This document shows, in pieces, positions 1-64,000 of a DNA stretch of 64,000 bases. The stretch covers positions 4,764,001 through 4,828,000 of the forward strand of contig NZ_LR134352.1 of NCBI RefSeq assembly GCF_900637185.1, given 5' to 3'. Each line of letters opens with the position of its first letter. Position 1 is the first letter of the stretch. The stretch comes from Nocardia asteroides. GTDB taxonomy: Bacteria; Actinomycetota; Actinomycetes; Mycobacteriales; Mycobacteriaceae. A program made the position numbers and the translations under genes. A model generated the notes under the pieces. That model worked only from the letters and a program-made list of their open reading frames with translations, was not told the origin of the DNA and made no database searches.

Positions 1-1094
1 CGCAGACCCAGCAGCGCCGAGTCGATGCCGCCGCGCAGGATGTCGAGGACGTTCTCCACGCCGGCCTGCCCGTTGGCGGCCAGGCCCCACAGCGAGGCGC
101 GGCCGATCAGGACCGCGCGGGCGCCCAGCGCCACGGCCTTGACCACATCGCTGCCACGGCGGATGCCACCGTCGAGCACCACCTCGATCTGGTCGCCGAC
201 GGCGTCGGCCAGCACCGGCAGCGCGCGGATCGCGGCGGGGGTGCCGTCGAGGTTGTTGCCGCCGTGGTTGGACACCGAGATGCCGGCCACGCCCGCGTCG
301 ACCGCGCGCAGCGCGTCGTCGACCCGCATGACGCCCTTGAGCAGCACCGGCCCGTCCCACTGCGCGCAGATCCAGGCCACGTCGTCCCAGTCCGGGGCCG
401 GGGTCTGCATCCATTCGCCGTAGGCGCCGAAGAAGCCGGGCGCCGCGCCGCCGCCGACCGCCATGTTGGGCGCGGTGAGGTCGGGGATGGAGCCCGAGCG
501 CAGGTAGGTGGCGAGCCAGCGCGGGCGGGCCAGGGTCTGCGGCGCGAACGACATCATGGTGCGCAGGTTCAGCGACTCCGGGATCACCGGGCTGCCCCAG
601 TCGCGCCCGTGCGAGAACGACCAGTCCAGGGTGAGGATCAGGCCCACGGCGCCCGCCGCCTTGGCCCGGGCCATCCGCTCCAGGATCTGGTCCTTGTTGC
701 CACACCAGTACAGCTGGAACAGGGTGGACGGATTGGCCGCGACGACCTCTTCGATCGGCTTGCTCGCGAACGAGCTCAGGCCCATGGCGATCCCGCGCGC
801 GGCGGCGGCCCTGGCCACGGCGACCTCACCGTCGGGATGCACCGCCTGCACGCCGGTGGGCGAGATCATGACCGGCATCGACAGCTGCTGACCGAGCACG
901 GTGGTGGACTGGTCGCGCTCGCCGATCGGACCCGCGCAGTGCGGGGCGAAGCCGAGTTCGGTGAACGCGGCCTGGTTGTCCTCGATGGTCTGGCCGCGTT
1001 CCGAGCCCGCGATCAGCGCGCCGTACACCGATTTCGGCAGGCGCTTGCGGGCGCGGCGCTGCGCCTCGGCGACGGTCTCGAACCAGGGATTCAT
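1..1094 (-). CDS. mftD: MftD, mycofactocin FMN-dependent dehydrogenase (3' end outside window)
   Basis: Family knowledge: MftD oxidatively deaminates the AHDP intermediate to premycofactocin in redox-cofactor biosynthesis. The minus-strand frame is open from ATG 1094 to the left edge (about 364 residues of a family near 390-400). It shows the alpha-hydroxy-acid dehydrogenase pattern: GLSSFASKPIEEV near the middle, then the FMN and active-site stretch VSNHGGNNLDGTPA, and DGGIRRGSDVVKA further on. The match to mycobacterial MftD (LldD1) is close by recall. The start is fixed by the ATGA overlap with mftE, implying translational coupling. The C-terminus and any following mft genes lie beyond position 1. 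Confidence 0.93.
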   Translation of the reverse strand, partial: MNPWFETVAEAQRRARKRLPKSVYGALIAGSERGQTIEDNQAAFTELGFAPHCAGPIGERDQSTTVLGQQLSMPVMISPTGVQAVHPDGEVAVARAAAARGIAMGLSSFASKPIEEVVAANPSTLFQLYWCGNKDQILERMARAKAAGAVGLILTLDWSFSHGRDWGSPVIPESLNLRTMMSFAPQTLARPRWLATYLRSGSIPDLTAPNMAVGGGAAPGFFGAYGEWMQTPAPDWDDVAWICAQWDGPVLLKGVMRVDDALRAVDAGVAGISVSNHGGNNLDGTPAAIRALPVLADAVGDQIEVVLDGGIRRGSDVVKAVALGARAVLIGRASLWGLAANGQAGVENVLDILRGGIDSALLGL

Positions 1095-1795
1095 CGGTGA
1101 AGTCCTTCCTCACGATCCTGCGGCCACCAGCGGCCCAGGTCTTCCAGCAGTGCGGTGGTGGCCGCGCGCAGCAGCGCGGCGCCTTCGTCGGCGCTGCACC
1201 CGGTGGGGTCGCCGAGAATGCCGTTGGGGCTCACGGCCCTGACCCCGCCCGCGCGCAGCAGCGGCAGCAGTTCGGCCAGTGGGCGGCGGTCGCCCGGCTC
1301 GGCCAGCTCGGTCCGCACCCGGTCGGGCGCGAGCGCGAGCTGGATCGAGGTCTCGGTGCGGCCCGCGTGCGGGTCGCCGCCGTAGCCGGGCGAGAACAGG
1401 CGCACGTCCCGCGACTCCGCGCGCAGCAGCGCGACCGCGCGGCGCAGCGTCTCGACATTGCCGCCGTGCCCGTTGACCAGCACGATCCGCGCGAACGTGT
1501 CGGTGGCCGAGCGGCACAGCTCCACGACGAGCAGTTCCAGCGCGGCCTGCCCGATCGACAGGGTGCCGGCGAAGCCGGCGTGCTCGCCGCTGGCGCCGTA
1601 GGGCACCGCGGGCGCGACCAGGACGTCGGCGCGCGCGGCGGCGACCCGGGCGCACACCGCGGCGGCGATGTCGGTGTCGGTGGACAGCGGCAGGTGGGGG
1701 CCGTGTTGCTCGGTGGCACCGAGCGGGATGACGAGGATCACTCCCGCGGCGGCACATGAGCCCGCCTCGGGCCATGTGAGGTGGGCCACGAACAT
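1091..1795 (-). CDS. mftE: MftE, mycofactocin creatininase-family peptidase
   Basis: Family knowledge: MftE releases the modified C-terminal Val-Tyr unit of the MftA peptide after MftC acts. Creatininase metal motifs are visible: GATEQHGPHLPLSTDTD near the N-terminus, YGASGEHAGFAGT, and VNGHGGN; HAGRTETS is the usual downstream acidic motif. The ATG at 1795 is preferred because GGAG lies five bases upstream and it gives the family length (234 aa). An in-frame start at 1831 would add a poorly matching leader. It overlaps mftD by ATGA. Here mftE precedes mftD, whereas the mycobacterial order is mftA-B-C-D-E-F. Confidence 0.92.
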   Translation of the reverse strand: MFVAHLTWPEAGSCAAAGVILVIPLGATEQHGPHLPLSTDTDIAAAVCARVAAARADVLVAPAVPYGASGEHAGFAGTLSIGQAALELLVVELCRSATDTFARIVLVNGHGGNVETLRRAVALLRAESRDVRLFSPGYGGDPHAGRTETSIQLALAPDRVRTELAEPGDRRPLAELLPLLRAGGVRAVSPNGILGDPTGCSADEGAALLRAATTALLEDLGRWWPQDREEGLHR

Positions 1796-1810
1796 GGCTC
1801 CGACATTAAC

Positions 1811-1852
1811 GACAGTCACTGACATAATCAAGGCCCGCGGAGTCCCTACTCT
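1811..1852. promoter_or_regulatory. mftE/mftR divergent control region
   Basis: The 63-bp gap between mftE and mftR contains the interrupted palindrome GTCA-C-TGAC at 1815-1823, a plausible MftR operator by position. TACTCT at 1847-1852 would serve as a -10 for mftR and would place the transcript start on or near the A of its ATG (1859), suggesting a leaderless mRNA. No good -35 is seen. Both readings are inference. Confidence 0.4.
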
Positions 1853-1858
1853 GTATCC

Positions 1859-2458
1859 ATGTCAGTCCCGACGCCGCGCGCTCATCGCGGTCGCCCCCCG
1901 CGCACCACGCGCCGCGAGCTCGAAGTGATCGCGATGCGGCTGTTCGCCGAGCACGGCTTCGACGACGTCACCGTGGAACGCATCGCCGCCGCGGCCGGCG
2001 TCAGCGAACGCACCTTCTTCCGGTACTTCCCCAGCAAGGCCGAGGTGCTGTGGCATCAGTTCGACGTCGAGGTCGAGGACCTGCGCGACGCCTTCGCCGC
2101 GGTACCCGACGACGAGCCGATGATGGCCGCGGTGCGCCGGATCGTGGTGGCCGCCAACCGCTATCGCGCCGAGGACATCCCCGAACTGCGGACCAGGATG
2201 CTGCTCGTCTCCGGTGTCCCCGCCCTGTCGGCCGGGGCGGGCGCGCACTACGACGCCTGGGAGCGCGCCGTCGGCGAGTTCGCCGCCCGCAGGCTCGGCA
2301 CCACCGCGAACGACCTGGTCCCGCTGGCCGTCGGCCGGACGACGCTGGCCGCCGCGCGCGCCGCCTTCGACGCCTGGCTCGAGCGCGGTGACACCGACCT
2401 CACGGTCTATCTGGACCGCGCGCTGAGCGCCCTGGAACGCGGGTTCGCCCCGGAGTAG
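1859..2458 (+). CDS. mftR: MftR-like TetR-family regulator
   Basis: A 199-residue TetR repressor. The N-terminal helix-turn-helix (about residues 12-60) carries GRPPRTTRRELEVIA, LFAEHGFDDVTVERIAAAAG and SERTFFRYFPSK, as in the mycofactocin-type TetR family. The rest is the helical ligand domain. In mycobacteria MftR is reported to bind long-chain acyl-CoAs and control mycofactocin genes. Divergent placement against mftE supports the same role here. The ATG at 1859 has no Shine-Dalgarno sequence, consistent with a leaderless start. A different TetR function cannot be excluded from sequence alone. Confidence 0.82.
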   Translation: MSVPTPRAHRGRPPRTTRRELEVIAMRLFAEHGFDDVTVERIAAAAGVSERTFFRYFPSKAEVLWHQFDVEVEDLRDAFAAVPDDEPMMAAVRRIVVAANRYRAEDIPELRTRMLLVSGVPALSAGAGAHYDAWERAVGEFAARRLGTTANDLVPLAVGRTTLAAARAAFDAWLERGDTDLTVYLDRALSALERGFAPE

Positions 2459-2484
2459 CCCGCGACGCGGCGGAGAACCCGCAC

Positions 2485-2511
2485 GTTTGGGCGGCATCCC
2501 GGTTGGGGTAT
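2485..2511 (+). promoter_or_regulatory. SigF/SigB-type promoter of the rsb operon
   Basis: GTTT at 2485-2488 and GGGTAT at 2506-2511 are separated by 17 bases. This fits the general-stress sigma consensus of actinobacteria (GTTT, 15-17 bases, GGGTA/T). The predicted start near 2518 leaves a leader of about 60 bases before rsbR. The stress-signalling operon is therefore probably part of the regulon it controls. Confidence 0.7.
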
Positions 2512-2579
2512 GAGTAGGCTCGGATCAACCGCGCGCCGTGCGCACCCGAGCAGTTCCGTCGAAAGGGGCAGGAGTTTCC

Positions 2580-3485
2580 ATGTCCGAGGTGTCCATGAGT
2601 CTTTCGGCGGATTCGCTGCCGGCACGACCGGTAGACAGTCTGCTGCCGCAACTGGTCGACCACCTCCGGCAGAACCGCACCGTCCTGCGCGAGGAATGGG
2701 CCCGCCGCATCACCGAGGCCCAGCTGCTCACCGCGATGACCCCGGAGGAGATCTTCTCCGAGGCCACCTCGATCTTCGACAACTACGTCGAGGTGCTCGA
2801 AACCGGTAGCGTCGAGGCACTGCAGGCCTACGCGCGGGATCTGTCCGAGCGCATCGTGCCCCGAGGCGTGGAGACCGACGAGATCCTGGGCATCGTGCTG
2901 CTGCTGCGCGACGTGCTGGCCCGCTCGCTGTTCTCGAAGTACCAGTCGAACTTCGAGATGCTCAACCAGGTGCTCGACGCCTACGAGCCCGCCGCCAACC
3001 GCATCGCCAACACCGTGGGCGTGTCGTTCGTGCAGGAGCGCGAGCGCGTCATCAGCCGCCAGCAGGAAGCCATCCGCGAGCTGTCGACCCCGGTGCTCCA
3101 GGTGCGTGAGCAGCTGCTCATCCTGCCGATCATCGGTGTGCTCGACTCCCAGCGCGCCCGCCAGCTCACCGAGCAGCTGCTGCGCGCCATCCGCGCCAAC
3201 CGCGCCAAGGTGGTCGTCATCGACATCACCGGTGTGCCCGCGATCGACTCCGTGGTGGCCAACCACCTGGTGCAGACCGTCGACGCCTCCGGCCTGATGG
3301 GCGCCAACGTCATCATCACCGGCCTGTCCTCGGAGATCGCGCTCACCCTGGTCACCATCGGCCTCGACCTGTCGAAGATGAACGCGGTCGGCGACCTGCA
3401 GGGCGGTATCGAAGAGGCCGAGCGCCTGCTCGGCTACGAGGTGTCCCGGGTGACCGAGCGCGTCGGCGAGCGGGACGGACGCTGA
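2580..3485 (+). CDS. rsbR: RsbR-like stressosome STAS protein
   Basis: A 301-residue protein with an N-terminal helical sensor domain of the RsbR type (about 20-155, rich in helices such as EEIFSEATSIFDNYVEVLE), a linker with QQEAIRELSTPV, and a C-terminal STAS domain (about 170-285) with DITGVPAIDSVVANHL. Thr170 in the linker motif ELST is the candidate RsbT phosphorylation site by analogy with Bacillus RsbRA. ATG 2580 is chosen over GTG 2538 because AGGAG lies just upstream. It heads the rsbR-S-T module; with RsbS it would form the stressosome core that sequesters RsbT until stress. Confidence 0.88.
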   Translation: MSEVSMSLSADSLPARPVDSLLPQLVDHLRQNRTVLREEWARRITEAQLLTAMTPEEIFSEATSIFDNYVEVLETGSVEALQAYARDLSERIVPRGVETDEILGIVLLLRDVLARSLFSKYQSNFEMLNQVLDAYEPAANRIANTVGVSFVQERERVISRQQEAIRELSTPVLQVREQLLILPIIGVLDSQRARQLTEQLLRAIRANRAKVVVIDITGVPAIDSVVANHLVQTVDASGLMGANVIITGLSSEIALTLVTIGLDLSKMNAVGDLQGGIEEAERLLGYEVSRVTERVGERDGR

Positions 3486-3495
3486 CTCCCCCGCC

Positions 3496-3879
3496 ATGCC
3501 GGTACCCATTCTCAAGCAGGGCACGTACCTGATCGCCTCGGTGCAGTCGGCCCTGACCGACGCCGACACCGAGCGGCTCCAGGACGACCTGATGAAGCAG
3601 GTCAGCCACTATCGGGCGACCGGCATCATCGTCGACGTGACCGCGATCGACGTCATGGACTCCTTCGCGGCCCGTTCGCTGCGGACCATCGCGCACATGA
3701 CCCAGCTCCGCGGTGCCGAGACCGTCATCGTGGGACTACAGCCGGAGGTGGCCTTCGCCATGGTCCAGCTGGGTCTGACCTTCGAAGACATGCACACCGC
3801 GCTGGATCTGGAGGAAGGCCTCGCCTGGCTCAACCGGCTCCCGCGCAGTCGACGAGACGGTCGTGACAGTGGTCGCTGA
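3496..3879 (+). CDS. rsbS: RsbS, stressosome scaffold STAS protein
   Basis: A 127-residue single-domain STAS protein. The phosphorylatable serine is Ser56 in DVTAIDVMDSFAARSL, equivalent to Ser59 of Bacillus RsbS. Start ATG 3496 lies ten bases after rsbR; the 3' end overlaps rsbT by 17 bases, so the two are translationally coupled. The last 15 residues are basic and extend beyond the usual RsbS end, probably a by-product of the overlap. It is expected to hold RsbT in complex until phosphorylated. Confidence 0.9.
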   Translation: MPVPILKQGTYLIASVQSALTDADTERLQDDLMKQVSHYRATGIIVDVTAIDVMDSFAARSLRTIAHMTQLRGAETVIVGLQPEVAFAMVQLGLTFEDMHTALDLEEGLAWLNRLPRSRRDGRDSGR

Positions 3880-4282
3880 GCAGGTGGCCATCGCGGTCAA
3901 AGTGTCCGAGGACATCGTCACCGCCCGGCAGGCGGGTCACGAGCTGGCCGCTGCCCTGGGTTTCACCCTCACCGACCGCACCATGATCTCGACCGCGATC
4001 TCCGAGATCGCGCGCAACATCACCAGCTACGCGGGCAGCGGCGAGATCCGCCTGCTCGTCGATCTGCGCGAAGGCCGCCGCTCGCTGGTGGTCCAGGCCG
4101 AGGACCAGGGCCCCGGCATCCGGGACATCCCCCGGGCACTCGAGGACGGGTACTCCACCGGCCGCGGACTCGGGCTCGGGCTCCCCGGCGCGCGCAGGCT
4201 TATGGACGGCCTCACCATCGATTCCGCCCCCGGTCGCGGGACGTTGATCGAGATGTGGAAGTGGGTACCCGACGGTGCATGA
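3863..4282 (+). CDS. rsbT: RsbT, switch serine kinase
   Basis: A 139-residue GHKL-fold kinase. The N box EIARNITSYAG, the G1 box EDQGPGIRD and the G2 box GRGLGLGLPGARRLMD are all present, ending in the typical GRGTLIEMWKW strand. Family knowledge: RsbT phosphorylates RsbR and RsbS, is released, and activates the RsbU phosphatase by binding its N-terminal domain. Start GTG 3863 lies inside rsbS; GTG 3869 is an alternative. The next gene begins before the rsbT stop. Confidence 0.92.
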   Translation: MTVVAEQVAIAVKVSEDIVTARQAGHELAAALGFTLTDRTMISTAISEIARNITSYAGSGEIRLLVDLREGRRSLVVQAEDQGPGIRDIPRALEDGYSTGRGLGLGLPGARRLMDGLTIDSAPGRGTLIEMWKWVPDGA

Positions 4283-4898
4283 AGACGGGATCATCGGCCG
4301 CACCGAATGGTCGGCGGCCGGTCGGGCACTGCCGGGACAGGACGTCTCCGGTGATCGCGCCGTCGTCCTCGACACCGGCGACGGCGGCGCGCTGTTCGCC
4401 GTGCTCGACGGACTCGGGCACGGCGCCGCCGCGGCCGACGCGGCCGACCGCGCGATGGTCATCCTGGCCGACAACCGCGGCGAACCACTGGACGTGCTGA
4501 TGGTGCTGTGCCATCGCGCGATGGTCGAAACCCGCGGCGCCGCAGTCTCGTTGGCGCTGATCGGACCGGGCGAGACGCTGCAGTGGCTCGGCGTTGGCAA
4601 TGTCGAGTCCCGGCTGCTCACGCGGGGCCCGGCCGGTTCGGAACTGCGGGCGACGATGCTGCTCACCGGCGGCATCGTCGGTTACCGGCTGCCCGCGCAC
4701 CTGCAACCGCAGACCCTGCCGATCCGCGCGGGTGATCTGCTGCTGATGGCCACCGACGGCATCGTCTCAGTCGGCCCCGAATCGATCGATCTGGCCCGCC
4801 CCGCGACGGCCATCGCCGGCGACGTGCTCGCCCGCGACGCCAAGGACACCGACGACGCGCTGGTCCTCGCCGCCCGCTACCGCGGACCCTGCCCATGA
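4275..4898 (+). CDS. RsbX-like PP2C/SpoIIE serine phosphatase
   Basis: A 207-residue single-domain PPM phosphatase. Metal-binding aspartates are seen in VLDGLGHGAAAADAADRA, in LLLMATDGIV and in DTDDALVLAARY near the C-terminus. There is no sensor domain. Its place directly after rsbT, starting at GTG 4275 inside the rsbT end, matches the feedback phosphatase RsbX, which resets RsbR and RsbS. Function is inferred from size and context. Confidence 0.8.
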   Translation: MHEDGIIGRTEWSAAGRALPGQDVSGDRAVVLDTGDGGALFAVLDGLGHGAAAADAADRAMVILADNRGEPLDVLMVLCHRAMVETRGAAVSLALIGPGETLQWLGVGNVESRLLTRGPAGSELRATMLLTGGIVGYRLPAHLQPQTLPIRAGDLLLMATDGIVSVGPESIDLARPATAIAGDVLARDAKDTDDALVLAARYRGPCP

Positions 4899-4908
4899 GA
4901 GGTTGCCG

Positions 4909-7245
4909 ATGACCGCTGGCCTGGCCGCATTTCTGGACGACTACTCGGCAGCCCTGCGCCGCCATGTCGCCGCGCCCGGCCAGGCCGGCCTCACGGAGGG
5001 CTACGACCTCGGCAGGCGGGCTCTCGTGGAGGGCATCAGCCTGCTCGACCTCACCGAGCACCACTTCCGCACGGTCGCCGAGCAGGTGGCCGCCGCCCCG
5101 GACAGCCGCGTCGCCGAGGTGGCGCTGGAGTTCCTGCTGCAGACGATGGCCGCGCTCGACATCGCCACCCGCGGCTATCTGGACGGCACCCGCCGCTACG
5201 AGCAGCAGCGTTCGCGCGCGGAGGATCTGGCCGGTCGCGACGCCTTCCGGACCGCGCTGGTCGAGTCACTGCAGGACGGGTTCTTCGTCGCCGACGAGGA
5301 CGGCACCATCGTCGAGGTGAACTCCGCCTTCGGCGTGCTCACCGGCTACGGCGCCGACGCGGTCCCCTACCGGCTGCCGCATCCGTGGGCGCTGCCCGAG
5401 CGCGCCGGATATCCCCAGATCGGTACGGAGGCTTCGCGTTTCGTGCTGCCGATCCAGCACCGGGACGGGCGCGAACGCTGGCTCGAGGTGAGTGCGAGCT
5501 CCCTGGTGAAGCAGGAGAACAACGAGCAGATCTTCGTCGGCACTGTGCGCGACGTGACCGCCGAGCACGACGCGCAGGCCCGCGATCAGGCGGCCTCGCG
5601 ACTGGCCACCGCGGTCGGCGCGGCGACGAGCATGGTGGAGGTGCTGTCGGTCGGGCTCGACGAACTGCGCCAGACGATGGGGGCGCGCACGGCGCTCGTC
5701 GCGGTCTGGCCGAGCCGGACCGGGCTGCCCGACGTGTACTCGTGCGGCGAGCCGCCGTCGGCCGCCCCCGGCACCGACTCCCCTGCCGATACCGCGCAAT
5801 TCGTGGCCTCGCCGGTGCAGGAGGTGGGCGGCCGGGTCCTCCTGGACGAGGAGGTGCGCAGCCTGCTGGACCGCGCGCGCCGTCAGCCCGCCCGCGGCCT
5901 GTCCGCCGTCACCGGCGAGGACGGCGGCGTCGAGGCCGTCGTCGCGGCGCTCGGCGAGACCGGCGACGCGGCGCTGTGGCTGCGGTTCGGTTCGCCCCGC
6001 GCGGTCAACGCGGCGGACTGGGCGCTGTGCTCGCTGCTGGTGGGACATCTCAGCGTCGCGCTGCAGCGCGCCCGCAACTTCGATCAGGCCCGCGCCACCT
6101 CGCTCACCCTGCAGCGCGCCATGCTCGGCCCGATCGAGCTGCCGCCGCGCTTCTCGGTGCACTACGAGCCCGCGCTGCCGCCGCTCGAGATCGGCGGCGA
6201 CTGGTACGACGTGGTCCCGCTGCGCGACGGCACCATCGGCGTGGTGGTCGGCGACTGCGTCGGCCGTGGCCTGTCGGCGGCGGTGGTGATGGGCCAATTG
6301 CGCACGGCCGCACGGGCTCTGCTGCTGCGCGGCGCCGGTCCGGCGCAGCTGCTCGCCGAGCTCGACGCCGTCGCGGCCCGGATTCCGGGCGCCATGTGCA
6401 CCACGGTGTGCGCCGCGGTCCTCGACCCCGAACGCGGCATGGTCCGCTACTCGAACGCGGGTCACATGCCGCCGATCCTGGCGCCGCCCAATGGGCCGGG
6501 CCGCATGCTCGAGGGTGGACGCGCGGTGCCGCTGGCCACCTTCGATACCCCGCGCAGGCCCGAGGCCACCACCGCGCTGCCCCCTGGCGCGACCCTGGTG
6601 CTGTTCACCGACGGCCTGGTGGAACAGCGCGGGATCGACATCGACGAGGGTTTCGTCAAGATCGCCGGCGTGCTCAGCGAGACGGGGGCGGCGCTGCCCC
6701 GCGATGTGGCCGACGCGGTGCTCTCGCGCCTGTGTCCGCCCGCGGGCTACGACGACGACGTCGCCATGGTGGTCTACCGGCAGCCGCCCGAGCCGCTGCG
6801 CCTCGACATCCCCGCCGCCGCGGCGGAACTGACCGGCCTGCGCCGCAATCTCTACCGCTGGTTCGCGACCGCCGCCGTCCCGCACGATCTGGCCGCCGAT
6901 CTGGTCGCCGCCGCCAACGAGGCGTGCAGCAACAGCGTCGAGCACGCCTACCGCGACACCGAGCCGGGCCGGGTCACCCTCACCGCCACCTGCGAGGGCA
7001 ACCGGGTGGTCATCGAGATCACCGATTTCGGCACCTGGGTGCCCACCCCGACCGACCCCGGTTTCCGCGGGCGCGGCGTGGAGATGATGCGCGTGCTCAC
7101 CGAGGATCTGGAATTCGGGCACGACGAGAAAGGCACCCGCGTCCGGATGTGGGTCACCCTGCCCTCGATCACTTTCCCGACGGCCAATCCGCTGCGCGGA
7201 TCGACCCGCGGCCCGGGCCAGCAGGTCACCCCGTCGATTCGGTAG
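4909..7245 (+). CDS. rsbU: RsbU-like PAS-GAF-PP2C phosphatase fused to an anti-sigma-type kinase
   Basis: A 778-residue multidomain protein. Residues 1-95 resemble the RsbT-binding N-domain of RsbU; 113-225 are a PAS domain (FFVADEDGTIVEVNSAF); about 230-385 look GAF-like. Residues 410-620 are a PP2C/SpoIIE phosphatase (GGDWYDVVPLRDG, VGDCVGRGLSAA, FTDGLVEQRG, DDDVAMVV). Residues 640-765 are a HATPase anti-sigma kinase (NEACSNSVEHAYRD, ITDFGTW, GRGVEMMRVL). ATG 4909 follows AGAGG at good spacing; an upstream TTG at 4903 is less likely. It is the output of the stressosome. Phosphatase and kinase in one chain could both dephosphorylate an antagonist and sequester a sigma factor; no rsbV, rsbW or sigma gene lies beside it. 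Confidence 0.87.
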   Translation: MTAGLAAFLDDYSAALRRHVAAPGQAGLTEGYDLGRRALVEGISLLDLTEHHFRTVAEQVAAAPDSRVAEVALEFLLQTMAALDIATRGYLDGTRRYEQQRSRAEDLAGRDAFRTALVESLQDGFFVADEDGTIVEVNSAFGVLTGYGADAVPYRLPHPWALPERAGYPQIGTEASRFVLPIQHRDGRERWLEVSASSLVKQENNEQIFVGTVRDVTAEHDAQARDQAASRLATAVGAATSMVEVLSVGLDELRQTMGARTALVAVWPSRTGLPDVYSCGEPPSAAPGTDSPADTAQFVASPVQEVGGRVLLDEEVRSLLDRARRQPARGLSAVTGEDGGVEAVVAALGETGDAALWLRFGSPRAVNAADWALCSLLVGHLSVALQRARNFDQARATSLTLQRAMLGPIELPPRFSVHYEPALPPLEIGGDWYDVVPLRDGTIGVVVGDCVGRGLSAAVVMGQLRTAARALLLRGAGPAQLLAELDAVAARIPGAMCTTVCAAVLDPERGMVRYSNAGHMPPILAPPNGPGRMLEGGRAVPLATFDTPRRPEATTALPPGATLVLFTDGLVEQRGIDIDEGFVKIAGVLSETGAALPRDVADAVLSRLCPPAGYDDDVAMVVYRQPPEPLRLDIPAAAAELTGLRRNLYRWFATAAVPHDLAADLVAAANEACSNSVEHAYRDTEPGRVTLTATCEGNRVVIEITDFGTWVPTPTDPGFRGRGVEMMRVLTEDLEFGHDEKGTRVRMWVTLPSITFPTANPLRGSTRGPGQQVTPSIR

Positions 7246-7279
7246 ATATCCGGCGGACTCGCCGCAGCGACATCGGATC

Positions 7280-7308
7280 TTGAATGCGGGAAACCGGGTT
7301 GCTACGGT
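7280..7308 (+). promoter_or_regulatory. Sigma-70-type promoter of the micro-gene
   Basis: TTGAAT (7280-7285) and TACGGT (7303-7308) are separated by exactly 17 bases. The predicted start near 7315 gives a leader of about 165 bases before the ATG at 7480. The palindrome GCACCGA-GT-TCGGTGC (7323-7338) lies just downstream and could be an operator or a leader hairpin. Confidence 0.55.
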
Positions 7309-7322
7309 GTGAATGCTGTTCC

Positions 7323-7338
7323 GCACCGAGTTCGGTGC
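7323..7338. repeat. Perfect palindrome downstream of the micro-gene promoter
   Basis: Arms GCACCGA (7323-7329) and TCGGTGC (7332-7338) are perfectly complementary with a 2-base centre. The centre is about 15 bases after the predicted transcript start, a usual position for a repressor roadblock. No regulator is assigned. Confidence 0.5.
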
Positions 7339-7479
7339 GACCCGATAATTCAGCGTTCTTCCGCATTCCGGACTACAGGCGATTTTCCGTCCCTCCGCAC
7401 GACATCGATGAAGTCGGCGTTGCGACGTCGATGCGTGCTCGCCTGCGGGCCGATCATCCGACCGAAGGGAGAAGGTGCT

Positions 7480-7545
7480 ATGTCCAGTGTCATCGGTGGC
7501 ATCGTGGAAATAGTCGTGGCCTTGCTGGAAACAATGTCGGCATAA
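7480..7545 (+). CDS. 21-residue hydrophobic, acidic peptide
   Basis: The ORF begins MSSVIGGIVEIV and ends LLETMSA, 21 residues, no Cys, Lys or Arg, two Glu (net charge about -2). It is preceded by a strong ribosome site (GGGAGAAGG, about five bases before ATG 7480) and followed 10 bases later by a 12-bp-stem terminator, with a good promoter upstream. The pattern of length and alternating hydrophobic residues recalls phenol-soluble-modulin-like peptides, but those are usually neutral to cationic, so the likeness is structural only. It could be a membrane-active or secreted peptide, or the reading frame of a dual-function small RNA. No family is recognised. Confidence 0.6.
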   Translation: MSSVIGGIVEIVVALLETMSA

Positions 7546-7555
7546 CTCGACGACC

Positions 7556-7589
7556 GATCCCGGGACGCCCCCTACCTCGTCCCGGGATC
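7556..7589. terminator. Bidirectional hairpin terminator
   Basis: A perfect 12-bp stem, GATCCCGGGACG (7556-7567) with CGTCCCGGGATC (7578-7589), and a 10-base loop. It sits 10 bases after the micro-ORF stop and 7 bases beyond the stop of the minus-strand BVMO (7597), so it probably serves both. No clear U-tract. Confidence 0.8.
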
Positions 7590-7596
7590 AGTTGTG

Positions 7597-9093
7597 TCAG
7601 GAATTCGGCGCGACCGGATCCCCGAGCATCGTGGTGTCATAGGCCGCGACGTCGAAAGACCGCAGCATGCGATGGAACCGGAAACTGAAATCCGGCCAGA
7701 GCCGGGACTGATTTCCTTTTTCGTCGACGAACCAGCTGGTGCAGTCGCCGCCGTTCCAGACCGTGCCGGCGAATTTCGTCTGCAATTCCCGGTTGTAGTC
7801 ACGCTGAGCCTGTGCGCGCACTTCCACGGTCGCCAGTCCCCGTGCGTCCATCGTCTCGATCGCGGCGGCGATGTAGTTGATCTGCGATTCGATGGTGAAC
7901 ACCGCCGAGGTGTAGCTCAATGCCGCGTTGGGACCGATCATCAGGAACAGATTGGGAAAGTTCGCGATGGTCGTGCCCTTGTAGACGGCCAGGCCCTCGG
8001 CGTCGAACACCTCCGCCAGGGTGCGCCCGTCCCGGCCGCTGATCAGGTCGTAGGTCGGCGAGTCGGTGATCCGGAACCCGGTCGCGAAGACGATCGCGTC
8101 GACCTCGCGTTCGGTGCCGTCGGCCGCGACGATCGACTGTGCCGTGATCTCGGTGACCGCGTCGGTGACGACCTCGACATTGTCCCTGGCCAGGGCCGGG
8201 TAGTACTCGTTCGAGATCAGCATGCGCTTGCAGCCGAGCCGGTGGTCCGGGGTGACCTTGCGGCGCAGTACCGGATCCCGCAGCACCTGCCACATCTTCA
8301 GGCGGGCACCGGCCGAGAAGAAGTCGGCCAGCGGCGGGTACTTCGACTGCCACAGCACGAACGACTCGCGCACCCAGTACACCGCGGTGCGGGCCACCCG
8401 CTGCGCGCCCGGCACGTGCCGGTACCAGAGGCGTTCGGCCCGGGTGTACCGGTGGCCCAGGCGCGGCAGCACCCACGGCGCGCTGCGCTGATACAGCGAC
8501 AGCTGCCCGACCCGGTCCGCGATCGCGGGCACGATCTGGATGGCCGAGGCGCCGGTGCCGACCACCGCGACCCGCTTGCCGGTGAGGTCGGCCTCGTGAT
8601 CCCAGCGTGCCGAGTGGAACAGCGGGCCGCGAAACTCGCTGATGCCCTTGATGTCCGGCAGTTTGGGCGCGCTGAGCGGACCCGCGGCCGACACCGTGAT
8701 GTCGGCGGTGAACGCGCCCCGGGTGGTGTGGATGTCCCAGCGCGCGGTCTCGGCGTTCCAGCGCGCGCCGGTCACCTCGCAGTCGAGCAGGATCGACTCG
8801 CGGATCCCGTGCCGGTCCACCACGTCCTGCACGTACTGCTGGATCTCCGGCTGGGTCGAGAAGGAGTGCGTCCAGTTCGGATTCGGGGCGAACGAGTACG
8901 AGTACAGCTGCGACGGCACGTCGCAGCCGGCACCGGGGTAGGTGTTGTCGCGCCAGGTGCCGCCGACATCGCCTGCCCGTTCGAACACCACCATGTCGGT
9001 GATCCCGAGCCGGCGCAGCCGGATGGCCACGCCGAGCCCGGCGAATCCCGCGCCGATGATCGCCACCCGCACGTGGCGCGGCGAGTCGGTCAC
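7597..9093 (-). CDS. Baeyer-Villiger-type flavin monooxygenase (second copy)
   Basis: A 498-residue FAD/NADPH monooxygenase. The FAD Rossmann motif GAGFAGLG lies near residue 15, followed by GGTWRDNTYPGAGCDVPS. The BVMO fingerprint F-x-G-x3-H-x3-W appears as FRGPLFHSARW, and a second NADPH-type GTGASA motif follows. Start GTG 9093 is fixed by the GTGA overlap with the upstream copy; the longer open frame upstream is out-of-frame reading of that gene. It likely inserts oxygen next to a ketone or hydroxylates a product of the isoprenoid operon, of which it is the last gene. The substrate cannot be read from sequence. Confidence 0.9.
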   Translation of the reverse strand: MTDSPRHVRVAIIGAGFAGLGVAIRLRRLGITDMVVFERAGDVGGTWRDNTYPGAGCDVPSQLYSYSFAPNPNWTHSFSTQPEIQQYVQDVVDRHGIRESILLDCEVTGARWNAETARWDIHTTRGAFTADITVSAAGPLSAPKLPDIKGISEFRGPLFHSARWDHEADLTGKRVAVVGTGASAIQIVPAIADRVGQLSLYQRSAPWVLPRLGHRYTRAERLWYRHVPGAQRVARTAVYWVRESFVLWQSKYPPLADFFSAGARLKMWQVLRDPVLRRKVTPDHRLGCKRMLISNEYYPALARDNVEVVTDAVTEITAQSIVAADGTEREVDAIVFATGFRITDSPTYDLISGRDGRTLAEVFDAEGLAVYKGTTIANFPNLFLMIGPNAALSYTSAVFTIESQINYIAAAIETMDARGLATVEVRAQAQRDYNRELQTKFAGTVWNGGDCTSWFVDEKGNQSRLWPDFSFRFHRMLRSFDVAAYDTTMLGDPVAPNS

Positions 9094-10613
9094 CGGGCCC
9101 GCGCCGTGGTGTCGTAGGCCTCGATGTCGAACCGGCGGACCAGGCGCCGGTACTTGAAGCTGTAGTCGGGCCACAGCGCGGAGTTGTTGCCGTGCTTGTC
9201 CAGGAACCAGCTGGTGCAGCCGCCGGTGACCCACACGGTGCGGGCCATCTTCGGCTCCAGCGCGCGGTTGTAGGCGCGCTGCACGTCGACCTTCACCTCG
9301 AACGAGCGCAGGTTGCGCGCCTGCATGGTGGCGATGGCGTCGACCACGTAGTTGATCTGGGACTCGATGATGTAGATCAGCGAGGTGTAGTTCAGCCCGG
9401 AGTTGGCGCCCAGCATGAAGAACATGTTGGGGAAGTTGGCCACCGTGGTGCCCTTGTACATCTGGTAGCCCTCGGCGTCGGCCGCCTCCGAGACCGTGCG
9501 CCCGTCGCGTCCGGTGTAGAGGTTGAACGTCGGCGAATCGGCGACGTGGAAGCCGGTGGCCAGCACGATCGCGTCGACCTCGCGCTCGGTGCCGTCCTCG
9601 GTGACGATCGAGTTCGCCCGCACCTCGGCGATGCCGTCGGTCACCAGGTCGACGTTGTCGCGGTCCAGGGCGGGATAGAACTTGTTGGACACCAGCATCC
9701 GCTTGCAGCCGAGGCGGTGCTCGGGCAGCACCTTGCGCCGCAGCTGCGGGTCGCGGATCTCCCAGCGCATCTTCGCCCGGCCCACCGCTTCCAGCAGCAG
9801 ACCGGTGCGCGGGTACTTCACCTGGGTGATCACGAACAGTTCCCGGGCCAGGTAGATGAAGCCGCGGGCCAGCCGCTGCAAGCCGGGGATGTGACGGAAG
9901 GCGAAGCGTTCGGGCCACAGGTAGGGCCGGGCCAGCTGCGGCATCACCCAGGTGGCGGTGCGCTGGTACACGTCGAGGTGCTCGACCTCGGGCGCGATCG
10001 ACGGCACGATCTGCACCGCCGAGGAGCCGGTACCGATGACGGCGACCTTCTTGCCCGCCAGGCTCGCGTCGTGGTTCCACCGCGCGGAGTGGAAGATCTC
10101 GCCCTCGAAGCTCGAGATGCCTTTGATGTCGGGCAGATTCGGTTCGGCGAGCACGCCGGCCGCCGACACGACGAAGTCCGCGGTGTAGGCGGCCTTGGTG
10201 GTGTCGACCTCCCAGTGCCCGTCGGTGTCGTTCCACCGCGCCGCGGTCATCGCGCAGTCGAAGACGTGCTTGTCGCGCACGCCGTAGCGGTCGGCGACCT
10301 CGCGCAGGTACTGCTCGATCTCGGCCTGCGGGGAGAACGAGCGCGACCAGTTCGGGTTCAGCGCGAACGAGTACGAGTACAGCTGCGAGGGCACGTCGCA
10401 GCCCGCGCCCGGGTAGGTGTTGTCGCGCCAGGTGCCACCCACGTCGGCGCCGCGTTCGACGACGACGTAGTCGGTGACCCCGTGCTGGCTCAGCCGGATC
10501 GCGGTACCCAGCCCGGACAGGCCGCTGCCGATGATCAGGACCCGGACGTGGCTCCGGGGGGCGGTGTCACCGGGTAGCTCGCCGGTGACGGTGGTGGTGT
10601 CGTTACTGCTCAC
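9090..10613 (-). CDS. Baeyer-Villiger-type flavin monooxygenase (first copy)
   Basis: A 507-residue paralogue of the adjacent gene, alike along its whole length (same GGTWRDNTYPGAGCDVPSQLYSYS block). FAD motif GSGLSGLG, BVMO fingerprint FEGEIFHSARW, NADPH motif GTGSSA, and the late ATGF motif (LATGFHVADSP) are intact. ATG 10613 lies 9 bases after the mvaS stop, so it belongs to the mevalonate/isoprenoid operon. The pair looks like a tandem duplication that has diverged. Comparable enzymes in bacterial terpenoid pathways oxidise ketone intermediates; the substrate here is unknown. Confidence 0.9.
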   Translation of the reverse strand: MSSNDTTTVTGELPGDTAPRSHVRVLIIGSGLSGLGTAIRLSQHGVTDYVVVERGADVGGTWRDNTYPGAGCDVPSQLYSYSFALNPNWSRSFSPQAEIEQYLREVADRYGVRDKHVFDCAMTAARWNDTDGHWEVDTTKAAYTADFVVSAAGVLAEPNLPDIKGISSFEGEIFHSARWNHDASLAGKKVAVIGTGSSAVQIVPSIAPEVEHLDVYQRTATWVMPQLARPYLWPERFAFRHIPGLQRLARGFIYLARELFVITQVKYPRTGLLLEAVGRAKMRWEIRDPQLRRKVLPEHRLGCKRMLVSNKFYPALDRDNVDLVTDGIAEVRANSIVTEDGTEREVDAIVLATGFHVADSPTFNLYTGRDGRTVSEAADAEGYQMYKGTTVANFPNMFFMLGANSGLNYTSLIYIIESQINYVVDAIATMQARNLRSFEVKVDVQRAYNRALEPKMARTVWVTGGCTSWFLDKHGNNSALWPDYSFKYRRLVRRFDIEAYDTTARAR

Positions 10614-10622
10614 AGGGCCACC

Positions 10623-11798
10623 TCAGCGGGCTTCGTAGATGCGTTTGTGGCCGGATACGGCGGCGAGCCGGTACGGGCGCCGGGTCTCCTCCGCCATGGC
10701 GTGGTAGGCGCCGTCGCTGGGCGAACCGGCCTCGTGCAGCTGCCGGTAGTGCTCGTAGCCGATCAGTTCGCGCGAGTCGATGGCGGCCCGGTTGGCCGCG
10801 GTGCGCAGGTGCTCGCGGTAGCCGGGCTGCACGGTGCCGCTGAAGAATTCGGCGACGCTGCCGGAGCCGTAGCTGATCATCGCCAGTGCCCGGTCGGTGA
10901 GGTCGCCCGCGTGGTCGAGCAGCGCGGCCAGGCCCAGGTACAGCGACGCGGTGTAGCTGTTGCCGACCGTGCGGTTGTAGCGGGTGGTGTCGCCGATGGC
11001 GGCCTCGATCGCGGCGGCGTCGGCGGTGTGGCCCTGGCTCTCCAGCAGGTGGCGGTGCGCCTTGTAGGCCATCTTGGTGAAGGGCTGGTGGTAGCAGAAC
11101 GCGGCGAACTCGCCGAGGTCGCGCCCGCCCTGGCGGCGGTAGTCGGTCCAGGCCTCCTGGGCCGCCTTCTGGTAGGCGTTGACCGAGGTCTTGCCGTCGA
11201 CGATGGCGGCGCTACGGTAGTTGGGCCGCCAGAAGTCCATGATGTCGGCGCTGTAGAGCCCGGACTGCGGATCCAGTTGCAGGATGGCCGGATTCGCGGT
11301 GACCAGCATCGCGACGGCCGCGGCGCCCTGGGTGGGCTCACCCGGGGAGTCGAGGTCGTACTTGGCGATGTCGGCCGCGATCACCAGCACCCGCTGGGCG
11401 GGGTCACGGGCGATCAGGCCCGCCGCGAACTGCAGGCCCGCGGTACCGCCGTAGCAGGCCTGCTTGAGCTCGACCACCCGCGCGGCGTTGGGCAGCCCGA
11501 TCAGCGAATGCAGGTACAGCGCGGCGGCTTTGGACTGGTCCACACCGGTCTCGGTGGCCAGCAGCACGGTGCGGATGTTGTCGGTGCCGTGCCGCTCCAG
11601 GATGGGCGCCGCGGCCGCGGCGGCGATGGTGACGATGTCCTCGTCGGCCGCGGCGACGCTCATCTTCTCCTGGCCGATGCCCAGGTAGAACTTGTCGCGA
11701 TCCACGCCGAGGCGTTCGGCGAGGACGGCGTGGTCGAGGGCGTAGTGGGTGGTGGCGAACGAAAGGTCGTGGATACCGACCGGCAGTGTGTGCGTCAT
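10623..11798 (-). CDS. mvaS: Hydroxymethylglutaryl-CoA synthase
   Basis: A 391-residue HMG-CoA synthase that condenses acetyl-CoA with acetoacetyl-CoA. It starts MTHTLPVGIHDLSFAT. The catalytic cysteine lies in LKQACYGGTAGLQFA, the histidine in FCYHQPFTKMAYKAH, and the catalytic glutamate region in ATETGVDQSKA. Start ATG 11798 overlaps the mvaA stop (ATGA). It is the last of six mevalonate genes, in the same order as the known Streptomyces CL190 cluster. Confidence 0.96.
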   Translation of the reverse strand: MTHTLPVGIHDLSFATTHYALDHAVLAERLGVDRDKFYLGIGQEKMSVAAADEDIVTIAAAAAAPILERHGTDNIRTVLLATETGVDQSKAAALYLHSLIGLPNAARVVELKQACYGGTAGLQFAAGLIARDPAQRVLVIAADIAKYDLDSPGEPTQGAAAVAMLVTANPAILQLDPQSGLYSADIMDFWRPNYRSAAIVDGKTSVNAYQKAAQEAWTDYRRQGGRDLGEFAAFCYHQPFTKMAYKAHRHLLESQGHTADAAAIEAAIGDTTRYNRTVGNSYTASLYLGLAALLDHAGDLTDRALAMISYGSGSVAEFFSGTVQPGYREHLRTAANRAAIDSRELIGYEHYRQLHEAGSPSDGAYHAMAEETRRPYRLAAVSGHKRIYEAR

Positions 11799-12853
11799 CG
11801 TTGGGTTCCGTTGCTCGTGGTTGACCGCTCGAATTGGGTGTGGGCGCGCATCAGCTCGCCGCGATTGGTCTGTGCCGCCATCAGCGACAGTTCGCCGCAC
11901 AGGACCGAAGCCGCGCCGATGACGGCGAGGCGGCGGGCGTTCTCGCCCGGCTCGCGGTCGGCGCGGCAACCGAGGCGCTCGAGGTTCTCGTCGACGAAGC
12001 TGGCGTGCTTGCCGTTACCCACGGTGCCCACGATGAGGTTGGGCAGGGTGCACGAGAAGTACAGGTCGCCGTCGCGGTCCTCGGCGTGGGTGACGCCCTG
12101 GGAACCCTCGACGATGTTGGCCGCGTCCTGGCCGGTGGCCAGGTAGAACGCCAGCAGCATGTTGGCGTAATGCGCGTTGGCGGAACGGATTCCGCCCGCG
12201 AGCAGGGTGCCGATCAGGTTCTTGCGGATGTTCAGCTCCACCACCTGGCGGGCGGTGGTGTGCAGCCGCGCTTCGACCACCGCGCGCGGGATCAGCAGCT
12301 CGGTGACGACGTTCTTGCCGCGCCCGAGGATGCCGTTGACCGCGGTGGCCTTCTTGTCGGTACAGAAGTTGCCCGAGATGGAGCCGTATCGCACGCCCGG
12401 CAGGGTCGCCAGGATGTGGTCCATCAGGTGATCGCTGGCCAGGGTGGCCATGTTGTGGCCCGAGGCGTCGCCGGTGCTGAACTCGAACCGCAGGAACAGC
12501 AGGTTGCCGTTGATCTGGTGGTGCAGATCGATCAGCCGGGCGAAGCGGCTGGTGCCGGCGACCACGTCCTGCAGTTCGGCGAAACGGTCCTTCAGCGTGT
12601 TCACGGTGGTGAGCGCGGTGTAGGCGTCGTCGGCCTCGAGCAGGATCGAACGGGTCATCCGCTCGTCGATCAGGGTCGCGACGATCCCCTTCTCGGTGAG
12701 CGTGGAGATGCGGGCGCCGCGACCGACCGAGGGCCACAGCGGGGTCTCGTAGGTGGCCAGGGGAATGTCGACGGCGTCGTCGACGACGTTCCCCGTGATG
12801 CGCACCGGCCCCACCCACTGCAGCGGGACCGCTGCGTACGACATGTCATTCAC
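11795..12853 (-). CDS. mvaA: Hydroxymethylglutaryl-CoA reductase
   Basis: A 352-residue HMG-CoA reductase making mevalonate. Recognisable are the substrate region PLATYETPLWPSVGRGA and the cofactor motif TGDASGHNMATLASDH, in the form seen in actinobacterial enzymes. The late stretch EGSQGVTHAEDRDGD precedes a C-terminal GNGKHASF histidine. GTG 12853 is chosen because GAGGAGGAG lies just upstream; ATG 12844 is possible. The start overlaps the end of fni. Confidence 0.94.
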   Translation of the reverse strand: MNDMSYAAVPLQWVGPVRITGNVVDDAVDIPLATYETPLWPSVGRGARISTLTEKGIVATLIDERMTRSILLEADDAYTALTTVNTLKDRFAELQDVVAGTSRFARLIDLHHQINGNLLFLRFEFSTGDASGHNMATLASDHLMDHILATLPGVRYGSISGNFCTDKKATAVNGILGRGKNVVTELLIPRAVVEARLHTTARQVVELNIRKNLIGTLLAGGIRSANAHYANMLLAFYLATGQDAANIVEGSQGVTHAEDRDGDLYFSCTLPNLIVGTVGNGKHASFVDENLERLGCRADREPGENARRLAVIGAASVLCGELSLMAAQTNRGELMRAHTQFERSTTSNGTQR

Positions 12854-13943
12854 CGATGACTCCTCCTCGGTCTTTCGATTCGCGCCACCAGGGACTCCGG
12901 TGGGCAAGGGACGCCGCGTCGATGCCGCGCAGTGCGCAGAAGGTCGCCACGTCCCCGGTGATCAGCAGGTCGCAGCCGGCCAGGTCGGCCGGGGTGCGGG
13001 CGCCGAGCACGGTCAGGATCTGGCGCAGCTGGTCGAGCCAGGTGCGGATCTGGGCGATCAGCGTGTCGGTGTCGGCGCGCACGACGGTGTCGAGGAACGC
13101 GCCGGCCACGCCGGTCGCGGTCGCGCCCAGGGCCAGCGCCCTGGCGATGTCGAGCGGCGAGCGGATGCCGCCGGAGGCCGCGATGTCGATCCCGTCGATG
13201 CCCGCGCAGTCGAGCAGGCAGTTCGGGGTGGACTGGCCCCAGCTCTCGATGAAGGCGAAGTCGGCGGCCGGGCGCCGCTCGTTCTCGATGCGCGCGAAGT
13301 TGGTGCCGCCGCGTCCGCCGACATCGGCGACCGCGACCCCGGCGTCGCGCAGCCAGGTGACGGTCTGCCTGCTCAGCCCGAAGCCGACTTCCTTCACGAC
13401 CACCGGCACCGGCACGTGGGCGGTGAGGTGCTCGATCTGGCGCGGCCACGAGGCGAAGGACCGGTCGCCCTCGGGCATCACGGCTTCCTGCACCGCGTTG
13501 AGGTGGATCTGCAGCGCGTCGGCCTCGAGCAGGTCGATCGCGCGGCGCGCCTGGTCCAGCGTGGCGGTGGCGTTGACGTTGGCCATCACGAAACCGTGCG
13601 GATTCTCCTCGCGCAGCACCCGATAGGTGCCGGCCACCGCGGGATCGCGGAAGTAGGCGCTCATCGAGCCGGTGGCGATGGGGATGCCGGTCTCGCGGGC
13701 CGCGACAGCCAGCTTGCGGTTGATCTCGCCGGTGGCGGCGCTGCCGCCGGTCATGGCGTTGACGTAGAGCGGTGTGTCCCAGGGCTTTCCGGCGAATTCG
13801 GTGGTCAGCGCGACATCGGCGCTGTCGATACCGGCCAGGGCGTGATGGACGAAGGTGACCGCGTCGAAGTCGTTGCCGCCGGAGTCGGCGCGACGCTGGT
13901 TCACCGCGTGCCGGACGTGGTCGTCCTTGCGATCGGCGATCAT
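12846..13943 (-). CDS. fni: Type 2 isopentenyl-diphosphate isomerase (FMN)
   Basis: A 365-residue FMN enzyme interconverting IPP and DMAPP. Features: N-terminal RKDDHVRHA, the MTGGS motif (YVNAMTGGSAATGEIN), the central QIHLNAVQEAVMPEGDR active-site loop, GGRGGTNF, and AASGGIRSPLDIA for flavin phosphate binding. ATG 13943 overlaps the mvaK2 stop by ATGA. It supplies DMAPP for the prenyl synthase in the same operon. Confidence 0.95.
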   Translation of the reverse strand: MIADRKDDHVRHAVNQRRADSGGNDFDAVTFVHHALAGIDSADVALTTEFAGKPWDTPLYVNAMTGGSAATGEINRKLAVAARETGIPIATGSMSAYFRDPAVAGTYRVLREENPHGFVMANVNATATLDQARRAIDLLEADALQIHLNAVQEAVMPEGDRSFASWPRQIEHLTAHVPVPVVVKEVGFGLSRQTVTWLRDAGVAVADVGGRGGTNFARIENERRPAADFAFIESWGQSTPNCLLDCAGIDGIDIAASGGIRSPLDIARALALGATATGVAGAFLDTVVRADTDTLIAQIRTWLDQLRQILTVLGARTPADLAGCDLLITGDVATFCALRGIDAASLAHRSPWWRESKDRGGVIGE

Positions 13944-15097
13944 GCGATCTCCCCTTCGGTCGGGTGGATACGGAGCGGCAGCGGCCGGATACCCGCGGCG
14001 ACCCAGCGGCCGGTGAGTTCGGCGATCGCGGCCGGGCGGTCCCGCTCGATCAGGGCGATCCCGCAGTCGCCGCCGCCCGCGCCCGAGGGTTTGGTGGCCG
14101 CGCCGACGGCGGCGCCCGCCGCGCACAGTTCCCGCAGCCGCGGTGTCATGATGCCGAGGCCGGTGCTGTCGTCGAGGTCGACCAGAAGGTCACGGGCGCG
14201 GTCGATCTCGGCGCGGACCGCGACGGGATCGTCGGCATCGAGCGCGAGCAGCAGGCGGCCGACACAGTCGTTGCTGCGGGCATTGAACGCCGCGCGGCGA
14301 TCGCGGGCCGTGCCGGCGGCAGGGACGGCCTCGGCGACCGCTACTCGGCGAGTAGGGACGGCGGCAGGGTCGGCCGTGGCAGCGGCGACCAGATCCGGGG
14401 TGGACGCGGGGTTTCCGGTCCAGCCGATATGCAGGGCGAGCCGGGTCGGGGTTCGGAGTGGGCGCACCGAGAGGCCGGGCCAAGGGGCGTGCAGTGCGGC
14501 GTCGATGCCGTCGTTCGCGGCGAGGGCGGCGGCGAACGTGCGGTCCGGGGACGTGTAGGCCAGCCACCCGCCCCAGGTGGCCGCCGCCACGTCGCCCCCG
14601 GAGGCGCGCGGATTCACCGCGATCGTGGCGAGCATGGCCAGCCGGTACCGGTCCATCGGGGAAAGATCGAGGTCGTGGAACCGGCCGAGCGCGGCGACGG
14701 CCGCGACGGTGACGGCCGCGCTGGAACCGAGACCGTACTTGCGGCCGTCGGGGTCGCCGAGGTCGGTGGAGACCGCGAGATCATAAGGGCGGGAGACGAT
14801 CCCGCGCTCGGCACGCAGCCGGTCCAGCGTCGACGCGGCGGCGAAGACGTAGGCGAACGCGGCCGGGACGGCGGCATCGGGGGTGGCCGGGACCAGCCGG
14901 TCACCGTCACGGTGACAGGTCAGCGAGGTCCCGCCGTCCAGATCCGACCGCAGGGTCGTGGCCGCGTCGGCGGGCACCTCGGTGATCGTCGCGGTCGCGT
15001 AGCGGTCCACCGCGGTGAGCACCGCACGATGGCCCGGCTCGACGACGGCGTACTCCCCCGCGATGAACAGCTTTCCCGGTGCGCGACAACTGATCAC
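13940..15097 (-). CDS. mvaK2: Phosphomevalonate kinase
   Basis: A 385-residue GHMP kinase that phosphorylates 5-phosphomevalonate. N-terminal APGKLFIAGEYAVV, the ATP loop DPDGRKYGLGSSAAVTVA, and C-terminal ATKPSGAGGGDCGIAL are the three GHMP motifs in the PMK pattern. GTG 15097 is used, overlapping the mvaD stop as GTGA. The gene continues the strictly coupled mvaK1-D-K2 series. Confidence 0.94.
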   Translation of the reverse strand: MISCRAPGKLFIAGEYAVVEPGHRAVLTAVDRYATATITEVPADAATTLRSDLDGGTSLTCHRDGDRLVPATPDAAVPAAFAYVFAAASTLDRLRAERGIVSRPYDLAVSTDLGDPDGRKYGLGSSAAVTVAAVAALGRFHDLDLSPMDRYRLAMLATIAVNPRASGGDVAAATWGGWLAYTSPDRTFAAALAANDGIDAALHAPWPGLSVRPLRTPTRLALHIGWTGNPASTPDLVAAATADPAAVPTRRVAVAEAVPAAGTARDRRAAFNARSNDCVGRLLLALDADDPVAVRAEIDRARDLLVDLDDSTGLGIMTPRLRELCAAGAAVGAATKPSGAGGGDCGIALIERDRPAAIAELTGRWVAAGIRPLPLRIHPTEGEIA

Positions 15098-16134
15098 GGG
15101 TGTTCGCCCCCGATCAGCCGCGCGCCGGGACCGATGTGCGCGGTGGTGGTGGCGACGAAGCCACCGAGCGCCTCGATGGTGGCGGCGACGGTGGGCGCGT
15201 CGGCCCGCGCGCACAACACCTTCACATTGGGGCCCGCGTCGATGGTGGCGTAGGCGACGATGCCGTCGGCGCGCAGCGCCTGCACCGCGTCCAGCACCGC
15301 GAGCGAGTGCGGGGACAGATAGCGGATGCCGGGCCGCGCGGTGAGCATGGTGGCATGCATTCCGAGCGCGTTGCGTTCGGCGATCTCGCCGATGGCGGCC
15401 AGATCCCCGTTCGCGACGGCGGTCCGCATCTCGGCCAGATCGAGCACCGAGGACTCGGCCCACGGCCGGTAGAACGGGGAGGTCTCGGTGGTCCGGCGCA
15501 TGGCGACCCGGCTCGACACCGACTTGGCGCCCGCCGCGACGACCGCGACGACCAGGGCCGGATCCAGCTCGTCCCCACCGATCGGCTCGGCGTAGGAGCT
15601 CAGGTCGCCGGCTTCGCCGTCGCCCTCGCCCGCGTGCCAGACGGCGAACCCGCCGAAGATCGAGCGCGAGGCCGAGCCGGAGCCCCGCCGGGCCAGCCGC
15701 GAGAGGGCGCGCCCGTCCAGGTCGAGCCCGTAGGCGGCGGCGGCCGCGGTGGCGAGGGCGGCGAATCCACTGGCCGAGGAGGCCAGACCGGCCCCGGTCG
15801 GGCCCGCGTTGCGGGTGACGACGGCGGCGCGCTCGGATCGGCCCGCCAGCGCGCGGACCAGGTCGAGGAAGTTCTCGACCCGGCTCAGCGCAGTACCGGT
15901 CGCGGCGGTGTCGTTGAGTTCGACGGTGTCGGCGGGACCGTCGACGAGCCGCACGGCGGTGGTCGTCGGGAAGATGTCCAGCGTCATCGACAGGCTGCCC
16001 GTGACGGGCAGGAACAGGGTCTCATCGCGCTTGCCCCAGTACTTGACCAGGGCGATGTTCGGGTAGGCGACGGCCACGGCCGTGCCGTCGGACTGCGGCG
16101 CGGCCGCCACGGGTGCTGCGGAAGGGGAAGTCAT
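15094..16134 (-). CDS. mvaD: Diphosphomevalonate decarboxylase
   Basis: A 346-residue GHMP-fold decarboxylase making IPP. Signature stretches are AYPNIALVKYWGKRDETLFLP, the phosphate loop GPTGAGLASSASGFAALA, and RGSGSASRSIFGGFAVW. YATIDAGPNVKVL marks the C-terminal domain. ATG 16134 overlaps the mvaK1 stop by ATGA. Confidence 0.96.
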   Translation of the reverse strand: MTSPSAAPVAAAPQSDGTAVAVAYPNIALVKYWGKRDETLFLPVTGSLSMTLDIFPTTTAVRLVDGPADTVELNDTAATGTALSRVENFLDLVRALAGRSERAAVVTRNAGPTGAGLASSASGFAALATAAAAAYGLDLDGRALSRLARRGSGSASRSIFGGFAVWHAGEGDGEAGDLSSYAEPIGGDELDPALVVAVVAAGAKSVSSRVAMRRTTETSPFYRPWAESSVLDLAEMRTAVANGDLAAIGEIAERNALGMHATMLTARPGIRYLSPHSLAVLDAVQALRADGIVAYATIDAGPNVKVLCARADAPTVAATIEALGGFVATTTAHIGPGARLIGGEHP

Positions 16135-17180
16135 CGGCTGGTTTCGCGTTCCGGTCTCGAGGCGGAGGGGGACAGAGGGCCGGGGCGCAGGCTCGCGGTG
16201 GTGACCGTCCAGGTCTGCGCGGCGCCGGCCCGGCGCAGGGCGGCGCTCACCGCGGCCACCGATCCGGTGGGCGTGAGGGCGAGCACGCAGCCACCGAGGC
16301 CGGCCCCGGTGAGCTTGGCGCCGAACGCGCCCGCGGCGCAGGCGGCCTCGACCAGGGCATCGATCTGCGGGGTGCTGACCCCGAGGTCGGCGAGCAGGCG
16401 CTGGAACGACAGCATCGCATCGCCCAGGGCCGCCGCATGTCCGGCGGTGAGATCGGCGGCGGCGGCCTCGATCAGCCCGGCGGCCGTGGCCAGCTGCGCC
16501 CGCGCGGCGGCCGGGTCGCGCTCCAAGGTGCGGCGGACGCCCGCCACCGCGTGCTGGGTGGAACCGGGAACGCCGGTGTCGGCGATCACCAGCGCGGCGT
16601 CCACGCCGACGGACAAGGGCCGGGCCGCGCCCTGATGGAACCAGATCGGCCCGCTCGCCAGCACGGCGCTGGCGTCGATGCCGCTGGCCCGGCCGTGCGC
16701 GACCTGTTCGCCGCACTGCACCAGCTCGTAGAGCGTGGCCGGGTCGACGGCGCGGCCGTACAGGTCGGCGACCGCGCGGACCGCCGCGCCCGCGCACGCG
16801 GCGCTGGAGCCCAGGCCACGCGCCAGCGGGATGTCGCATTCGACGAGGACGTCGACGAGATCGCCGGCACATCCCCAGCGCCGCAACGCTTCCTCGACCG
16901 CGACCCGCGGCCCCGAGGCGGTGCTCGCGGTGTGCGGATCACCGGCGAGGAACCGGAAGTGTCCCGCGGCCAGGACGGAGGATTCGGTGTCGGGGGCGCC
17001 GCGCCGGGCAATGGCGCGCACCGGCAACGCGGGCAGGGGAAACGCGATCGCGGGGGTGCCGTGGACGACGGTGTGCTCACCGAGCAGGATCGCCTTGGCG
17101 TACGAGCGGCCGATGCCGGCCGCCGGGCCCGGGTCTGTGGAGTTGTGTCTGATGCGCTCTCGAACAGGATGCGCGTTCAC
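16131..17180 (-). CDS. mvaK1: Mevalonate kinase
   Basis: A 349-residue GHMP kinase phosphorylating mevalonate. Motifs: YAKAILLGEHTVVHGTPAIA, PLARGLGSSAACAGAAV, HGRASGIDASAV (with the catalytic Asp), and KLTGAGLGGCVLAL. GTG 17180 follows a GGGAGAGG ribosome site; an ATG overlapping it is closed at once by TGA. It is the first mevalonate gene, separated from the preceding gene by a strong hairpin. Confidence 0.95.
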   Translation of the reverse strand: MNAHPVRERIRHNSTDPGPAAGIGRSYAKAILLGEHTVVHGTPAIAFPLPALPVRAIARRGAPDTESSVLAAGHFRFLAGDPHTASTASGPRVAVEEALRRWGCAGDLVDVLVECDIPLARGLGSSAACAGAAVRAVADLYGRAVDPATLYELVQCGEQVAHGRASGIDASAVLASGPIWFHQGAARPLSVGVDAALVIADTGVPGSTQHAVAGVRRTLERDPAAARAQLATAAGLIEAAAADLTAGHAAALGDAMLSFQRLLADLGVSTPQIDALVEAACAAGAFGAKLTGAGLGGCVLALTPTGSVAAVSAALRRAGAAQTWTVTTASLRPGPLSPSASRPERETSR

Positions 17181-17209
17181 ATCGATTCCTCTCCCGCACT
17201 CGGGCGGTG

Positions 17210-17251
17210 CCCGCCCCGCGTGTCACCCGAAGGGGAAACACGCGGGGCGGG
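17210..17251 (-). terminator. Intra-operon hairpin (terminator or attenuator)
   Basis: A perfect 14-bp stem, CCCGCCCCGCGTGT (17210-17223) with ACACGCGGGGCGGG (17238-17251), 14-base loop. It begins 7 bases after the stop of the NnrU-like gene and ends 30 bases before mvaK1. No promoter fits in the remaining gap, so read-through or attenuation is more likely than a full stop. Confidence 0.7.
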
Positions 17252-17257
17252 AACGCT

Positions 17258-18067
17258 TCACGGCTGTCGGGTCGATCGGCCGAAGATGCGGAGCACGGAC
17301 GGGAAGAAGGCGGGAACCTGAGCCGCGTAGGCGCGGTAGGACGCACCGAAGCGCGCGATCAGGTCCCGTTCCTCCAGGTAGGTGCCCAGCAGGATGTAGC
17401 CGGTCAGCCCCAGTGCCCACACCAGATGCCCGACGGTGAACGTGCTGGCGAACCAGAACGAAACCAGCAGGCCGGTCATCAGCGGATGCCGGACCAGTCG
17501 GTACACCCCGTTCACCTGCAACCGGTCCACCGTCGCGTCGGGTACCTGGATGACGTACTCGCGGTAGGCCTGGCTGATGCCGAGCAGGTGGAAGTGGTTC
17601 AGCAGCAACGTCGCCGCGTAGACCAGCACGAAACCGAGCCAGAACCCGGCGTCGAGCACCAGTCCCACGGTGCCCTCGGCCGACCACAGCTGCGCCGGAA
17701 TCGGCTGCCACGCCAGCATGATCACCCACATCACCAGGCACACGGCCACGATGTAGACGGTCCGCTCCAGCGCCTCCGGCACCCAGCGGGTGACGAAGGC
17801 CTTGAACGCGGGCCGGGCCATGCCCGAGTGCTGCAGGCCGAACAGGCCCAGCAGCAGCACGTCGATGATCAGTGCCGGGACGGTCGACAGGTGCGGGCCC
17901 TTGTCGATCGTCTTCGGCAGGAACCAGCCGCCGGCGAACAGCAGCATCAGCGGCACGGTGATGCCGGCGACGCCGTAGACGGCGAAGGCGAACAGGAACG
18001 GCACGAGGCGCGAGCGGCTCGTCAGGACGTCCCTGGCCTGCGACGACGTGGGGGTGATCAGATCCAT
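17258..18067 (-). CDS. NnrU/MddA-like membrane methyltransferase
   Basis: A 269-residue membrane protein with about six hydrophobic segments (starting near residues 20, 55, 95, 125, 150 and 200). The C-terminal part VNGVYRLVRHPLMTGLL followed by YLEERDLIARFGASYRAYAAQVP is the SAM-binding pattern shared by NnrU, MddA and isoprenylcysteine carboxyl methyltransferases. ATG 18067 overlaps the desaturase stop by about 10 bases; a longer open frame upstream is desaturase shadow. In this operon a prenyl-linked O- or S-methylation is an attractive role, but MddA-like thiol methylation is an equal possibility. Confidence 0.75.
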   Translation of the reverse strand: MDLITPTSSQARDVLTSRSRLVPFLFAFAVYGVAGITVPLMLLFAGGWFLPKTIDKGPHLSTVPALIIDVLLLGLFGLQHSGMARPAFKAFVTRWVPEALERTVYIVAVCLVMWVIMLAWQPIPAQLWSAEGTVGLVLDAGFWLGFVLVYAATLLLNHFHLLGISQAYREYVIQVPDATVDRLQVNGVYRLVRHPLMTGLLVSFWFASTFTVGHLVWALGLTGYILLGTYLEERDLIARFGASYRAYAAQVPAFFPSVLRIFGRSTRQP

Positions 18068-19050
18068 GCGAACCACGGCAGGTACCGGTTGCGCACGGTC
18101 CCCTCTTCGATGCGCTTCTCCAGCTTGGCCTTCCACTTGTTGCCGTAGCCCTCGTTGAGGAAGCCGCCGGGCCAGAACAGGCGCCAGCCCGACTGCGCGA
18201 CCATCCAGTAGGGGACGATGACGCCGGGGTTCACGTCACGCATGTAGTCGAGCTTGTCCGGGATCTGGCTCCAGTGGATACCCGGGTAGCGGTGGTGCAC
18301 GCTGTGGTAGCCCTGGTTGAAGATCAGGAAGTTGAGGATGTTGCCCGCGTTGTTCAGCGAGGTGCTCGGCTCGTCGTCGAAGCCGCGGGCCGGCGCGTGG
18401 CTCAGCCAGGCGAAGTAGCCCGCGTTGACCTGCGTGATGAGGAACGGCACCCAGTAGAACAGGACGAACTTCTCCATGCCTGCGGCGTACCAGACACCGC
18501 CGATCACGACCGCGTACACCGCCAGGTCGAACAGGAACTGGTGGCGGGTGCGCAGGCGCCGCGGCGCCGGGTTCGCGGCGAAGACCATCCGCATGGTGTG
18601 GACCTTGACGATCACGCCGTAGCGGACCCAGTACCAGATGGCGCCGAGGCCCTTCTCCATACCGGTGGTCGCGGTGACGTCGCCGGGCCCGTCGTTGAAC
18701 CGGTGATGGTTGAGGACGTGCACCTCACGCATCTCGGCGGCGGTCAGGTTGCCCGGCAGACAGCACAGGATGTCGACGACCCGGTTCGGGAACTTCGACA
18801 CGAACAGCGGCCGGTGGGTGTGCATGTGCATGACGCCGATGGTCAGCGACAGGTTCAGCAGCGACAGCACGATGATCAGCGGCACCGCCACGTACCAGTT
18901 CGAGGCGAACGGCACGAACAGCCCGAAGGCCGTCATGCCCATCCACAGCGCGATGTGCACGAGCGGGCCGACATTGGAGGCGTGCTCGAGCTTGAGCACG
19001 CGTTTGCTGAACGGCGTCTGTTCGGGGGCGACGGGCGTTGGGGTGCTCAT
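18058..19050 (-). CDS. Membrane fatty-acid-desaturase-like di-iron enzyme
   Basis: A 330-residue integral membrane protein with the three histidine clusters of the desaturase/hydroxylase superfamily: HMHTH near residue 74, HVLNHHRF (HxxxHH) near 111, and NQGYHSVHHRYPG (HxxHH) near 248. Hydrophobic segments flank them. ATG 19050 has GAAGGAG upstream and overlaps the stop of the 21-codon ORF. It lies between the chain-joining enzyme and the methyltransferase, so it may desaturate or hydroxylate the prenyl product; a fatty-acid substrate is also possible. Confidence 0.85.
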   Translation of the reverse strand: MSTPTPVAPEQTPFSKRVLKLEHASNVGPLVHIALWMGMTAFGLFVPFASNWYVAVPLIIVLSLLNLSLTIGVMHMHTHRPLFVSKFPNRVVDILCCLPGNLTAAEMREVHVLNHHRFNDGPGDVTATTGMEKGLGAIWYWVRYGVIVKVHTMRMVFAANPAPRRLRTRHQFLFDLAVYAVVIGGVWYAAGMEKFVLFYWVPFLITQVNAGYFAWLSHAPARGFDDEPSTSLNNAGNILNFLIFNQGYHSVHHRYPGIHWSQIPDKLDYMRDVNPGVIVPYWMVAQSGWRLFWPGGFLNEGYGNKWKAKLEKRIEEGTVRNRYLPWFAWI

Positions 19051-19112
19051 AGTCGAGCTCCTTCGCTAGTGATGTCCAGGACGGTGAGCGCGGGTCGGAT
19101 CAGGTTGCTCAT
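19047..19112 (-). CDS. 21-codon ORF coupled on both sides by ATGA
   Basis: Starts MSNLIRPALT and ends SEGARL (21 residues, near neutral). Its ATG at 19112 overlaps the stop of the squalene/phytoene-synthase-like gene, and its stop overlaps the desaturase start. An AGGGAGCC ribosome site precedes it. It fits the coupling style of the whole operon, so it may be translated simply to carry ribosomes to the desaturase, or it may be a real small protein. No family is recognised. Confidence 0.45.
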   Translation of the reverse strand: MSNLIRPALTVLDITSEGARL

Positions 19113-20380
19113 GGGCGGCTCCCTTGGGTGCTGGTGTCGAGGGCAGCGAGTTGGAGTCTCGTGGCGAGGGCCTGCAGCGCTTCGGGTTCGTGCGGTGCCA
19201 CCCGTTCCATCGCGCCGAAGGCGAGGTGGTCGGCGATCATCATGGTGCGGATCTCGGCGTCGGGGAGTTCGCCGGTGAGCGGCTCCTCGGGCAGCGTCTC
19301 CACGAGCGCGAAGGTGGTGTCGACGATCAGCGGGACCAGCGAGGTCGGCATCGACAGCGGGTCGCCCGCGCCGAGGACCCGCGTGGCTCCGCTCGCGCCG
19401 TCGGCGAAATCCGGTGAGGCGTCGAGCATCCGGTGGATCGCCAGGTCGGCGGTACCGCGCACGCGCTCCAGCATCCGGTTCCAGTAGCGGTTCGAGGACG
19501 CCGCCAGCAGCGCGGCGCCGACCTTGCGCCGGTAGGGCGCGGGCGTGTCGACCACCGAGCACAGGAACGCGGAGGTGGTGATGGTCATGTACGCCATCGC
19601 CGCGCGCGCACCCCGGCTCGGGGTGCCGGGGCCCAGCCGGGCCAGCAGGGCGAACCCGCCGAGCGCGGGGGCGAGCAACTGCAGCATGACGATCCGCTTC
19701 AGTTCCTCGCGGTCGGCGACGCCGTAGATCTCGAACTCGTTGTCGCGCAGGTCGTTCGCCGACTGGGCGATGACCGCGACACAGCCGGTGAGCTCACGCA
19801 GGTCGGCTTCGGAGAGCACATTGTCGGCGACCAGGGCGCACGCGTAGTGGGTGACCCGGCCGAGCACGCCCTCGCTGTAGGCGACCCGCGACAGCGGGGT
19901 GTCGATGTTGCGGGCCATCACGCCGGCCACGTCGGTGACGACCTCGCCGACCCGCTTGCGCCCGTCCGCCGACAGCACCGAGACCAGTGCCCTGATGTCG
20001 GTGATGCGGTCGGCGAGCAGCCGGTCGACGGCCTCGCTGTCGCGGGCCGCCACGGCGACCGCGGGCAGCGCGGGCGGCGGGGTGTCGGTGGCGCCGGTGA
20101 GGTAGTCCGCCGCCGCGAGCACGGCGCCGCTCGCGATCGCGCGCTCGCTCAGGTCCTCGAAGGCGTCGAGGACCCGGCAGGCCAGCAGGGCCGCGGTGGC
20201 CTCGTCGCGCAGGTGCGCGGGCAGGAAGCTCACCGAGATGCCGAGGTTGCGGCCCGCCGGGATCAGGGCCAGCGCGGCCAGCTCGGCGGGGGTCGTCGCG
20301 GCGCGCAGCGCGGCCAGGTCGGGCGCGCGCCGCAGGTGGCGCAGCCCGTAGGCGAGCGAGCCGATCCGGGTCTTTCTCAT
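19109..20380 (-). CDS. Squalene/phytoene-synthase-superfamily protein
   Basis: A 423-residue all-helical prenyl-joining enzyme candidate. SFLPAHLRDEATAALLACRVLDAFED matches the family's N-terminal signature; its first Asp-rich motif DxxED is DAFED (72-76). The second, expected as D-x-G-E-D after QLTNILR, reads AQSANDLRDNEFE (about 206-217), so one acidic position is shifted or replaced. The protein is about 120 residues longer than phytoene synthases, with an unassigned C-terminal helical extension. ATG 20380 overlaps the prenyl synthase stop. It probably uses two prenyl diphosphates from the upstream enzyme; chain length and product are unknown. Confidence 0.72.
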   Translation of the reverse strand: MRKTRIGSLAYGLRHLRRAPDLAALRAATTPAELAALALIPAGRNLGISVSFLPAHLRDEATAALLACRVLDAFEDLSERAIASGAVLAAADYLTGATDTPPPALPAVAVAARDSEAVDRLLADRITDIRALVSVLSADGRKRVGEVVTDVAGVMARNIDTPLSRVAYSEGVLGRVTHYACALVADNVLSEADLRELTGCVAVIAQSANDLRDNEFEIYGVADREELKRIVMLQLLAPALGGFALLARLGPGTPSRGARAAMAYMTITTSAFLCSVVDTPAPYRRKVGAALLAASSNRYWNRMLERVRGTADLAIHRMLDASPDFADGASGATRVLGAGDPLSMPTSLVPLIVDTTFALVETLPEEPLTGELPDAEIRTMMIADHLAFGAMERVAPHEPEALQALATRLQLAALDTSTQGSRP

Positions 20381-21459
20381 CGGTTGATCACCTGCTGCAG
20401 GAGTTCGCGGAGATCGTCGCGGGCCGGCGACGGCGGGAAGATGTCGAGCGCGGCGCTCGCGGTCTCGGTGGCGCGCACCGCGACCACCCGGGCGGCCTTG
20501 GTCGCGCCGCTGTCGACGAGGTCGGCCTGCAGGACCGCGCTGGAGGTGGTCTCGTCCAGCCACATCTCGCGGGCGCCGGGGCGCAGGGCCAGCCATTCGA
20601 TGACCGGCCAGGTCGGCACCCGCCGGTCCAGGTCGCCGCAGGCGTCCTTGCCCAGTTCGGGTCCGCCCTCGATGTCGCGGACGTCGTCCATGATCTGGAA
20701 GGCGAGCGCGAGCTGGTCGGCGTACTCCATCAGCGCCTGCAGCCGGTCGTTGTCGGCGCCGCCCGCGGTGCCGCCGTAGGAACACGAGAGCCGGAACAGC
20801 GTGCCCGTCTTGGCGCCCGCCACCAGCTCGTAGTGGCGGCGCAGCGCGGTGGCGTCGACGGCGGGCGGCAGGGTTTCGATGAGCTGGCCGAACGACAGGT
20901 CCGACAGCCGGTCGGCGTAGGTCACGCCGGGGGCGTCGCCGATGCCGGCGAACACCCCGGCGTTGTCGGCCAGCACCTGGGCGACGACCTGCATGGCGGT
21001 GCCGGCCAGGTGGAATCCGGCCCTGGCCGCGATGCGCACGCCGAAGGCGGCGGGGACCGACGGCGCGCCGCGGCGCAACAGGGAACCGTCACAGATGTCG
21101 TCGTGCAGCAGCGAGGATTCGTGCAGCATCTCCATCGCGCAGGCCAGATCGATGGCGGCGTGACGCGGTGCCGCCTCCACGTCGGGGAGCAGACCCGCGC
21201 ACGCGAGCACGAGGCGGGCCCGGACCCGTTTCCCGGGAGCGGCCAGGACGTGCCGGTAGATGTCGTCGAATTCACCACCGGTGCCGAGGATTTCATGCAA
21301 TCGCTCGGTGACCAGCGGGAGCAGCTCGACCGGGCCGACAGCCGCGTCGCCGACGCCGGACGGTCGCGACAGGACCGCCACCTGGTCACCCGAGTGCTCC
21401 GGGTGCACGGCCGGGTGCCCATCCTGACGGGGTGCTGAGGGTAGCGCGGGATTGTCCAT
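20377..21459 (-). CDS. Polyprenyl (probably geranylgeranyl or longer) diphosphate synthase
   Basis: A 360-residue trans-prenyltransferase. The first Asp-rich motif is DDICD (120-124) in LLHDDICDGSLLRRG; the second is DDVRD in FQIMDDVRDIEG, followed by GKDACGDLDRRVPTWPV. GKRVRARLVL binds IPP. Small residues (Ser115, Ser116) stand four and five positions before the first motif, which by the known rule favours C20 or longer products. ATG 21459 has AAAGGAG upstream; the open frame further upstream crosses the promoter and is ignored. It is the first gene of the isoprenoid operon. An N-terminal stretch of about 45 residues is low in structure. Confidence 0.9.
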   Translation of the reverse strand: MDNPALPSAPRQDGHPAVHPEHSGDQVAVLSRPSGVGDAAVGPVELLPLVTERLHEILGTGGEFDDIYRHVLAAPGKRVRARLVLACAGLLPDVEAAPRHAAIDLACAMEMLHESSLLHDDICDGSLLRRGAPSVPAAFGVRIAARAGFHLAGTAMQVVAQVLADNAGVFAGIGDAPGVTYADRLSDLSFGQLIETLPPAVDATALRRHYELVAGAKTGTLFRLSCSYGGTAGGADNDRLQALMEYADQLALAFQIMDDVRDIEGGPELGKDACGDLDRRVPTWPVIEWLALRPGAREMWLDETTSSAVLQADLVDSGATKAARVVAVRATETASAALDIFPPSPARDDLRELLQQVINR

Positions 21460-21604
21460 GGCGCTGAACTCCTTTGGTGTGGTCACGATGGCGGTGAGGT
21501 TCACCCCGACTGGCGCACAGGGTTCGGCGGGTGCTCGAGCGCGGGCCGTCGACGCTGGTGACCTGTCACAAACGACCGGGCCCGAGAGCTTCCCGACCGC
21601 TTAC

Positions 21605-21646
21605 CTACCGACGGGTAGTTTTGTAGAACGTTCCCCGACTTGTCAA
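21605..21646 (-). promoter_or_regulatory. Promoter and TetR-type operator of the isoprenoid operon
   Basis: On the minus strand a consensus -35 TTGACA (21646-21641) is followed by an A/T-rich -10 region around 21628-21617 (TACAAA/AAAACT). The inverted repeat CTACC-GACG-GGTAG (21605-21618) abuts the -10 and has the form of TetR-family operators. The leader to the ATG is about 150 bases. No TetR gene is adjacent; the nearest in the window are mftR and the one at 57962. Confidence 0.55.
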
Positions 21647-22281
21647 GCGCTACAACAGGTTTCACTTTTCACCCGTGGTATTCGACAGTGCCGCAAGGTA
21701 ACTCGAGCACGCGAGTCACACAAGACCGAATCTTCACCATGGGCGAACCCCGTAACCCAGTGGAAGCTGCAGTGCTCCAAGGGATTCGGAGACCCTAGCC
21801 CAGCGAGGCGGGGAACTTGTTGCGCCGAGGTAAGGACTGAAGAGCTGTCGCGACACTGCGACAGCGCGATGCGGGCACGACGTCCCCGCCACTGGGGATC
21901 GCACCGACCACGAGCCGATTCTTCCGAGGAAACCCGGAAAACACCTGATCAGAGGGGCTGCCGTGGACGTCGTCGTCCGGCGGGTGGAGCGCGGAATCGC
22001 CGCTCGAACCCACTCTACGACCGCGCGCGCGTTGCCGCGAATCGGCTTGTCCGCATAGTGAGATCTCCACAGGTCCCCCGCCGAAGTTTGGCGTCTTTCC
22101 CAATACTCCCGATCGTTAGCTCGAGATACTAACGCTCCCTTGCCATTTCGACACTCAACGTCACACCGTCAGGGCATTCGTTTCGAATTGGAAGCGTTTC
22201 GGCCGACCCTTCCCCCACGTCCCCGGTGCGTGTCACCGCCCGCCGGTAGCATCGAAATCCCTCTCGCACAGCCGCCGTCGA
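21647..22281. other. Non-coding stretch upstream of the isoprenoid operon
   Basis: About 630 bases with no convincing gene on either strand. The base composition is less GC-rich than neighbouring genes. Open frames here lack ribosome sites and family resemblance. No further promoter or RNA gene could be supported. Confidence 0.5.
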
Positions 22282-22527
22282 GGCATCCTGCTCACCGAGC
22301 TGCCGCGGCCGCGGATCAACTACGAGGTGCTCGGCAATACCCGGGCGCATCTGCACGGGCATGTGCACGCTCGGTACGACTGGGAGCCGGCGGCGCTGCG
22401 GGTCGGGCCGGTGCATCTGTACGGTGCCGAGCGGTCGGCGCCCGAACACGCGCTCGGGCCACGGCACGACCGCTTGCGGGCGGCGATCACCGAGGCACTG
22501 TCCGCGATGCTCGGCGACGGGCGGGGT
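22282..22527 (+). pseudogene. C-terminal remnant of a HIT-family hydrolase
   Basis: The frame reads LTELPRPRINYEVLGNTRAH, then LHGHVHARYDWEPAALRVGP, then a tail with LGPRHDRLRAAITEALSAML. This is the C-terminal half of HIT-family nucleotide hydrolases, including the histidine triad region (HLHGHVH). The N-terminal half is absent: upstream codons have no start and no resemblance. The normal stop also seems lost, since the frame runs on over the minus-strand gene. It is best read as a decayed fragment left by deletion or rearrangement. Confidence 0.7.
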
Positions 22528-22530
22528 GAG

Positions 22531-23136
22531 TCAGCGGGCGGCGGTGCTGCCGAGGACGAGGAGGTCCGGGAGGGGGTGGTCGACGATCGGGACCGTGGGA
22601 CGGACGGTGGGGCCCTCGCGCAGGACCGTGCAGCGGCGGGCCAGCAGCGCGCCGCAGGCCTCGACCGTCGTGGTGATCAGCGCCTCGGCCAAGGGGAGGT
22701 CGTCGTCGCGGTAGGCGTACACGGAGAACCGCACCGCGCGTGGGTCGTTCATCGGGTCGGCCTGCAGGACCACCTCGGTGGGGCAGCTCGACAGCAGCAT
22801 GATCGCGGTGGCGAGGTCGGCGCAGGGGTCGCCGGTGGCGAGCTCGGCACCGGCGGCGACCGCCTCGAACACCGCCCGCAGGCTCGGCCGTTCGGGCACC
22901 GGCCGGTCGTCCTGAAGGCGGGACCAGCGGCGCAGCGCCGGATGGTCGGCGATGTCGGCTCTGGCGTGCCAGCGGCGCAGGCCGCCGGCGAGCAGTCGGC
23001 CGACCGCCGTGTGCCAGACGGCCGGGTCGTCGATGCGGGCGACGACGCGCAGGCGTCGGCAGTCGTCACCGTGGGGGGTCAGGATCGGCTCGATGGCCGG
23101 GATCGTCGCGCCCGCGACGGGTCGGTGGGTCTGCAT
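22531..23136 (-). CDS. Hypothetical protein, 201 residues
   Basis: Not recognised. A soluble, Arg/Ala-rich protein with no membrane segment or signal peptide. It starts MQTHRPVAGATIPAIEP and has a central region with LATAIMLLSSCPTEVVLQADPMNDPRA and SVYAYRDDDLPLAEALI. Codon use and GC content are typical of the genome, which supports a real gene. It lies alone between the HIT remnant and a 490-base spacer containing a strong palindrome. Confidence 0.6.
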   Translation of the reverse strand: MQTHRPVAGATIPAIEPILTPHGDDCRRLRVVARIDDPAVWHTAVGRLLAGGLRRWHARADIADHPALRRWSRLQDDRPVPERPSLRAVFEAVAAGAELATGDPCADLATAIMLLSSCPTEVVLQADPMNDPRAVRFSVYAYRDDDLPLAEALITTTVEACGALLARRCTVLREGPTVRPTVPIVDHPLPDLLVLGSTAAR

Positions 23137-23629
23137 GGTGAGCTCCTAGCGGGCGAGGGAACCGAACGACTGCTGTCCCGTGGCGGCACCACGCCACCAC
23201 GCCGGCCGCAATGCCATGGCCGCGACCACCGGCACCGACTGCGCCGTGGTCGATTTCAGTACGGAAAAGCCCTGTCGGGAGGTCGTCCGGAGCGGCCCCG
23301 ACTGCCGCGCCACTATAGCCATTTCCGCCCTCTCCGTTACCTGAATGGAACCCAGCGAACCATGGGCCACCAAACGTACAGCCCGAACAGGTCAGGGCGG
23401 GTGTTTCGTCACGAAACAGTGATAACCCGAAACGTAACGAAAATTGCCCTCCGCGCAACATGCCAGGTCAAGGACATTTTTTCGATTAGCCAGCAATTTG
23501 CTGTACGCGGCCGGCATTCAGATCGGATAACAATTTCCGAGGCGGTATCGGCCACGAATTCGAGGTATCACCGGCCAGTGTTCACACCGGCCGGAACAGC
23601 GTGGCGGACGGCAGTGAAATCGAGCGGCT
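23137..23629. other. Spacer of lower GC with an operator-like palindrome
   Basis: No gene is supported in these 490 bases, which are clearly less GC-rich than the surroundings. The main structure is the palindrome GTTTCGT-C-ACGAAAC at 23403-23417, with a related half site CGAAAC and CGAAA in the next 25 bases. The rest shows no RNA gene or further repeat. Confidence 0.5.
23403..23417. promoter_or_regulatory. Palindromic operator-like site
   Basis: Perfect 7-bp arms GTTTCGT and ACGAAAC around one C. A further CGAAAC and ACGAAA follow at about 23429-23441, giving a cluster of similar half sites. It is about 270 bases upstream of the unrecognised gene ending at 22531. The binding protein is unknown. 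Confidence 0.45.
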
Positions 23630-24397
23630 TCATTCGTCGCGATTGGGCCCGAAGCTACCTTCCAGCCGATTACGCGAACCGGGATGGATCAACCGCGCGG
23701 CACTCACCAGCCCGCCCGAGGACCACGTCTTGCGCCGGATGAGCAGACACGGTTCGTCGGCGTCGATGTCGAGCAGCGCGCACTCCTCGCGGCTGGCCCG
23801 CACCGCCTCCACGACGTGCTCACCGCGGATCAGCGGAGCCACCTCGCTCAGGTAGGTGTTCGGGGTGACGGTGGTGAAGTCCTGGGTCAGGTAGTCGGGC
23901 GCCTGTGCCGGATCGACATAGCGGTCCTCCACCTGGATGGGCACATCGTCCTCGATGTGCACCAGCAGCGAGTGGAACACCCTGCCGCTCATGGCGTTTC
24001 CCAGCACCGGATGCCGGTCGCCCGCCTCCTCGGCGCGCACGAACACCACCTCGGTCCGGTGCCGGTGCCCGCGCCGGGAGATCTCGTCGGCGATGTTCCT
24101 GACCTCGAACAGCGGTGAGGCCGCCTTGGCGGGCGCGACGAAGGTACCGACCCCCATCACCCGGGTGAGCGCGCCGTCGGCGGTGAGATCACGCAGGGCC
24201 CGGTTGATCGTCATGCGGGAGAGCCCGAGCGCGGTGACCAGCTGGTTCTCCGAGGGGATCTGCGCGCCCTCGGTCCACCGGCCGCCCTTGATCTGAGCCA
24301 TGATCAGCTGCTTCACGCGTTCGTACGCCGCGAACTCGGTCCCCAGCTCGCCGTACAGTGCGGCCAGGTCCGCATCGACCACTTCGATCGCCACCAC
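23630..24397 (-). CDS. hutC: HutC, GntR-family repressor of histidine utilisation
   Basis: A 255-residue GntR/HutC regulator. The N-terminal winged helix (about 22-90) has AYERVKQLIMAQIKGGRWTEGAQIPSE, LGLSRMTINRALRDLTADG and a VGTFVA wing. The C-terminal UTRA domain (about 95-240) binds the effector, urocanate in characterised HutC proteins. It is divergent from hutU; palindromes TGTATATACA and close variants at 24469, 31363 and 31422 are its likely operators. Confidence 0.9.
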   Translation of the reverse strand: MVAIEVVDADLAALYGELGTEFAAYERVKQLIMAQIKGGRWTEGAQIPSENQLVTALGLSRMTINRALRDLTADGALTRVMGVGTFVAPAKAASPLFEVRNIADEISRRGHRHRTEVVFVRAEEAGDRHPVLGNAMSGRVFHSLLVHIEDDVPIQVEDRYVDPAQAPDYLTQDFTTVTPNTYLSEVAPLIRGEHVVEAVRASREECALLDIDADEPCLLIRRKTWSSGGLVSAARLIHPGSRNRLEGSFGPNRDE

Positions 24398-24456
24398 CGG
24401 TATCCGTTCCCTCGGTTTGCTCAGAGAATACGTTGCGCCCGAACGCCACAGCGAGC

Positions 24457-24488
24457 TTGACAGGTACTTGTATATACAGGACTATACC
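24457..24488 (+). promoter_or_regulatory. hutU promoter with HutC operator
   Basis: TTGACA (24457-24462) is followed by the 10-bp perfect palindrome TGTATATACA (24469-24478) and by ACTATACC, which holds the probable -10. The palindrome agrees with HutC sites known from other bacteria. The leader to the hutU ATG (24545) is about 50 bases. The -10 position is uncertain by a few bases. Confidence 0.7.
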
Positions 24489-24544
24489 ACTAACCTGGAT
24501 TTCAGTGACCCAGGACACAGCCGTCATTTCGAGGAGTGAAACCG

Positions 24545-26224
<1,680 letters not shown>

Positions 26225-26231
26225 TCCCCAC

Positions 26232-26262
26232 CCCGCCCGCGCCCCCTACCGGCGCGGGCGGG
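26232..26262 (+). terminator. hutU terminator
   Basis: A perfect 12-bp GC stem, CCCGCCCGCGCC (26232-26243) with GGCGCGGGCGGG (26251-26262), 7-base loop, starting 8 bases after the hutU stop. It may also serve acpM on the opposite strand, whose stop is at 26301. Confidence 0.75.
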
Positions 26263-26300
26263 CGACGCTGAGATCCGGCCGCTCCCCCGGCGGCCGAACC

Positions 26301-26609
26301 TCAGCTGTCCTGGGCCTCGGTGAACTTCGCCACCATCTCCGCGGCCAACCGAGGTTGCTCGGCCTCCATGCGCTGTACGTAGGCCACCGCGTCACCGACG
26401 GTCCGCAGACTCGCCAGGTCCTCGTCGGGAATCTTGACGCCGTACTTGTCCTCGAGCTGGACGGCGATCTCCACCAGCGACAGCGAGTCGATCTCCAGGT
26501 CCTCGACGAAGGATTTCTCGATCGTCACGTCGGCGACGTCGATGCCGGTCACCTCCTCGACGATCTCCGCGATGCCTGCGACGATGTTGTCTTCCCGCGT
26601 GGTAGCCAC
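26301..26609 (-). CDS. acpM: AcpM-type acyl carrier protein
   Basis: A 102-residue acyl carrier protein. The phosphopantetheine serine is Ser42 in EDLEIDSLSLVEI. The sequence IAGIAEI..VTGI, KSFVEDL and EDKYGVKIPDEDLASLRTVGD is close to mycobacterial AcpM, the carrier of the FAS-II meromycolate pathway, including a short C-terminal extension. GTG 26609 follows AAGGGTG. Unlike the classical acpM-kasA-kasB cluster it stands alone, between hutU and a merR gene. Confidence 0.88.
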   Translation of the reverse strand: MATTREDNIVAGIAEIVEEVTGIDVADVTIEKSFVEDLEIDSLSLVEIAVQLEDKYGVKIPDEDLASLRTVGDAVAYVQRMEAEQPRLAAEMVAKFTEAQDS

Positions 26610-26698
26610 GAATCACCCTTTCCTGTCTGCATTCTCTGTACGCTGCGCCGCCCGCCGAGCCCATCCGGGACCGAGCGGCGGTACCGGTACGCTAAAAG

Positions 26699-26714
26699 CT
26701 CCACCGGGGTGGAG
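26699..26714 (+). promoter_or_regulatory. MerR-type operator
   Basis: CTCCACC-GG-GGTGGAG, perfect 7-bp arms with a 2-base centre, immediately before the merR start. Such a palindrome in the promoter spacer is the usual binding site of MerR proteins, here implying autoregulation. Confidence 0.6.
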
Positions 26715-26726
26715 GTGCAAGAGATT

Positions 26727-27668
26727 GTGACGGGTGACACACCCGCGGTGACACTGGTGAGCATCGGGGAATTGGCGCGGCGCACCGGGCTCGCCGTGCG
26801 CACGATCCGGTTCTATTGCGACGAGGGCATACTCGAGTCCCAGCGCAGCGCCGGCGGCCACCGGATGTTCGACGGCACAGCCGCCACCGAACGGCTACTG
26901 CTGGTCCGGCGTCTGCGCGCGCTCGGACTCGGGCTGGAAGCGATCTCCGCGGTGCTGCGAGGCGAACGATCGATCGACGAGGTGGTCGCGGCCGAAAGTG
27001 CCCGGGTCGACGCCGAATTCCGCTCGCTGGCCTGGCGACGTGCGGCGCTGCGGGCCATCGGCACGGCCGCTCCGGCCGGCCGCGCGCAGCGCCTCGCCGT
27101 GCTGGCCGCCGCTCAGGACGGCGACGCGGCACACGTGGAACTGCTGCGATTCTGGCAGCGCGTGCTCGCCCCGATTCCGGGCCGCGAAATCGACGTCTTC
27201 GTCGGGTGGAACGTGCCCGAACCGCCTCCGGATCCGACGGTCGACCAGATCGTCGCCTACGCGGAACTGGTCGCGCTCACCACCACTGCCGACCTGCACA
27301 CCGCTGTGCGACACCAACTCTGGCGCGACCGCCCGCACCTGGTCCGCGACGGCCACCGCCTGTACGTCGAAGTCGGCGACATCATGACCGATGTCGTCCC
27401 CCGCGTCCTGCGAGACGAACACCCGCACAGCACAGACGAAGTCGACCGCTACGTCCGAGCCCACGCCCGCGCCCGCGGCGAACGCGATTCGCCGCGGTTC
27501 CGCCGAGACATGCTCACCGGTGCCACCGATACCGACCCCCGCATCCACCGCTACTGGACCCTGACCGACACCCTCCTGACCCCGCGCGTCACTGTGGGGC
27601 GAGCCCACCAGTGGGTCTACGAAGCACTGGCCCGTCCCGCGACCGAGAACCTCAGTGCGCGAGCGTGA
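26727..27668 (+). CDS. MerR-family transcriptional regulator
   Basis: A 313-residue protein with an N-terminal MerR DNA-binding domain: SIGELARRTGLAVRTIRFYCDEGIL then GHRMFDGTAATERLLLVRRLRALGLGLEAI. The long C-terminal region (from about residue 110) is a helical effector domain of unknown ligand, with no Cys cluster for metal. Several GTG starts are possible (26715, 26727, 26748, 26757); 26727 suits GGAGG at 26711-26715. Its 3' end overlaps the convergent NUDIX gene by 17 bases. Confidence 0.82.
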   Translation: MTGDTPAVTLVSIGELARRTGLAVRTIRFYCDEGILESQRSAGGHRMFDGTAATERLLLVRRLRALGLGLEAISAVLRGERSIDEVVAAESARVDAEFRSLAWRRAALRAIGTAAPAGRAQRLAVLAAAQDGDAAHVELLRFWQRVLAPIPGREIDVFVGWNVPEPPPDPTVDQIVAYAELVALTTTADLHTAVRHQLWRDRPHLVRDGHRLYVEVGDIMTDVVPRVLRDEHPHSTDEVDRYVRAHARARGERDSPRFRRDMLTGATDTDPRIHRYWTLTDTLLTPRVTVGRAHQWVYEALARPATENLSARA

Positions 27669-28143
27669 TCGGGGTGGGGGGTGGGCCGTCGCGGAGGAGG
27701 TCTGTCAGGCGGGTGACGAGTTCGCCCGGTGCGATGCGGGCGGGGGTGGTGGTGAGTTCGGGGAGGGTCCACCAGTGGTGGCCGGTGACGGTGGCGCGTT
27801 CGAGGGCGGTGAAGCCGGTGGTGTCGATGTCGAAACAGGGGACGCGGGCGAGGAAGTAGCGTTCGTGGCAGTCGTAGGTGGTGCCGTCCCAGGTGACGAG
27901 GGCGCGGCGGCGCCAGAGTTCCGGGCCGACCACGAGATCGGTGCGGCCGGTTTCCTCCTCGGCTTCACGGGCCGCTGTCTGCTGAGGCGTCTCGCCTGGT
28001 TCGCGGCCGCCGCCGATCGGGTACCAGAAGGTGTCCCCGTCGGTGGAGTCTATTCCCGAGAACAGCAGCAGGCGGTCGAGATCGTCCAGCATGATCAGGC
28101 GAACCGCGTGTCGCACAGTCGGTTCACGGTGCTCGGGCAGCAT
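27652..28143 (-). CDS. NUDIX hydrolase
   Basis: A 163-residue NUDIX protein. The NUDIX box is GGGREPGETPQQTAAREAEEETG, matching Gx5Ex7REUxEExG. The N-terminal strand VRHAVRLIMLDDLDRLLLF is followed by FWYPIGG. ATG 28143 is preferred over the frame start at 28185 because AGGAG lies just upstream. The substrate is probably a nucleoside diphosphate derivative but cannot be specified. It is convergent with merR and is read toward it. Confidence 0.88.
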   Translation of the reverse strand: MLPEHREPTVRHAVRLIMLDDLDRLLLFSGIDSTDGDTFWYPIGGGREPGETPQQTAAREAEEETGRTDLVVGPELWRRRALVTWDGTTYDCHERYFLARVPCFDIDTTGFTALERATVTGHHWWTLPELTTTPARIAPGELVTRLTDLLRDGPPPTPITLAH

Positions 28144-28210
28144 TCCGGCTCCTGTTCCGTCGACGCGTCCGCCGACTTCCAGCATGCCTCATCACCCGGA
28201 AGAGCCCGGT

Positions 28211-28234
28211 GCCCCCGCCGTTTCCGGCGGGGGC
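28211..28234 (-). terminator. hutH terminator
   Basis: Nine-bp perfect stem, GCCCCCGCC (28211-28219) with GGCGGGGGC (28226-28234), loop GTTTCC. It lies 7 bases beyond the hutH stop and separates it from the NUDIX gene. Confidence 0.7.
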
Positions 28235-28240
28235 GGCTGG

Positions 28241-29815
28241 TCAGCCGAGGGGGCCGGTGACGGATTCGGCGGCGGTGAGGAGGGCGCCGGTGGCGGCGAG
28301 GTGGACGGCGGCCTCGATTTCGGGTGCCAGGTGGCGGTCGGGGCCGGGGCCGGGGACCCGGGTGCGCAGGACGTCGCGGACGGCGGCGGTGGCCGGGGAC
28401 GGGGTGAGCGGGGCGCGCAGGTCGAGGGCGCGGGCGGCGGTGAGCGCCTCGATCGCCAGGACGCGGGTGAGTCCGTCGATGGCGCGGCGCAGTTTGCGGG
28501 CGGCCGACCAGCCCATGGAGACGTGGTCCTCCTGCATGGCCGAGGACGGGATGGAATCCACCGACGCGGGCGCGGCCAGGCGCTTGAGTTCGGAGACGAT
28601 GGCGGCCTGGGTGTACTGGGCGATCATGTGGCCGCTGTCGACGCCGGGGTCGTCGGCCAGGAACGGCGGCAGGCCGTGGTTGCGGGCCTTGTCCAGGAAG
28701 CGGTCGGTGCGCCGCTCGCTGATACTGGCCACGTCGGCCACGACGATCGCCAGGAAGTCGAGCACATAGGCGACGGGGGCACCGTGGAAGTTGCCGTTGG
28801 ATTCGACCCGGCCGTCCAGGGTGACGACCGGATTGTCCACCGCGGATGCCAGTTCGTACCCGGCGACGCGTTCGGCGTGCGCGAGGGTGTCGCGGGCGCC
28901 GCCGGCCACCTGCGGGGCGCAGCGCAGCGAGTAGGCGTCCTGGACGACGGTGCAGTCGGGAGTGGCGTGACTGGCGACGATCGCCGAATCCGCCAGCAGA
29001 CGGGTCATGTTCGCGGCCGCGACGGCCTGGCCGGGCTGCGGGCGCAGCGCCTGCAGATCGGCGGCGAAGACCTTGTCGGTGCCGAGCAGGCCCTCCACGC
29101 TCATCGCGGCGGTCACGTCGGCCAGGCGCAGCAGTGCCCGCAGATCGTGGCAGGCCAGCACCAGCATGCCGAGCATGCCGTCGGTGCCGTTGATCAGCGC
29201 CAGACCCTCTTTTTCCTCCAGCTCCACCGGTTCGATCCCGGCCGCCGCCAGCGCCCGCGCGGCGGGTACGAGCGCGCCGTCGGCGTCGCGCACGGTGCCC
29301 TCGCCGAGCACCGCCAGCGCCACGTGCGCCAGCGGTGCGAGATCACCGGAACAGCCGAGGCTGCCGTATTCGTAGACCACCGGAGTGATCCCGGCCGACA
29401 GCAGCGCGGCGTAGGTCTGCGCGACCACGGGACGCACACCGGTCCGTCCGGTGGCCAGGGTCGACAGGCGCAGCAGCATCAGCGCGCGCACCACCTCCCG
29501 CTCCACCTCGGCACCCGACCCGGCCGCGTGCGAGCGAACCAGGCTGCGCTGCAACTGCTTGCGCAGCTCGAGCGGAATGTGGCGCACGGCCAGCGCACCG
29601 AAACCGGTGGACACGCCGTAGACCGGCTTGGGATCGGCCGCGAGCGCCTCGATGCGCCGACGGCTCCGGGCGATCGCGTCCAGCGCCTCGGCCGAGAGCC
29701 GCACGGGCGCGCCGTCCCTGGCCACCCGCACCACGTCGCGCGGCGCCACCGCGCCCGTCCCGACGACGACCGGTTCCCGGTCGACCGGCGCCTGCCGGTC
29801 CGAGTCGATGCTCAC
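28241..29815 (-). CDS. hutH: Histidine ammonia-lyase
   Basis: A 524-residue MIO-type lyase deaminating histidine to urocanate. Motifs: VYGVSTGFGALA (catalytic Tyr loop), EYGSLGCSGDLAPLAH for the MIO cofactor, NGTDGMLGML, QDAYSLRCAPQV, and NGNFHGAPVAYVLD. The MIO triad reads Cys155-Ser156-Gly157 instead of the textbook Ala-Ser-Gly. GTG 29815 follows GGAG; the open frame upstream is out-of-frame reading of the permease. It lies 41 bases after that permease, probably in one operon. Confidence 0.96.
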   Translation of the reverse strand: MSIDSDRQAPVDREPVVVGTGAVAPRDVVRVARDGAPVRLSAEALDAIARSRRRIEALAADPKPVYGVSTGFGALAVRHIPLELRKQLQRSLVRSHAAGSGAEVEREVVRALMLLRLSTLATGRTGVRPVVAQTYAALLSAGITPVVYEYGSLGCSGDLAPLAHVALAVLGEGTVRDADGALVPAARALAAAGIEPVELEEKEGLALINGTDGMLGMLVLACHDLRALLRLADVTAAMSVEGLLGTDKVFAADLQALRPQPGQAVAAANMTRLLADSAIVASHATPDCTVVQDAYSLRCAPQVAGGARDTLAHAERVAGYELASAVDNPVVTLDGRVESNGNFHGAPVAYVLDFLAIVVADVASISERRTDRFLDKARNHGLPPFLADDPGVDSGHMIAQYTQAAIVSELKRLAAPASVDSIPSSAMQEDHVSMGWSAARKLRRAIDGLTRVLAIEALTAARALDLRAPLTPSPATAAVRDVLRTRVPGPGPDRHLAPEIEAAVHLAATGALLTAAESVTGPLG

Positions 29816-29856
29816 TGTGCTTACTCCATTCCAAACAATTTGCGGGACACGACTTT

Positions 29857-31266
29857 TCAGGCGATATCGGCGACGGGTTCCGGTGCGGGCACCGGGTCCG
29901 GCGCGGCGGCAACGGCCGGGCGCACCCACAGCCGGTAGGCCAGGCACAGCAGCGCCAGCCACACCGCGCCGACGACCAGCGCCACCCGGCTGTCGGCGTC
30001 GAAGGCGATCACCGCGACCACGAACACCAGGAACGCCATGGTCAGGATCGGACCGTACGGCCAGAACGGCACCGGGAACTTCAGCGCCGCGACCTGCTCG
30101 GCCGACATCCGCCGCCGCGAGCGGTACTGCGAGAGCAGGATCATCAGCCAGACGAAGATGGTGGCGAAGGTGGCGATCGAGGCGATGACCAGGAACACCT
30201 TGTCCGGGATGAGGTAGTTGAGCAGCACGCCGACCAGCAGCGTGACGGTCATGATGACCACCGTCATCCACGGCACCCCGTTGCGCGAGACCTGCCGCAG
30301 CACCGCGGGCGCCTGGCCGCGCTGGGCCATGCCGAACATCATCCGGCCCGCGCCGAAGATGTCGCTGTTGATGGCCGACAGCGCCGCGGTGATCACGACG
30401 ACGTTCAGCACGGCCGCCGCGGGACCGAGCCCCAGGCTCTGGAAGATCTGCACGAACGGGCTGCCCTCGTCGCCGATGGTGCGCCACGGGTCGATCGCCA
30501 TGATCACCGCGAGGGTGAGCACATAGAACAGGATGATGCGCACCGGCACGGTGTTGATCGCGCGCGGGATGGTGCGTTGCGGGTCCTCGGCCTCGCCCGC
30601 GGTGATGCCGATGATCTCGGTGCCGCCGAAGGCGAACATCACGATGGCGAAGCAGGCGAGGAAACCGCCGACGCCGGTCGGGAAGAAGCCGCCGTCCGAC
30701 CACAGGTTCCGCACGCCGTCGCCGGTGTCGTGGATGCCGAAGCCGAAGATCAGCACGGCGATGCCGCCGGCGATCATCGCCACGATGGCCACGATCTTGA
30801 CCAGGCTGAACCAGAACTCGACCTCGCCGAACACCTTGACGCTGAGCAGGTTGATCGCGCCGATGAAGAAGATGATCGACAGCACCCAGATCCAGCGGGG
30901 CACATCGGGGAACCAGAAGCCCATGTACACGCCGAACGCGGTGACGTCGGCGAGGCAGACGATGAGCATCTCGAAGGTGTAGGTCCAGCCGGTGAGGAAC
31001 CCGGGCAGCGGGCCCAGGTGCTTACTGGCGTATTCGCCGAACGAGCCGGCGACCGGATTGCTCACCGCCATCTCGCCCAGGGCGCGCAGGACGAGGTAGA
31101 TCGCGGCGCCGCCGATGAGGTAGGCCAGCAGCACCGAGGGTCCGGCCCGGTGGATGGCTTCCGCGGAACCGTAGAACAGGCCGGTGCCGATGGCCGAGCC
31201 GAGCGCGATGAAACGGATGTGACGCGCGGTGAGACCCCGCGTCAGCACAGCAACGGGCTTGTTCAA
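29857..31266 (-). CDS. APC-family amino acid permease, probably for histidine
   Basis: A 469-residue transporter with about 12 hydrophobic segments. It opens with the family signature [27 protein letters not shown], and has [15 protein letters not shown] and [18 protein letters not shown]. The start is TTG 31266, with GGGAGAA six bases upstream; no good ATG fits. Placement behind a HutC site and just before hutH makes histidine the likely substrate. The last 20 residues are Pro/Ala-rich and cytoplasmic. Confidence 0.88.
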
Positions 31267-31353
31267 ACCATTCTCCCGGGATATCGGAACGGCGCACGGA
31301 TCGGGTGATACTCGATGGATTCGCCTGTGGGGCCGGTCACAGCGACCGGTACA

Positions 31354-31383
31354 TGTATAAACCTGTATATACAGCCGTGTCAA
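31354..31383 (-). promoter_or_regulatory. HutC-controlled promoter of permease-hutH
   Basis: On the minus strand TTGACA (31383-31378), an 18-base spacer and TATACA (31359-31354). The spacer contains the 12-bp perfect palindrome CTGTATATACAG (31363-31374), so repressor binding would block polymerase directly. Confidence 0.75.
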
Positions 31384-31412
31384 TGTGCGACCGTTCGACG
31401 GCAGCCTAGCGC

Positions 31413-31442
31413 TTGACGAACCTGTCTATACAGGCATATACA
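31413..31442 (+). promoter_or_regulatory. HutC-controlled promoter of NCS1 permease-hutI-hutG
   Basis: TTGACG (31413-31418), an 18-base spacer and TATACA (31437-31442). CTGTCTATACAG (31422-31433), one mismatch from a perfect palindrome, lies in the spacer. The geometry mirrors the divergent promoter at 31354-31383. Confidence 0.75.
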
Positions 31443-31513
31443 TATCGAACGTGACCCAGCGCACAGGCCGGGGCCGCACGCTCGACGGCGTCACCGCAGA
31501 AAGACAGGCCGCT

Positions 31514-32950
31514 ATGACCAGCACCGGCAGTTCCGAGGACCTGCTCACCCCCGAACGCCGCACCATCGACGTCGTCCCCGACAGCGAACGGCACGGCACC
31601 CCGCGCAGCCAGTTCACGCTCTGGTTCGGCGCGAACATGCAGATCACCGCGGTGGTCGACGGGGCGCTGGCGGTGGTCTTCGGCGCCGACGCGCTCTGGG
31701 CGATCCTCGGTCTGCTGCTCGGCAACGTCTTCGGCGGCGTGGTGATGGCGCTGCATTCGGCGCAGGGACCGCGCATGGGACTGCCGCAGATGATCTCGAG
31801 CCGCGCGCAGTTCGGCGTGCGGGGCGCGGTGGTGCCGCTGGTGCTGGTGATCCTGATGTATCTGGGGTTCGCGGCGACCGGCACGGTGCTGGCCGGGCAG
31901 GCGGTGAACAACATGCTGCACGTGGACGATCCGGTGATCGGCATCGTGATCTTCGGTGCGCTCACCGCGTTCGTGGCCGTCACCGGGTACCGGCTCATCC
32001 ACGTCGTCGGCCGGATCGCGACCGTCGTCGGGATCGTCGGGTTCACCTATCTCACGGTCCGCCTCTTCGCCGAATACCCGGTCGGCGACTTCGTCGGGGT
32101 GATCGGGTTCGACGCGGTGACCTTCCTGCTCGCCATCTCCCTCGGTGCCGGCTGGCAGCTGACCTTCGGTCCGTATGTCGCCGACTACTCCCGCTACCTG
32201 CCGCGCAGTACCAGCGAACGCACCACCTTCTGGTCGACCTTCCTGGGCAGCGTGCTCGGCTCGCAGTGGGCGATGACGCTGGGCGCGCTGGTGGCCGCGG
32301 TCGCGGGCAAGGCGTTCCTGGCCGACCAGGTCGGCTTCCTGGGCGCGCTGGCCGGGCCCGCGGCGCTGGCCTTCGGGGTGTACCTGGTGATCGTGGTGGG
32401 CAAGCTGACGGTGAACGTGCTCAACGCCTACGGCGGGTTCATGTCGATCCTGACCACCGTCACCGCTTTCGACGGCCGCACCCAGATCTCCACCCGGGCC
32501 CGCACGTTCTACATCGTGGGCTTCGTCGGTGTCTCGATGCTGATCGCGATCGCGGCCAGCGCCGACTTCCTGAACAACTTCAAGAACTTCGTGCTGGTGC
32601 TGCTCATGGTGTTCACGCCGTGGAGCGCGATCAATCTGATCGACTACTACCTGATCTCGAAGGAACGGGTGGACCTGCCCGCGCTCTACGATCCGCACGG
32701 CCGCTACGGGGCGTGGAACGTGCCCGCGCTGGCCTGTTACGGACTCGGCGTGCTGGCCCAGATCCCGTTCCTCGCGCAGAAGCTCTACACCGGTCCGGTC
32801 ACGGACCTGCTCGGCGGCGCCGACATCTCCTGGATCGTGGGCATCGTGTTCACCGCGGCGATCTATTACCCGGTCGCGCGCCGCACCGCCCGTCCGCCCG
32901 CACGGATGATCTATCCCCCGCACACCGCCATGGTCGACACCCGCGTCTAG
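31514..32950 (+). CDS. NCS1/cytosine-permease-family transporter
   Basis: A 478-residue transporter with about 12 hydrophobic segments. [19 protein letters not shown] and the following [25 protein letters not shown] and later [17 protein letters not shown] are typical of purine-cytosine permease-like NCS1 carriers. ATG 31514 is chosen because it begins the conserved region with a short polar tail. Being first in an operon with hutI and hutG, it probably imports histidine, urocanate or a related imidazole rather than a nucleobase. Confidence 0.85.
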
Positions 32951-32963
32951 GAGGACGTCCCCC

Positions 32964-34139
32964 GTGCCCACCACCGCACTGACCGAGATCGGCACCCTGG
33001 TCACCAACGATCCCGCCCTGGGCGAGGGCCCGCTCGGCCTGCGCCGCGACGCCGCGATCGTCTTCGACGGCGAGACGGTGCTGTGGGTCGGCGACAGTGC
33101 CGACGCGCCCGCCGCCGACACCGGCCTGTCCCTGGACGGGCGTGCCGTGCTGCCGGGGTTCGTCGAGTCGCACTCGCATCTGGTGTTCGCCGGCGACCGG
33201 GCCGAGGAGTTCGCCGCGCGGATGGCCGGGCTGCCCTACGGCGCCGGTGGCATCCGCACCACCATCGCGGCGACCAGGGCCGCGTCCGACGACGAGCTCG
33301 CCGCGACCGTGCGGCGGCTGATGGACGAGTCGCTGCGGGCGGGCAGCACCACCGTCGAGTGCAAGAGCGGCTACGGCCAGTCCGTCGTCGACGAACTGCG
33401 CAGTGTCCGCATCGCGGGCCGGTTCACCGACGAGGTGACCCTGCTCGCCGCGCACGTTCCGCCGCCGGAGTACGCCGGGCGCGCCGACGACTACGTCGCG
33501 ATGGTGTGCGCCGAGATGATTCCGGCCTGCGCGCCGCACGCCCGCTGGATCGACGTGTTCTGCGAGCAGGGCGCCTTCGATCGCGAGCAGGCCCACGCCG
33601 TGCTCTCGGCGGGCATCGCGCACGGGCTGGTGCCGCGCGTGCACGGCAATCAGCTGCATCAGGGTCCGGGCGCGCAGCTCGCGGTGGAGCTGGGCGCGGC
33701 GTCGGTGGACCATCTCGCGCACGTGAGCGCGGCCGACATCGACGCGCTGGCGGGCAGCGACACCGTGGCCACGTTGCTGCCGGGGGCCGACTTCTGCACC
33801 CGCAACAGCTATCCCGACGCGCGCGCGCTGCTCGACGCGGGCGTGACCGTGGCACTCGGCGCGGACTGCAATCCCGGGACCAGCTACACGACGAGTCTGC
33901 CGTTCTGTATCGCGCTGGCCGTGCGGGATCTGCGCATGACGCCCGACGAGGCGGTGTGGGCGGCGACCGCCGGTGGCGCCCGGGCGTTGCGGCGCACCGA
34001 TATCGGGGCGCTCACCCCGGGCTTGCGCGCCGACGCGATCGCCCTGGACGCCCCCTCGCACCTGCATCTGGCCTACCGTCCCGGAGTTCCGCTGATCAGC
34101 CGGGTGTGGCGCGGCGGCGCGCTCGCCTACGCGAAATGA
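32964..34139 (+). CDS. hutI: Imidazolonepropionase
   Basis: A 391-residue metal-dependent amidohydrolase opening the imidazolone ring to formiminoglutamate. Metal ligands are in [16 protein letters not shown], later [24 protein letters not shown] and [19 protein letters not shown] 32964 follows an AGGAGG site in the 13-base gap after the permease. Length is normal. Confidence 0.96.
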
Positions 34140-34149
34140 GGTCTGCCCG

Positions 34150-35070
34150 ATGATGTCCGAATCCCCGTGGACCGGCCGGATCGACGGCACCACCACCGAG
34201 CACCTGCGCTGGCACCAGGCGGTGCGGCCGTACGCGCCGGGCACCGATTCCGGGTCCTGCGTGTTCGTCGGCTTCGTCAGTGACGAAGGGGTGCGGCGCA
34301 ACAAGGGCAGGCCCGGCGCCGCGCAGGGTCCCGACGCGCTGCGGCGCGCGCTGGCCCCGATGGCGCTGCGCACTCCCCTGCGCGCCTGCGACGCGGGCGA
34401 CGTGACGGTCACCGGCGACCGGCTCGAGGACGGCCAGCGCCGCCTCGGCGCGACCGTGTCCGCGTTGCTCGACGACGGCGCGTTCCCGGTGATCCTGGGC
34501 GGCGGGCACGAGGTGGCGTACGGCACCTACCTCGGGCTCGCCGGCTCGGCGCGACGCATCCCGGGCACGCGAATCGGAATTCTCAACCTGGACGCGCATT
34601 TCGACCTGCGACCCGATCCGGTGCCCAGTTCCGGCACCCCGTTCCGGCAGATCCTCGAGGCCGACCCGGACGTGCGCTACGCGGTGCTCGGGATCAGCCA
34701 GCCCAGCAACACCACGGTCCTGTTCGACACCGCCGACCGGTTCGGCGTGCGGTACCTGCTCGACGACGACTGCGACCCGGACCGCGCGCTGGCCTTCGTC
34801 GACGAATTCGTGGCCGGGGTCGACCTGCTCTACCTGACGATCGATCTCGACGTCCTGCCCGCCGCGGTGGCGCCGGGAGTGAGCGCGCCCGCGGCCTACG
34901 GTGTCGCGTTGCCCACGATCCAGGCCGTGTGCGACCGGGTGAGCGCCGGTGGCGCGCTGGCCGTCGTGGATGTCGCCGAGCTCAATCCGGCACTCGACAT
35001 CGACGGGCGCACCGCGCGGACCGCGGCCCGGCTGCTGCATCGCCTCGTCACCGGCCACGTGCGGCCCTGA
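34150..35070 (+). CDS. hutG: Formimidoylglutamase (arginase family)
   Basis: A 306-residue ureohydrolase-fold enzyme splitting N-formimidoylglutamate to glutamate and formamide. Manganese ligands are in LGGGHEVAYG, LNLDAHFDLR and YLTIDLDVLP. ATG 34150 or the next codon 34153 starts it, 10 bases after hutI. It ends the third hut transcript; no hutF or formyl-transfer gene follows, so the direct formamide route is expected. Confidence 0.93.
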   Translation: MMSESPWTGRIDGTTTEHLRWHQAVRPYAPGTDSGSCVFVGFVSDEGVRRNKGRPGAAQGPDALRRALAPMALRTPLRACDAGDVTVTGDRLEDGQRRLGATVSALLDDGAFPVILGGGHEVAYGTYLGLAGSARRIPGTRIGILNLDAHFDLRPDPVPSSGTPFRQILEADPDVRYAVLGISQPSNTTVLFDTADRFGVRYLLDDDCDPDRALAFVDEFVAGVDLLYLTIDLDVLPAAVAPGVSAPAAYGVALPTIQAVCDRVSAGGALAVVDVAELNPALDIDGRTARTAARLLHRLVTGHVRP

Positions 35071-35088
35071 GAACGAGCGTCTTGCAAT

Positions 35089-35107
35089 GAAGGCTTGCCT
35101 ATCCTAA
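35089..35107 (+). promoter_or_regulatory. IdeR/DtxR-type iron box
   Basis: Read on the minus strand the 19 bases are TTAGGATAGGCAAGCCTTC, about 14 of 19 matches to the actinobacterial iron-box consensus. It lies 18 bases after hutG and 160 bases before the siderophore transporter, so iron-dependent repression of the latter is likely. No clear -10 was picked; the rest of 35108-35268 holds nothing else identifiable. Confidence 0.7.
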
Positions 35108-35268
35108 GGTTTCCCGCGATCCGGTTCGCAACCTTCGCAGCACGGCGAGGGTGACGGCCGCGCCGTCGTCCCGCCACCTGCTCGCCGACCGATCCGCACG
35201 CATCACAGCGTCTTCCGCCTGCCCGACGGCCAGGCGCGCTCGGTCGTGCGCGATGAGGGAAATCCACC

Positions 35269-36282
35269 GTGTCCATGACAGTTTCGCCAAGCCCGGCGCT
35301 GCGCCGCACCGCGGTGTTCGCGGCCGGGCTCGCCGCGCTGGCCCTGTGCATCGTGCTCAGCCTCGCGCTCGGATCCCGGTCGGTGCCCGTCGGCACCGTG
35401 ATCGACGCGATCCTCGGCCAGGGCACCGACCGCGACGCCGCGGTGATCACCGGGATGCGCTGGCCGCGCACCGTCGTCGGGCTCGTGGTCGGCGCCGCGC
35501 TCGGGCTGGCCGGCGCCATCGTGCAGGGGGTGAGCCGCAATCCGCTGGCCGCGCCGACGACGCTGGGCATCACCGCGGGCGCGGCGCTCGCGGTGGTCAC
35601 GGCCATCTACGCGCTCGGGCTGAGTCAGCCGGGCCAGTACGTCTGGTTCGCCTTCGCCGGTGCGGCCGTGGCCGCCGTGTTCACCCTCGCGCTGGGACGC
35701 AGGGCGGGCGATCTGGACCCGGTCCGGCTGGTCCTCGGCGGCACGGTGGTGCAGCTGGTGCTGGCGTCGTGGACCTCGGCGGTGCTGCTGTTCAGCGAGC
35801 GCACCCTCGACGAGGCGCGGTTCTGGCTGGTCGGCTCGATCGCGGGACGCGAACTGTCGGTGCTGACGCCGCTGCTGCCGTTCGTGGTGATCGGCGTACT
35901 CGCCGGGGTGCTGCTGGCGTCCGGGCTCAACGCGGTCGCCCTCGGGGACGAGGCGGCGGTGGCGCTGGGCGTGCCGGTGACCCGGATCCGGACCGCGGGC
36001 ATGGTGGCCGTCGTCCTGCTGGCCGGGTCCGCGGTCGCGGTGGCGGGGCCCATCGCCTTCGTCGGGCTGGCCGCGCCGCACCTGGTGCGGCTGGTCACCG
36101 GCACCACCGATCACCGGGTGCTGATCCCGGGCTGTCTCGTCGCGGGTCCGGTGCTGCTGCTGGGCGCCGACATCATCGGCCGGTTGATCATCCGGCCCTC
36201 GGAGGTGGAGGTCGGGATCATCACCGCGTTCGTCGGCGCGCCGCTGCTCGCGGTCCTCGCCACCAGGAAGGTCCGCCGATGA
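35269..36282 (+). CDS. FecCD-type siderophore ABC permease, first subunit
   Basis: A 337-residue permease of the BtuC/FecCD family with about ten hydrophobic segments. Characteristic blocks: RWPRTVVGLVVGAALGLAGA, GVSRNPLAAPTTLGITAGAA, and GPIAFVGLAAPHLVRL, the coupling helix to the ATPase. GTG 35269 has GAGGGA eight bases upstream; ATG 35275 is an alternative. It overlaps the second permease by ATGA, and an iron box lies upstream. Confidence 0.92.
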   Translation: MSMTVSPSPALRRTAVFAAGLAALALCIVLSLALGSRSVPVGTVIDAILGQGTDRDAAVITGMRWPRTVVGLVVGAALGLAGAIVQGVSRNPLAAPTTLGITAGAALAVVTAIYALGLSQPGQYVWFAFAGAAVAAVFTLALGRRAGDLDPVRLVLGGTVVQLVLASWTSAVLLFSERTLDEARFWLVGSIAGRELSVLTPLLPFVVIGVLAGVLLASGLNAVALGDEAAVALGVPVTRIRTAGMVAVVLLAGSAVAVAGPIAFVGLAAPHLVRLVTGTTDHRVLIPGCLVAGPVLLLGADIIGRLIIRPSEVEVGIITAFVGAPLLAVLATRKVRR

Positions 36283-37298
36283 CGACCGTGCTGACCGCGC
36301 CCGCCACCCGGACCCGGGTGCTCGCGCTCGTGCTCGCCGTGGCGCTGTGCGCCCTGATCGCCCTCGCCCTGTCCACCGGCGAGGTGCCGATGAGCGCCCT
36401 GACCGCGTTGCACGCCGCCCTCGGGCTCGGCGACCGCGGCGACGTCTACGTCGTGCAGGAGTTCCGCGCGCCGCGCGTGGCCGCCGGGGTCATCGCCGGT
36501 GCCGGGCTGGCCGTGGCCGGTGGCGTGCTGCAACGGCTGTTCCGCAATCCGCTGGCCTCCCCCGACGTCATCGGCGTGACCGGCGGCGCCTCGCTCGGCG
36601 CGGTGCTGGTGCTGGCCGCCGGGGCGACCCAGTACGCGATCCCGGTCGGCGCGACCGCCGGTGGCCTGGCGGCCGCGGTGGCGCTCGGCGTGATCGGCTG
36701 GCGCACCCAGGTGCCCACGGCCCGGCTCGTCCTGGTGGGCCTGGCGATCCAGGCCGGGCTGGCCGCCGCGGTGAATCTGGTGATCGTGCGCTTCCCCAAG
36801 GAGCTGGCCGGCTCGGCCATGCACTGGACGGCGGGCTCGCTCTACGGCCGCACCTGGCCCGAGGTCACCGGCGCCGCCGTCGGTTCCGTGCTGGTCCTGG
36901 CCCTGCTGGTGGTGCAGTACCGCACCCTGGCCGTGCTCGATCTCGGCGACGACTCGGCGGGCGGGCTCGGTGTGGGCGTCGGCAACGCCCGGTTGCGCCT
37001 GCTGCTCACCGCGGTGGCGCTGGCCGCGCTGGCCGTGGCGATCTCGGGTCCGATCGTGTTCGTCGCGCTCGCGGTGCCGCAGGTGGTGCGGCTGCTGTGC
37101 GGGCCGCCCACGGCGGCGACCCTGGCCGTCACCGGCCTGGCCGGCGCGACCCTGCTGACCGGCGCCGACTTCGTCGCGCAGCACCTGCTGCCGGTGGAGG
37201 GCCTGCCGGTCGGCGTCGTCACCACCACCGTCGGCGCACCGTGGCTGCTGTGGCTGCTGGTGCGCGACAGCAATCCGGCGAATCGGAGGACAGCATGA
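36279..37298 (+). CDS. FecCD-type siderophore ABC permease, second subunit
   Basis: A 339-residue homologue of the previous gene: FRAPRVAAGVIAGAGLAVAGG, LFRNPLASPDVIGVTGGAS and GPIVFVALAVPQVVRLL. It would form the heterodimeric membrane channel. ATG 36279 overlaps the preceding stop, and its own stop overlaps the ATPase start. Confidence 0.92.
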   Translation: MTTVLTAPATRTRVLALVLAVALCALIALALSTGEVPMSALTALHAALGLGDRGDVYVVQEFRAPRVAAGVIAGAGLAVAGGVLQRLFRNPLASPDVIGVTGGASLGAVLVLAAGATQYAIPVGATAGGLAAAVALGVIGWRTQVPTARLVLVGLAIQAGLAAAVNLVIVRFPKELAGSAMHWTAGSLYGRTWPEVTGAAVGSVLVLALLVVQYRTLAVLDLGDDSAGGLGVGVGNARLRLLLTAVALAALAVAISGPIVFVALAVPQVVRLLCGPPTAATLAVTGLAGATLLTGADFVAQHLLPVEGLPVGVVTTTVGAPWLLWLLVRDSNPANRRTA

Positions 37299-38107
37299 CC
37301 GGGCAGCCCGGCAACGAATTGGCCACCCGCGCACTGGCACTGCGCTACGGCGAGCGCACCGTGATCGACGGGCTGGACCTGACCCTGCCCGGTCACGCGG
37401 TCACCGCCATCGTCGGTCCCAACGCCTGCGGCAAGTCGACGCTGCTGCGCGGGCTGACCCGGCTGCTGCGGCCCGCGGGCGGCACCGTCACCCTCGACGG
37501 CGCCGACATCCACCGGATGTCCGCGCGCGCACTGGCGTTGCGGCTCGGCCTGCTGCCCCAGCAGCCGATCACACCCGAGGCGATCACCGTCGAGGCGCTG
37601 GTGCGGCTGGGCCGCTATCCGCATCAGAAACTGTTGCGCCCCTGGTCGGCCGAGGATCAGTCCGCCGTCGAGGACGCCATGGCCCGCACGGGCACCACGC
37701 CGCTGCGGGACCTGCCCGTCGACCAGCTCTCCGGCGGACAGCGCCAGCGCGCCTGGATCGCGCTGGCCCTGGCCCAGGACACCGACCTGCTGCTGCTCGA
37801 CGAGCCGACGACCTTCCTCGACCTGCGGCACCAGCTCGACGTGCTCGACCTGGTGGCCGATCTCAACACCACCGCGGGCCGCACCGTCGTCATGGTGCTG
37901 CACGACCTGGGCCAGGCCGCGCGCTACGCCGACCACCTGGTGGTGCTGCGCGAGGGCGCCCTCGCCGCCGCGGGCCCGCCCGCCGAGGTGCTCGACGCCG
38001 AGCTGGTGCGCACCGTCTTCGACGTCGAATGCCGGGTGATCCCCGATCCGGAAACCGGCACGCCCCTGGTGATCCCGCTCGGCCGGGCGGCCCGGGCCCG
38101 CGCCTGA
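37295..38107 (+). CDS. Siderophore ABC transporter ATP-binding protein
   Basis: A 270-residue FepC-type ATPase. Walker A is GPNACGKSTL, the signature is QLSGGQRQRAWIALALAQ, and Walker B is LLLLDEPTTFLDL, followed by an H-loop in VLHDLGQAARYA. ATG 37295 has GGAGGA upstream and overlaps the second permease. It powers import through the two FecCD subunits. Confidence 0.94.
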   Translation: MTGQPGNELATRALALRYGERTVIDGLDLTLPGHAVTAIVGPNACGKSTLLRGLTRLLRPAGGTVTLDGADIHRMSARALALRLGLLPQQPITPEAITVEALVRLGRYPHQKLLRPWSAEDQSAVEDAMARTGTTPLRDLPVDQLSGGQRQRAWIALALAQDTDLLLLDEPTTFLDLRHQLDVLDLVADLNTTAGRTVVMVLHDLGQAARYADHLVVLREGALAAAGPPAEVLDAELVRTVFDVECRVIPDPETGTPLVIPLGRAARARA

Positions 38108-38173
38108 CATCCGCTGTCCCCCACGGCGACCCGGCTCCGGGCCGTCGCCCTCCGACCAGAAATGAGGACCGTC

Positions 38174-39190
38174 ATGTCCCTTCGACGCCTCCGCGCCCGC
38201 GGATTCGGCCGGGCAGGCACCGCCGCCGCGGGAGCGCTGCTCGCGCTCACCGCGCTCGTGGGATGCGGTACCGACGCACCGCAGACCGGCGCGGCGAACA
38301 CCGGCGCCGACACGGCCAGCTTCCCGCGCACCCTCGACACCGTCATGGGACAGGTGACCATCCCGCGCGCCCCGCAGCGCGTGGTGGTGCTCGACACCGC
38401 CGAACTCGACTCGACCACGCTGCTCGGGGTGACCCCGGTCGGCGCGGTCGTCCCGCACACCAAGACCGCGGGCGGCTTCCCCGAGTACCTGAAGGCCGGC
38501 CTCGGCGACGTCACCGACGTCGGTCCGCTGCTCGAGCCGAACCTGGAGCGGATCGCCGCGCTGAAGCCGGACCTGATCCTGTCCTCGAAGATCCGCCACG
38601 AGAAGGTCTACGACAAGCTCAGCGGCATCGCCCCGACCGTGTTCACCGAGACCACCGGCGGCCCGTGGAAGGCCAATCTGGCCGTGCACGCCAAGGCCCT
38701 CGGCCTCGATCAGCGCGCGGCCGACGCCCTGGGCAGGTACGAGGCCCGCGCGCACGCGCTCGGCGAACTGATCAAGGCCGAGAACAACGGCACCGCGCCC
38801 AGCGCGTCGGTGATCCGCTTCCTGGCGGGCCCGACCCGGCTGTACCAGAACCAGTCCTTCAGCGGCGTGGTGCTGGCCGATGTCGGCCTGAACCGGCCGG
38901 CCAACCAGATCACGACCGACCCGAAGAAGATCATGGTCGAGGTGAGCCCGGAACAGATCGACAGCGCCGACGCCGACATGATCTTCGTCGCCACCATCGA
39001 CGATCCGGGCAAGACCCCGAAGAACGCGGTGACCAGCAGCCCGGTCTGGCGTGACCTGGCCGCGGTCAAGGGCAACCGGGTCTACGAGGTGCCGGACGAG
39101 ACCTGGATGTCGGGCATCGGCGTGCAGGCGGCCCAGCGCATGCTGGCCGACATCGCCCAGGCGACCGGCGTCGCGCTGCCCGCGGAGTAG
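38174..39190 (+). CDS. Siderophore-binding lipoprotein of the ABC importer
   Basis: A 338-residue substrate-binding protein. The signal peptide (RRLRARGFGRAGTAAAGALL) ends in the lipobox LVGC, so the mature protein is lipid-anchored outside the membrane. The fold follows the FecB/FhuD class: IPRAPQRVVVLDTAELDSTTLLGV, LEPNLERIAALKPDLILSS, and a C-terminal PVWRDLAAVKGNRVYEV. ATG 38174 is chosen because GAGGA stands five bases upstream; ATG 38162 is in frame. It is likely for a ferric hydroxamate or similar siderophore, not determined. Confidence 0.9.
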   Translation: MSLRRLRARGFGRAGTAAAGALLALTALVGCGTDAPQTGAANTGADTASFPRTLDTVMGQVTIPRAPQRVVVLDTAELDSTTLLGVTPVGAVVPHTKTAGGFPEYLKAGLGDVTDVGPLLEPNLERIAALKPDLILSSKIRHEKVYDKLSGIAPTVFTETTGGPWKANLAVHAKALGLDQRAADALGRYEARAHALGELIKAENNGTAPSASVIRFLAGPTRLYQNQSFSGVVLADVGLNRPANQITTDPKKIMVEVSPEQIDSADADMIFVATIDDPGKTPKNAVTSSPVWRDLAAVKGNRVYEVPDETWMSGIGVQAAQRMLADIAQATGVALPAE

Positions 39191-39199
39191 CCGCGCGGG

Positions 39200-40483
39200 T
39201 CAGAAGTAGCGCAGCCACACATAGATCCACGCCATCGTGGTGCTCAGCAGCGTCACCACGATGCCGTACCGGGTGAACTGCCAGAACGAGATCCGCTGCC
39301 CGGCCCGGGCGGCGATCCCGAGCGCGACGACATTGGCGCTGGCGGCCACGGCGGTGCCGTTGCCGCCGAAGTCGGCGCCCAGGGCGAAGGCCCACCACAG
39401 CGCACGCCCGGTCTCGGGGTCGGGGGCACCGGCGACGATGTCCTCGACCACCGGGGCCATCGTCGCCGTGTACGGGATGTTGTCGACGAACGCGCCCAGC
39501 AGCGCGGACCCGAAGACCAGCGCGGTGGCGGCCAGGAAGTAGTCGTCGCCGACCAGGTGGATCGCGGCGCCGCCGATCGCGGCGATCACCCCGGTGTGCA
39601 CCAGCCCGGCGACCATGACGAACAAGCCCATGAAGAACACCAGCGTCGGCCATTCCACCTCGTGCAGGATGTCGCCGATGTCCAGGCCCGACACCAGCAC
39701 CATGGTGCCCGCGCCGACCAGCGCGATCACCGACGGCGACACGTGCACCACGCTGTGCAGGCAGAACCCCACGATCACCCCGGCGAGCACGATCAGCGAG
39801 CGGATCAGCAGTTTCGGATCGCGGATCGCGCGGCGTTCCTGCAGCGCCATCACCGCGTCCACCGAGCCCGGATCGGTGCGCAGGGCCGAGCGGAACAGCA
39901 ACCGGGTCAGCGCCACGAACACCGCGAAGGTGAGCACCACGATCGGCGCCATGTGCACCAGGAAGTCGTTGAACGTCAGACCGGCCCGGCTGGCGATGAT
40001 GATGTTGGGCGGATCGCCGATCAGCGTGGCGGCGCCACCGATATTGGCGGCCAGCACCTCGGCGATCAGGAACGGCTGCGCGGCGATGCCCAGCCGGCGG
40101 CACACCACCAGCGTCACCGGGGCCACCAGCATGATGATCGTGACGTTGTCCAGGAACGGCGAGGCCACCGCGGTGATCAGCATGAGCATCACCATCAGCC
40201 GGTACGGGTTGCCCCGGGAGCGCTTGGCCGACCAGATCGCCAGATAGTCGAACAGCCCGGTCTGCTTGACGACACCGACGATGATCATCATCCCGAGCAG
40301 CAGGAAGATCACGTTCCAGTCGATCCCCTCGTGCGGGGAGAAGAACACCTCCTCGCCGGGGATCAGCCCGCACACCGCCATCAGTCCCGCGGCGATCAGC
40401 ACGGTCTTGACCTTGTCGGCCTTCTCGGTGGCGATGAAGTAGAACGCGACCACGAAGATCAGCACGGCGAGCGCGGCGGCCAT
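39200..40483 (-). CDS. ArsB/NhaD-superfamily ion transporter
   Basis: A 427-residue membrane protein with 11-12 hydrophobic segments. SPFLDNVTIIMLVAPVT, NIGGAATLIGDPPNIII and GAFVDNIPYTATM are the duplicated motifs of the ArsB/NhaD ion-transporter superfamily. ATG 40483 lies 9 bases after the CBS gene. Genes of this kind are often labelled arsenite efflux, but no ars regulator is here. The operon partners point rather to Na+ or anion transport with nucleotide sensing. Confidence 0.85.
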   Translation of the reverse strand: MAAALAVLIFVVAFYFIATEKADKVKTVLIAAGLMAVCGLIPGEEVFFSPHEGIDWNVIFLLLGMMIIVGVVKQTGLFDYLAIWSAKRSRGNPYRLMVMLMLITAVASPFLDNVTIIMLVAPVTLVVCRRLGIAAQPFLIAEVLAANIGGAATLIGDPPNIIIASRAGLTFNDFLVHMAPIVVLTFAVFVALTRLLFRSALRTDPGSVDAVMALQERRAIRDPKLLIRSLIVLAGVIVGFCLHSVVHVSPSVIALVGAGTMVLVSGLDIGDILHEVEWPTLVFFMGLFVMVAGLVHTGVIAAIGGAAIHLVGDDYFLAATALVFGSALLGAFVDNIPYTATMAPVVEDIVAGAPDPETGRALWWAFALGADFGGNGTAVAASANVVALGIAARAGQRISFWQFTRYGIVVTLLSTTMAWIYVWLRYF

Positions 40484-40492
40484 CGGTCGGCC

Positions 40493-40951
40493 TCAGTCGC
40501 CCGGGCCCGCGACGGCCAGACTGGTCAGCAACCGCTCCAGCGTGATGGCCCCGCGCAGCGTGCGCGACCGGTCGACCACGGCGATGAGCGGAGAGTGCTT
40601 GCGCGCCATCAGGATCGCGATCTCGAGCAGCGTGGCGTCGGGGGTCACCGTCGCCGGGGTGGCCGCGCCGTCGGGCAGGCAGTCACCGACGGTGAGGCTG
40701 CCCGGTTCCTGCCAGAACAGATCGGCGTGTACCTCGTCGATGGTGCGGACCAGTGTCGGATCGTTCTGGTACGAGCCGGGAATCACCAGGCGCAGCACCT
40801 GGGTGCCGGGCAGCACCGCGACGGGCCGGTCGGCGGCGTCGACGACGATCAGGCCCGGCAGCCGGTTGACCACCATCAGCCGCACCGCCCTGGCCACCGG
40901 ATCGGCGGGCCGCACGGTGGGCAGGTTCATCGCGATGTCCCTGGCGCGCAC
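40493..40951 (-). CDS. Tandem CBS-domain protein
   Basis: A 152-residue protein with two CBS modules: [36 protein letters not shown], and [40 protein letters not shown] ending in [12 protein letters not shown] pairs bind adenine nucleotides. It sits 6 bases after the small regulator and 9 before the transporter, so it probably senses energy state or ionic conditions for that carrier. Confidence 0.88.
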
Positions 40952-40957
40952 GACCGG

Positions 40958-41224
40958 TCAGCCCCGCTCGGTGAGGTGGTCGAGGCGCCGCTCCAGCCGG
41001 GCGACCCGGTCCAGCACCGCACTGCTGCGCAGCAGCTCGGCGAGCTGGTCGGCTTCCTCAGGCGCCAGCGCGATGTCGGCGGCGGGCTCGTCGCGGTCCG
41101 CGGCGTAGGCGAGCAGGTGCCGGGTGCCGGTCGGCTCCGTCAGCAGGGCGAAGCGGGTGCCGCGGCGGGTGCGGAAGTGGTGCAGCACGCCGGTGCCGGG
41201 GATCGTCGTGCGCTCGGTGTCCAT
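40958..41224 (-). CDS. Truncated CPA2-type antiporter regulatory protein (N-domain only)
   Basis: An 88-residue protein starting MDTERTTIPGTGVLHHFRT. It matches the N-terminal domain of the two regulatory subunits at 44285 and 44828 (PGIGV..., a basic strand, IALAPEEADQLAELL). It lacks their TrkA-C-like nucleotide-binding domain and instead ends in a short coiled-coil-like helix (VARLERRLDHLTERG). ATG 41224 is chosen over the earlier frame start, whose leader is rich in Arg/Pro. Coupled to a CBS protein and an ArsB/NhaD carrier, it may be a detached regulatory module. Confidence 0.72.
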   Translation of the reverse strand: MDTERTTIPGTGVLHHFRTRRGTRFALLTEPTGTRHLLAYAADRDEPAADIALAPEEADQLAELLRSSAVLDRVARLERRLDHLTERG

Positions 41225-41402
41225 CGGCGAGCGGGTCCTTCCTGGCCTGGTGGAATGCGATATACCGAGTCTCGGCGGCGGCACCGGCCGTCACCATCGG
41301 CCGTGGCACCCATTTCCGGGCGCCGCGACACCTGCGGGGTGGAGGCCGGATGGGTGCGGGACCCCATAGACACGCGGGCGGAGCGCCAGCATGCTGGGTC
41401 GT

Positions 41403-42389
41403 ATGAACCGTCCAGCAGCCCGTACTCCGGTCACGGCCCTGTTCTGGCGGGTCTGCCTGCTCAACGGCGTCGTCTTCACCCTCGGCACGCTGGTGCTGGC
41501 GCTGTCCCCCGCCACCGTCTCGGCCCGGGTCCGGCTCACCGAGGTGCCGGTGCTGCTCATCGGGCTGGCGGTGATCCTGACCGCCAACGCGCTCGCGCTG
41601 CGCACCAGCTTCGCCCCGCTCGACGAGCTGGTGGCCTCGATGCGCCGGGTCGACCCGCCGCAACGCGCGGCCCGGCTGGACCGGCGCGACAGCGGCGACT
41701 TCCACCACCTGATCGAGACGTTCAACGCCATGCTCGACCGGCTCGAGGCCGAACGTTCCGTCGCCGGCGCCACCGCCCTGGCCGCGCAGGAGGGCGAACG
41801 CAGGCGGATCGCGCGGGAACTGCACGACGAGATCGGGCAGAGCCTGACCGTGGCGCTGCTGCGGCTCAAACGGGTCCTCGACCGGGCGCCCACCGAGCTG
41901 CGGGCCGAGGTCGAGGAGGCGCAGGAGACCGTGCGCGGCTGCCTCGACGAGGTCCGCGGGATCGCCGCGCGCCTGCGCCCGGACGTGCTCGAGGATCTGG
42001 GACTGCACAGCGCGATCAACGCGCTGTGCCACGAATTCACCCGCACCGCCGCGGTTCCCGTGCACCGCCACCTCGATCCGGACATCTCCCGGCTCGACCC
42101 GAACGTCGAGCTGGTCTGCTACCGCATCGCCCAGGAGAGTCTGACCAACGTGCTGCGGCACGCGGGCGCCGACGAGGTGCACCTGCTGCTGGCCCCGCGG
42201 GGCGGCGCGGTGATCCTGCGGGTGTCCGACAACGGCCGCGGCGGTGTCGCCATGGACGGGGCCGGGATCCGGGGCATGCGGGAGCGCGCCCTGCTGATCG
42301 ACGCCGCCCTCACCATCGACTCCCCGGTCGCGGGCGGCACCGCGGTCGAACTCGCGATCCCCGTGCGGCGGAACGGAGCACCGACATGA
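41403..42389 (+). CDS. NarX/UhpB-type sensor histidine kinase
   Basis: A 328-residue kinase. Two membrane segments lie at about 15-37 and 45-65, followed by a HAMP-like linker. The HisKA_3 box ERRRIARELHDEIGQSLTVAL carries the phospho-His, and the HATPase_c domain has ELVCYRIAQESLTNVLRHAGA and DNGRGG. It overlaps its response regulator by ATGA. It has almost no extracytoplasmic loop, so it likely senses the membrane or an intracellular cue. It is divergent from the 41224 operon, a candidate target. Confidence 0.92.
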   Translation: MNRPAARTPVTALFWRVCLLNGVVFTLGTLVLALSPATVSARVRLTEVPVLLIGLAVILTANALALRTSFAPLDELVASMRRVDPPQRAARLDRRDSGDFHHLIETFNAMLDRLEAERSVAGATALAAQEGERRRIARELHDEIGQSLTVALLRLKRVLDRAPTELRAEVEEAQETVRGCLDEVRGIAARLRPDVLEDLGLHSAINALCHEFTRTAAVPVHRHLDPDISRLDPNVELVCYRIAQESLTNVLRHAGADEVHLLLAPRGGAVILRVSDNGRGGVAMDGAGIRGMRERALLIDAALTIDSPVAGGTAVELAIPVRRNGAPT

Positions 42390-43039
42390 GCGCCCCGACC
42401 CGCATCCTGCTCGCCGACGACCACGCCCTGGTCCGCAGCGGGCTGCGGATGATCCTGGACAACGAACCCGATCTGCGGGTGGTCGCCGAGGCGGCCAACG
42501 GGTTCGACGCGGTGACCGCGCTGGCCGACGACGGCATCGACCTGGTCATCCTCGACATCGCCATGCCGCGGATGACCGGTATCCAGGCCGCGCGCGAGAT
42601 CACCCGCACCCGGCCGGGCACCCGCATCCTCATGCTGTCGATGTACGACAACGAGCAGTACTTCTTCGAATCGCTCAAGGCGGGCGCGTCGGGGTACGTG
42701 CTCAAGTCGGTCGCCGACCGCGATCTCATCGAGGCGTGCCGGGCCACCATGCGCGGCGAATCGTTCCTGTACCCGGGCGCGGTCACCGCGCTGATCCGCG
42801 ACTACCTGCAGCTGGCCCGCCAGGGTTCGGCGCTGCCCGACACCATCCTGACCCCGCGCGAGGAGGAGGTGCTCAAGCTCATCGCCGAGGGGCACTCGGC
42901 CCGCGACATCGCCGCCACCCTGGTGATCAGCGCGAAGACCGTCGACCGGCACCGCGCCAACATCCTGCAGAAACTGGGCCTGCGCGACCGCCTCGACCTG
43001 ACCAGATACGCGATCCGCGCCGGGCTGATCGAGCCGTGA
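42386..43039 (+). CDS. NarL/LuxR-type response regulator
   Basis: A 217-residue regulator. The receiver (1-120) has ILLADDHALVRSGL and phospho-Asp in LVILDIAMPRMTG, then a GYVLKSV lysine. The C-terminal LuxR HTH has LTPREEEVLKLIAEGHSARDIA and SAKTVDRHRANILQKLGL. ATG 42386 overlaps the kinase stop and follows GGAG. A strong bidirectional terminator follows. Confidence 0.95.
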   Translation: MSAPTRILLADDHALVRSGLRMILDNEPDLRVVAEAANGFDAVTALADDGIDLVILDIAMPRMTGIQAAREITRTRPGTRILMLSMYDNEQYFFESLKAGASGYVLKSVADRDLIEACRATMRGESFLYPGAVTALIRDYLQLARQGSALPDTILTPREEEVLKLIAEGHSARDIAATLVISAKTVDRHRANILQKLGLRDRLDLTRYAIRAGLIEP

Positions 43040-43041
43040 GC

Positions 43042-43075
43042 CCATCGCGGCCCCCGCGCGGGGGGGCCGCGATGG
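43042..43075. terminator. Bidirectional terminator
   Basis: A perfect 14-bp stem, CCATCGCGGCCCCC (43042-43055) with GGGGGCCGCGATGG (43062-43075), 6-base loop. It lies between the convergent response regulator and antiporter genes, within 6 bases of each stop. Confidence 0.85.
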
Positions 43076-43080
43076 ACCGC

Positions 43081-44280
43081 TCACTCCAGCGCGGGGTCCG
43101 CCCGCACGCTCTGCTTGCGGGTGACGGTGGCCCGCATGACCGGCTCGACAACGCGCGCCGCGATCGGCCCGATGACCGCCATCAGCAGCACGTAGGTGGT
43201 GGCCAGCGCCGCGAACTCGTCGGGCACCGCGCCCGCGGCCACCGCCAGACCGGCGATGACGATCGAGAACTCGCCGCGCGCCACCAGCGCGGTGCCCGCC
43301 CTGGCGCGGCCGAGCTGGGAGGCACCCGCGCGTTTGGCCGCCCACCAGCCGGTGGCGATCTTGGTCGCGGTGGTGACCACGGCCAGCAACACCGCCCAGC
43401 CCAGCACCGGCGGGATCGTCGCCGGGTCGGTGCTCAGGCCGAACAGCACGAAGAACATCGCCGCGAACAGATCACGCAGCGGTTCCAGGATCTTGGTGGC
43501 GTCGTGCGCGGTGGAATCGGAGATGGCGATGCCGAGCAGGAACGCCCCGACCGCCGCCGACACCTGCACCGCCGACGCGACACCGGCCACCAGCAGCGCC
43601 GAGCCCAACAGCTTGAGCAGGAAGATCTCCCGGTCCTCGCTGGCCACGATCGCCGAGACGTACTTGCCGTAGCGCAGCGCGACGACGAGCACGATCGTCA
43701 CCGCCACCAGCGCGATCCCCACCGTCGTCAGGCCCGCCGCGAATCCGACACCGGCCAGCACCGCGGTCAGCACCGGCAGGTAGATCGCCATCGCCAGGTC
43801 CTCGAACACCAGGATCGACAGCACCACCGGCGTCTCCCGGTTGCCGAGCCGGCCCAGATCGTTGAGCACCTTGGCGACGATGCCGGACGAGGAGATGTAG
43901 GTGACGCCCGCCATCGCGATCGCCCCGGTCGGTCCCAAGCCGAGCATGAGCGCGACGATCACCCCGGGCGTCGCGTTGAGCACCAGATCGAGCAGACCGG
44001 CCGTCCACGATTTCCGCATGCCGGTGACCAGTTCACCGGCGGTGTACTCCAGACCGAGCAGCAACAACAGCAGCACGACGCCGATCTCGCTGGCGAGATG
44101 GATGAAGTCCTCCACCTCGTGCAGTTCGATCAGGCCGCCGGTGCCGAACACCAGACCACCGAGCAGATAGAGCGGGATCGGCGACAAGCCCACGCGCGCC
44201 GCGATCCGGCCCAGCACACCCAACCCGAAGAACACCGCCCCCAACTGGATCAATGCCAGCGCGGTTCCACTGAGCTGCAC
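43081..44280 (-). CDS. CPA2-family cation/proton antiporter
   Basis: A 399-residue membrane protein with about 12 hydrophobic segments. YLLGGLVFGTGGL, LLLLLLGLEYTAGEL, the discontinuous-helix motif VTYISSSGIVAKVLNDLGR, and LVFEDLAMAIYLPVL follow the KefB/GerN pattern. There is no C-terminal TrkA-N domain in this protein. GTG 44280 lies 4 bases after the regulator stop, so the separate subunit at 44285 should supply control. K+/H+ or Na+/H+ exchange is likely. Confidence 0.9.
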   Translation of the reverse strand: MQLSGTALALIQLGAVFFGLGVLGRIAARVGLSPIPLYLLGGLVFGTGGLIELHEVEDFIHLASEIGVVLLLLLLGLEYTAGELVTGMRKSWTAGLLDLVLNATPGVIVALMLGLGPTGAIAMAGVTYISSSGIVAKVLNDLGRLGNRETPVVLSILVFEDLAMAIYLPVLTAVLAGVGFAAGLTTVGIALVAVTIVLVVALRYGKYVSAIVASEDREIFLLKLLGSALLVAGVASAVQVSAAVGAFLLGIAISDSTAHDATKILEPLRDLFAAMFFVLFGLSTDPATIPPVLGWAVLLAVVTTATKIATGWWAAKRAGASQLGRARAGTALVARGEFSIVIAGLAVAAGAVPDEFAALATTYVLLMAVIGPIAARVVEPVMRATVTRKQSVRADPALE

Positions 44281-44284
44281 GAGC

Positions 44285-44767
44285 TCAGCCGTCGGAGAGA
44301 ATCGCAGCGGCGGCGTCGAGCCCGGCATTGGTGCCGACCACGACGACCATGTCACCACCGACGAACTCGAACTCGGGTCCCGGCGAGGCGTGCACCTGGC
44401 CGGCCCGCAGCACGGCGACGATCGAGGACCTGGTCCTGGTCCGCATCTCCGTCTCGCCCAGGCGCCGCCCGGCGTACGGCGAGTTCGGCGGCACCGGCAG
44501 CGACCGGGTGCTCACCCCGTCGAGTTCGCGGTGCTCCTCGCGCAGCTGCGCGACCAGTTGCGGCGCCCCGAGCAGGCTGGCCAGGGTGCGTGCCTCGGTC
44601 TCCGAGAGCGGGACCTGCACGGTCGTGTCCGGGTCACCGACCTTGGTGAAGATCAGGTCGGTCCCCCCGTCCCGATGGTCGACCACACCGATCCGGCGGT
44701 CCACCTTCGACAGCGAAAACTCTTTCCTGACACCGATTCCCGGCAGGGAAGTCACATCTACATTCAT
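44285..44767 (-). CDS. CPA2 antiporter regulatory subunit
   Basis: A 160-residue cytoplasmic protein. The N-domain has MNVDVTSLPGIGVRKEFSLS and RRIGVVDHRDGG; the C-domain is TrkA-C-like (EMRTRTRSSIVAVLRAG, PGPEFEFVGGDMVVVVG). Such subunits resemble KhtT and gate their antiporter by nucleotide or pH sensing. It lies 4 bases before the antiporter gene. Confidence 0.88.
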   Translation of the reverse strand: MNVDVTSLPGIGVRKEFSLSKVDRRIGVVDHRDGGTDLIFTKVGDPDTTVQVPLSETEARTLASLLGAPQLVAQLREEHRELDGVSTRSLPVPPNSPYAGRRLGETEMRTRTRSSIVAVLRAGQVHASPGPEFEFVGGDMVVVVGTNAGLDAAAAILSDG

Positions 44768-44827
44768 TGGATCACCTAACCTCAGCTAGGCGATACCTTA
44801 CCTTCCCTTTACCATTCCGCGGGCCGG

Positions 44828-45307
44828 TCAGCCTTGGTCGAGCAACCTTCCGGCGGCCTCCAGCCCCGTCTCGGTGCCGACCACGACGACGAGATCACCG
44901 GCGATGAAGGTGAAATCCGTTCCGGGCGAGGGCGTCACCTCACCGGCGCGGACCACGGCGACGACCGAGGCCTTGGTCCTGGTGCGCATCTCGGTGTCGC
45001 GCAGCGGGCGGCCGTCGAACGGGCTGCCGCGATCGATCGCGAACTGCCGCGTCGACAGCCCTCCGACCACGAGCGCGTCGCGGGTCTTCTGCACCACCTG
45101 GGGCGCGCCCAGCAAACCGGCCAGCACTCCGATCTCGGTGCTGGACAAAGGAATCGAGGTGGTGGTGTCGTAGTCGCCCGGCCGGGAGACCACCAGGTCC
45201 ACCGAACCGTCGCGATGCTCGATCACGCCGATCCGGCGCCGCGCCTCGGCCAGCGGGAAGTCCTTGCACACGCCGATCCCCGGTAGCGGCGTCACATCGA
45301 TGTTCAC
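44828..45307 (-). CDS. Second CPA2 antiporter regulatory subunit, stand-alone
   Basis: A 159-residue paralogue of the neighbouring subunit with the same plan (TPLPGIGVCKDF at the start, EMRTRTKASVVAVVRAG and FIAGDLVVVVG in the C-domain). It has a cysteine (PGIGVCKD) where the paralogue has arginine. The 60-base gap to the next gene carries a possible promoter, so it may be separately expressed or the first gene of the antiporter operon. A hetero-oligomer with its neighbour is possible. Confidence 0.85.
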   Translation of the reverse strand: MNIDVTPLPGIGVCKDFPLAEARRRIGVIEHRDGSVDLVVSRPGDYDTTTSIPLSSTEIGVLAGLLGAPQVVQKTRDALVVGGLSTRQFAIDRGSPFDGRPLRDTEMRTRTKASVVAVVRAGEVTPSPGTDFTFIAGDLVVVVGTETGLEAAGRLLDQG

Positions 45308-45362
45308 GCCCTCACAGTACGACGACTTCGGGAATACGCCAGACCTACCCCGGCGGCACCGC

Positions 45363-46001
45363 TCAGCCCTTGAGCCAGTCGATGGCGATGGCGACCACGG
45401 CGGCGTTGAAGAAGAAGCTCAGCACGCTGTGCGCGGTGACCCGCCTGCGCATCCCGCGGTCGACCACGGACACGTCCGAGACCGCGAACGAGGTGCCGAT
45501 GGTGAAGGAGAAATAGACGAACTCGGCCAGTTGCGGCACCGCGCACTCGGGGAATTGCAGTCCGCCGCCGGGGAAGAACGCGCGGGCGTAGATCTGCGCG
45601 AACGCGGTGTGCAGCAGCAGCCACGACATCAGGACCGTGGCCGCCGAAACCCCTTGCGTGAGCGGCTCCTCCGCGGCGGCGCTCTTGGCGACGACGAGGA
45701 TCATCCCGGCGGCCAGCCCGGAACCACTGGCGACCAGCGCGATCATGGTGGCGTACCAGCGCGGCCCGATCCACCACCCGGCGAACTCGAGCCCCGGCTC
45801 GTCGGGCAGCCGTCTGCTCAGCAGCGCCCACCCCGCCGCGATGTAGGCCAGCGCGAGCACGTTCCAGACCACCAGCACCCCGATACCGGACCCGCTCCAG
45901 GAGTAGAACAGGAGCCAGACCAGGCCGAGGACGGTCACGCTCAGCTCGAGTATCCACAGCATCCAGACCACCGCGCGGCTCATGCCTGCCAGCTCTACCA
46001 T
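45363..46001 (-). CDS. DUF1345-type membrane protein
   Basis: A 212-residue protein with six or so hydrophobic segments. The C-terminal blocks FSFTIGTSFAVSDVSVVDRGMRRRVTAHSVLSFFFN are typical of the DUF1345 family, whose function is unknown. LHTAFAQIYARAFF is also conserved in this family. Starts at 46001 or ATG 45983 are both plausible. No operon partner. Confidence 0.85.
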   Translation of the reverse strand: MVELAGMSRAVVWMLWILELSVTVLGLVWLLFYSWSGSGIGVLVVWNVLALAYIAAGWALLSRRLPDEPGLEFAGWWIGPRWYATMIALVASGSGLAAGMILVVAKSAAAEEPLTQGVSAATVLMSWLLLHTAFAQIYARAFFPGGGLQFPECAVPQLAEFVYFSFTIGTSFAVSDVSVVDRGMRRRVTAHSVLSFFFNAAVVAIAIDWLKG

Positions 46002-46040
46002 CGCCCGGCCCGGATTCCGCGCCGACGCGGCGGTGGCGCG

Positions 46041-46565
46041 TCAGTGCGGGAAACGCCAGCGGGTGGCGCCGTGCGGATCGGTCAGCGCGACACCGACGGC
46101 GAAGTGGGCGGTGAAGCGGTAGAGATACCAGGGCGCGGGTCCGGCGCTCTGCGCGCTGAACGGCGCGGTGACGGCCTCGCCGGCGCGTTCGGCGGGCCAG
46201 CCGGTGTCGCGGTAGTCGGCGGTGACCCGATCGATCTCGGCGTGGTCGAGAGTGCGCGTGGCGACGCCCTCGACGACCAGGTCGACATCGTCGGGGAAAC
46301 GGAACGACAGCGTGCAGGCCGGATTCGCGGCCAGGTAGCGGGTCTTGTGCGCGGCGGGACCGCTGGTGAAGTAGAAGTGCTCGCCGACCAGGGTCGCGCC
46401 GATGCCCGCCGCGTGCGGCTTGCCGTCCGGACCGACGGTGCCGAGGAACTGGGCGGTCTCCAGCGCGGCCAGGCCGGTCTCGAGCGCGCTGCGCACCCGG
46501 CTCCACGGCAGCTGGTCGGTGCCGTAGATGTTGAGGTCGGTGGCGTCGACGGGGTCGGGCAGCAT
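46041..46565 (-). CDS. Pyridoxamine-phosphate-oxidase-fold flavoprotein
   Basis: A 174-residue split-barrel protein. TAQFLGTVGPDGKPHAAGIGATLVGEHFYFTSGPAAHKTRYLAANP and LSFRFPDDVDLVVEGVATR are the family pattern; RWRFPH ends the protein. ATG 46565 follows AGGAG. FMN, haem or F420 binding is possible; the cofactor is not determinable here. Confidence 0.85.
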   Translation of the reverse strand: MLPDPVDATDLNIYGTDQLPWSRVRSALETGLAALETAQFLGTVGPDGKPHAAGIGATLVGEHFYFTSGPAAHKTRYLAANPACTLSFRFPDDVDLVVEGVATRTLDHAEIDRVTADYRDTGWPAERAGEAVTAPFSAQSAGPAPWYLYRFTAHFAVGVALTDPHGATRWRFPH

Positions 46566-46701
46566 CGGTACTCCTGTTCCCTGGCACACGGCGTGGCGGA
46601 GACTCGCACCGGTTCCCGAGTATAGGCGCGCGAGCGGCTCCGGCAGCCTGCTCGCCGCCGGATGGCTTGCGTATTCGGGCGAAGTTGTGTGTTGTTGAGT
46701 C

Positions 46702-47079
46702 GTGACCAATTCATCCGGAGACGCGTATCCACTCACGGACACGATGACCACCACGACGGCGGTACAGGACGGCGTCACGGTGCTCACGGTGACCGGCGAG
46801 GTCGATCTGGCGACCGCGCCCGCGCTGGACGCCGCCATCGAGGCGATCCTGGCGGGCAAACCCGCGGCGCTGGTGATCGACCTGACCGCGGTCGGCTTCC
46901 TGGCCTCGGCGGGCATGGCGACCCTGGTCGCCGCCCATCAGCGGGCCGGTACGAACACCGCGATCGCGATCGTCGCCGATGGGCCCGCCACCAGCAGGCA
47001 GCTCAAGATGACGAGCCTGGATCAGGTGTTCGCCATGCACACCACGCTGGCCGCCGCGCTGGCATCGTTCACGTCCTGA
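46702..47079 (+). CDS. STAS anti-sigma-factor antagonist (RsbV-like)
   Basis: A 125-residue STAS protein. VTVLTVTGEVDLATAPALDAAI is followed by VIDLTAVGFLASAGMATLVAAH, where Ser69 is the site phosphorylated by anti-sigma kinases. It stands alone without kinase or sigma gene. GTG 46702 is the only start keeping the full domain with a short tail; an internal ATG at 46744 is possible. It could be a target of the PP2C/kinase protein at 4909, but that is inference. Confidence 0.87.
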   Translation: MTNSSGDAYPLTDTMTTTTAVQDGVTVLTVTGEVDLATAPALDAAIEAILAGKPAALVIDLTAVGFLASAGMATLVAAHQRAGTNTAIAIVADGPATSRQLKMTSLDQVFAMHTTLAAALASFTS

Positions 47080-47085
47080 CCCACA

Positions 47086-47126
47086 CGAACGCGCCGCCGC
47101 CCGGAGCGAGGACGGCGGCGCGTTCG
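47086..47126. terminator. Bidirectional terminator
   Basis: A perfect 14-bp stem, CGAACGCGCCGCCG (47086-47099) with CGGCGGCGCGTTCG (47113-47126), 13-base loop. It separates the convergent STAS and LLM genes. Confidence 0.8.
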
Positions 47127-47140
47127 CGTCGGCGGGGGTC

Positions 47141-48178
47141 TCAGCAGAGGCCGCGCAGCTGTTCGATCAGCTTGACCCGGCCCTTGGCGTCCTCGGCCAG
47201 CGGCGTGACGTTGAGGGTGGTGACACCGGCCGCGGCCATGGCCGCGATGCGCTCCTTGACGAAGCTCTCGGTGCCGATCAGCGAGACGTCGCGGACCAGG
47301 TCGTCGGGCACGGCCGACGCGGCGGCCTGCTTGTCACCGGCCAGGTAGAGCTCCTGGATGCGGTCGGCCGCGGCGCCGTAGCCGTACTTGGTGGCCAGCG
47401 TGTGGTAGAAGTTCTTGCCCTTGGCGCCCATGCCGCCGATGTAGAGCGCCAGGTGCGGCTTCACGAACTCCAGCAGCGGGGTCACGTTGTCCCCGATCGC
47501 CAGCGGCGGGCCGGCGAAGATCTCCAGGTCGCCCAGTGCGGGGTCGCGCTTGGCCTTGCCCGCGGCGAGCGCGTCGCCCCACACGTCCTGGGCCTTCTCG
47601 GGCAGGAAGAAGATCGGCTGCCAGCCCTCGGCGACCTCGGCGGCCAGCTCCACGTTCTTCGGGCCGAGCGCGGCCAGCAGCACCGGGATGCGTTCGCGCA
47701 CGGGACGATTGATCAGCTTCAGTTCCTTGCCCAGGCCGGTGCCGCGGTCGGCGGGCAGCGGGATCTGGTAGTACTTGCCCTGGTAGTTGACCTTCTCGCG
47801 ACGCCACACCTGGCGGCAGATCTCCACCAGCTCGCGGGTGCGCCCGATCGGCGCGTCGTAGGGCACGCCGTGGAAGCCCTCGATGACCTGGGGACCGGAG
47901 GCGCCGATGCCGAGGATGAAGCGCCCGTCGGAGACGAAGTCCAGGCCGGCCGCGGTCATCGCGGTGAGGCTGGGGGTCCGGGTGTAGAGCTGCAGGATGC
48001 CCGAGGCCAGCTGCACCCGGTCGGTGCGGGCCGCCAGGTAGCCCAGGGCGCTGACCGCGTCGAACGAATACGCCTCCGGCACGAAGACGATGTCGAGGCC
48101 GGCGCGTTCCAGGTCGGCGACCTCGGCCGCGACCTCCTTGAAACCGCCCGAGTAGTTGATGCTCAATCCGATCCGCAT
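47141..48178 (-). CDS. LLM-class F420-dependent oxidoreductase
   Basis: A 345-residue luciferase-like TIM barrel. MRIGLSINYSGGFKEVAAEVADLERAGLDIVFVPEAYSFDAVS, then LASGILQLYTRTPSLTAMTAAGLD and GRFILGIGASGPQVIEGFHG, are typical of mycobacterial F420-dependent members. ATG 48178 starts the barrel's first strand. The substrate is unknown. It is divergent from the cyclodeaminase-like gene. Confidence 0.9.
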   Translation of the reverse strand: MRIGLSINYSGGFKEVAAEVADLERAGLDIVFVPEAYSFDAVSALGYLAARTDRVQLASGILQLYTRTPSLTAMTAAGLDFVSDGRFILGIGASGPQVIEGFHGVPYDAPIGRTRELVEICRQVWRREKVNYQGKYYQIPLPADRGTGLGKELKLINRPVRERIPVLLAALGPKNVELAAEVAEGWQPIFFLPEKAQDVWGDALAAGKAKRDPALGDLEIFAGPPLAIGDNVTPLLEFVKPHLALYIGGMGAKGKNFYHTLATKYGYGAAADRIQELYLAGDKQAAASAVPDDLVRDVSLIGTESFVKERIAAMAAAGVTTLNVTPLAEDAKGRVKLIEQLRGLC

Positions 48179-48326
48179 GGTCTCAACATAGCCCCGCCGC
48201 CGACAGCCACCCCGACCGGTCGGTCTGTCGCCGGGAGTGCTGGTCGGGCGGGGTACGCGGGCGGCGACCCGGTAGCGTTGACGGCGATTCCCCGCACTTC
48301 TCGCCGCATCGAAAGGCCACCTCGTC

Positions 48327-48986
48327 GTGTCGCAGCCCACCGCCTCGCCGCAGCAGACCACCCCCTCCTTCGGTGCGGTGACCCTGGAGGACTATCTGTC
48401 GCAGCTGGGCGCGAAGGTGCCCGCGCCCGGCGGTGGCGCGGTGGCGGCCCTGCACGCCGCCCAGGCGGCCGCGCTGGTCGCGATGGTCGCGCGCTACACC
48501 ACCCGGGCCAAGGACGCCGCGCACCGGCCGGTCGTCGACCGGATCATCGAGGCCGCCGACGCCGCCCGCACCCGCTCGCTGGCGCTGGCCGATGCCGACG
48601 CCGCCGCGTTCACCGCGGTCGGCGACGCCTACAAGCTGCCCAAGGACACCGAGGCCGACCAGGCCGCCCGGACCGAGGCGATCAACGCCGCCCTGGTCGA
48701 GGCCGCCCGGGTGCCCGCCGCCGTGGTCGACGAGGCCGACGAGATCCTGTCGCTGGCCGCCGAACTGCTGCCGATCGGCAACCCCAACGTGGTCACCGAC
48801 ATCGGCGCCGCGGCCGACGCCGCGCGCGCGGCCGCGCTGAGCTCCCAGCTCAACATCGAGATCAATGTCGGCTCGCTGCCGGCCGCCCTGGGCGACGGTT
48901 TCGCCACCGCCCTGCTGCGCGTCGAGACCATCGCCGCCCGGGCCGACGCGCTGCACGCCGACGTCCTGCACGCCGTCCGGGGCTGA
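48327..48986 (+). CDS. Cyclodeaminase/cyclohydrolase (FTCD-C/FchA) family protein
   Basis: A 219-residue helical protein. TLEDYLSQLGAKVPAPGGGAVAALHAAQAAALVAMVARYT is the N-terminal signature, and IGNPNVVTDIGAAADAARAAALSSQLNIEIN the C-terminal one. The family includes formiminotetrahydrofolate cyclodeaminase and the methenyltetrahydrofolate cyclohydrolase FchA. A nearby FolD (52505) lacks the cyclohydrolase lysine, so an FchA role is attractive. Start GTG 48327 lies after AGGCC; no nearer site. Confidence 0.85.
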   Translation: MSQPTASPQQTTPSFGAVTLEDYLSQLGAKVPAPGGGAVAALHAAQAAALVAMVARYTTRAKDAAHRPVVDRIIEAADAARTRSLALADADAAAFTAVGDAYKLPKDTEADQAARTEAINAALVEAARVPAAVVDEADEILSLAAELLPIGNPNVVTDIGAAADAARAAALSSQLNIEINVGSLPAALGDGFATALLRVETIAARADALHADVLHAVRG

Positions 48987-48987
48987 C

Positions 48988-49878
48988 TCACACCGCGGTC
49001 AGCACGATCTTGCCGCGCACCCCGCCCGCCTCGCCGAGCCGATGCGCCGCGGCGAGTTCGGCCAGCGGCAGGACGGCCGCAATGTGCACGGCCAGATCGC
49101 CGCGGGCGACGGTGGCGGCGAGCTCGGTCAGCGCCCTCGTCGCCGGCGCCACCCGGAACCGGGTCACCCGCGCGTCCGGGTGGATGTCCGGGCCCTCGGC
49201 GGCGATCACCCGCCCGGCCGGGCTCAGCACCCGCAGCGATCGGTCGGTGGTGTCGTCGCCGATCAGTTCCAGCACCAGGTCGATGTCACGCACGCCGCTG
49301 GTGAAATCCGCTGTGCGGTAGTCGATCAGCTCCGCGGCGCCGAGGGCGCGCAACGCGCCATGATGCTCGGCCCGGGCGGTGCCTGCGACCCAGGCTCCGC
49401 GCCGCGCCGCGAGCTGGACCGCCAGATGCCCGACACCGCCCGCGGCCCCGTGAATCAGCACCCGCTCCCCCGCGCGCACCGACGACAGCGTCTGCCAGGC
49501 GGTGAGCCCGGCCACCGGCAGCGCCGCCGCCACCACCGGATCGAGGGAATCCGGCACCGGAGCGAGCCGATCCTGGTGGGCCACCACGTATTCGGCGTTC
49601 GCACCGCCGAACACGATGCCGTACACCGCGTCGCCGACCGCGAACCGGTGCGCGGCGTCGCCGCGCTCGACGACGACACCCGACACATCCAGTCCCAGGA
49701 CGAGCGGCGGTGGCCCCAGGGTGCGGTTGTGGCCGCTGCGCAGCTTGCGGTCGGCGGCGTTCACGCTTGTCGCCAGCACGCGCAGCAACACCTCCCCCGG
49801 CCCGGGTTCGGGGCGCGGCACCTCCACCCGTTCGAACACGTCCGGTCCACCGATTGCCGTCTGCGCGATCTGCCACAT
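48988..49878 (-). CDS. Quinone-oxidoreductase-like MDR dehydrogenase
   Basis: A 296-residue zinc-independent medium-chain reductase. GPGEVLLRVLATSVNAADRKLRSG, GLDVSGVVVERG and the NADPH loop VLIHGAAGGVGHLAVQLA are visible. ATG 49878. It is divergent from the HxlR regulator, with direct repeats between them, and is the likely target of that regulator. Substrate unknown, probably quinones or enones. Confidence 0.9.
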   Translation of the reverse strand: MWQIAQTAIGGPDVFERVEVPRPEPGPGEVLLRVLATSVNAADRKLRSGHNRTLGPPPLVLGLDVSGVVVERGDAAHRFAVGDAVYGIVFGGANAEYVVAHQDRLAPVPDSLDPVVAAALPVAGLTAWQTLSSVRAGERVLIHGAAGGVGHLAVQLAARRGAWVAGTARAEHHGALRALGAAELIDYRTADFTSGVRDIDLVLELIGDDTTDRSLRVLSPAGRVIAAEGPDIHPDARVTRFRVAPATRALTELAATVARGDLAVHIAAVLPLAELAAAHRLGEAGGVRGKIVLTAV

Positions 49879-49895
49879 GCGTTCCAGTCTGGGCG

Positions 49896-49942
49896 CCGTG
49901 GTATCTCCGGGGAAGTAGGCACCTTTCCGATACCGTGGTACC
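49896..49942 (+). promoter_or_regulatory. Direct repeats between the MDR and HxlR genes
   Basis: CCGTGGTATC (49896-49905) and CCGTGGTACC (49933-49942) repeat with nine of ten bases identical, 37 bases apart (start to start). They fill the 66-bp divergent gap and are candidate HxlR binding sites. Confidence 0.4.
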
Positions 49943-49944
49943 TC

Positions 49945-50382
49945 ATGGATACTGTCCCGACGCCCGGCGACCGTGACGGCTCGGTCGAGGCCTTCCTGCG
50001 CGACTGCCCGGCCCGGCAGCTACTGGCCGTGCTCGCCGACAAGTGGGTACTGCTGGTCTTGGGAACGCTGCGGGCGGCCCAGGGTCCGGTGCGGTTCAAC
50101 GAGCTGCGCAGGCGGCTCGACGGCATCACCCAGAAGATGCTCACCAAAACCCTGCGTGACCTGGAACGCGACGGGCTCGTGCGGCGCACCGTGTACCCGA
50201 CGGTGCCGCCGCGGGTCGAGTACGCCATCACCCCGCTCGGCACCGACCTCGGCCGGATCAGCCACGCCATGGGCGCCTGGGTGGTCCGGCATCAGCACGA
50301 GATCACCGCGGCCAGAGCCGAATTCGACGCCGCGCGGGCGGTCGCGCCGGTCCCGCTGCCCGGGCCGGGCCGGCTCGGCTGA
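49945..50382 (+). CDS. HxlR-family transcriptional regulator
   Basis: A 145-residue winged-helix regulator: CPARQLLAVLADKWVLLVLGTL, then RFNELRRRLDGITQKMLTKTLRDLERDGLVRRTVYPTVPPRVEY and LTPLG-like ITPLGTDL. ATG 49945. The Cys in DCPARQ is at the place used for redox or electrophile sensing in several HxlR members. The family usually controls a divergent oxidoreductase, as here. Confidence 0.92.
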   Translation: MDTVPTPGDRDGSVEAFLRDCPARQLLAVLADKWVLLVLGTLRAAQGPVRFNELRRRLDGITQKMLTKTLRDLERDGLVRRTVYPTVPPRVEYAITPLGTDLGRISHAMGAWVVRHQHEITAARAEFDAARAVAPVPLPGPGRLG

Positions 50383-50542
50383 ACCGGTATCGATGTGGGA
50401 TCGATTTCCAGGGCGCATGACCTGCACGAACACAAGACGACACTCCGATGGGCCCGTCGGCCGTTATCACTTCGATAGGTCTAGTTGATCATGGCGGCCT
50501 AGACTTGGAATCCGCCTACGAGTGACTGAAGGGGTGGCGTTT

Positions 50543-51295
50543 ATGAAGAACGCACTTCGTTTCCTGTTCGTCGCGACCATGGCGGCACTCCTCGCCGCGT
50601 TCTGGTCCGGAGCCGCGTCGGCGGCCCTGATCGGCACAACCCCGACCGCGACGGTCACCGCGATCTCCCCGGCGAACGGACAGCTCGTCGGCGTCGCGGC
50701 GCCGGTCACGTTCACCTTCGCCGCCCCGGTCACCGACCGCGCGGCCGCCGAGCGCACCGCGACGATCCGCTCGACCGAGGCGCTGCCCGGCACCTTCGCC
50801 TGGGTGAACAACACCGAGCTGCGCTGGACGCCGTCGGCGAATCTGCCCGCCAGCGCACCGATCTCGGTGCAGTTCGGCAATCTGCGCACCGAGTTCCAGA
50901 CCAACGGCGGCGTGTACGCCGAGGCGAACCTGTCGGCGCACACCTTCACCGTCAGCATCGGCGGCCAGGTGGTGCGGAACATGCCCGCCTCGATGGGCAA
51001 GCCCGGTTTCGAAACGCCGACGGGCAATTTCACCGTGCTGGAGAAGTTCCGCTCGGTGGTGTTCGACTCGCGCACGATCGGCATTCCGCTCGACGACCCC
51101 GAGGGTTACATCATCGACGGTGAATGGGCCGAGCGCCTCACCTGGGGTGGCGTTTTCGTGCACTCGGCACCGTGGTCGGTGGACTCGCAGGGTTATGCCA
51201 ATGTCAGCCACGGCTGCATCAATCTCTCCCCCGACGACGCGGCCTGGTACTACGAGAATGTCGGGATCGGTGACCCGGTCTACATTCACTGGTGA
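50543..51295 (+). CDS. L,D-transpeptidase (YkuD) with signal peptide
   Basis: A 250-residue secreted cell-wall enzyme. The signal peptide is about residues 1-27 (ends AASA). Residues 35-125 are an Ig-like domain as in mycobacterial Ldt proteins. The YkuD domain has His207 in VFVHSAPWS and the catalytic motif SHGCINLS with His223 and Cys225. ATG 50543 has AAGGGG upstream. It forms 3-3 peptidoglycan cross-links. It is not an LdtB-type lipoprotein, as no lipobox is visible. Confidence 0.93.
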   Translation: MKNALRFLFVATMAALLAAFWSGAASAALIGTTPTATVTAISPANGQLVGVAAPVTFTFAAPVTDRAAAERTATIRSTEALPGTFAWVNNTELRWTPSANLPASAPISVQFGNLRTEFQTNGGVYAEANLSAHTFTVSIGGQVVRNMPASMGKPGFETPTGNFTVLEKFRSVVFDSRTIGIPLDDPEGYIIDGEWAERLTWGGVFVHSAPWSVDSQGYANVSHGCINLSPDDAAWYYENVGIGDPVYIHW

Positions 51296-51402
51296 GTAAT
51301 TCCCTCGTGGCATTCGCCGATCCCACCGTCAGCGCAGTATCGTGCCCGTAACGAAATCGTTGTGGGACGAACTGACGGCGACAGCCTGATGAAGGTGGGG
51401 CG

Positions 51403-52476
51403 ATGGATCGACCGGATGCGCACAGACCGATCGGGGCACGGCAGCAGGACCCGGGATCGGCCGGTGTGCCGTTCACCGCTGCCGGATCCCGGCGCCCCGG
51501 TCGCGATCTGGGTGCGCCGCGCCCCCGCCGGCTGACCGAGCAATCCGGTCCGCAACCGGTCACCGGACCGCGCCATCGCATCGCCGGTGGTCCGACGACG
51601 CCCGCGGGCATCCCGGTGATCTCCCTGTCCGCGGTCCACGCCACCGAGCCCGAGGCGCGGCCCGCGCCGCTGCGCAGTCTCGCCCCCGCGGACAACTACG
51701 CCACCGATCGGCTGCCCATCGTCGGCGGACCGTTCGATCCCGGTGCGCGCCACGCCCTTCCGGAACCGGACAACGGCCCCAGCACCGACAAACTGCCGAT
51801 CATCACCCCCGACACGCGCGCCCCCGTGGTTGCGGGCACCTGGGCCGACTGGGTCGCGGCCACGGCGGAACCCGAGCGCCCGGCCCCCGACTACGGCGGC
51901 GACGACGAGGTCTTCGCGCGGATGATCGACCGATCCCGGCGCCGCCGTCGTCCGCCGCGGTGGGCCGCGCCGCTGGCCGCGTCGGTGGCGGGCGCGCTGC
52001 TGATCGGCGGCGGCTACTACCAGTTGCGAGGTCCGGCACCGGAGTCCGCGGCCGCGAGCACGCCGATCGAGCCCGCGCCGGCGAGCGCGGTACCGGTCGC
52101 CGGGAGCTGCCCGCCCGAACAGGTCGGCAGCAAGATCCAGGGCAACGGGCCGGGCGGCACCGAGAACGGCGTCGCCGCGATCCTGGCCTTCCAGCACGCG
52201 TATTACGTGGCGCGCTCTGGTGATCAGGCCAGGACACTCGTCTCCGGTGACGCCGCGCTCCCCTCGGGCACCGCGATCCAGGCCGGGATCGACACGATTC
52301 CGGTGGGCACCACGCACTGCCTGTCGATCACGCCCGCCGCGTTCGCCGGTCAGTACTTCGTGGTGATCACCGAGTTCCGGCCCGATTCCGCGCCGATCAT
52401 CTACAACCCGCAGCTGGTGGGCACCGCCAAGGTGGGCGGCAAGTATCTGATCACCTCGATCGGGCCGGTCCGCTAG
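51403..52476 (+). CDS. Single-pass membrane protein of unknown function
   Basis: A 357-residue protein. The first 170 residues are low-complexity, Pro/Arg-rich and cytoplasmic, with a repeat-like motif (TDRLPIVGGP and TDKLPIITPD). A basic run SRRRRRPPR precedes a membrane segment at about 188-206. The C-terminal 150 residues are outside and carry two cysteines (GSCPPE and THCLSI) that may pair, plus an SNTF2-like fold hint (AILAFQHAYYVARSGD). No family with known function is recognised. ATG 51403 follows GAAGGTGG. Confidence 0.75.
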   Translation: MDRPDAHRPIGARQQDPGSAGVPFTAAGSRRPGRDLGAPRPRRLTEQSGPQPVTGPRHRIAGGPTTPAGIPVISLSAVHATEPEARPAPLRSLAPADNYATDRLPIVGGPFDPGARHALPEPDNGPSTDKLPIITPDTRAPVVAGTWADWVAATAEPERPAPDYGGDDEVFARMIDRSRRRRRPPRWAAPLAASVAGALLIGGGYYQLRGPAPESAAASTPIEPAPASAVPVAGSCPPEQVGSKIQGNGPGGTENGVAAILAFQHAYYVARSGDQARTLVSGDAALPSGTAIQAGIDTIPVGTTHCLSITPAAFAGQYFVVITEFRPDSAPIIYNPQLVGTAKVGGKYLITSIGPVR

Positions 52477-52488
52477 ACCCGATCGAGG
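52454..52488 (+). terminator. Terminator spanning a stop codon
   Basis: An 11-bp perfect stem, CCTCGATCGGG (52454-52464) with CCCGATCGAGG (52478-52488), 13-base loop that includes the TAG stop (52474-52476). It lies between convergent genes, 17 bases before the folD end. Confidence 0.6.
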
Positions 52489-52504
52489 ACGGCGGGTAAC
52501 CCGC

Positions 52505-53356
52505 TCAGGCGCGGGCCTTCTCGGCCGCGACGACCACGTGGCGCATCAGCAGCGCGGTGGTGACCGGGCCGACGCCGCCGGGGACCGGGCTCAGCGCCGC
52601 GGCCTTGCCCTGCACCGAGGCCGCGTCCACGTCGCCCACGATGCCGCCGTCGGCGGCCTCGTTGGTGCCCACGTCGATCACCACGGCGCCGTCGGCGATG
52701 TGCTTGCCGGTGACCAGCCCGATCCGGCCCGCGGCCGCGACCACGATCTCGGCGGGGGTGGTCACCGCGGCCAGATCGGCGGTACGCGAATGCGCGACGG
52801 TCACCGTCGCGTTCCTGGCCAGCAGCAGCTGCGCGAGCGGCTTGCCGACGATGTTGGACCGGCCGACGACGGTCACCGGGCGGCCCTCCAGCGCGATGCC
52901 ATGGTGCGCGAGCAGTTCCACGACCGCCTCGGAGGTGGCGGGCACGAAACCGTCCAGGCCGGCGGCGAGCAGACCCAGTGACAGCGGGCTGACACCGTCG
53001 ACGTCCTTGTGCGCGGCGATCGCCGAACTCACGTCGTCGAGGCTGACGCCCGCGGGCAGCGGCGTCTGCAGCATGATCGCGTCGGTGGCCGGGTCGGCGC
53101 TGCGCGCGGTGAGCTCGGCGCGGATCGCCTCGGCGCTCGCGTCGGCGCCCAGATCGATGCGCTCGCAAGCGATTCCGAGGCGTTCGGCGGCCTTGCGCAG
53201 CGAGTTCACGTACCAGGCGCTGGCCGGGTCGTCGTTGGCGACGATCAGCGCCAGCGTGGGCGCGGTGCCCGCGGCGGTGAGCGCGGCGGCGCGCTCCTTC
53301 GTGTCGGCGTTGATGGCGGCGGCGAGTTCCTTGCCGGTCAGCGAAGCGGTATCCAC
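52505..53356 (-). CDS. folD: FolD-like methylenetetrahydrofolate dehydrogenase lacking the cyclohydrolase lysine
   Basis: A 283-residue FolD-family protein. AIMLQTPLPAGV and AAHKDVDGVSPLSLG keep the folate-site Gln and Asp, VVGRSNIVGKPLAQLLL and SPVPGGVGPVTTALL the NADP part. The catalytic motif Y-x3-K is replaced: WYVNSLRKAAERLGI has Leu where Lys is needed for cyclohydrolase activity (human Lys56). Family knowledge: changing this Lys abolishes cyclohydrolase but not dehydrogenase activity. The loop after the Asp is also unusual (PATSEA for PCTP). It is therefore probably a dehydrogenase-only paralogue. ATG 53356. Confidence 0.85.
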   Translation of the reverse strand: MDTASLTGKELAAAINADTKERAAALTAAGTAPTLALIVANDDPASAWYVNSLRKAAERLGIACERIDLGADASAEAIRAELTARSADPATDAIMLQTPLPAGVSLDDVSSAIAAHKDVDGVSPLSLGLLAAGLDGFVPATSEAVVELLAHHGIALEGRPVTVVGRSNIVGKPLAQLLLARNATVTVAHSRTADLAAVTTPAEIVVAAAGRIGLVTGKHIADGAVVIDVGTNEAADGGIVGDVDAASVQGKAAALSPVPGGVGPVTTALLMRHVVVAAEKARA

Positions 53357-53526
53357 GGTGCATCAGCTTATCCGCCGCAACCCGCGGCGCCGACCACCGG
53401 GCGGCGACGCGCGGAAGGTCGTCGGGGTGCTCGGCGCCGGGGCGGCCCGGCCGTAGGGTGTCGGCAGCTCTGCCACCAGCTCTGCCAGCACGTACCGAAC
53501 CGTTCGCGGGAAGGGTGTCGACTGTC

Positions 53527-54399
53527 GTGAAGTTCTCGAGGCATTGGAAACAGCTGGCCGCCGCGGCCGCCGCGGTAGCCGCGGTCACCTCCGCCGGTGT
53601 CGCCCCCGCCGCCGCGGAAGCGGACGTGACGGCGCTGTACAACTCCGCTCAGCGGCATTTCACCGACGGTGACGACGCCGCGGGGCGCGCCGATCTGCGC
53701 GCCCTCATCGCCGCCGACCCCAACGATGTCGACGCACTGGCCCTGCAGGCCATCTGGTCGCACTACGCGGGCGACCCCGCCGCGGTCGGCGAGGCGATGG
53801 CGCGGCTCGGCGCGATCGACGGCGGCATGGCGGCGGGCACCTCGAATGTGTTGCGCGCGGTCACCGCGGCGGCCTCGACCCTGCCCAATCCCCTGCCCGC
53901 GCTGATCGGCCCGCAGACCGGCATCGTGGTGCTGGGCTACGGCCTGCTGCCCGACGGCGCGCTGCGCCCCGAGCTGGAGAACCGGCTCACCGCGGCCTGG
54001 TTGCAGGCGGTCGCCGCGCCGTTCTCGCCGGTGGTGGTCACCGGCGGCAACCCGCAGAACGGGGTGTCCGAGGCGGAGGCGATGCGGCGCTGGCTGGTCG
54101 GGCGCGGATTGCCGAACGAGCGCATCCATGTGGAGGATCGGGCCGGTTCCACGGTGCAGAACGCGCTGTTCAGCACCCGGCTGCTGCGCGATATCGGCGC
54201 GACCAGCGCGGTCGTGGTGACCTCGCCGAACCACATCCGGCGCGCGGTCGCCGATTTCCTGGTGGCCGGTACGAACGTGGTGGGCGCGATGACCTCGCTC
54301 GAGCAGCTGGTCTCCCAGCTGCCGCCGCCCGCGCGCATCGCCCAGCGCGGCATCTACCTGGACGCGACCCGCACGTTCGAGCTCGACACCGCGCGCTGA
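53527..54399 (+). CDS. Secreted DUF218/YdcF-like protein
   Basis: A 290-residue protein. A signal peptide (about 1-30, ending APAAAEA) leads to a small TPR-like helical region. The DUF218 domain (about 130-280) follows, with TGIVVLGYGLLPDGALRPELENRLTAAWLQ, VVVTGGNPQNGVSEAEAMRRWLVGRGLP and AVVVTSPNHIRRA. GTG 53527 is used because GGAAGGG lies upstream; the frame start at 53458 has none. Members act on envelope or lipid substrates, but the function here is unknown. Confidence 0.85.
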   Translation: MKFSRHWKQLAAAAAAVAAVTSAGVAPAAAEADVTALYNSAQRHFTDGDDAAGRADLRALIAADPNDVDALALQAIWSHYAGDPAAVGEAMARLGAIDGGMAAGTSNVLRAVTAAASTLPNPLPALIGPQTGIVVLGYGLLPDGALRPELENRLTAAWLQAVAAPFSPVVVTGGNPQNGVSEAEAMRRWLVGRGLPNERIHVEDRAGSTVQNALFSTRLLRDIGATSAVVVTSPNHIRRAVADFLVAGTNVVGAMTSLEQLVSQLPPPARIAQRGIYLDATRTFELDTAR

Positions 54400-54444
54400 G
54401 CCCGCCGCGGGAAAACCGGTTGCCCGGCACGGGACAATCGCTGC

Positions 54445-55245
54445 ATGACTGTTTCCGCCCCCACCGCGGTGATCGGCGCGCTCCGTGCCGCGGGCTGCGT
54501 GTTCGCCGAGGACGAGGCCGCCCTGCTGGTCGAGGCCGCCGCCGGGGACGCCGACCGCCTCGCGGGCCTGGTCGCCGAGCGGGTCGCGGGCACGCCGCTG
54601 GAGTATCTGCTGGGCTGGGTGGAGTTCCGTGGGCTGCGCGTCGGTGTGCGGCCCGGGGTGTTCGTGCCCCGGCAGCGCACCGCGTTCCTCGTCGAGCGGG
54701 CGGTGGCCGGGGTCGCGCCGGGTGCGGCGCAGGTGTGTGTCGTCGACCTGTGTTGCGGCTGTGGGGCACTCGGGCTCGCGGCGGCCACCGAGCTCGGCGC
54801 GCGGGGACACGACGTGGAACTCGCGGCCGCCGACATCGATCCGGTGGCGGTGGCGTGCGCGCGGGCGAACCTCGCGCCGCTGCACGCGCCCGTCTTCGGC
54901 GGTGATCTCTTCGACGCGCTGCCGGGTGATCTGCGCGGACGGATCGACGTGCTGCTGGCGAACACACCGTATGTGCCCAGCGACCGGGTGGCCGACATGC
55001 CGCCGGAGGCCCGCGAGCACGAACCCCTGGTGGCCCTGGACGGCGGCGCCGACGGGCTCGACGTGTTCCGGCGGGTCGCGGCGGGGGCCGCGCGGTGGCT
55101 GGCGCCCGGCGGCACCGTGCTGGTGGAAACCTCAACGGGACAGGTCGAGAGCGCGTGCGCGATCCTGGCCGGGCACGGACTGGTGCCCCGCGTCGAGGAA
55201 TCCGAGGAGTACTACGCCACCGTCGTGCTGGGGTCGCGACCGTGA
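54445..55245 (+). CDS. PrmC-related SAM methyltransferase
   Basis: A 266-residue methyltransferase of the PrmC/HemK type. VVDLCCGCGALGLAAA binds SAM. The active-site motif reads NTPYVPS, not the canonical NPPY of glutamine methyltransferases. GTPLEYLLGWVEF and VPRQRTAFLVE are shared with PrmC. Actinobacteria often carry this paralogue beside true PrmC; its protein substrate is not established. ATG 54445. Confidence 0.85.
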   Translation: MTVSAPTAVIGALRAAGCVFAEDEAALLVEAAAGDADRLAGLVAERVAGTPLEYLLGWVEFRGLRVGVRPGVFVPRQRTAFLVERAVAGVAPGAAQVCVVDLCCGCGALGLAAATELGARGHDVELAAADIDPVAVACARANLAPLHAPVFGGDLFDALPGDLRGRIDVLLANTPYVPSDRVADMPPEAREHEPLVALDGGADGLDVFRRVAAGAARWLAPGGTVLVETSTGQVESACAILAGHGLVPRVEESEEYYATVVLGSRP

Positions 55246-55324
55246 AAGGTCGTCAGAGCCGGTCCCGCACCGGGTAGGTAGCCGACCGGACCCTCACGCA
55301 CCCGTGTGTCGCGAGGCTGCGGAC

Positions 55325-55376
55325 GGCGACGCCCCCGCCGTCGACCGCGAGCGCGGCCGGTCGGCGGGGCGTCGCC
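55325..55376. terminator. Bidirectional terminator
   Basis: A 15-bp GC stem with one bulged C: GGCGACGCCCCCGCCG (55325-55340) with CGGCGGGGCGTCGCC (55362-55376), 21-base loop. It lies between the convergent methyltransferase and SDR genes, 5 bases from the SDR stop. Confidence 0.7.
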
Positions 55377-55381
55377 GGGGT

Positions 55382-56209
55382 CTACTTGCGACCGGTGAAC
55401 TGATCCATCGAGTGGTACACGCCCACCGCGTTGAGATAGAAGTCGCGCACCTTCAGCGGCAGCAGGCCCGAGATCGCGCGGTTCATCCGCGAGGTCCACG
55501 GCAGCACCACCAGCGCGCCGCCCGCCTTCATCTCCGCCCACGAGGTCTCCACGACCTCGGTCTGCTCGAGGATCGGGGTGAACAGGAACCCCTTGGCGCC
55601 GTCGAACATGCCGGTGTTGATGTAGGTCGGGCAGACCGTGGTGACCTTGACGTGGTCGTGGCCGGCCTGCTCGAGCTCCAGGCGCACCGAATCCGACCAG
55701 CCCAGCGCCGCCCACTTCGACGCCGCGTAGACGGCCATGCGCGGGTTGGCGACCAGACCGGCCGAGGACGCGATGTTGAGCACCCGCGCCTGCCCGGCAC
55801 CGGCGACCATGCCCGGCAGGAACTCCAGGGCCACGTACATCGGGGCCAGCGAGTTGATCGCCATGGTCTTGTCGATGTCGGCGCGGTTCTCGGTTTCCCA
55901 GAAGTAGGTGTTACCGCGCACGATCCCGGCGTTGTTGACCAGGATGTCGATGCCGCCGATCTCCTTGCGCACGGCCTCGGCCGCCTCGCGGATGGAGTCC
56001 TGTGAGGACACGTCGACCACGTGCGAGTGCACCTTGCCGCCCAGGGCGGTCAGCTGGGCGGCGGTCTCGCGCAACGCGAGTTCGTTGACATCCCACAGCA
56101 CCACCGCGTCGGCGCCCTCACGGACCGCCGTCTCGGCGAACAGCCTGCCCAGGCCCATGGCGGCGCCGGTGACCAGCACCCGCTTACCCGCGACCGTCTC
56201 GAGCTTCAT
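55382..56209 (-). CDS. Short-chain dehydrogenase/reductase
   Basis: A 275-residue SDR. The cofactor motif TGAAMGLG is at 14-21, NNAG at 92-95, and the catalytic Ser148, Tyr161 and Lys165 (YAASK) are in order. The C-terminal extension (VLPWTSRMNRAISGLLPLKVRDFYLNAVGVYHSMDQF) resembles lipid- or retinol-type SDRs that dock on membranes. It lies 33 bases after gabD2, probably in one operon. Confidence 0.9.
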   Translation of the reverse strand: MKLETVAGKRVLVTGAAMGLGRLFAETAVREGADAVVLWDVNELALRETAAQLTALGGKVHSHVVDVSSQDSIREAAEAVRKEIGGIDILVNNAGIVRGNTYFWETENRADIDKTMAINSLAPMYVALEFLPGMVAGAGQARVLNIASSAGLVANPRMAVYAASKWAALGWSDSVRLELEQAGHDHVKVTTVCPTYINTGMFDGAKGFLFTPILEQTEVVETSWAEMKAGGALVVLPWTSRMNRAISGLLPLKVRDFYLNAVGVYHSMDQFTGRK

Positions 56210-56242
56210 GTAATACCTACCCCTGCTTCGTTTTTCGCTGCG

Positions 56243-57817
56243 CTACTTCTGGCGCAGCGTCTTCATGACGCCGAAGACCAGCGTCATGGTCTTGGCCCAC
56301 ATCTGCTCGGACATGCCGGGCAGCGGCGCGATCGGCAGCACCCGCTGGACCGCGATGGTCTGGGTGTCGACGTACTTGAGCAGGCCCTCGGGGCCGTGCC
56401 GACGGCCCTGGCCCGAGATGCCCAGGCCACCCGACGGCGCGTCCACGCTGCCCCAGGCGGCGATGAAGCCCTCGTTGACGTTCACCGATCCGGCGTTGAT
56501 CCGGGCCGCCACGGCCTTGCCGCGCTCCTCGTCCTTGCTCCACACGCTGGCGTTGAGGCCGTAGGCGGTGTCGTTGGCGGCTTCGATCGCGTCCTCGTCG
56601 GAGTCGACCTTGTACACCGACACGACCGGGCCGAAGGTCTCCTCGCGGTAGACCGTCATGCCCTCGCGCACGTCGGCCAGCACGGTGGGCTCGTAGAAGT
56701 ACGGGCCGAGGTCGGGCCGGGCGCGGCCGCCGGCGAGCACCTTGGCGCCCTTGGCGACGGCGTCGTCGACGTGCGCGCTGACGGTGTCGAGCTGGCGCTG
56801 GAAGGTCAGCGAGCCCATGTCCTTGCTGTAGTCGAGCTCGCCGCCCAGCGACATGTTCTTGACGTTGCCGACGAACTCGGCGACGAACTGGTCGTAGACC
56901 GAGGCGTCGACGTAGATGCGTTCCATCGACTCGCACAGCTGACCGGCCGAGGAGTAGCAGGCGCGCACGGCCAGCTTGGCGGCCTTGGAGACGTCGGCGT
57001 CGGCCAGCACCAGCAGCGGGTTCTTGCCGCCGAGCTCGAGCGAGTAACCGATCAGGCGCTCGCCCGCCTGCTGGGCGATGGTGCGGCCGGTGGCGCTGGA
57101 GCCGGTGTAGTCGACGTAGTCGGCGCGGGCGATCACGTCGCCGCCGATCTCGCGGCCACGGCCGAGCACGGCCTGCCACAGCCCGCGCGGCAGGCCCGCG
57201 CGCTCGGCGGCGTCGATGGCCCACAGCGCCGACAGCGCGGTCTGGTTGTCCGGACGCGCGATCACCGCGTTACCGGCGACCAGCGCGGGCAACGCGTCGG
57301 AGGCCGACAGCGCGAGCGGGTAGTTCCACGGCGAGATGACCGCGACGACGCCCTTGGGGCGGTTGCGGACCTCGACCGAGGTGAGCACCGGCAGCACGCC
57401 GCGCGGCTTGCGGTCGGCGAGCAGCTTGGGCGCGACCGCGGCGTAGTAGCGCGAGTTCAGCGCGACGTCGCCGACCTCGTCGAAGGCGTGCGGCCGGGAC
57501 TTGCCGGTCTCGGTCTGCACGATGTCGAGGATGGTGTCCTGCTCGGCGAGCACGATGTCGTGGAAGCGGCGCAGGATCTCCACGCGCTGCTTGACCGGCA
57601 CCTTGGCCCAGTCGCGCTGAGCGTGGCGGGCCACCTTGAAGGCACGTTCGATGTCGTCGACGGAGGACTGCGGCAGGTCGCCGATCTTGCGTCCGGTGGC
57701 CGGGGCGTAGACCGGTACCGACGGGGCGCCGCCCGCGACCGCACGGTCGAACAGGGGCTTGACCAGCGCGGTCGGCAGCGCGGTGGGTTCGGCGGTCAGC
57801 TCGGGGGCTGTCGTCAT
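56243..57817 (-). CDS. gabD2: GabD2-type succinate-semialdehyde dehydrogenase
   Basis: A 524-residue aldehyde dehydrogenase. ISPWNYPL, GGDVIARADYVDYTGSSATGR, the catalytic Glu261 in LELGGKNP and Cys295 in AGQLCESMERIY are all intact. The cofactor region NAVIARPDNQTALSAL has Arg-Pro-Asp in place of Lys-Pro-Ser/Ala, as in mycobacterial GabD2 by recall. A C-terminal tail (LPGMSEQMWAKTMTLVFGVMKTLRQK) is longer than in other ALDHs. ATG 57817. It is divergent from a TetR gene, and the natural substrate may be another aldehyde. Confidence 0.88.
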   Translation of the reverse strand: MTTAPELTAEPTALPTALVKPLFDRAVAGGAPSVPVYAPATGRKIGDLPQSSVDDIERAFKVARHAQRDWAKVPVKQRVEILRRFHDIVLAEQDTILDIVQTETGKSRPHAFDEVGDVALNSRYYAAVAPKLLADRKPRGVLPVLTSVEVRNRPKGVVAVISPWNYPLALSASDALPALVAGNAVIARPDNQTALSALWAIDAAERAGLPRGLWQAVLGRGREIGGDVIARADYVDYTGSSATGRTIAQQAGERLIGYSLELGGKNPLLVLADADVSKAAKLAVRACYSSAGQLCESMERIYVDASVYDQFVAEFVGNVKNMSLGGELDYSKDMGSLTFQRQLDTVSAHVDDAVAKGAKVLAGGRARPDLGPYFYEPTVLADVREGMTVYREETFGPVVSVYKVDSDEDAIEAANDTAYGLNASVWSKDEERGKAVAARINAGSVNVNEGFIAAWGSVDAPSGGLGISGQGRRHGPEGLLKYVDTQTIAVQRVLPIAPLPGMSEQMWAKTMTLVFGVMKTLRQK

Positions 57818-57881
57818 TGTCGGCCCTTCTCCTCAACAGATGGGTCGCGCGGTGCGATCGCGCAGGTTCGGCTATTTGCTG

Positions 57882-57893
57882 AACAGTAGTGTT
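57882..57893. promoter_or_regulatory. Operator-like repeat between gabD2 and tetR
   Basis: AACA-GTAG-TGTT inverted repeat in the 144-bp divergent gap, in an A/T-rich patch that probably holds both promoters. A likely site for the TetR protein at 57962. Confidence 0.4.
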
Positions 57894-57961
57894 AGATTAA
57901 TGGTTGGAGCCGGTACCGTGTCAAGCTTTCCGCAGGCGTCGGGCGGTTGTGAGGAGGTGCG

Positions 57962-58642
57962 ATGTCCGGTGATTCCGCCACGGTGCGCCGTGGACGTCCC
58001 CCGCAGACCAGGGCACAGGCCGACGAGGTCAGGGCCAGGATCGTGGACGCGACCGCAGCGGTGTTCGCCCGCAACGGCTCGCGCGGGCTGAGCGTCGCCC
58101 AGATCATCGAGCAGGCCGGCCTGGCCAGGCCCACCTTCTACCGCTATTTCGGCAATGCCTCCGAGCCGCTGCACGTGGTGCTGACCGCGTCCAACGACGG
58201 CCTGGTGGGCGGGATCAGGGAGGCGCTGAGCGGGACCGACGAGCCGGTCCAGCTGGGGATCCGGCTGATCGACGCCTATGTGGACTGGGCGCGCGGGCAC
58301 GGCCCGATGCTGCGTCCGCTCTTCGCCGAACTGCACGACCCCGGCTCCCCCGTCTCGGCCTATCGCGAACGCGCCCTCGACGACATCCGTGATCTGGTCC
58401 GCAAGACGTTCGAGGAGCTGGGCCGCCCGGTGCCCGCGCCGCTGGACATGGACGCGGCGCTGCACGTGTGCGAGTACATCGTCTACCGGCTCACCGCCGA
58501 CGCCGAGCCGGGTAGCGATCCCGACCCGGCGCTGGCCTCCGAAGCCCGCATCACCATGATCCGCGTCCTGCTGGTCACCCTCGGCACCCGCGACGACCTG
58601 GCCTACGCCATGGAACTGCCTGGCCTGTTCCCGGACGCCTGA
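57962..58642 (+). CDS. TetR-family regulator
   Basis: A 226-residue TetR protein. The HTH region has RRGRPPQTRAQADEVRARIVDATAAVFARNGSRGLSVAQIIEQAGLARPTFYRYFGN. The C-terminal ligand domain contains LAEL-type helices with no recognised ligand motif. ATG 57962 follows GGAGG. It is divergent from gabD2 and the SDR and is probably their repressor. Confidence 0.9.
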   Translation: MSGDSATVRRGRPPQTRAQADEVRARIVDATAAVFARNGSRGLSVAQIIEQAGLARPTFYRYFGNASEPLHVVLTASNDGLVGGIREALSGTDEPVQLGIRLIDAYVDWARGHGPMLRPLFAELHDPGSPVSAYRERALDDIRDLVRKTFEELGRPVPAPLDMDAALHVCEYIVYRLTADAEPGSDPDPALASEARITMIRVLLVTLGTRDDLAYAMELPGLFPDA

Positions 58643-58663
58643 TCGCCTCGCCCACTGCGTGTT

Positions 58664-59578
58664 TCAGCCTGGCTCGACCGGTGCGCGGTCGTCGATCGTC
58701 GCGGTACGGATCAGCGCGGCGGCCAGCAGCCCCGCGCCGGTCCAGGCCACGGGAGTGAGGCGTTCGCCGAGGAACACGACGGCGAGCAGGGTGGCGGTGA
58801 GGGGTTCCAGCAACGTGAGCAGCGCGGCGGTGGCGGCACCCGCGGCGGGCAGGCCGTGGAAGAACAGACCGTAGGCGAGGGCGGTGGGCGCCAGACCGAG
58901 GACGGTGACCGCGAGCAGATTCGCCGGGGTCGGGGCGATCGTGAGGCCGGTCGTGGCGGCGGGGACGGCGAGCAGGGCGGCGCCGGCCAGGAATCCGTAA
59001 CCCGTGGCGGTCACCGGGTCGAGGCCGGGGACCGGTCGCGCGGTGACGAGGGTGACCGCGGCGAACGCGCAGGCCGCGACGAGGGCGAGCACCGCACCGG
59101 CGAGCAGACCCGTCGCGTCGGCACCCGGTACCCCGACCAGCACGGCCAGCCCGGTGAGTGCCAGGGCGAGGGTCCCCGCGCGACGCCGGTCCAGCGGCCT
59201 GCGGCCGGTGACATGGTCGGCCGAAGCGACGACGACGGGCGCGGCACCGATCGTCACCAGGGTCGCGAGCACCACCGACGACGTGGCGACCGCGGCGAAG
59301 TAGCAGGTCTGGAACACCGCGGCGAGCGCGCCGACGGCACCGATACGCCGCCAGGCGGCGCGCCCACGCGGGAGTGCGCGCCGCACGAGCAGCGACACGA
59401 GCACCAGGATCACGCCGCCGACGGCGAGCCGGTAGGCGGCGACACCGATCGGCACCAGCCCGGTGCGGTCTCGCACCAGGGCACCCAGCAATCCGCCGGT
59501 GCCCCACAGCACCCCGGCTACGACGAGCGGAACGAGCCCGCGACGGGCAGGCGTGGACACGGAAAGGGAAACAGACAT
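58664..59578 (-). CDS. EamA-family (DMT) transporter
   Basis: A 304-residue protein with ten hydrophobic segments in two EamA repeats. The first starts VPLVVAGVLWGTGGLLGALV, the second ATGLLAGAVLALVAACAFAAVTLV, with LEPLTATLLAVVFLGERLTPVAWTGAGLLAAA near the end. ATG 59578. It is a probable metabolite exporter of unknown substrate, and its stop is 21 bases from the convergent tetR stop. Confidence 0.92.
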   Translation of the reverse strand: MSVSLSVSTPARRGLVPLVVAGVLWGTGGLLGALVRDRTGLVPIGVAAYRLAVGGVILVLVSLLVRRALPRGRAAWRRIGAVGALAAVFQTCYFAAVATSSVVLATLVTIGAAPVVVASADHVTGRRPLDRRRAGTLALALTGLAVLVGVPGADATGLLAGAVLALVAACAFAAVTLVTARPVPGLDPVTATGYGFLAGAALLAVPAATTGLTIAPTPANLLAVTVLGLAPTALAYGLFFHGLPAAGAATAALLTLLEPLTATLLAVVFLGERLTPVAWTGAGLLAAALIRTATIDDRAPVEPG

Positions 59579-59839
59579 CAGGGAATTCGCTCCTGCGACA
59601 GAGGGAAGGAGGTCGCGGAAACGAGGTGCGCACAGCGGGTCAGGGCACGCGCCATCGACTACCGAGCGGGGCCGTCACCACCTCATCGCGGGCGGTACGG
59701 CTACTCGGTGCACCTCGCTCAGGAGGCGGGCGGCGGCGTGGAGCGGAAACGCTGAGGCACCCGGCCATGGTATCGACCGCACACAGAATCTCCACACTTG
59801 GCGCCGGTTCCCTCCACACCCGCTCGCTAGGGTCTGACC

Positions 59840-60541
59840 ATGGAATTCAGTGGGGGCGGGACCGCGGCACCCGCGCGGCGGATCCTCGTCGTCGACGACG
59901 AGGTGACCATCGCGGAGTCGGTCGCGGCGCGGTTGCGGGCCGAGGGCTACACCGTGGAGGTGGCGCACGACGGTCCCGGCGCGGTCGCCGCGGCGGCCGC
60001 GTCCGAACCGGATCTGGTGGTGCTCGATGTGATGCTGCCCGGTTTCGACGGGCTCGAGGTGTGCCGGCGTATTCAGGCCGAGCGGCATGTCCCGGTGCTC
60101 ATGCTCACCGCGCGGACCGACGAGACCGATCAGCTCGTCGGCCTCGGCGTCGGCGCCGACGACTATCTGACCAAACCGTTCTCGATGCGGGTGCTGGCCG
60201 CCCGCGTGCACGCGCTGCTGCGCCGGGTGGAGCGGGCCGCCGAGCGCGGCGACAACGCCATCGTGGTCGGTGACCTGCGGATCGATCTCGACGAGCGGCG
60301 GGTCTGGCGCGGCAGCACCGAGGCCAGGCTGACGCCGCTCGAATTCGATCTGCTCACCCGGCTGGCGCAGCGGCCGCGGGCGGTACTGGCCAGGGAACGG
60401 CTGCTCGAGGACATCTGGGACTGGTCCGACGCCGCGGGGACCCGCGCGGTCGACAGTCACATCAAGGCGTTGCGCCGCAAGCTCGGCGCCGATCTGATCC
60501 GCACCGTGCACGGTGTCGGTTACGCCCTGGACGCGCGATGA
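59840..60541 (+). CDS. OmpR-family response regulator
   Basis: A 233-residue regulator. The receiver has ILVVDDEVTIAESVAARL, phospho-Asp in LVVLDVMLPGFDGLEV and KPF lysine in DDYLTKPFSMRVL. The winged-helix domain has RLTPLEFDLLTRLAQ and VDSHIKALRRKLGADLIRTVHGVGYAL. ATG 59840; TAGGGT at 59828-59833 would make a nearly leaderless mRNA, and there is no ribosome site. It overlaps the kinase by ATGA. Confidence 0.96.
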   Translation: MEFSGGGTAAPARRILVVDDEVTIAESVAARLRAEGYTVEVAHDGPGAVAAAAASEPDLVVLDVMLPGFDGLEVCRRIQAERHVPVLMLTARTDETDQLVGLGVGADDYLTKPFSMRVLAARVHALLRRVERAAERGDNAIVVGDLRIDLDERRVWRGSTEARLTPLEFDLLTRLAQRPRAVLARERLLEDIWDWSDAAGTRAVDSHIKALRRKLGADLIRTVHGVGYALDAR

Positions 60542-61575
60542 CGGCCACCGACGCGACCCCGACCCTGCTGGACCGGGTCGCCGACCGGCTGCCGCGGCCA
60601 CTGGACCCGCTGCGCTCGATCAAGCTGAAACTGGCTGTGCTGATGGTGTGTTCGGGCGCGGTCGCGTTCGCCTACTTCTGGTTCCGGATCGGCTGGCTGC
60701 CGACCTTCACCACTCTCACCGCCATGATCATCGCGCTGGTGACCTCGCAGTTCCTCGCGCACGGCATCACCAGGCCGCTGCGGGAGATGACCGCGGCGGC
60801 GCGGCGGATGGCGCACGGCGACTACAGCTTCCGGGTGCGAGCCACCTCGCGCGACGAGGTGGGTCAGCTCGCGACGGCGTTCAACCAGATGGCGGCCGAC
60901 CTGGCCGCCGCCGACCGGCAGCGCCGCGATCTCATCGCCAATGTCTCGCACGAGCTGCGGACGCCGGTGACGGCGTTGCACGCGGTGCTGGAGAACATCG
61001 TCGACGGGGTGAGCGACCCCGATCCGGCGACTCTGCGGACGGCGCTGGCGCAGACCGAACGGCTGGGTCTACTCGTCTCCGAACTGCTCGACCTGTCCAG
61101 CATCGAGGCGGGCGCATTCACCCTCGATCGCGAACACTGTCCTGTCGCCCCGCTGCTGGCGGAGGTGATCGCCGAAGCCGAGGTGATGACGGCCGCGCTC
61201 GGCCGTGGCGTCCGCTTCACGACCGCGATCGACCCGGCGGCCGCCACGGTGTTCGCCGACCGCGCCCGCCTGCACCAGGTGCTGTTCAACCTGCTCGACA
61301 ACGCGGCCCGGCACGGTCCCGCCGGCGGCGAGGTGCGCGTCCACGCGCACGCGACGCCGCACGCGACCGTCCTCGAGATCGCCGACGACGGCCCCGGCAT
61401 TCCGGAGGCCGACCGCGCCACCGTCTTCGACCGATTCACCCGGGGCGGCCGCACCGACGGCGGCGGCACCGGCCTCGGCCTCGCCATCGCCCGCTGGGTG
61501 GTCGACCTGCACGGCGGCACCATCGCCGTCGCCGGCCCCGGCTCCCGCATCCGCGTCGTCCTTCCCACGGACTGA
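60538..61575 (+). CDS. Sensor histidine kinase partner
   Basis: A 345-residue kinase. Two membrane segments at about 31-48 and 56-80 have almost no loop between them. The HAMP (FLAHGITRPLREMTAAARRMAHGDYSFRV) is followed by the H box LIANVSHELRTPVTALHA and HATPase motifs LFNLLDNAARHG, DDGPGIPE and GTGLGLAIARWVV. Start ATG 60538 overlaps the regulator stop. The very short sensor suggests a membrane or internal cue. Confidence 0.96.
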   Translation: MTATDATPTLLDRVADRLPRPLDPLRSIKLKLAVLMVCSGAVAFAYFWFRIGWLPTFTTLTAMIIALVTSQFLAHGITRPLREMTAAARRMAHGDYSFRVRATSRDEVGQLATAFNQMAADLAAADRQRRDLIANVSHELRTPVTALHAVLENIVDGVSDPDPATLRTALAQTERLGLLVSELLDLSSIEAGAFTLDREHCPVAPLLAEVIAEAEVMTAALGRGVRFTTAIDPAAATVFADRARLHQVLFNLLDNAARHGPAGGEVRVHAHATPHATVLEIADDGPGIPEADRATVFDRFTRGGRTDGGGTGLGLAIARWVVDLHGGTIAVAGPGSRIRVVLPTD

Positions 61576-61652
61576 CCCGCCCCACACCCGACACCCACCA
61601 TCCCGGACCGCCACGGTCCCGGGACGATCCCGCACATCCCTGGAGGGGACCC

Positions 61653-64000
61653 ATGCCCGAGGAAACCACGACACCGCAGGAACCCACCCCGCCACCCGCC
61701 TCCGGCGACGCCCTATCCACCGGCGCCGAAAGTGCCGCCACCACAGCGATCCCCGCGGCCGTGGACGGCACGAACCCCGGCGACACCGGCCACAGCGAGC
61801 CCGGCGGTAGTGGCTGCACAAGCAGCGGCGACAGTGGTGCCATCAGCAGTGGTGCCACCAGCAGCGGCAGCGGCAGCAGCAGCGCCAGCAGCACCGGCAG
61901 CAGCAGCACCGGCAGCAGCAGCAGCAGCGGCAGCGGCAGCAGCAGCAGCGGCAGCAGCAGCGGCAGCGGCAGCGGCAGCAGCGGCGGCAGCGGCAGCAGC
62001 GGCGGCAGCGACAGCAGCGGCAGCAGCGGCAGCAGCGGCGGCAGCGGCAGCAGCAGCGGCGGCAGCGACAGCAGCGACAGCAGCGACAGCAGCGACAGCA
62101 GCGACAGCAGCAGCAGCAGCAGCAGCGGCAGCACCGGCAGCAGCAGCGACAGCAGCGGCACCGGCAGCGCCAGCGCCAGCGGCGGCGGCGCCAGCGCCAG
62201 CGGCAGCAGCAGCAGCGGAGCACCAACGACCACCGGCGCCGCGACCACCGGCACGAGTCTGCTCGACGCACGAACAGGGGCCGGTCCTGCAACGAAAGCA
62301 GTTGCGGCGCAGGTTGAAACATCGCCCGCGCCGTGGACGGCGGGCTGGCAGGCCGCAGCCGCCACCACTCCCCCGATGCAGCCCATGCCGAAGCTGCCCC
62401 CACCCGCACCCCGGGCCACTCCGTACTGGGAACGTGTCGCCCGTCCCGCCGGCGTCCTCCCGGCCGCCGCGATCACCGGCGTCATCGGCGCCACCGTCAT
62501 CCCGATCGACCGCCCCGGCATCGGCTGGCTCCTCGCCGGCACCGTCCTGACCGGAGCCCTGTGCGCCGTCGACTACCGCGCACGCTCCCGCGCTTCCGCC
62601 GAAGCGACCCCGAATCCCGCTGCCGCACAGACGTCCTCGGCGTCGCCGAACAACCCTACTCCCCCGGTCGCCGGGGACCTGTCTGCCACGGCGGGCCCTG
62701 CGGACGCGCCGCCTCACCGAACACCATCGACCGAACACTCAACGCCCACCACCGAACACAGCTCGGCATCAGATGCGGCCGAAACCACGGCCGAAGCGAA
62801 CCAACCCTCGTCGCCCGAACCTGAAGCGGCCCAGACCCACCGGGCCACGGGTGCGGCCGACGCGTCCTCGATCACACCGCCCGATCGGTCCGCCGAGTCC
62901 GACTCAACCGAGTCGACTCCGACCGGTGGCGCCGCGCAGCCCAGCGCGACCAGCACTGCTGCGGCATCTCAGCAGACCACCGGCAGCCGGCCGACCGTTG
63001 CCGGCTCGACACCCGATGTGGCACAGACCCACCGGGCCCAGGCGCCGTCCGTCGAATCCTCGAACGAACGGCCCGATCAGGCCACCGGGCCGGCCCGGTC
63101 CGCACCGCCTCGTGACGGCGCCCGACCCGGCTCCGCGCAGCGCACGCCGACCAGTGGCGGCACGCGCTCCGGCCTGCCGCACTCCACGGCGACCATCGCT
63201 GCGGTGCACGCAGGCTCCGCGAACGCCGCATCGACGGGTGGCGTTGTACAAGTCGGCTCCGAGCAGGCTTCCTCGGCCGACCGGGGAGCGGCGGGGCGGG
63301 TTCCGTCGGCAGTGAATGCTGCTGCGGGACAAAGCGAGTCCGCGGCCGAGGCCGAGCGCCCCGCCACCGTGCGGGATCGGGTGTGGTGGGCGGCGGCCGC
63401 GCTGGTCCTGCTCGGGGTGGGGACGTTCCGGGCGGCCGGGTGGTTGTTCGTGTTGTGTGTGCTGGCGGCCGGGGTGGCCGGGTCGCTGGCGGTGCTGGGG
63501 CGGGCGACGCGGCGGGGATTGCTGCACGATGTGGCGGCGGTGCCGGTGGCGGTGTTCGGTGCGGTGCCATGGGCGTTCGCGGGGCTGCGGCCGGGCAAGG
63601 CGGCGGATTCGTCGACGGTGCGCCGCTACGGGGCGTCGGTGGCGGTGACGGCGGCGCTGCTGGTGGTGTTCGTGCCGCTGCTGGGTGGGGCGGACGCCAC
63701 GTTCGCCGAATTGCTGAGCGGGTTGGTGCCCTCGGTGGACGCGGCGACGGCCTGGCAGTGGATCCTGCTGTTCGGGGTGGTCGCGGCGGGCGCGCTCGGC
63801 GCGCTGTATCTGCTGGCCGGGCCACCGGCGCCCGCCACCGCCGTCGCCCGTCCGGCGCGGACCTGGGCGCGCGGTGAGTGGATGCTGCCGGTCGGCGCGC
63901 TGACCGTGCTGTTCGCCGCGTTCGTCGGCGCCCAGTTCGTCGCCCTGTTCGGCGGCGACGACTACGTGCAGCGCACCGCGGGCCTGACCTACGCGGAGTA
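61653..64000 (+). CDS. DUF4173/DUF4153-like membrane protein with long Ser/Gly repeat N-terminus (3' end outside window)
   Basis: The frame is open from ATG 61653 (GGAGGGGA six bases upstream) to the right edge, at least 782 residues. Order: a Thr/Pro/Ala start (1-70), a Ser/Gly/Asp repeat (about 70-190), a first hydrophobic pair near 270-300 (VLPAAAITGVIGATVIP, WLLAGTVLTGALCA), then a long Thr/Ala/Pro-rich stretch to about 570. After that come several membrane segments (VWWAAAALVLLGVGTFRAAGW, FVLCVLAAGVAGSLAVLG and more) like DUF4173 proteins. Function unknown. It follows the two-component genes by 77 bases and could be their target. Confidence 0.75.
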   Translation, partial: MPEETTTPQEPTPPPASGDALSTGAESAATTAIPAAVDGTNPGDTGHSEPGGSGCTSSGDSGAISSGATSSGSGSSSASSTGSSSTGSSSSSGSGSSSSGSSSGSGSGSSGGSGSSGGSDSSGSSGSSGGSGSSSGGSDSSDSSDSSDSSDSSSSSSSGSTGSSSDSSGTGSASASGGGASASGSSSSGAPTTTGAATTGTSLLDARTGAGPATKAVAAQVETSPAPWTAGWQAAAATTPPMQPMPKLPPPAPRATPYWERVARPAGVLPAAAITGVIGATVIPIDRPGIGWLLAGTVLTGALCAVDYRARSRASAEATPNPAAAQTSSASPNNPTPPVAGDLSATAGPADAPPHRTPSTEHSTPTTEHSSASDAAETTAEANQPSSPEPEAAQTHRATGAADASSITPPDRSAESDSTESTPTGGAAQPSATSTAAASQQTTGSRPTVAGSTPDVAQTHRAQAPSVESSNERPDQATGPARSAPPRDGARPGSAQRTPTSGGTRSGLPHSTATIAAVHAGSANAASTGGVVQVGSEQASSADRGAAGRVPSAVNAAAGQSESAAEAERPATVRDRVWWAAAALVLLGVGTFRAAGWLFVLCVLAAGVAGSLAVLGRATRRGLLHDVAAVPVAVFGAVPWAFAGLRPGKAADSSTVRRYGASVAVTAALLVVFVPLLGGADATFAELLSGLVPSVDAATAWQWILLFGVVAAGALGALYLLAGPPAPATAVARPARTWARGEWMLPVGALTVLFAAFVGAQFVALFGGDDYVQRTAGLTYAE
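61860..62219 (+). repeat. Imperfect AGC/GGC triplet-repeat tract
   Basis: About 360 bases made almost wholly of AGC, GGC, GAC, ACC and GCC codons, with runs such as GACAGCAGC repeated five times (about 62067-62111). In the coding frame it gives a Ser/Gly/Asp-rich tract including DSSDSSDSSDSS. Period is three, so length changes stay in frame. Confidence 0.9.

Follow-up and report, generated by a model that had tools for sequence, protein, structure and literature searches.

Analysis of a 64,000-nt stretch of the Nocardia asteroides genome (the window; positions 4,764,001–4,828,000 of the single contig of this 6.98-Mb genome, NZ_LR134352.1) identified an operon that we interpret, with a probability of roughly 60%, as a portable prenyl-lipid cassette predicted to synthesize prenyl chains, join them through a squalene-synthase-like enzyme (SPSl), and oxidize, methylate and finally modify the product in a Baeyer-Villiger monooxygenase (BVMO) step. 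The locus points to an unnamed prenyl-joining enzyme family common to Nocardia and slow-growing mycobacteria, and perhaps to a lipid class absent from the portion of the literature that was searched.

Organization of the operon

Gene calls in the window combined with Pfam and NCBIfam profiles placed 12 genes on the minus strand from position 21459 to 7597, which upheld the one-strand layout described in an earlier sequence-only reading of this DNA and corrected its count of thirteen genes. The four-gene core begins with an idsB-like polyprenyl diphosphate synthase (20377–21459; PF00348, 156.8 bits; DDxxD motifs in HESSLLHDDICD and MDDVRD), and continues with the 423-aa SPSl (19109–20380), assigned as a prenyl-joining-type enzyme by fold and motifs, a PF00487 membrane di-iron oxygenase/desaturase with weak likeness to CrtR/CrtW (18058–19050), and an MddA/ICMT-type membrane methyltransferase (17258–18067; NF045656, 221 bits, cut-off 270). 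The core is followed by six genes for mevalonate kinase (MVK, 16131–17180; GHMP kinase domains and operon position), diphosphomevalonate decarboxylase (MDD, 15094–16134; PF22700, 188 bits, and PF18376), phosphomevalonate kinase (PMK, 13940–15097; GHMP kinase domains and position), type 2 IPP isomerase (IDI2, 12846–13943; TIGR02151, 380 bits, cut-off 281), HMG-CoA reductase (HMGR, 11795–12844; PF00368, 272 bits; TIGR00533, 290 bits, under the cut-off of 442) and HMG-CoA synthase (HMGS, 10623–11798; TIGR01835, 504 bits, cut-off 360). Two BVMO-like flavoproteins complete the operon, with best PDB matches to cyclohexanone monooxygenase (BVMO1, 9090–10613; E 2e-67) and steroid monooxygenase (BVMO2, 7597–9093; E 3e-75), and both carry the FxGxxxHxxxW fingerprint of type I Baeyer-Villiger monooxygenases between two GxGxx[GA] motifs. 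The methyltransferase and the two BVMOs proposed previously were thereby recovered.

The mevalonate genes keep the order MVK-MDD-PMK-IDI2-HMGR-HMGS known from the mevalonate operon of Streptomyces sp. CL190, as had been noted before, and like the CL190 genes they lie on one strand; unlike those, they stand behind the four-gene core and are followed by two BVMOs. Seven of the 11 gene junctions overlap by 4–10 nt, and the remaining four are gaps of 1, 9, 58 and 77 nt, so that two gaps exceed the 40 bases given in the earlier reading for nearly all junctions without overlap; the 1-nt gap becomes an 8-nt overlap if an upstream GTG serves as the HMGR start. The reported micro-ORF is present, with 21 codons between SPSl and the di-iron gene (19049–19111, minus strand), but its peptide lacks conservation: ORFs of 11–21 codons occupy this site in 13 of the 21 Nocardia loci examined and are missing from the other 8, for which reason a conserved peptide was rejected. 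The micro-ORF shares its last codons with the ribosome-binding site that precedes the following gene, and the element is probably a translational coupling/RBS region.

Neither a cyclase nor CrtI was found within the operon by Pfam and NCBIfam, in line with the earlier reading, and a CrtI-type desaturase accompanied by CrtB, the mark of a crt cluster, was likewise missing from it. As a whole, the earlier observation of the operon was partly confirmed and its interpretation partly supported.

SPSl and the predicted pathway

Structure comparison revealed in SPSl the all-helical isoprenoid synthase fold of the squalene synthase type. Besides this fold, SPSl shares with the squalene/phytoene synthase superfamily a QxxNx[LIV]RD segment, a similar motif spacing and the first aspartate motif D-x-x-x-D, which reads DAFED or DAYED with E75 and D76 invariant and D72 nearly so. 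In contrast, the second aspartate motif R-D-x-x-[ED]-D occurred in none of 32 SPSl proteins compared to 25 of 26 PSY sequences, the window protein scored only 14 bits against PF00494 (SQS_PSY; cut-off 26), and the NCBIfam profiles gave it no name. Some match to PF00494 was obtained for 17 of the 32 relatives (best E 0.0012), and the profile comparison with 26 PSY stretches, in which the PSY motif count was 26 of 26, was weak. Searching PDB sequences with the SPSl profile returned nothing relevant; a 14-sequence SPSl alignment gave 225 matches, of which the best 120 were listed, and a search with the gammaproteobacterial SPSl gave six proteins, itself and five of actinobacterial type. The squalene-synthase fold supports as probable the earlier claim that this enzyme joins prenyl chains. 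Alternatively, SPSl might act as a prenyltransferase/terpene-synthase-like enzyme on one prenyl diphosphate and a different acceptor, giving a meroterpenoid or an unusual terpene, which we regard as unlikely, if plausible.

For the polyprenyl synthase, every NCBIfam equivalog match fell under its cut-off. Small residues precede its first DDxxD motif, an arrangement that as a rule goes with C20 or longer prenyl products, suggesting such a product here. The di-iron enzyme matched PF00487 at 121.5 bits (cut-off 29.7) and contains three histidine boxes (HMHTH, HVLNHH and HSVHH) of the pattern characteristic for PF00487-type membrane di-iron enzymes, while its 34.8 bits against NCBIfam CrtR were far under the cut-off of 475; a desaturase, the function given previously, is only one reading of this PF00487 enzyme. 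The methyltransferase belongs with MddA methanethiol S-methyltransferase and ICMT to a membrane methyltransferase superfamily, but differs from MddA in scoring under the NF045656 cut-off in all three members tested (214–229 versus 270 bits), and its match to the ICMT structure reached E 0.13 only.

Based on these domains and motifs, the polyprenyl synthase would produce a prenyl diphosphate of around 20 carbons or more, and SPSl would join two such molecules head to head to a linear C30–C40 hydrocarbon or its cyclopropyl diphosphate intermediate. The membrane di-iron enzyme may then oxidize or desaturate this product; the two steps are likely coupled, since the predicted protein P0125 is a fusion of SPSl with the di-iron enzyme. 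Methylation of the oxidized product by the ICMT/MddA-type enzyme would follow and, in Nocardia and Rhodococcus, the BVMOs would insert oxygen next to a ketone, although the order of these last steps is a guess. In some mycobacteria and Nocardia an MmpL exporter appears to be added. The end product may be linear, oxidized and methylated, much as the earlier reading expected.

A broader proposal, which we put forward tentatively and at somewhat less than even odds, is that SPSl constitutes an unrecognized squalene-synthase-like branch lacking the second aspartate motif and making a prenyl-prenyl skeleton other than squalene or phytoene. The cassette around it would be spread over Nocardia, slow-growing mycobacteria and rhodococci, with a distant version in one gammaproteobacterial MAG, and would combine with a swappable isoprene supply (mevalonate operon or DXS), methyltransferase class and oxygenase (BVMO, P450 or carotenoid-cleavage type) to yield a methylated, oxidized isoprenoid lipid, for which MmpL would be the exporter in some hosts.

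Distribution of the core and its exchangeable parts

A genome scan with two exact peptide patterns, which by their exactness missed divergent members, returned 38 loci: 24 from Nocardia and 14 from Mycobacterium, Mycolicibacter/Mycolicibacterium, Rhodococcus, actinobacterial MAGs and one gammaproteobacterial MAG. SPSl and the polyprenyl synthase are neighbors in all 38 loci, the di-iron gene follows SPSl in 34 and an MddA-like gene is present in 32. Core and all six mevalonate genes recur together in 21 of the 24 Nocardia loci, answering the earlier call for the same gene order in other actinomycetes; of the other three, two are truncated where the contig ends and L037 is without mevalonate genes. 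This recurring gene order is far beyond chance. Pairwise divergences of eight genes correlated at 0.73–0.94 across 37 loci, values uncorrected for species relatedness. In a draw of 401 genomes from the family, SPSl was detected in 13 genomes and 3 of 31 genera, and its occurrence is therefore patchy.

The term "mevalonate-fed", by which the operon had been defined, did not hold beyond Nocardia: mevalonate genes follow the core in none of the 14 non-Nocardia loci, from Mycobacterium, Rhodococcus and several MAGs among others, and none of the 12 genomes searched from outside Nocardia, three of which are MAGs, contained HMGR (the L071 genome and L063, from the same MAG as L061, were excluded). 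The true unit therefore looks like a compact cassette. Among 150 Nocardia genomes, SPSl was matched in 30, 29 of them strongly (G083 and a second G107 match, E near 1e-3, were left out of the positive count), and HMGR was present in all 29 as well as in 38 further genomes without strong SPSl. Because dxr lies elsewhere in the window's genome, the mevalonate genes seem to provide a second isoprene route, which may serve as a Nocardia-specific IPP supplement on top of MEP; in some mycobacterial relatives DXS beside the core may supply isoprene instead. The two arrangements, core followed by a mevalonate operon and core near DXS, represent a natural experiment on the reasons for which some actinobacteria keep both isoprenoid pathways.

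The combination could also be a chance or supply fusion, with the mevalonate genes serving general isoprenoid supply under stress and the flanking genes unrelated to them. The M. marinum mevalonate operon, reported in the available text as linked to stress and not required in culture (PMC12632256), and the hairpin separating the core from the mevalonate genes in the window are consistent with such a fusion. However, the presence of HMGR in every strongly SPSl-positive Nocardia genome, the joint gene order kept in most Nocardia loci, and the location of mevalonate genes near other prenyl synthase genes in four of six SPSl-negative regions inspected argue against it and make it improbable. The remaining two regions (L121 and L124) had no such mevalonate operon beside HMGR. 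In the Nocardia locus L125, a mevalonate operon has a polyprenyl synthase and a type 2A encapsulin shell gene (SrpI-like) as neighbors.

The presence of BVMOs, like that of the mevalonate genes, varies among loci. Of the 24 Nocardia loci, 18 have a BVMO1 relative after HMGS, its absence from L051, L054 and L055 covering only the ≤1.4 kb left past HMGS, and in three Rhodococcus loci a 56%-identical BVMO follows the methyltransferase. An MmpL gene stands directly after the methyltransferase in four Mycobacterium loci (simulans, szulgai, gastri and angelicum), and a relative of it is found divergently upstream in four Nocardia loci; across the 150 Nocardia genomes, each of the six close MmpL orthologues (67–100% identity, including the one in the genome that supplied the query) is a neighbor of SPSl, and the window's genome has none at this level. 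The mycobacterial MAG L056 carries a BVMO, DXS and another MMPL in series; on the opposite strand (18906–20191) an RPE65-family dioxygenase matches in three pieces, either a broken gene or an assembly error. DXS is convergent with SPSl in L057 and L070. An MddA-like methyltransferase is present in 32 loci; loci of the L057 type have an ICMT-like one (40 bits, under the cut-off), and the gammaproteobacterial MAG has a soluble class I enzyme. In this MAG (L071, 8880–13219) we observed a remote cassette copy, its gene ends touching or overlapping, composed of polyprenyl synthase, SPSl (32%), di-iron enzyme (41%) and the class I methyltransferase. In L057, L064 and L070 (Mycobacterium/Mycolicibacter), polyprenyl synthase and SPSl lie beside a different gene set, possibly a second pathway with SPSl: AfsA-like, ICMT-like methyltransferase, PEP-synthase-like, P450, a second polyprenyl synthase and MMPL (domains read in L057; L064 and L070 assigned by clustering).

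A further alternative is a second carotenoid-type route overlapping the joining step proposed above, in which SPSl would make phytoene or a relative and an outside CrtI together with the di-iron enzyme, as ketolase or hydroxylase, would yield an oxidized carotenoid. The window's genome carries crtE-crtI-crtB outside the operon, so that, with dxr, the cell lacks neither CrtI nor an MEP pathway marker; the weak CrtR/CrtW likeness of the di-iron enzyme, an RPE65-family (carotenoid-cleavage-type) dioxygenase gene that immediately follows the di-iron gene of L061, and an mmpL gene in the M. kansasii crt locus (PMC9861118) point the same way. So does N. salmonicida L037 (10001–18886), where a second polyprenyl synthase–SPSl pair stands without di-iron, methyltransferase and mevalonate genes, and where crtI (49%) and crtB (52%) relatives lie ~5 kb downstream beyond SPSl. 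However, L037 is the only one of the 38 loci with CrtI and CrtB relatives near SPSl (tblastn, E 1e-5, own-genome queries), the SPSl structure is nearer to squalene synthase than to CrtM, and the host already has a canonical CrtB in its separate crt locus, which indicates that carotenoids have their own genes. We consider the carotenoid route doubtful and retain the prenyl-lipid cassette as the preferred reading.

Among published systems, the M. marinum MEV operon MMAR_3218-3212 (idi-erg12-mvd-pmvk-hmgR-pksG-idsB2) resembles the window operon in placing mevalonate genes with a polyprenyl synthase alongside the MEP pathway; its description, in the text available, mentions no SPSl, di-iron enzyme, methyltransferase or BVMO (PMC12632256), nor are these tailoring genes mentioned in the accessible part of a second report on it (PMC13001223). 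The M. kansasii carotenoid locus crtEIBYcYd-mmpL1-crtR with fni likewise groups a prenyl synthase and a joining enzyme with tailoring genes, an IPP isomerase and MmpL, but contains canonical CrtB and CrtI and lycopene cyclases, with no methyltransferase or BVMO mentioned in the available text (PMC9861118). Surveys of Nocardia clusters name, in the portions available, the crt family and hopanoids (PMC7413640) and brasilicardin (PMC12153302), not this gene set. Consistent with the earlier statement that the operon matches no known terpenoid pathway, no characterized cluster with this gene set was found in the open-access literature as available, subscription papers being outside the scope.

Regulatory elements and flanking genes

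A perfect palindrome, CTACC-CGTC-GGTAG (21605–21618), precedes the first gene at a distance of 146 nt and recurs in 11 of 20 Nocardia loci examined; it is a candidate repressor operator. The pattern CTACCNGTCGGTAG has two copies in the genome, the second beside a lipase-like gene, and one match in the window versus 0.01 expected. A SigF-type promoter as in M. marinum was not claimed despite GTTC-N16-GGTAGG upstream of the window operon, because this element was matched in only one of 20 relatives (L037).

A strong RNA hairpin (17181–17257, minus strand; stem 17251–17237 with 17224–17210; −48.1 kcal/mol, z −5.3) fills the methyltransferase/MVK junction, exactly at the seam of core and supply genes. 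Two of its pairs changed on both sides among the window and four close relatives, a count made on five of the 11 junction sequences, picked for like register, and based on the window's own structure, a choice that favors the hairpin. The shuffle controls supported it in part: of 500 shuffles, 2 equaled the observed cells changed on both sides and covariation score, whereas 194 equaled the pair number (2) and 251 the further pair types. RNAalifold of all 11 junction sequences found no long stem in common, and over the first 130 nt of the junction (mononucleotide shuffles) 9 of 22 relatives had a fold with z of −3.0 or below and 13 had none; the hairpin is therefore not universal. It has no U-tract and thus may be a processing site, an attenuator or a weak terminator; core and mevalonate genes may be transcribed together or separately.

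Directly 3′ of BVMO2 the operon ends in a terminator-like 15-bp hairpin (7553–7592, minus strand; −32.5 kcal/mol, z −4.8). A 21-codon ORF (7480–7545, plus strand) that has a good ribosome-binding site and would encode a hydrophobic peptide, matched only in its own genome among 148 genomes searched, is convergent with this end, which is adjoined by a PAS-RsbU-SpoIIE-ATPase type stress phosphatase (4903–7245, plus strand). Upstream, and not counted with the operon, lie a GntR/UTRA regulator and urocanase (histidine use) at 23630–26224.
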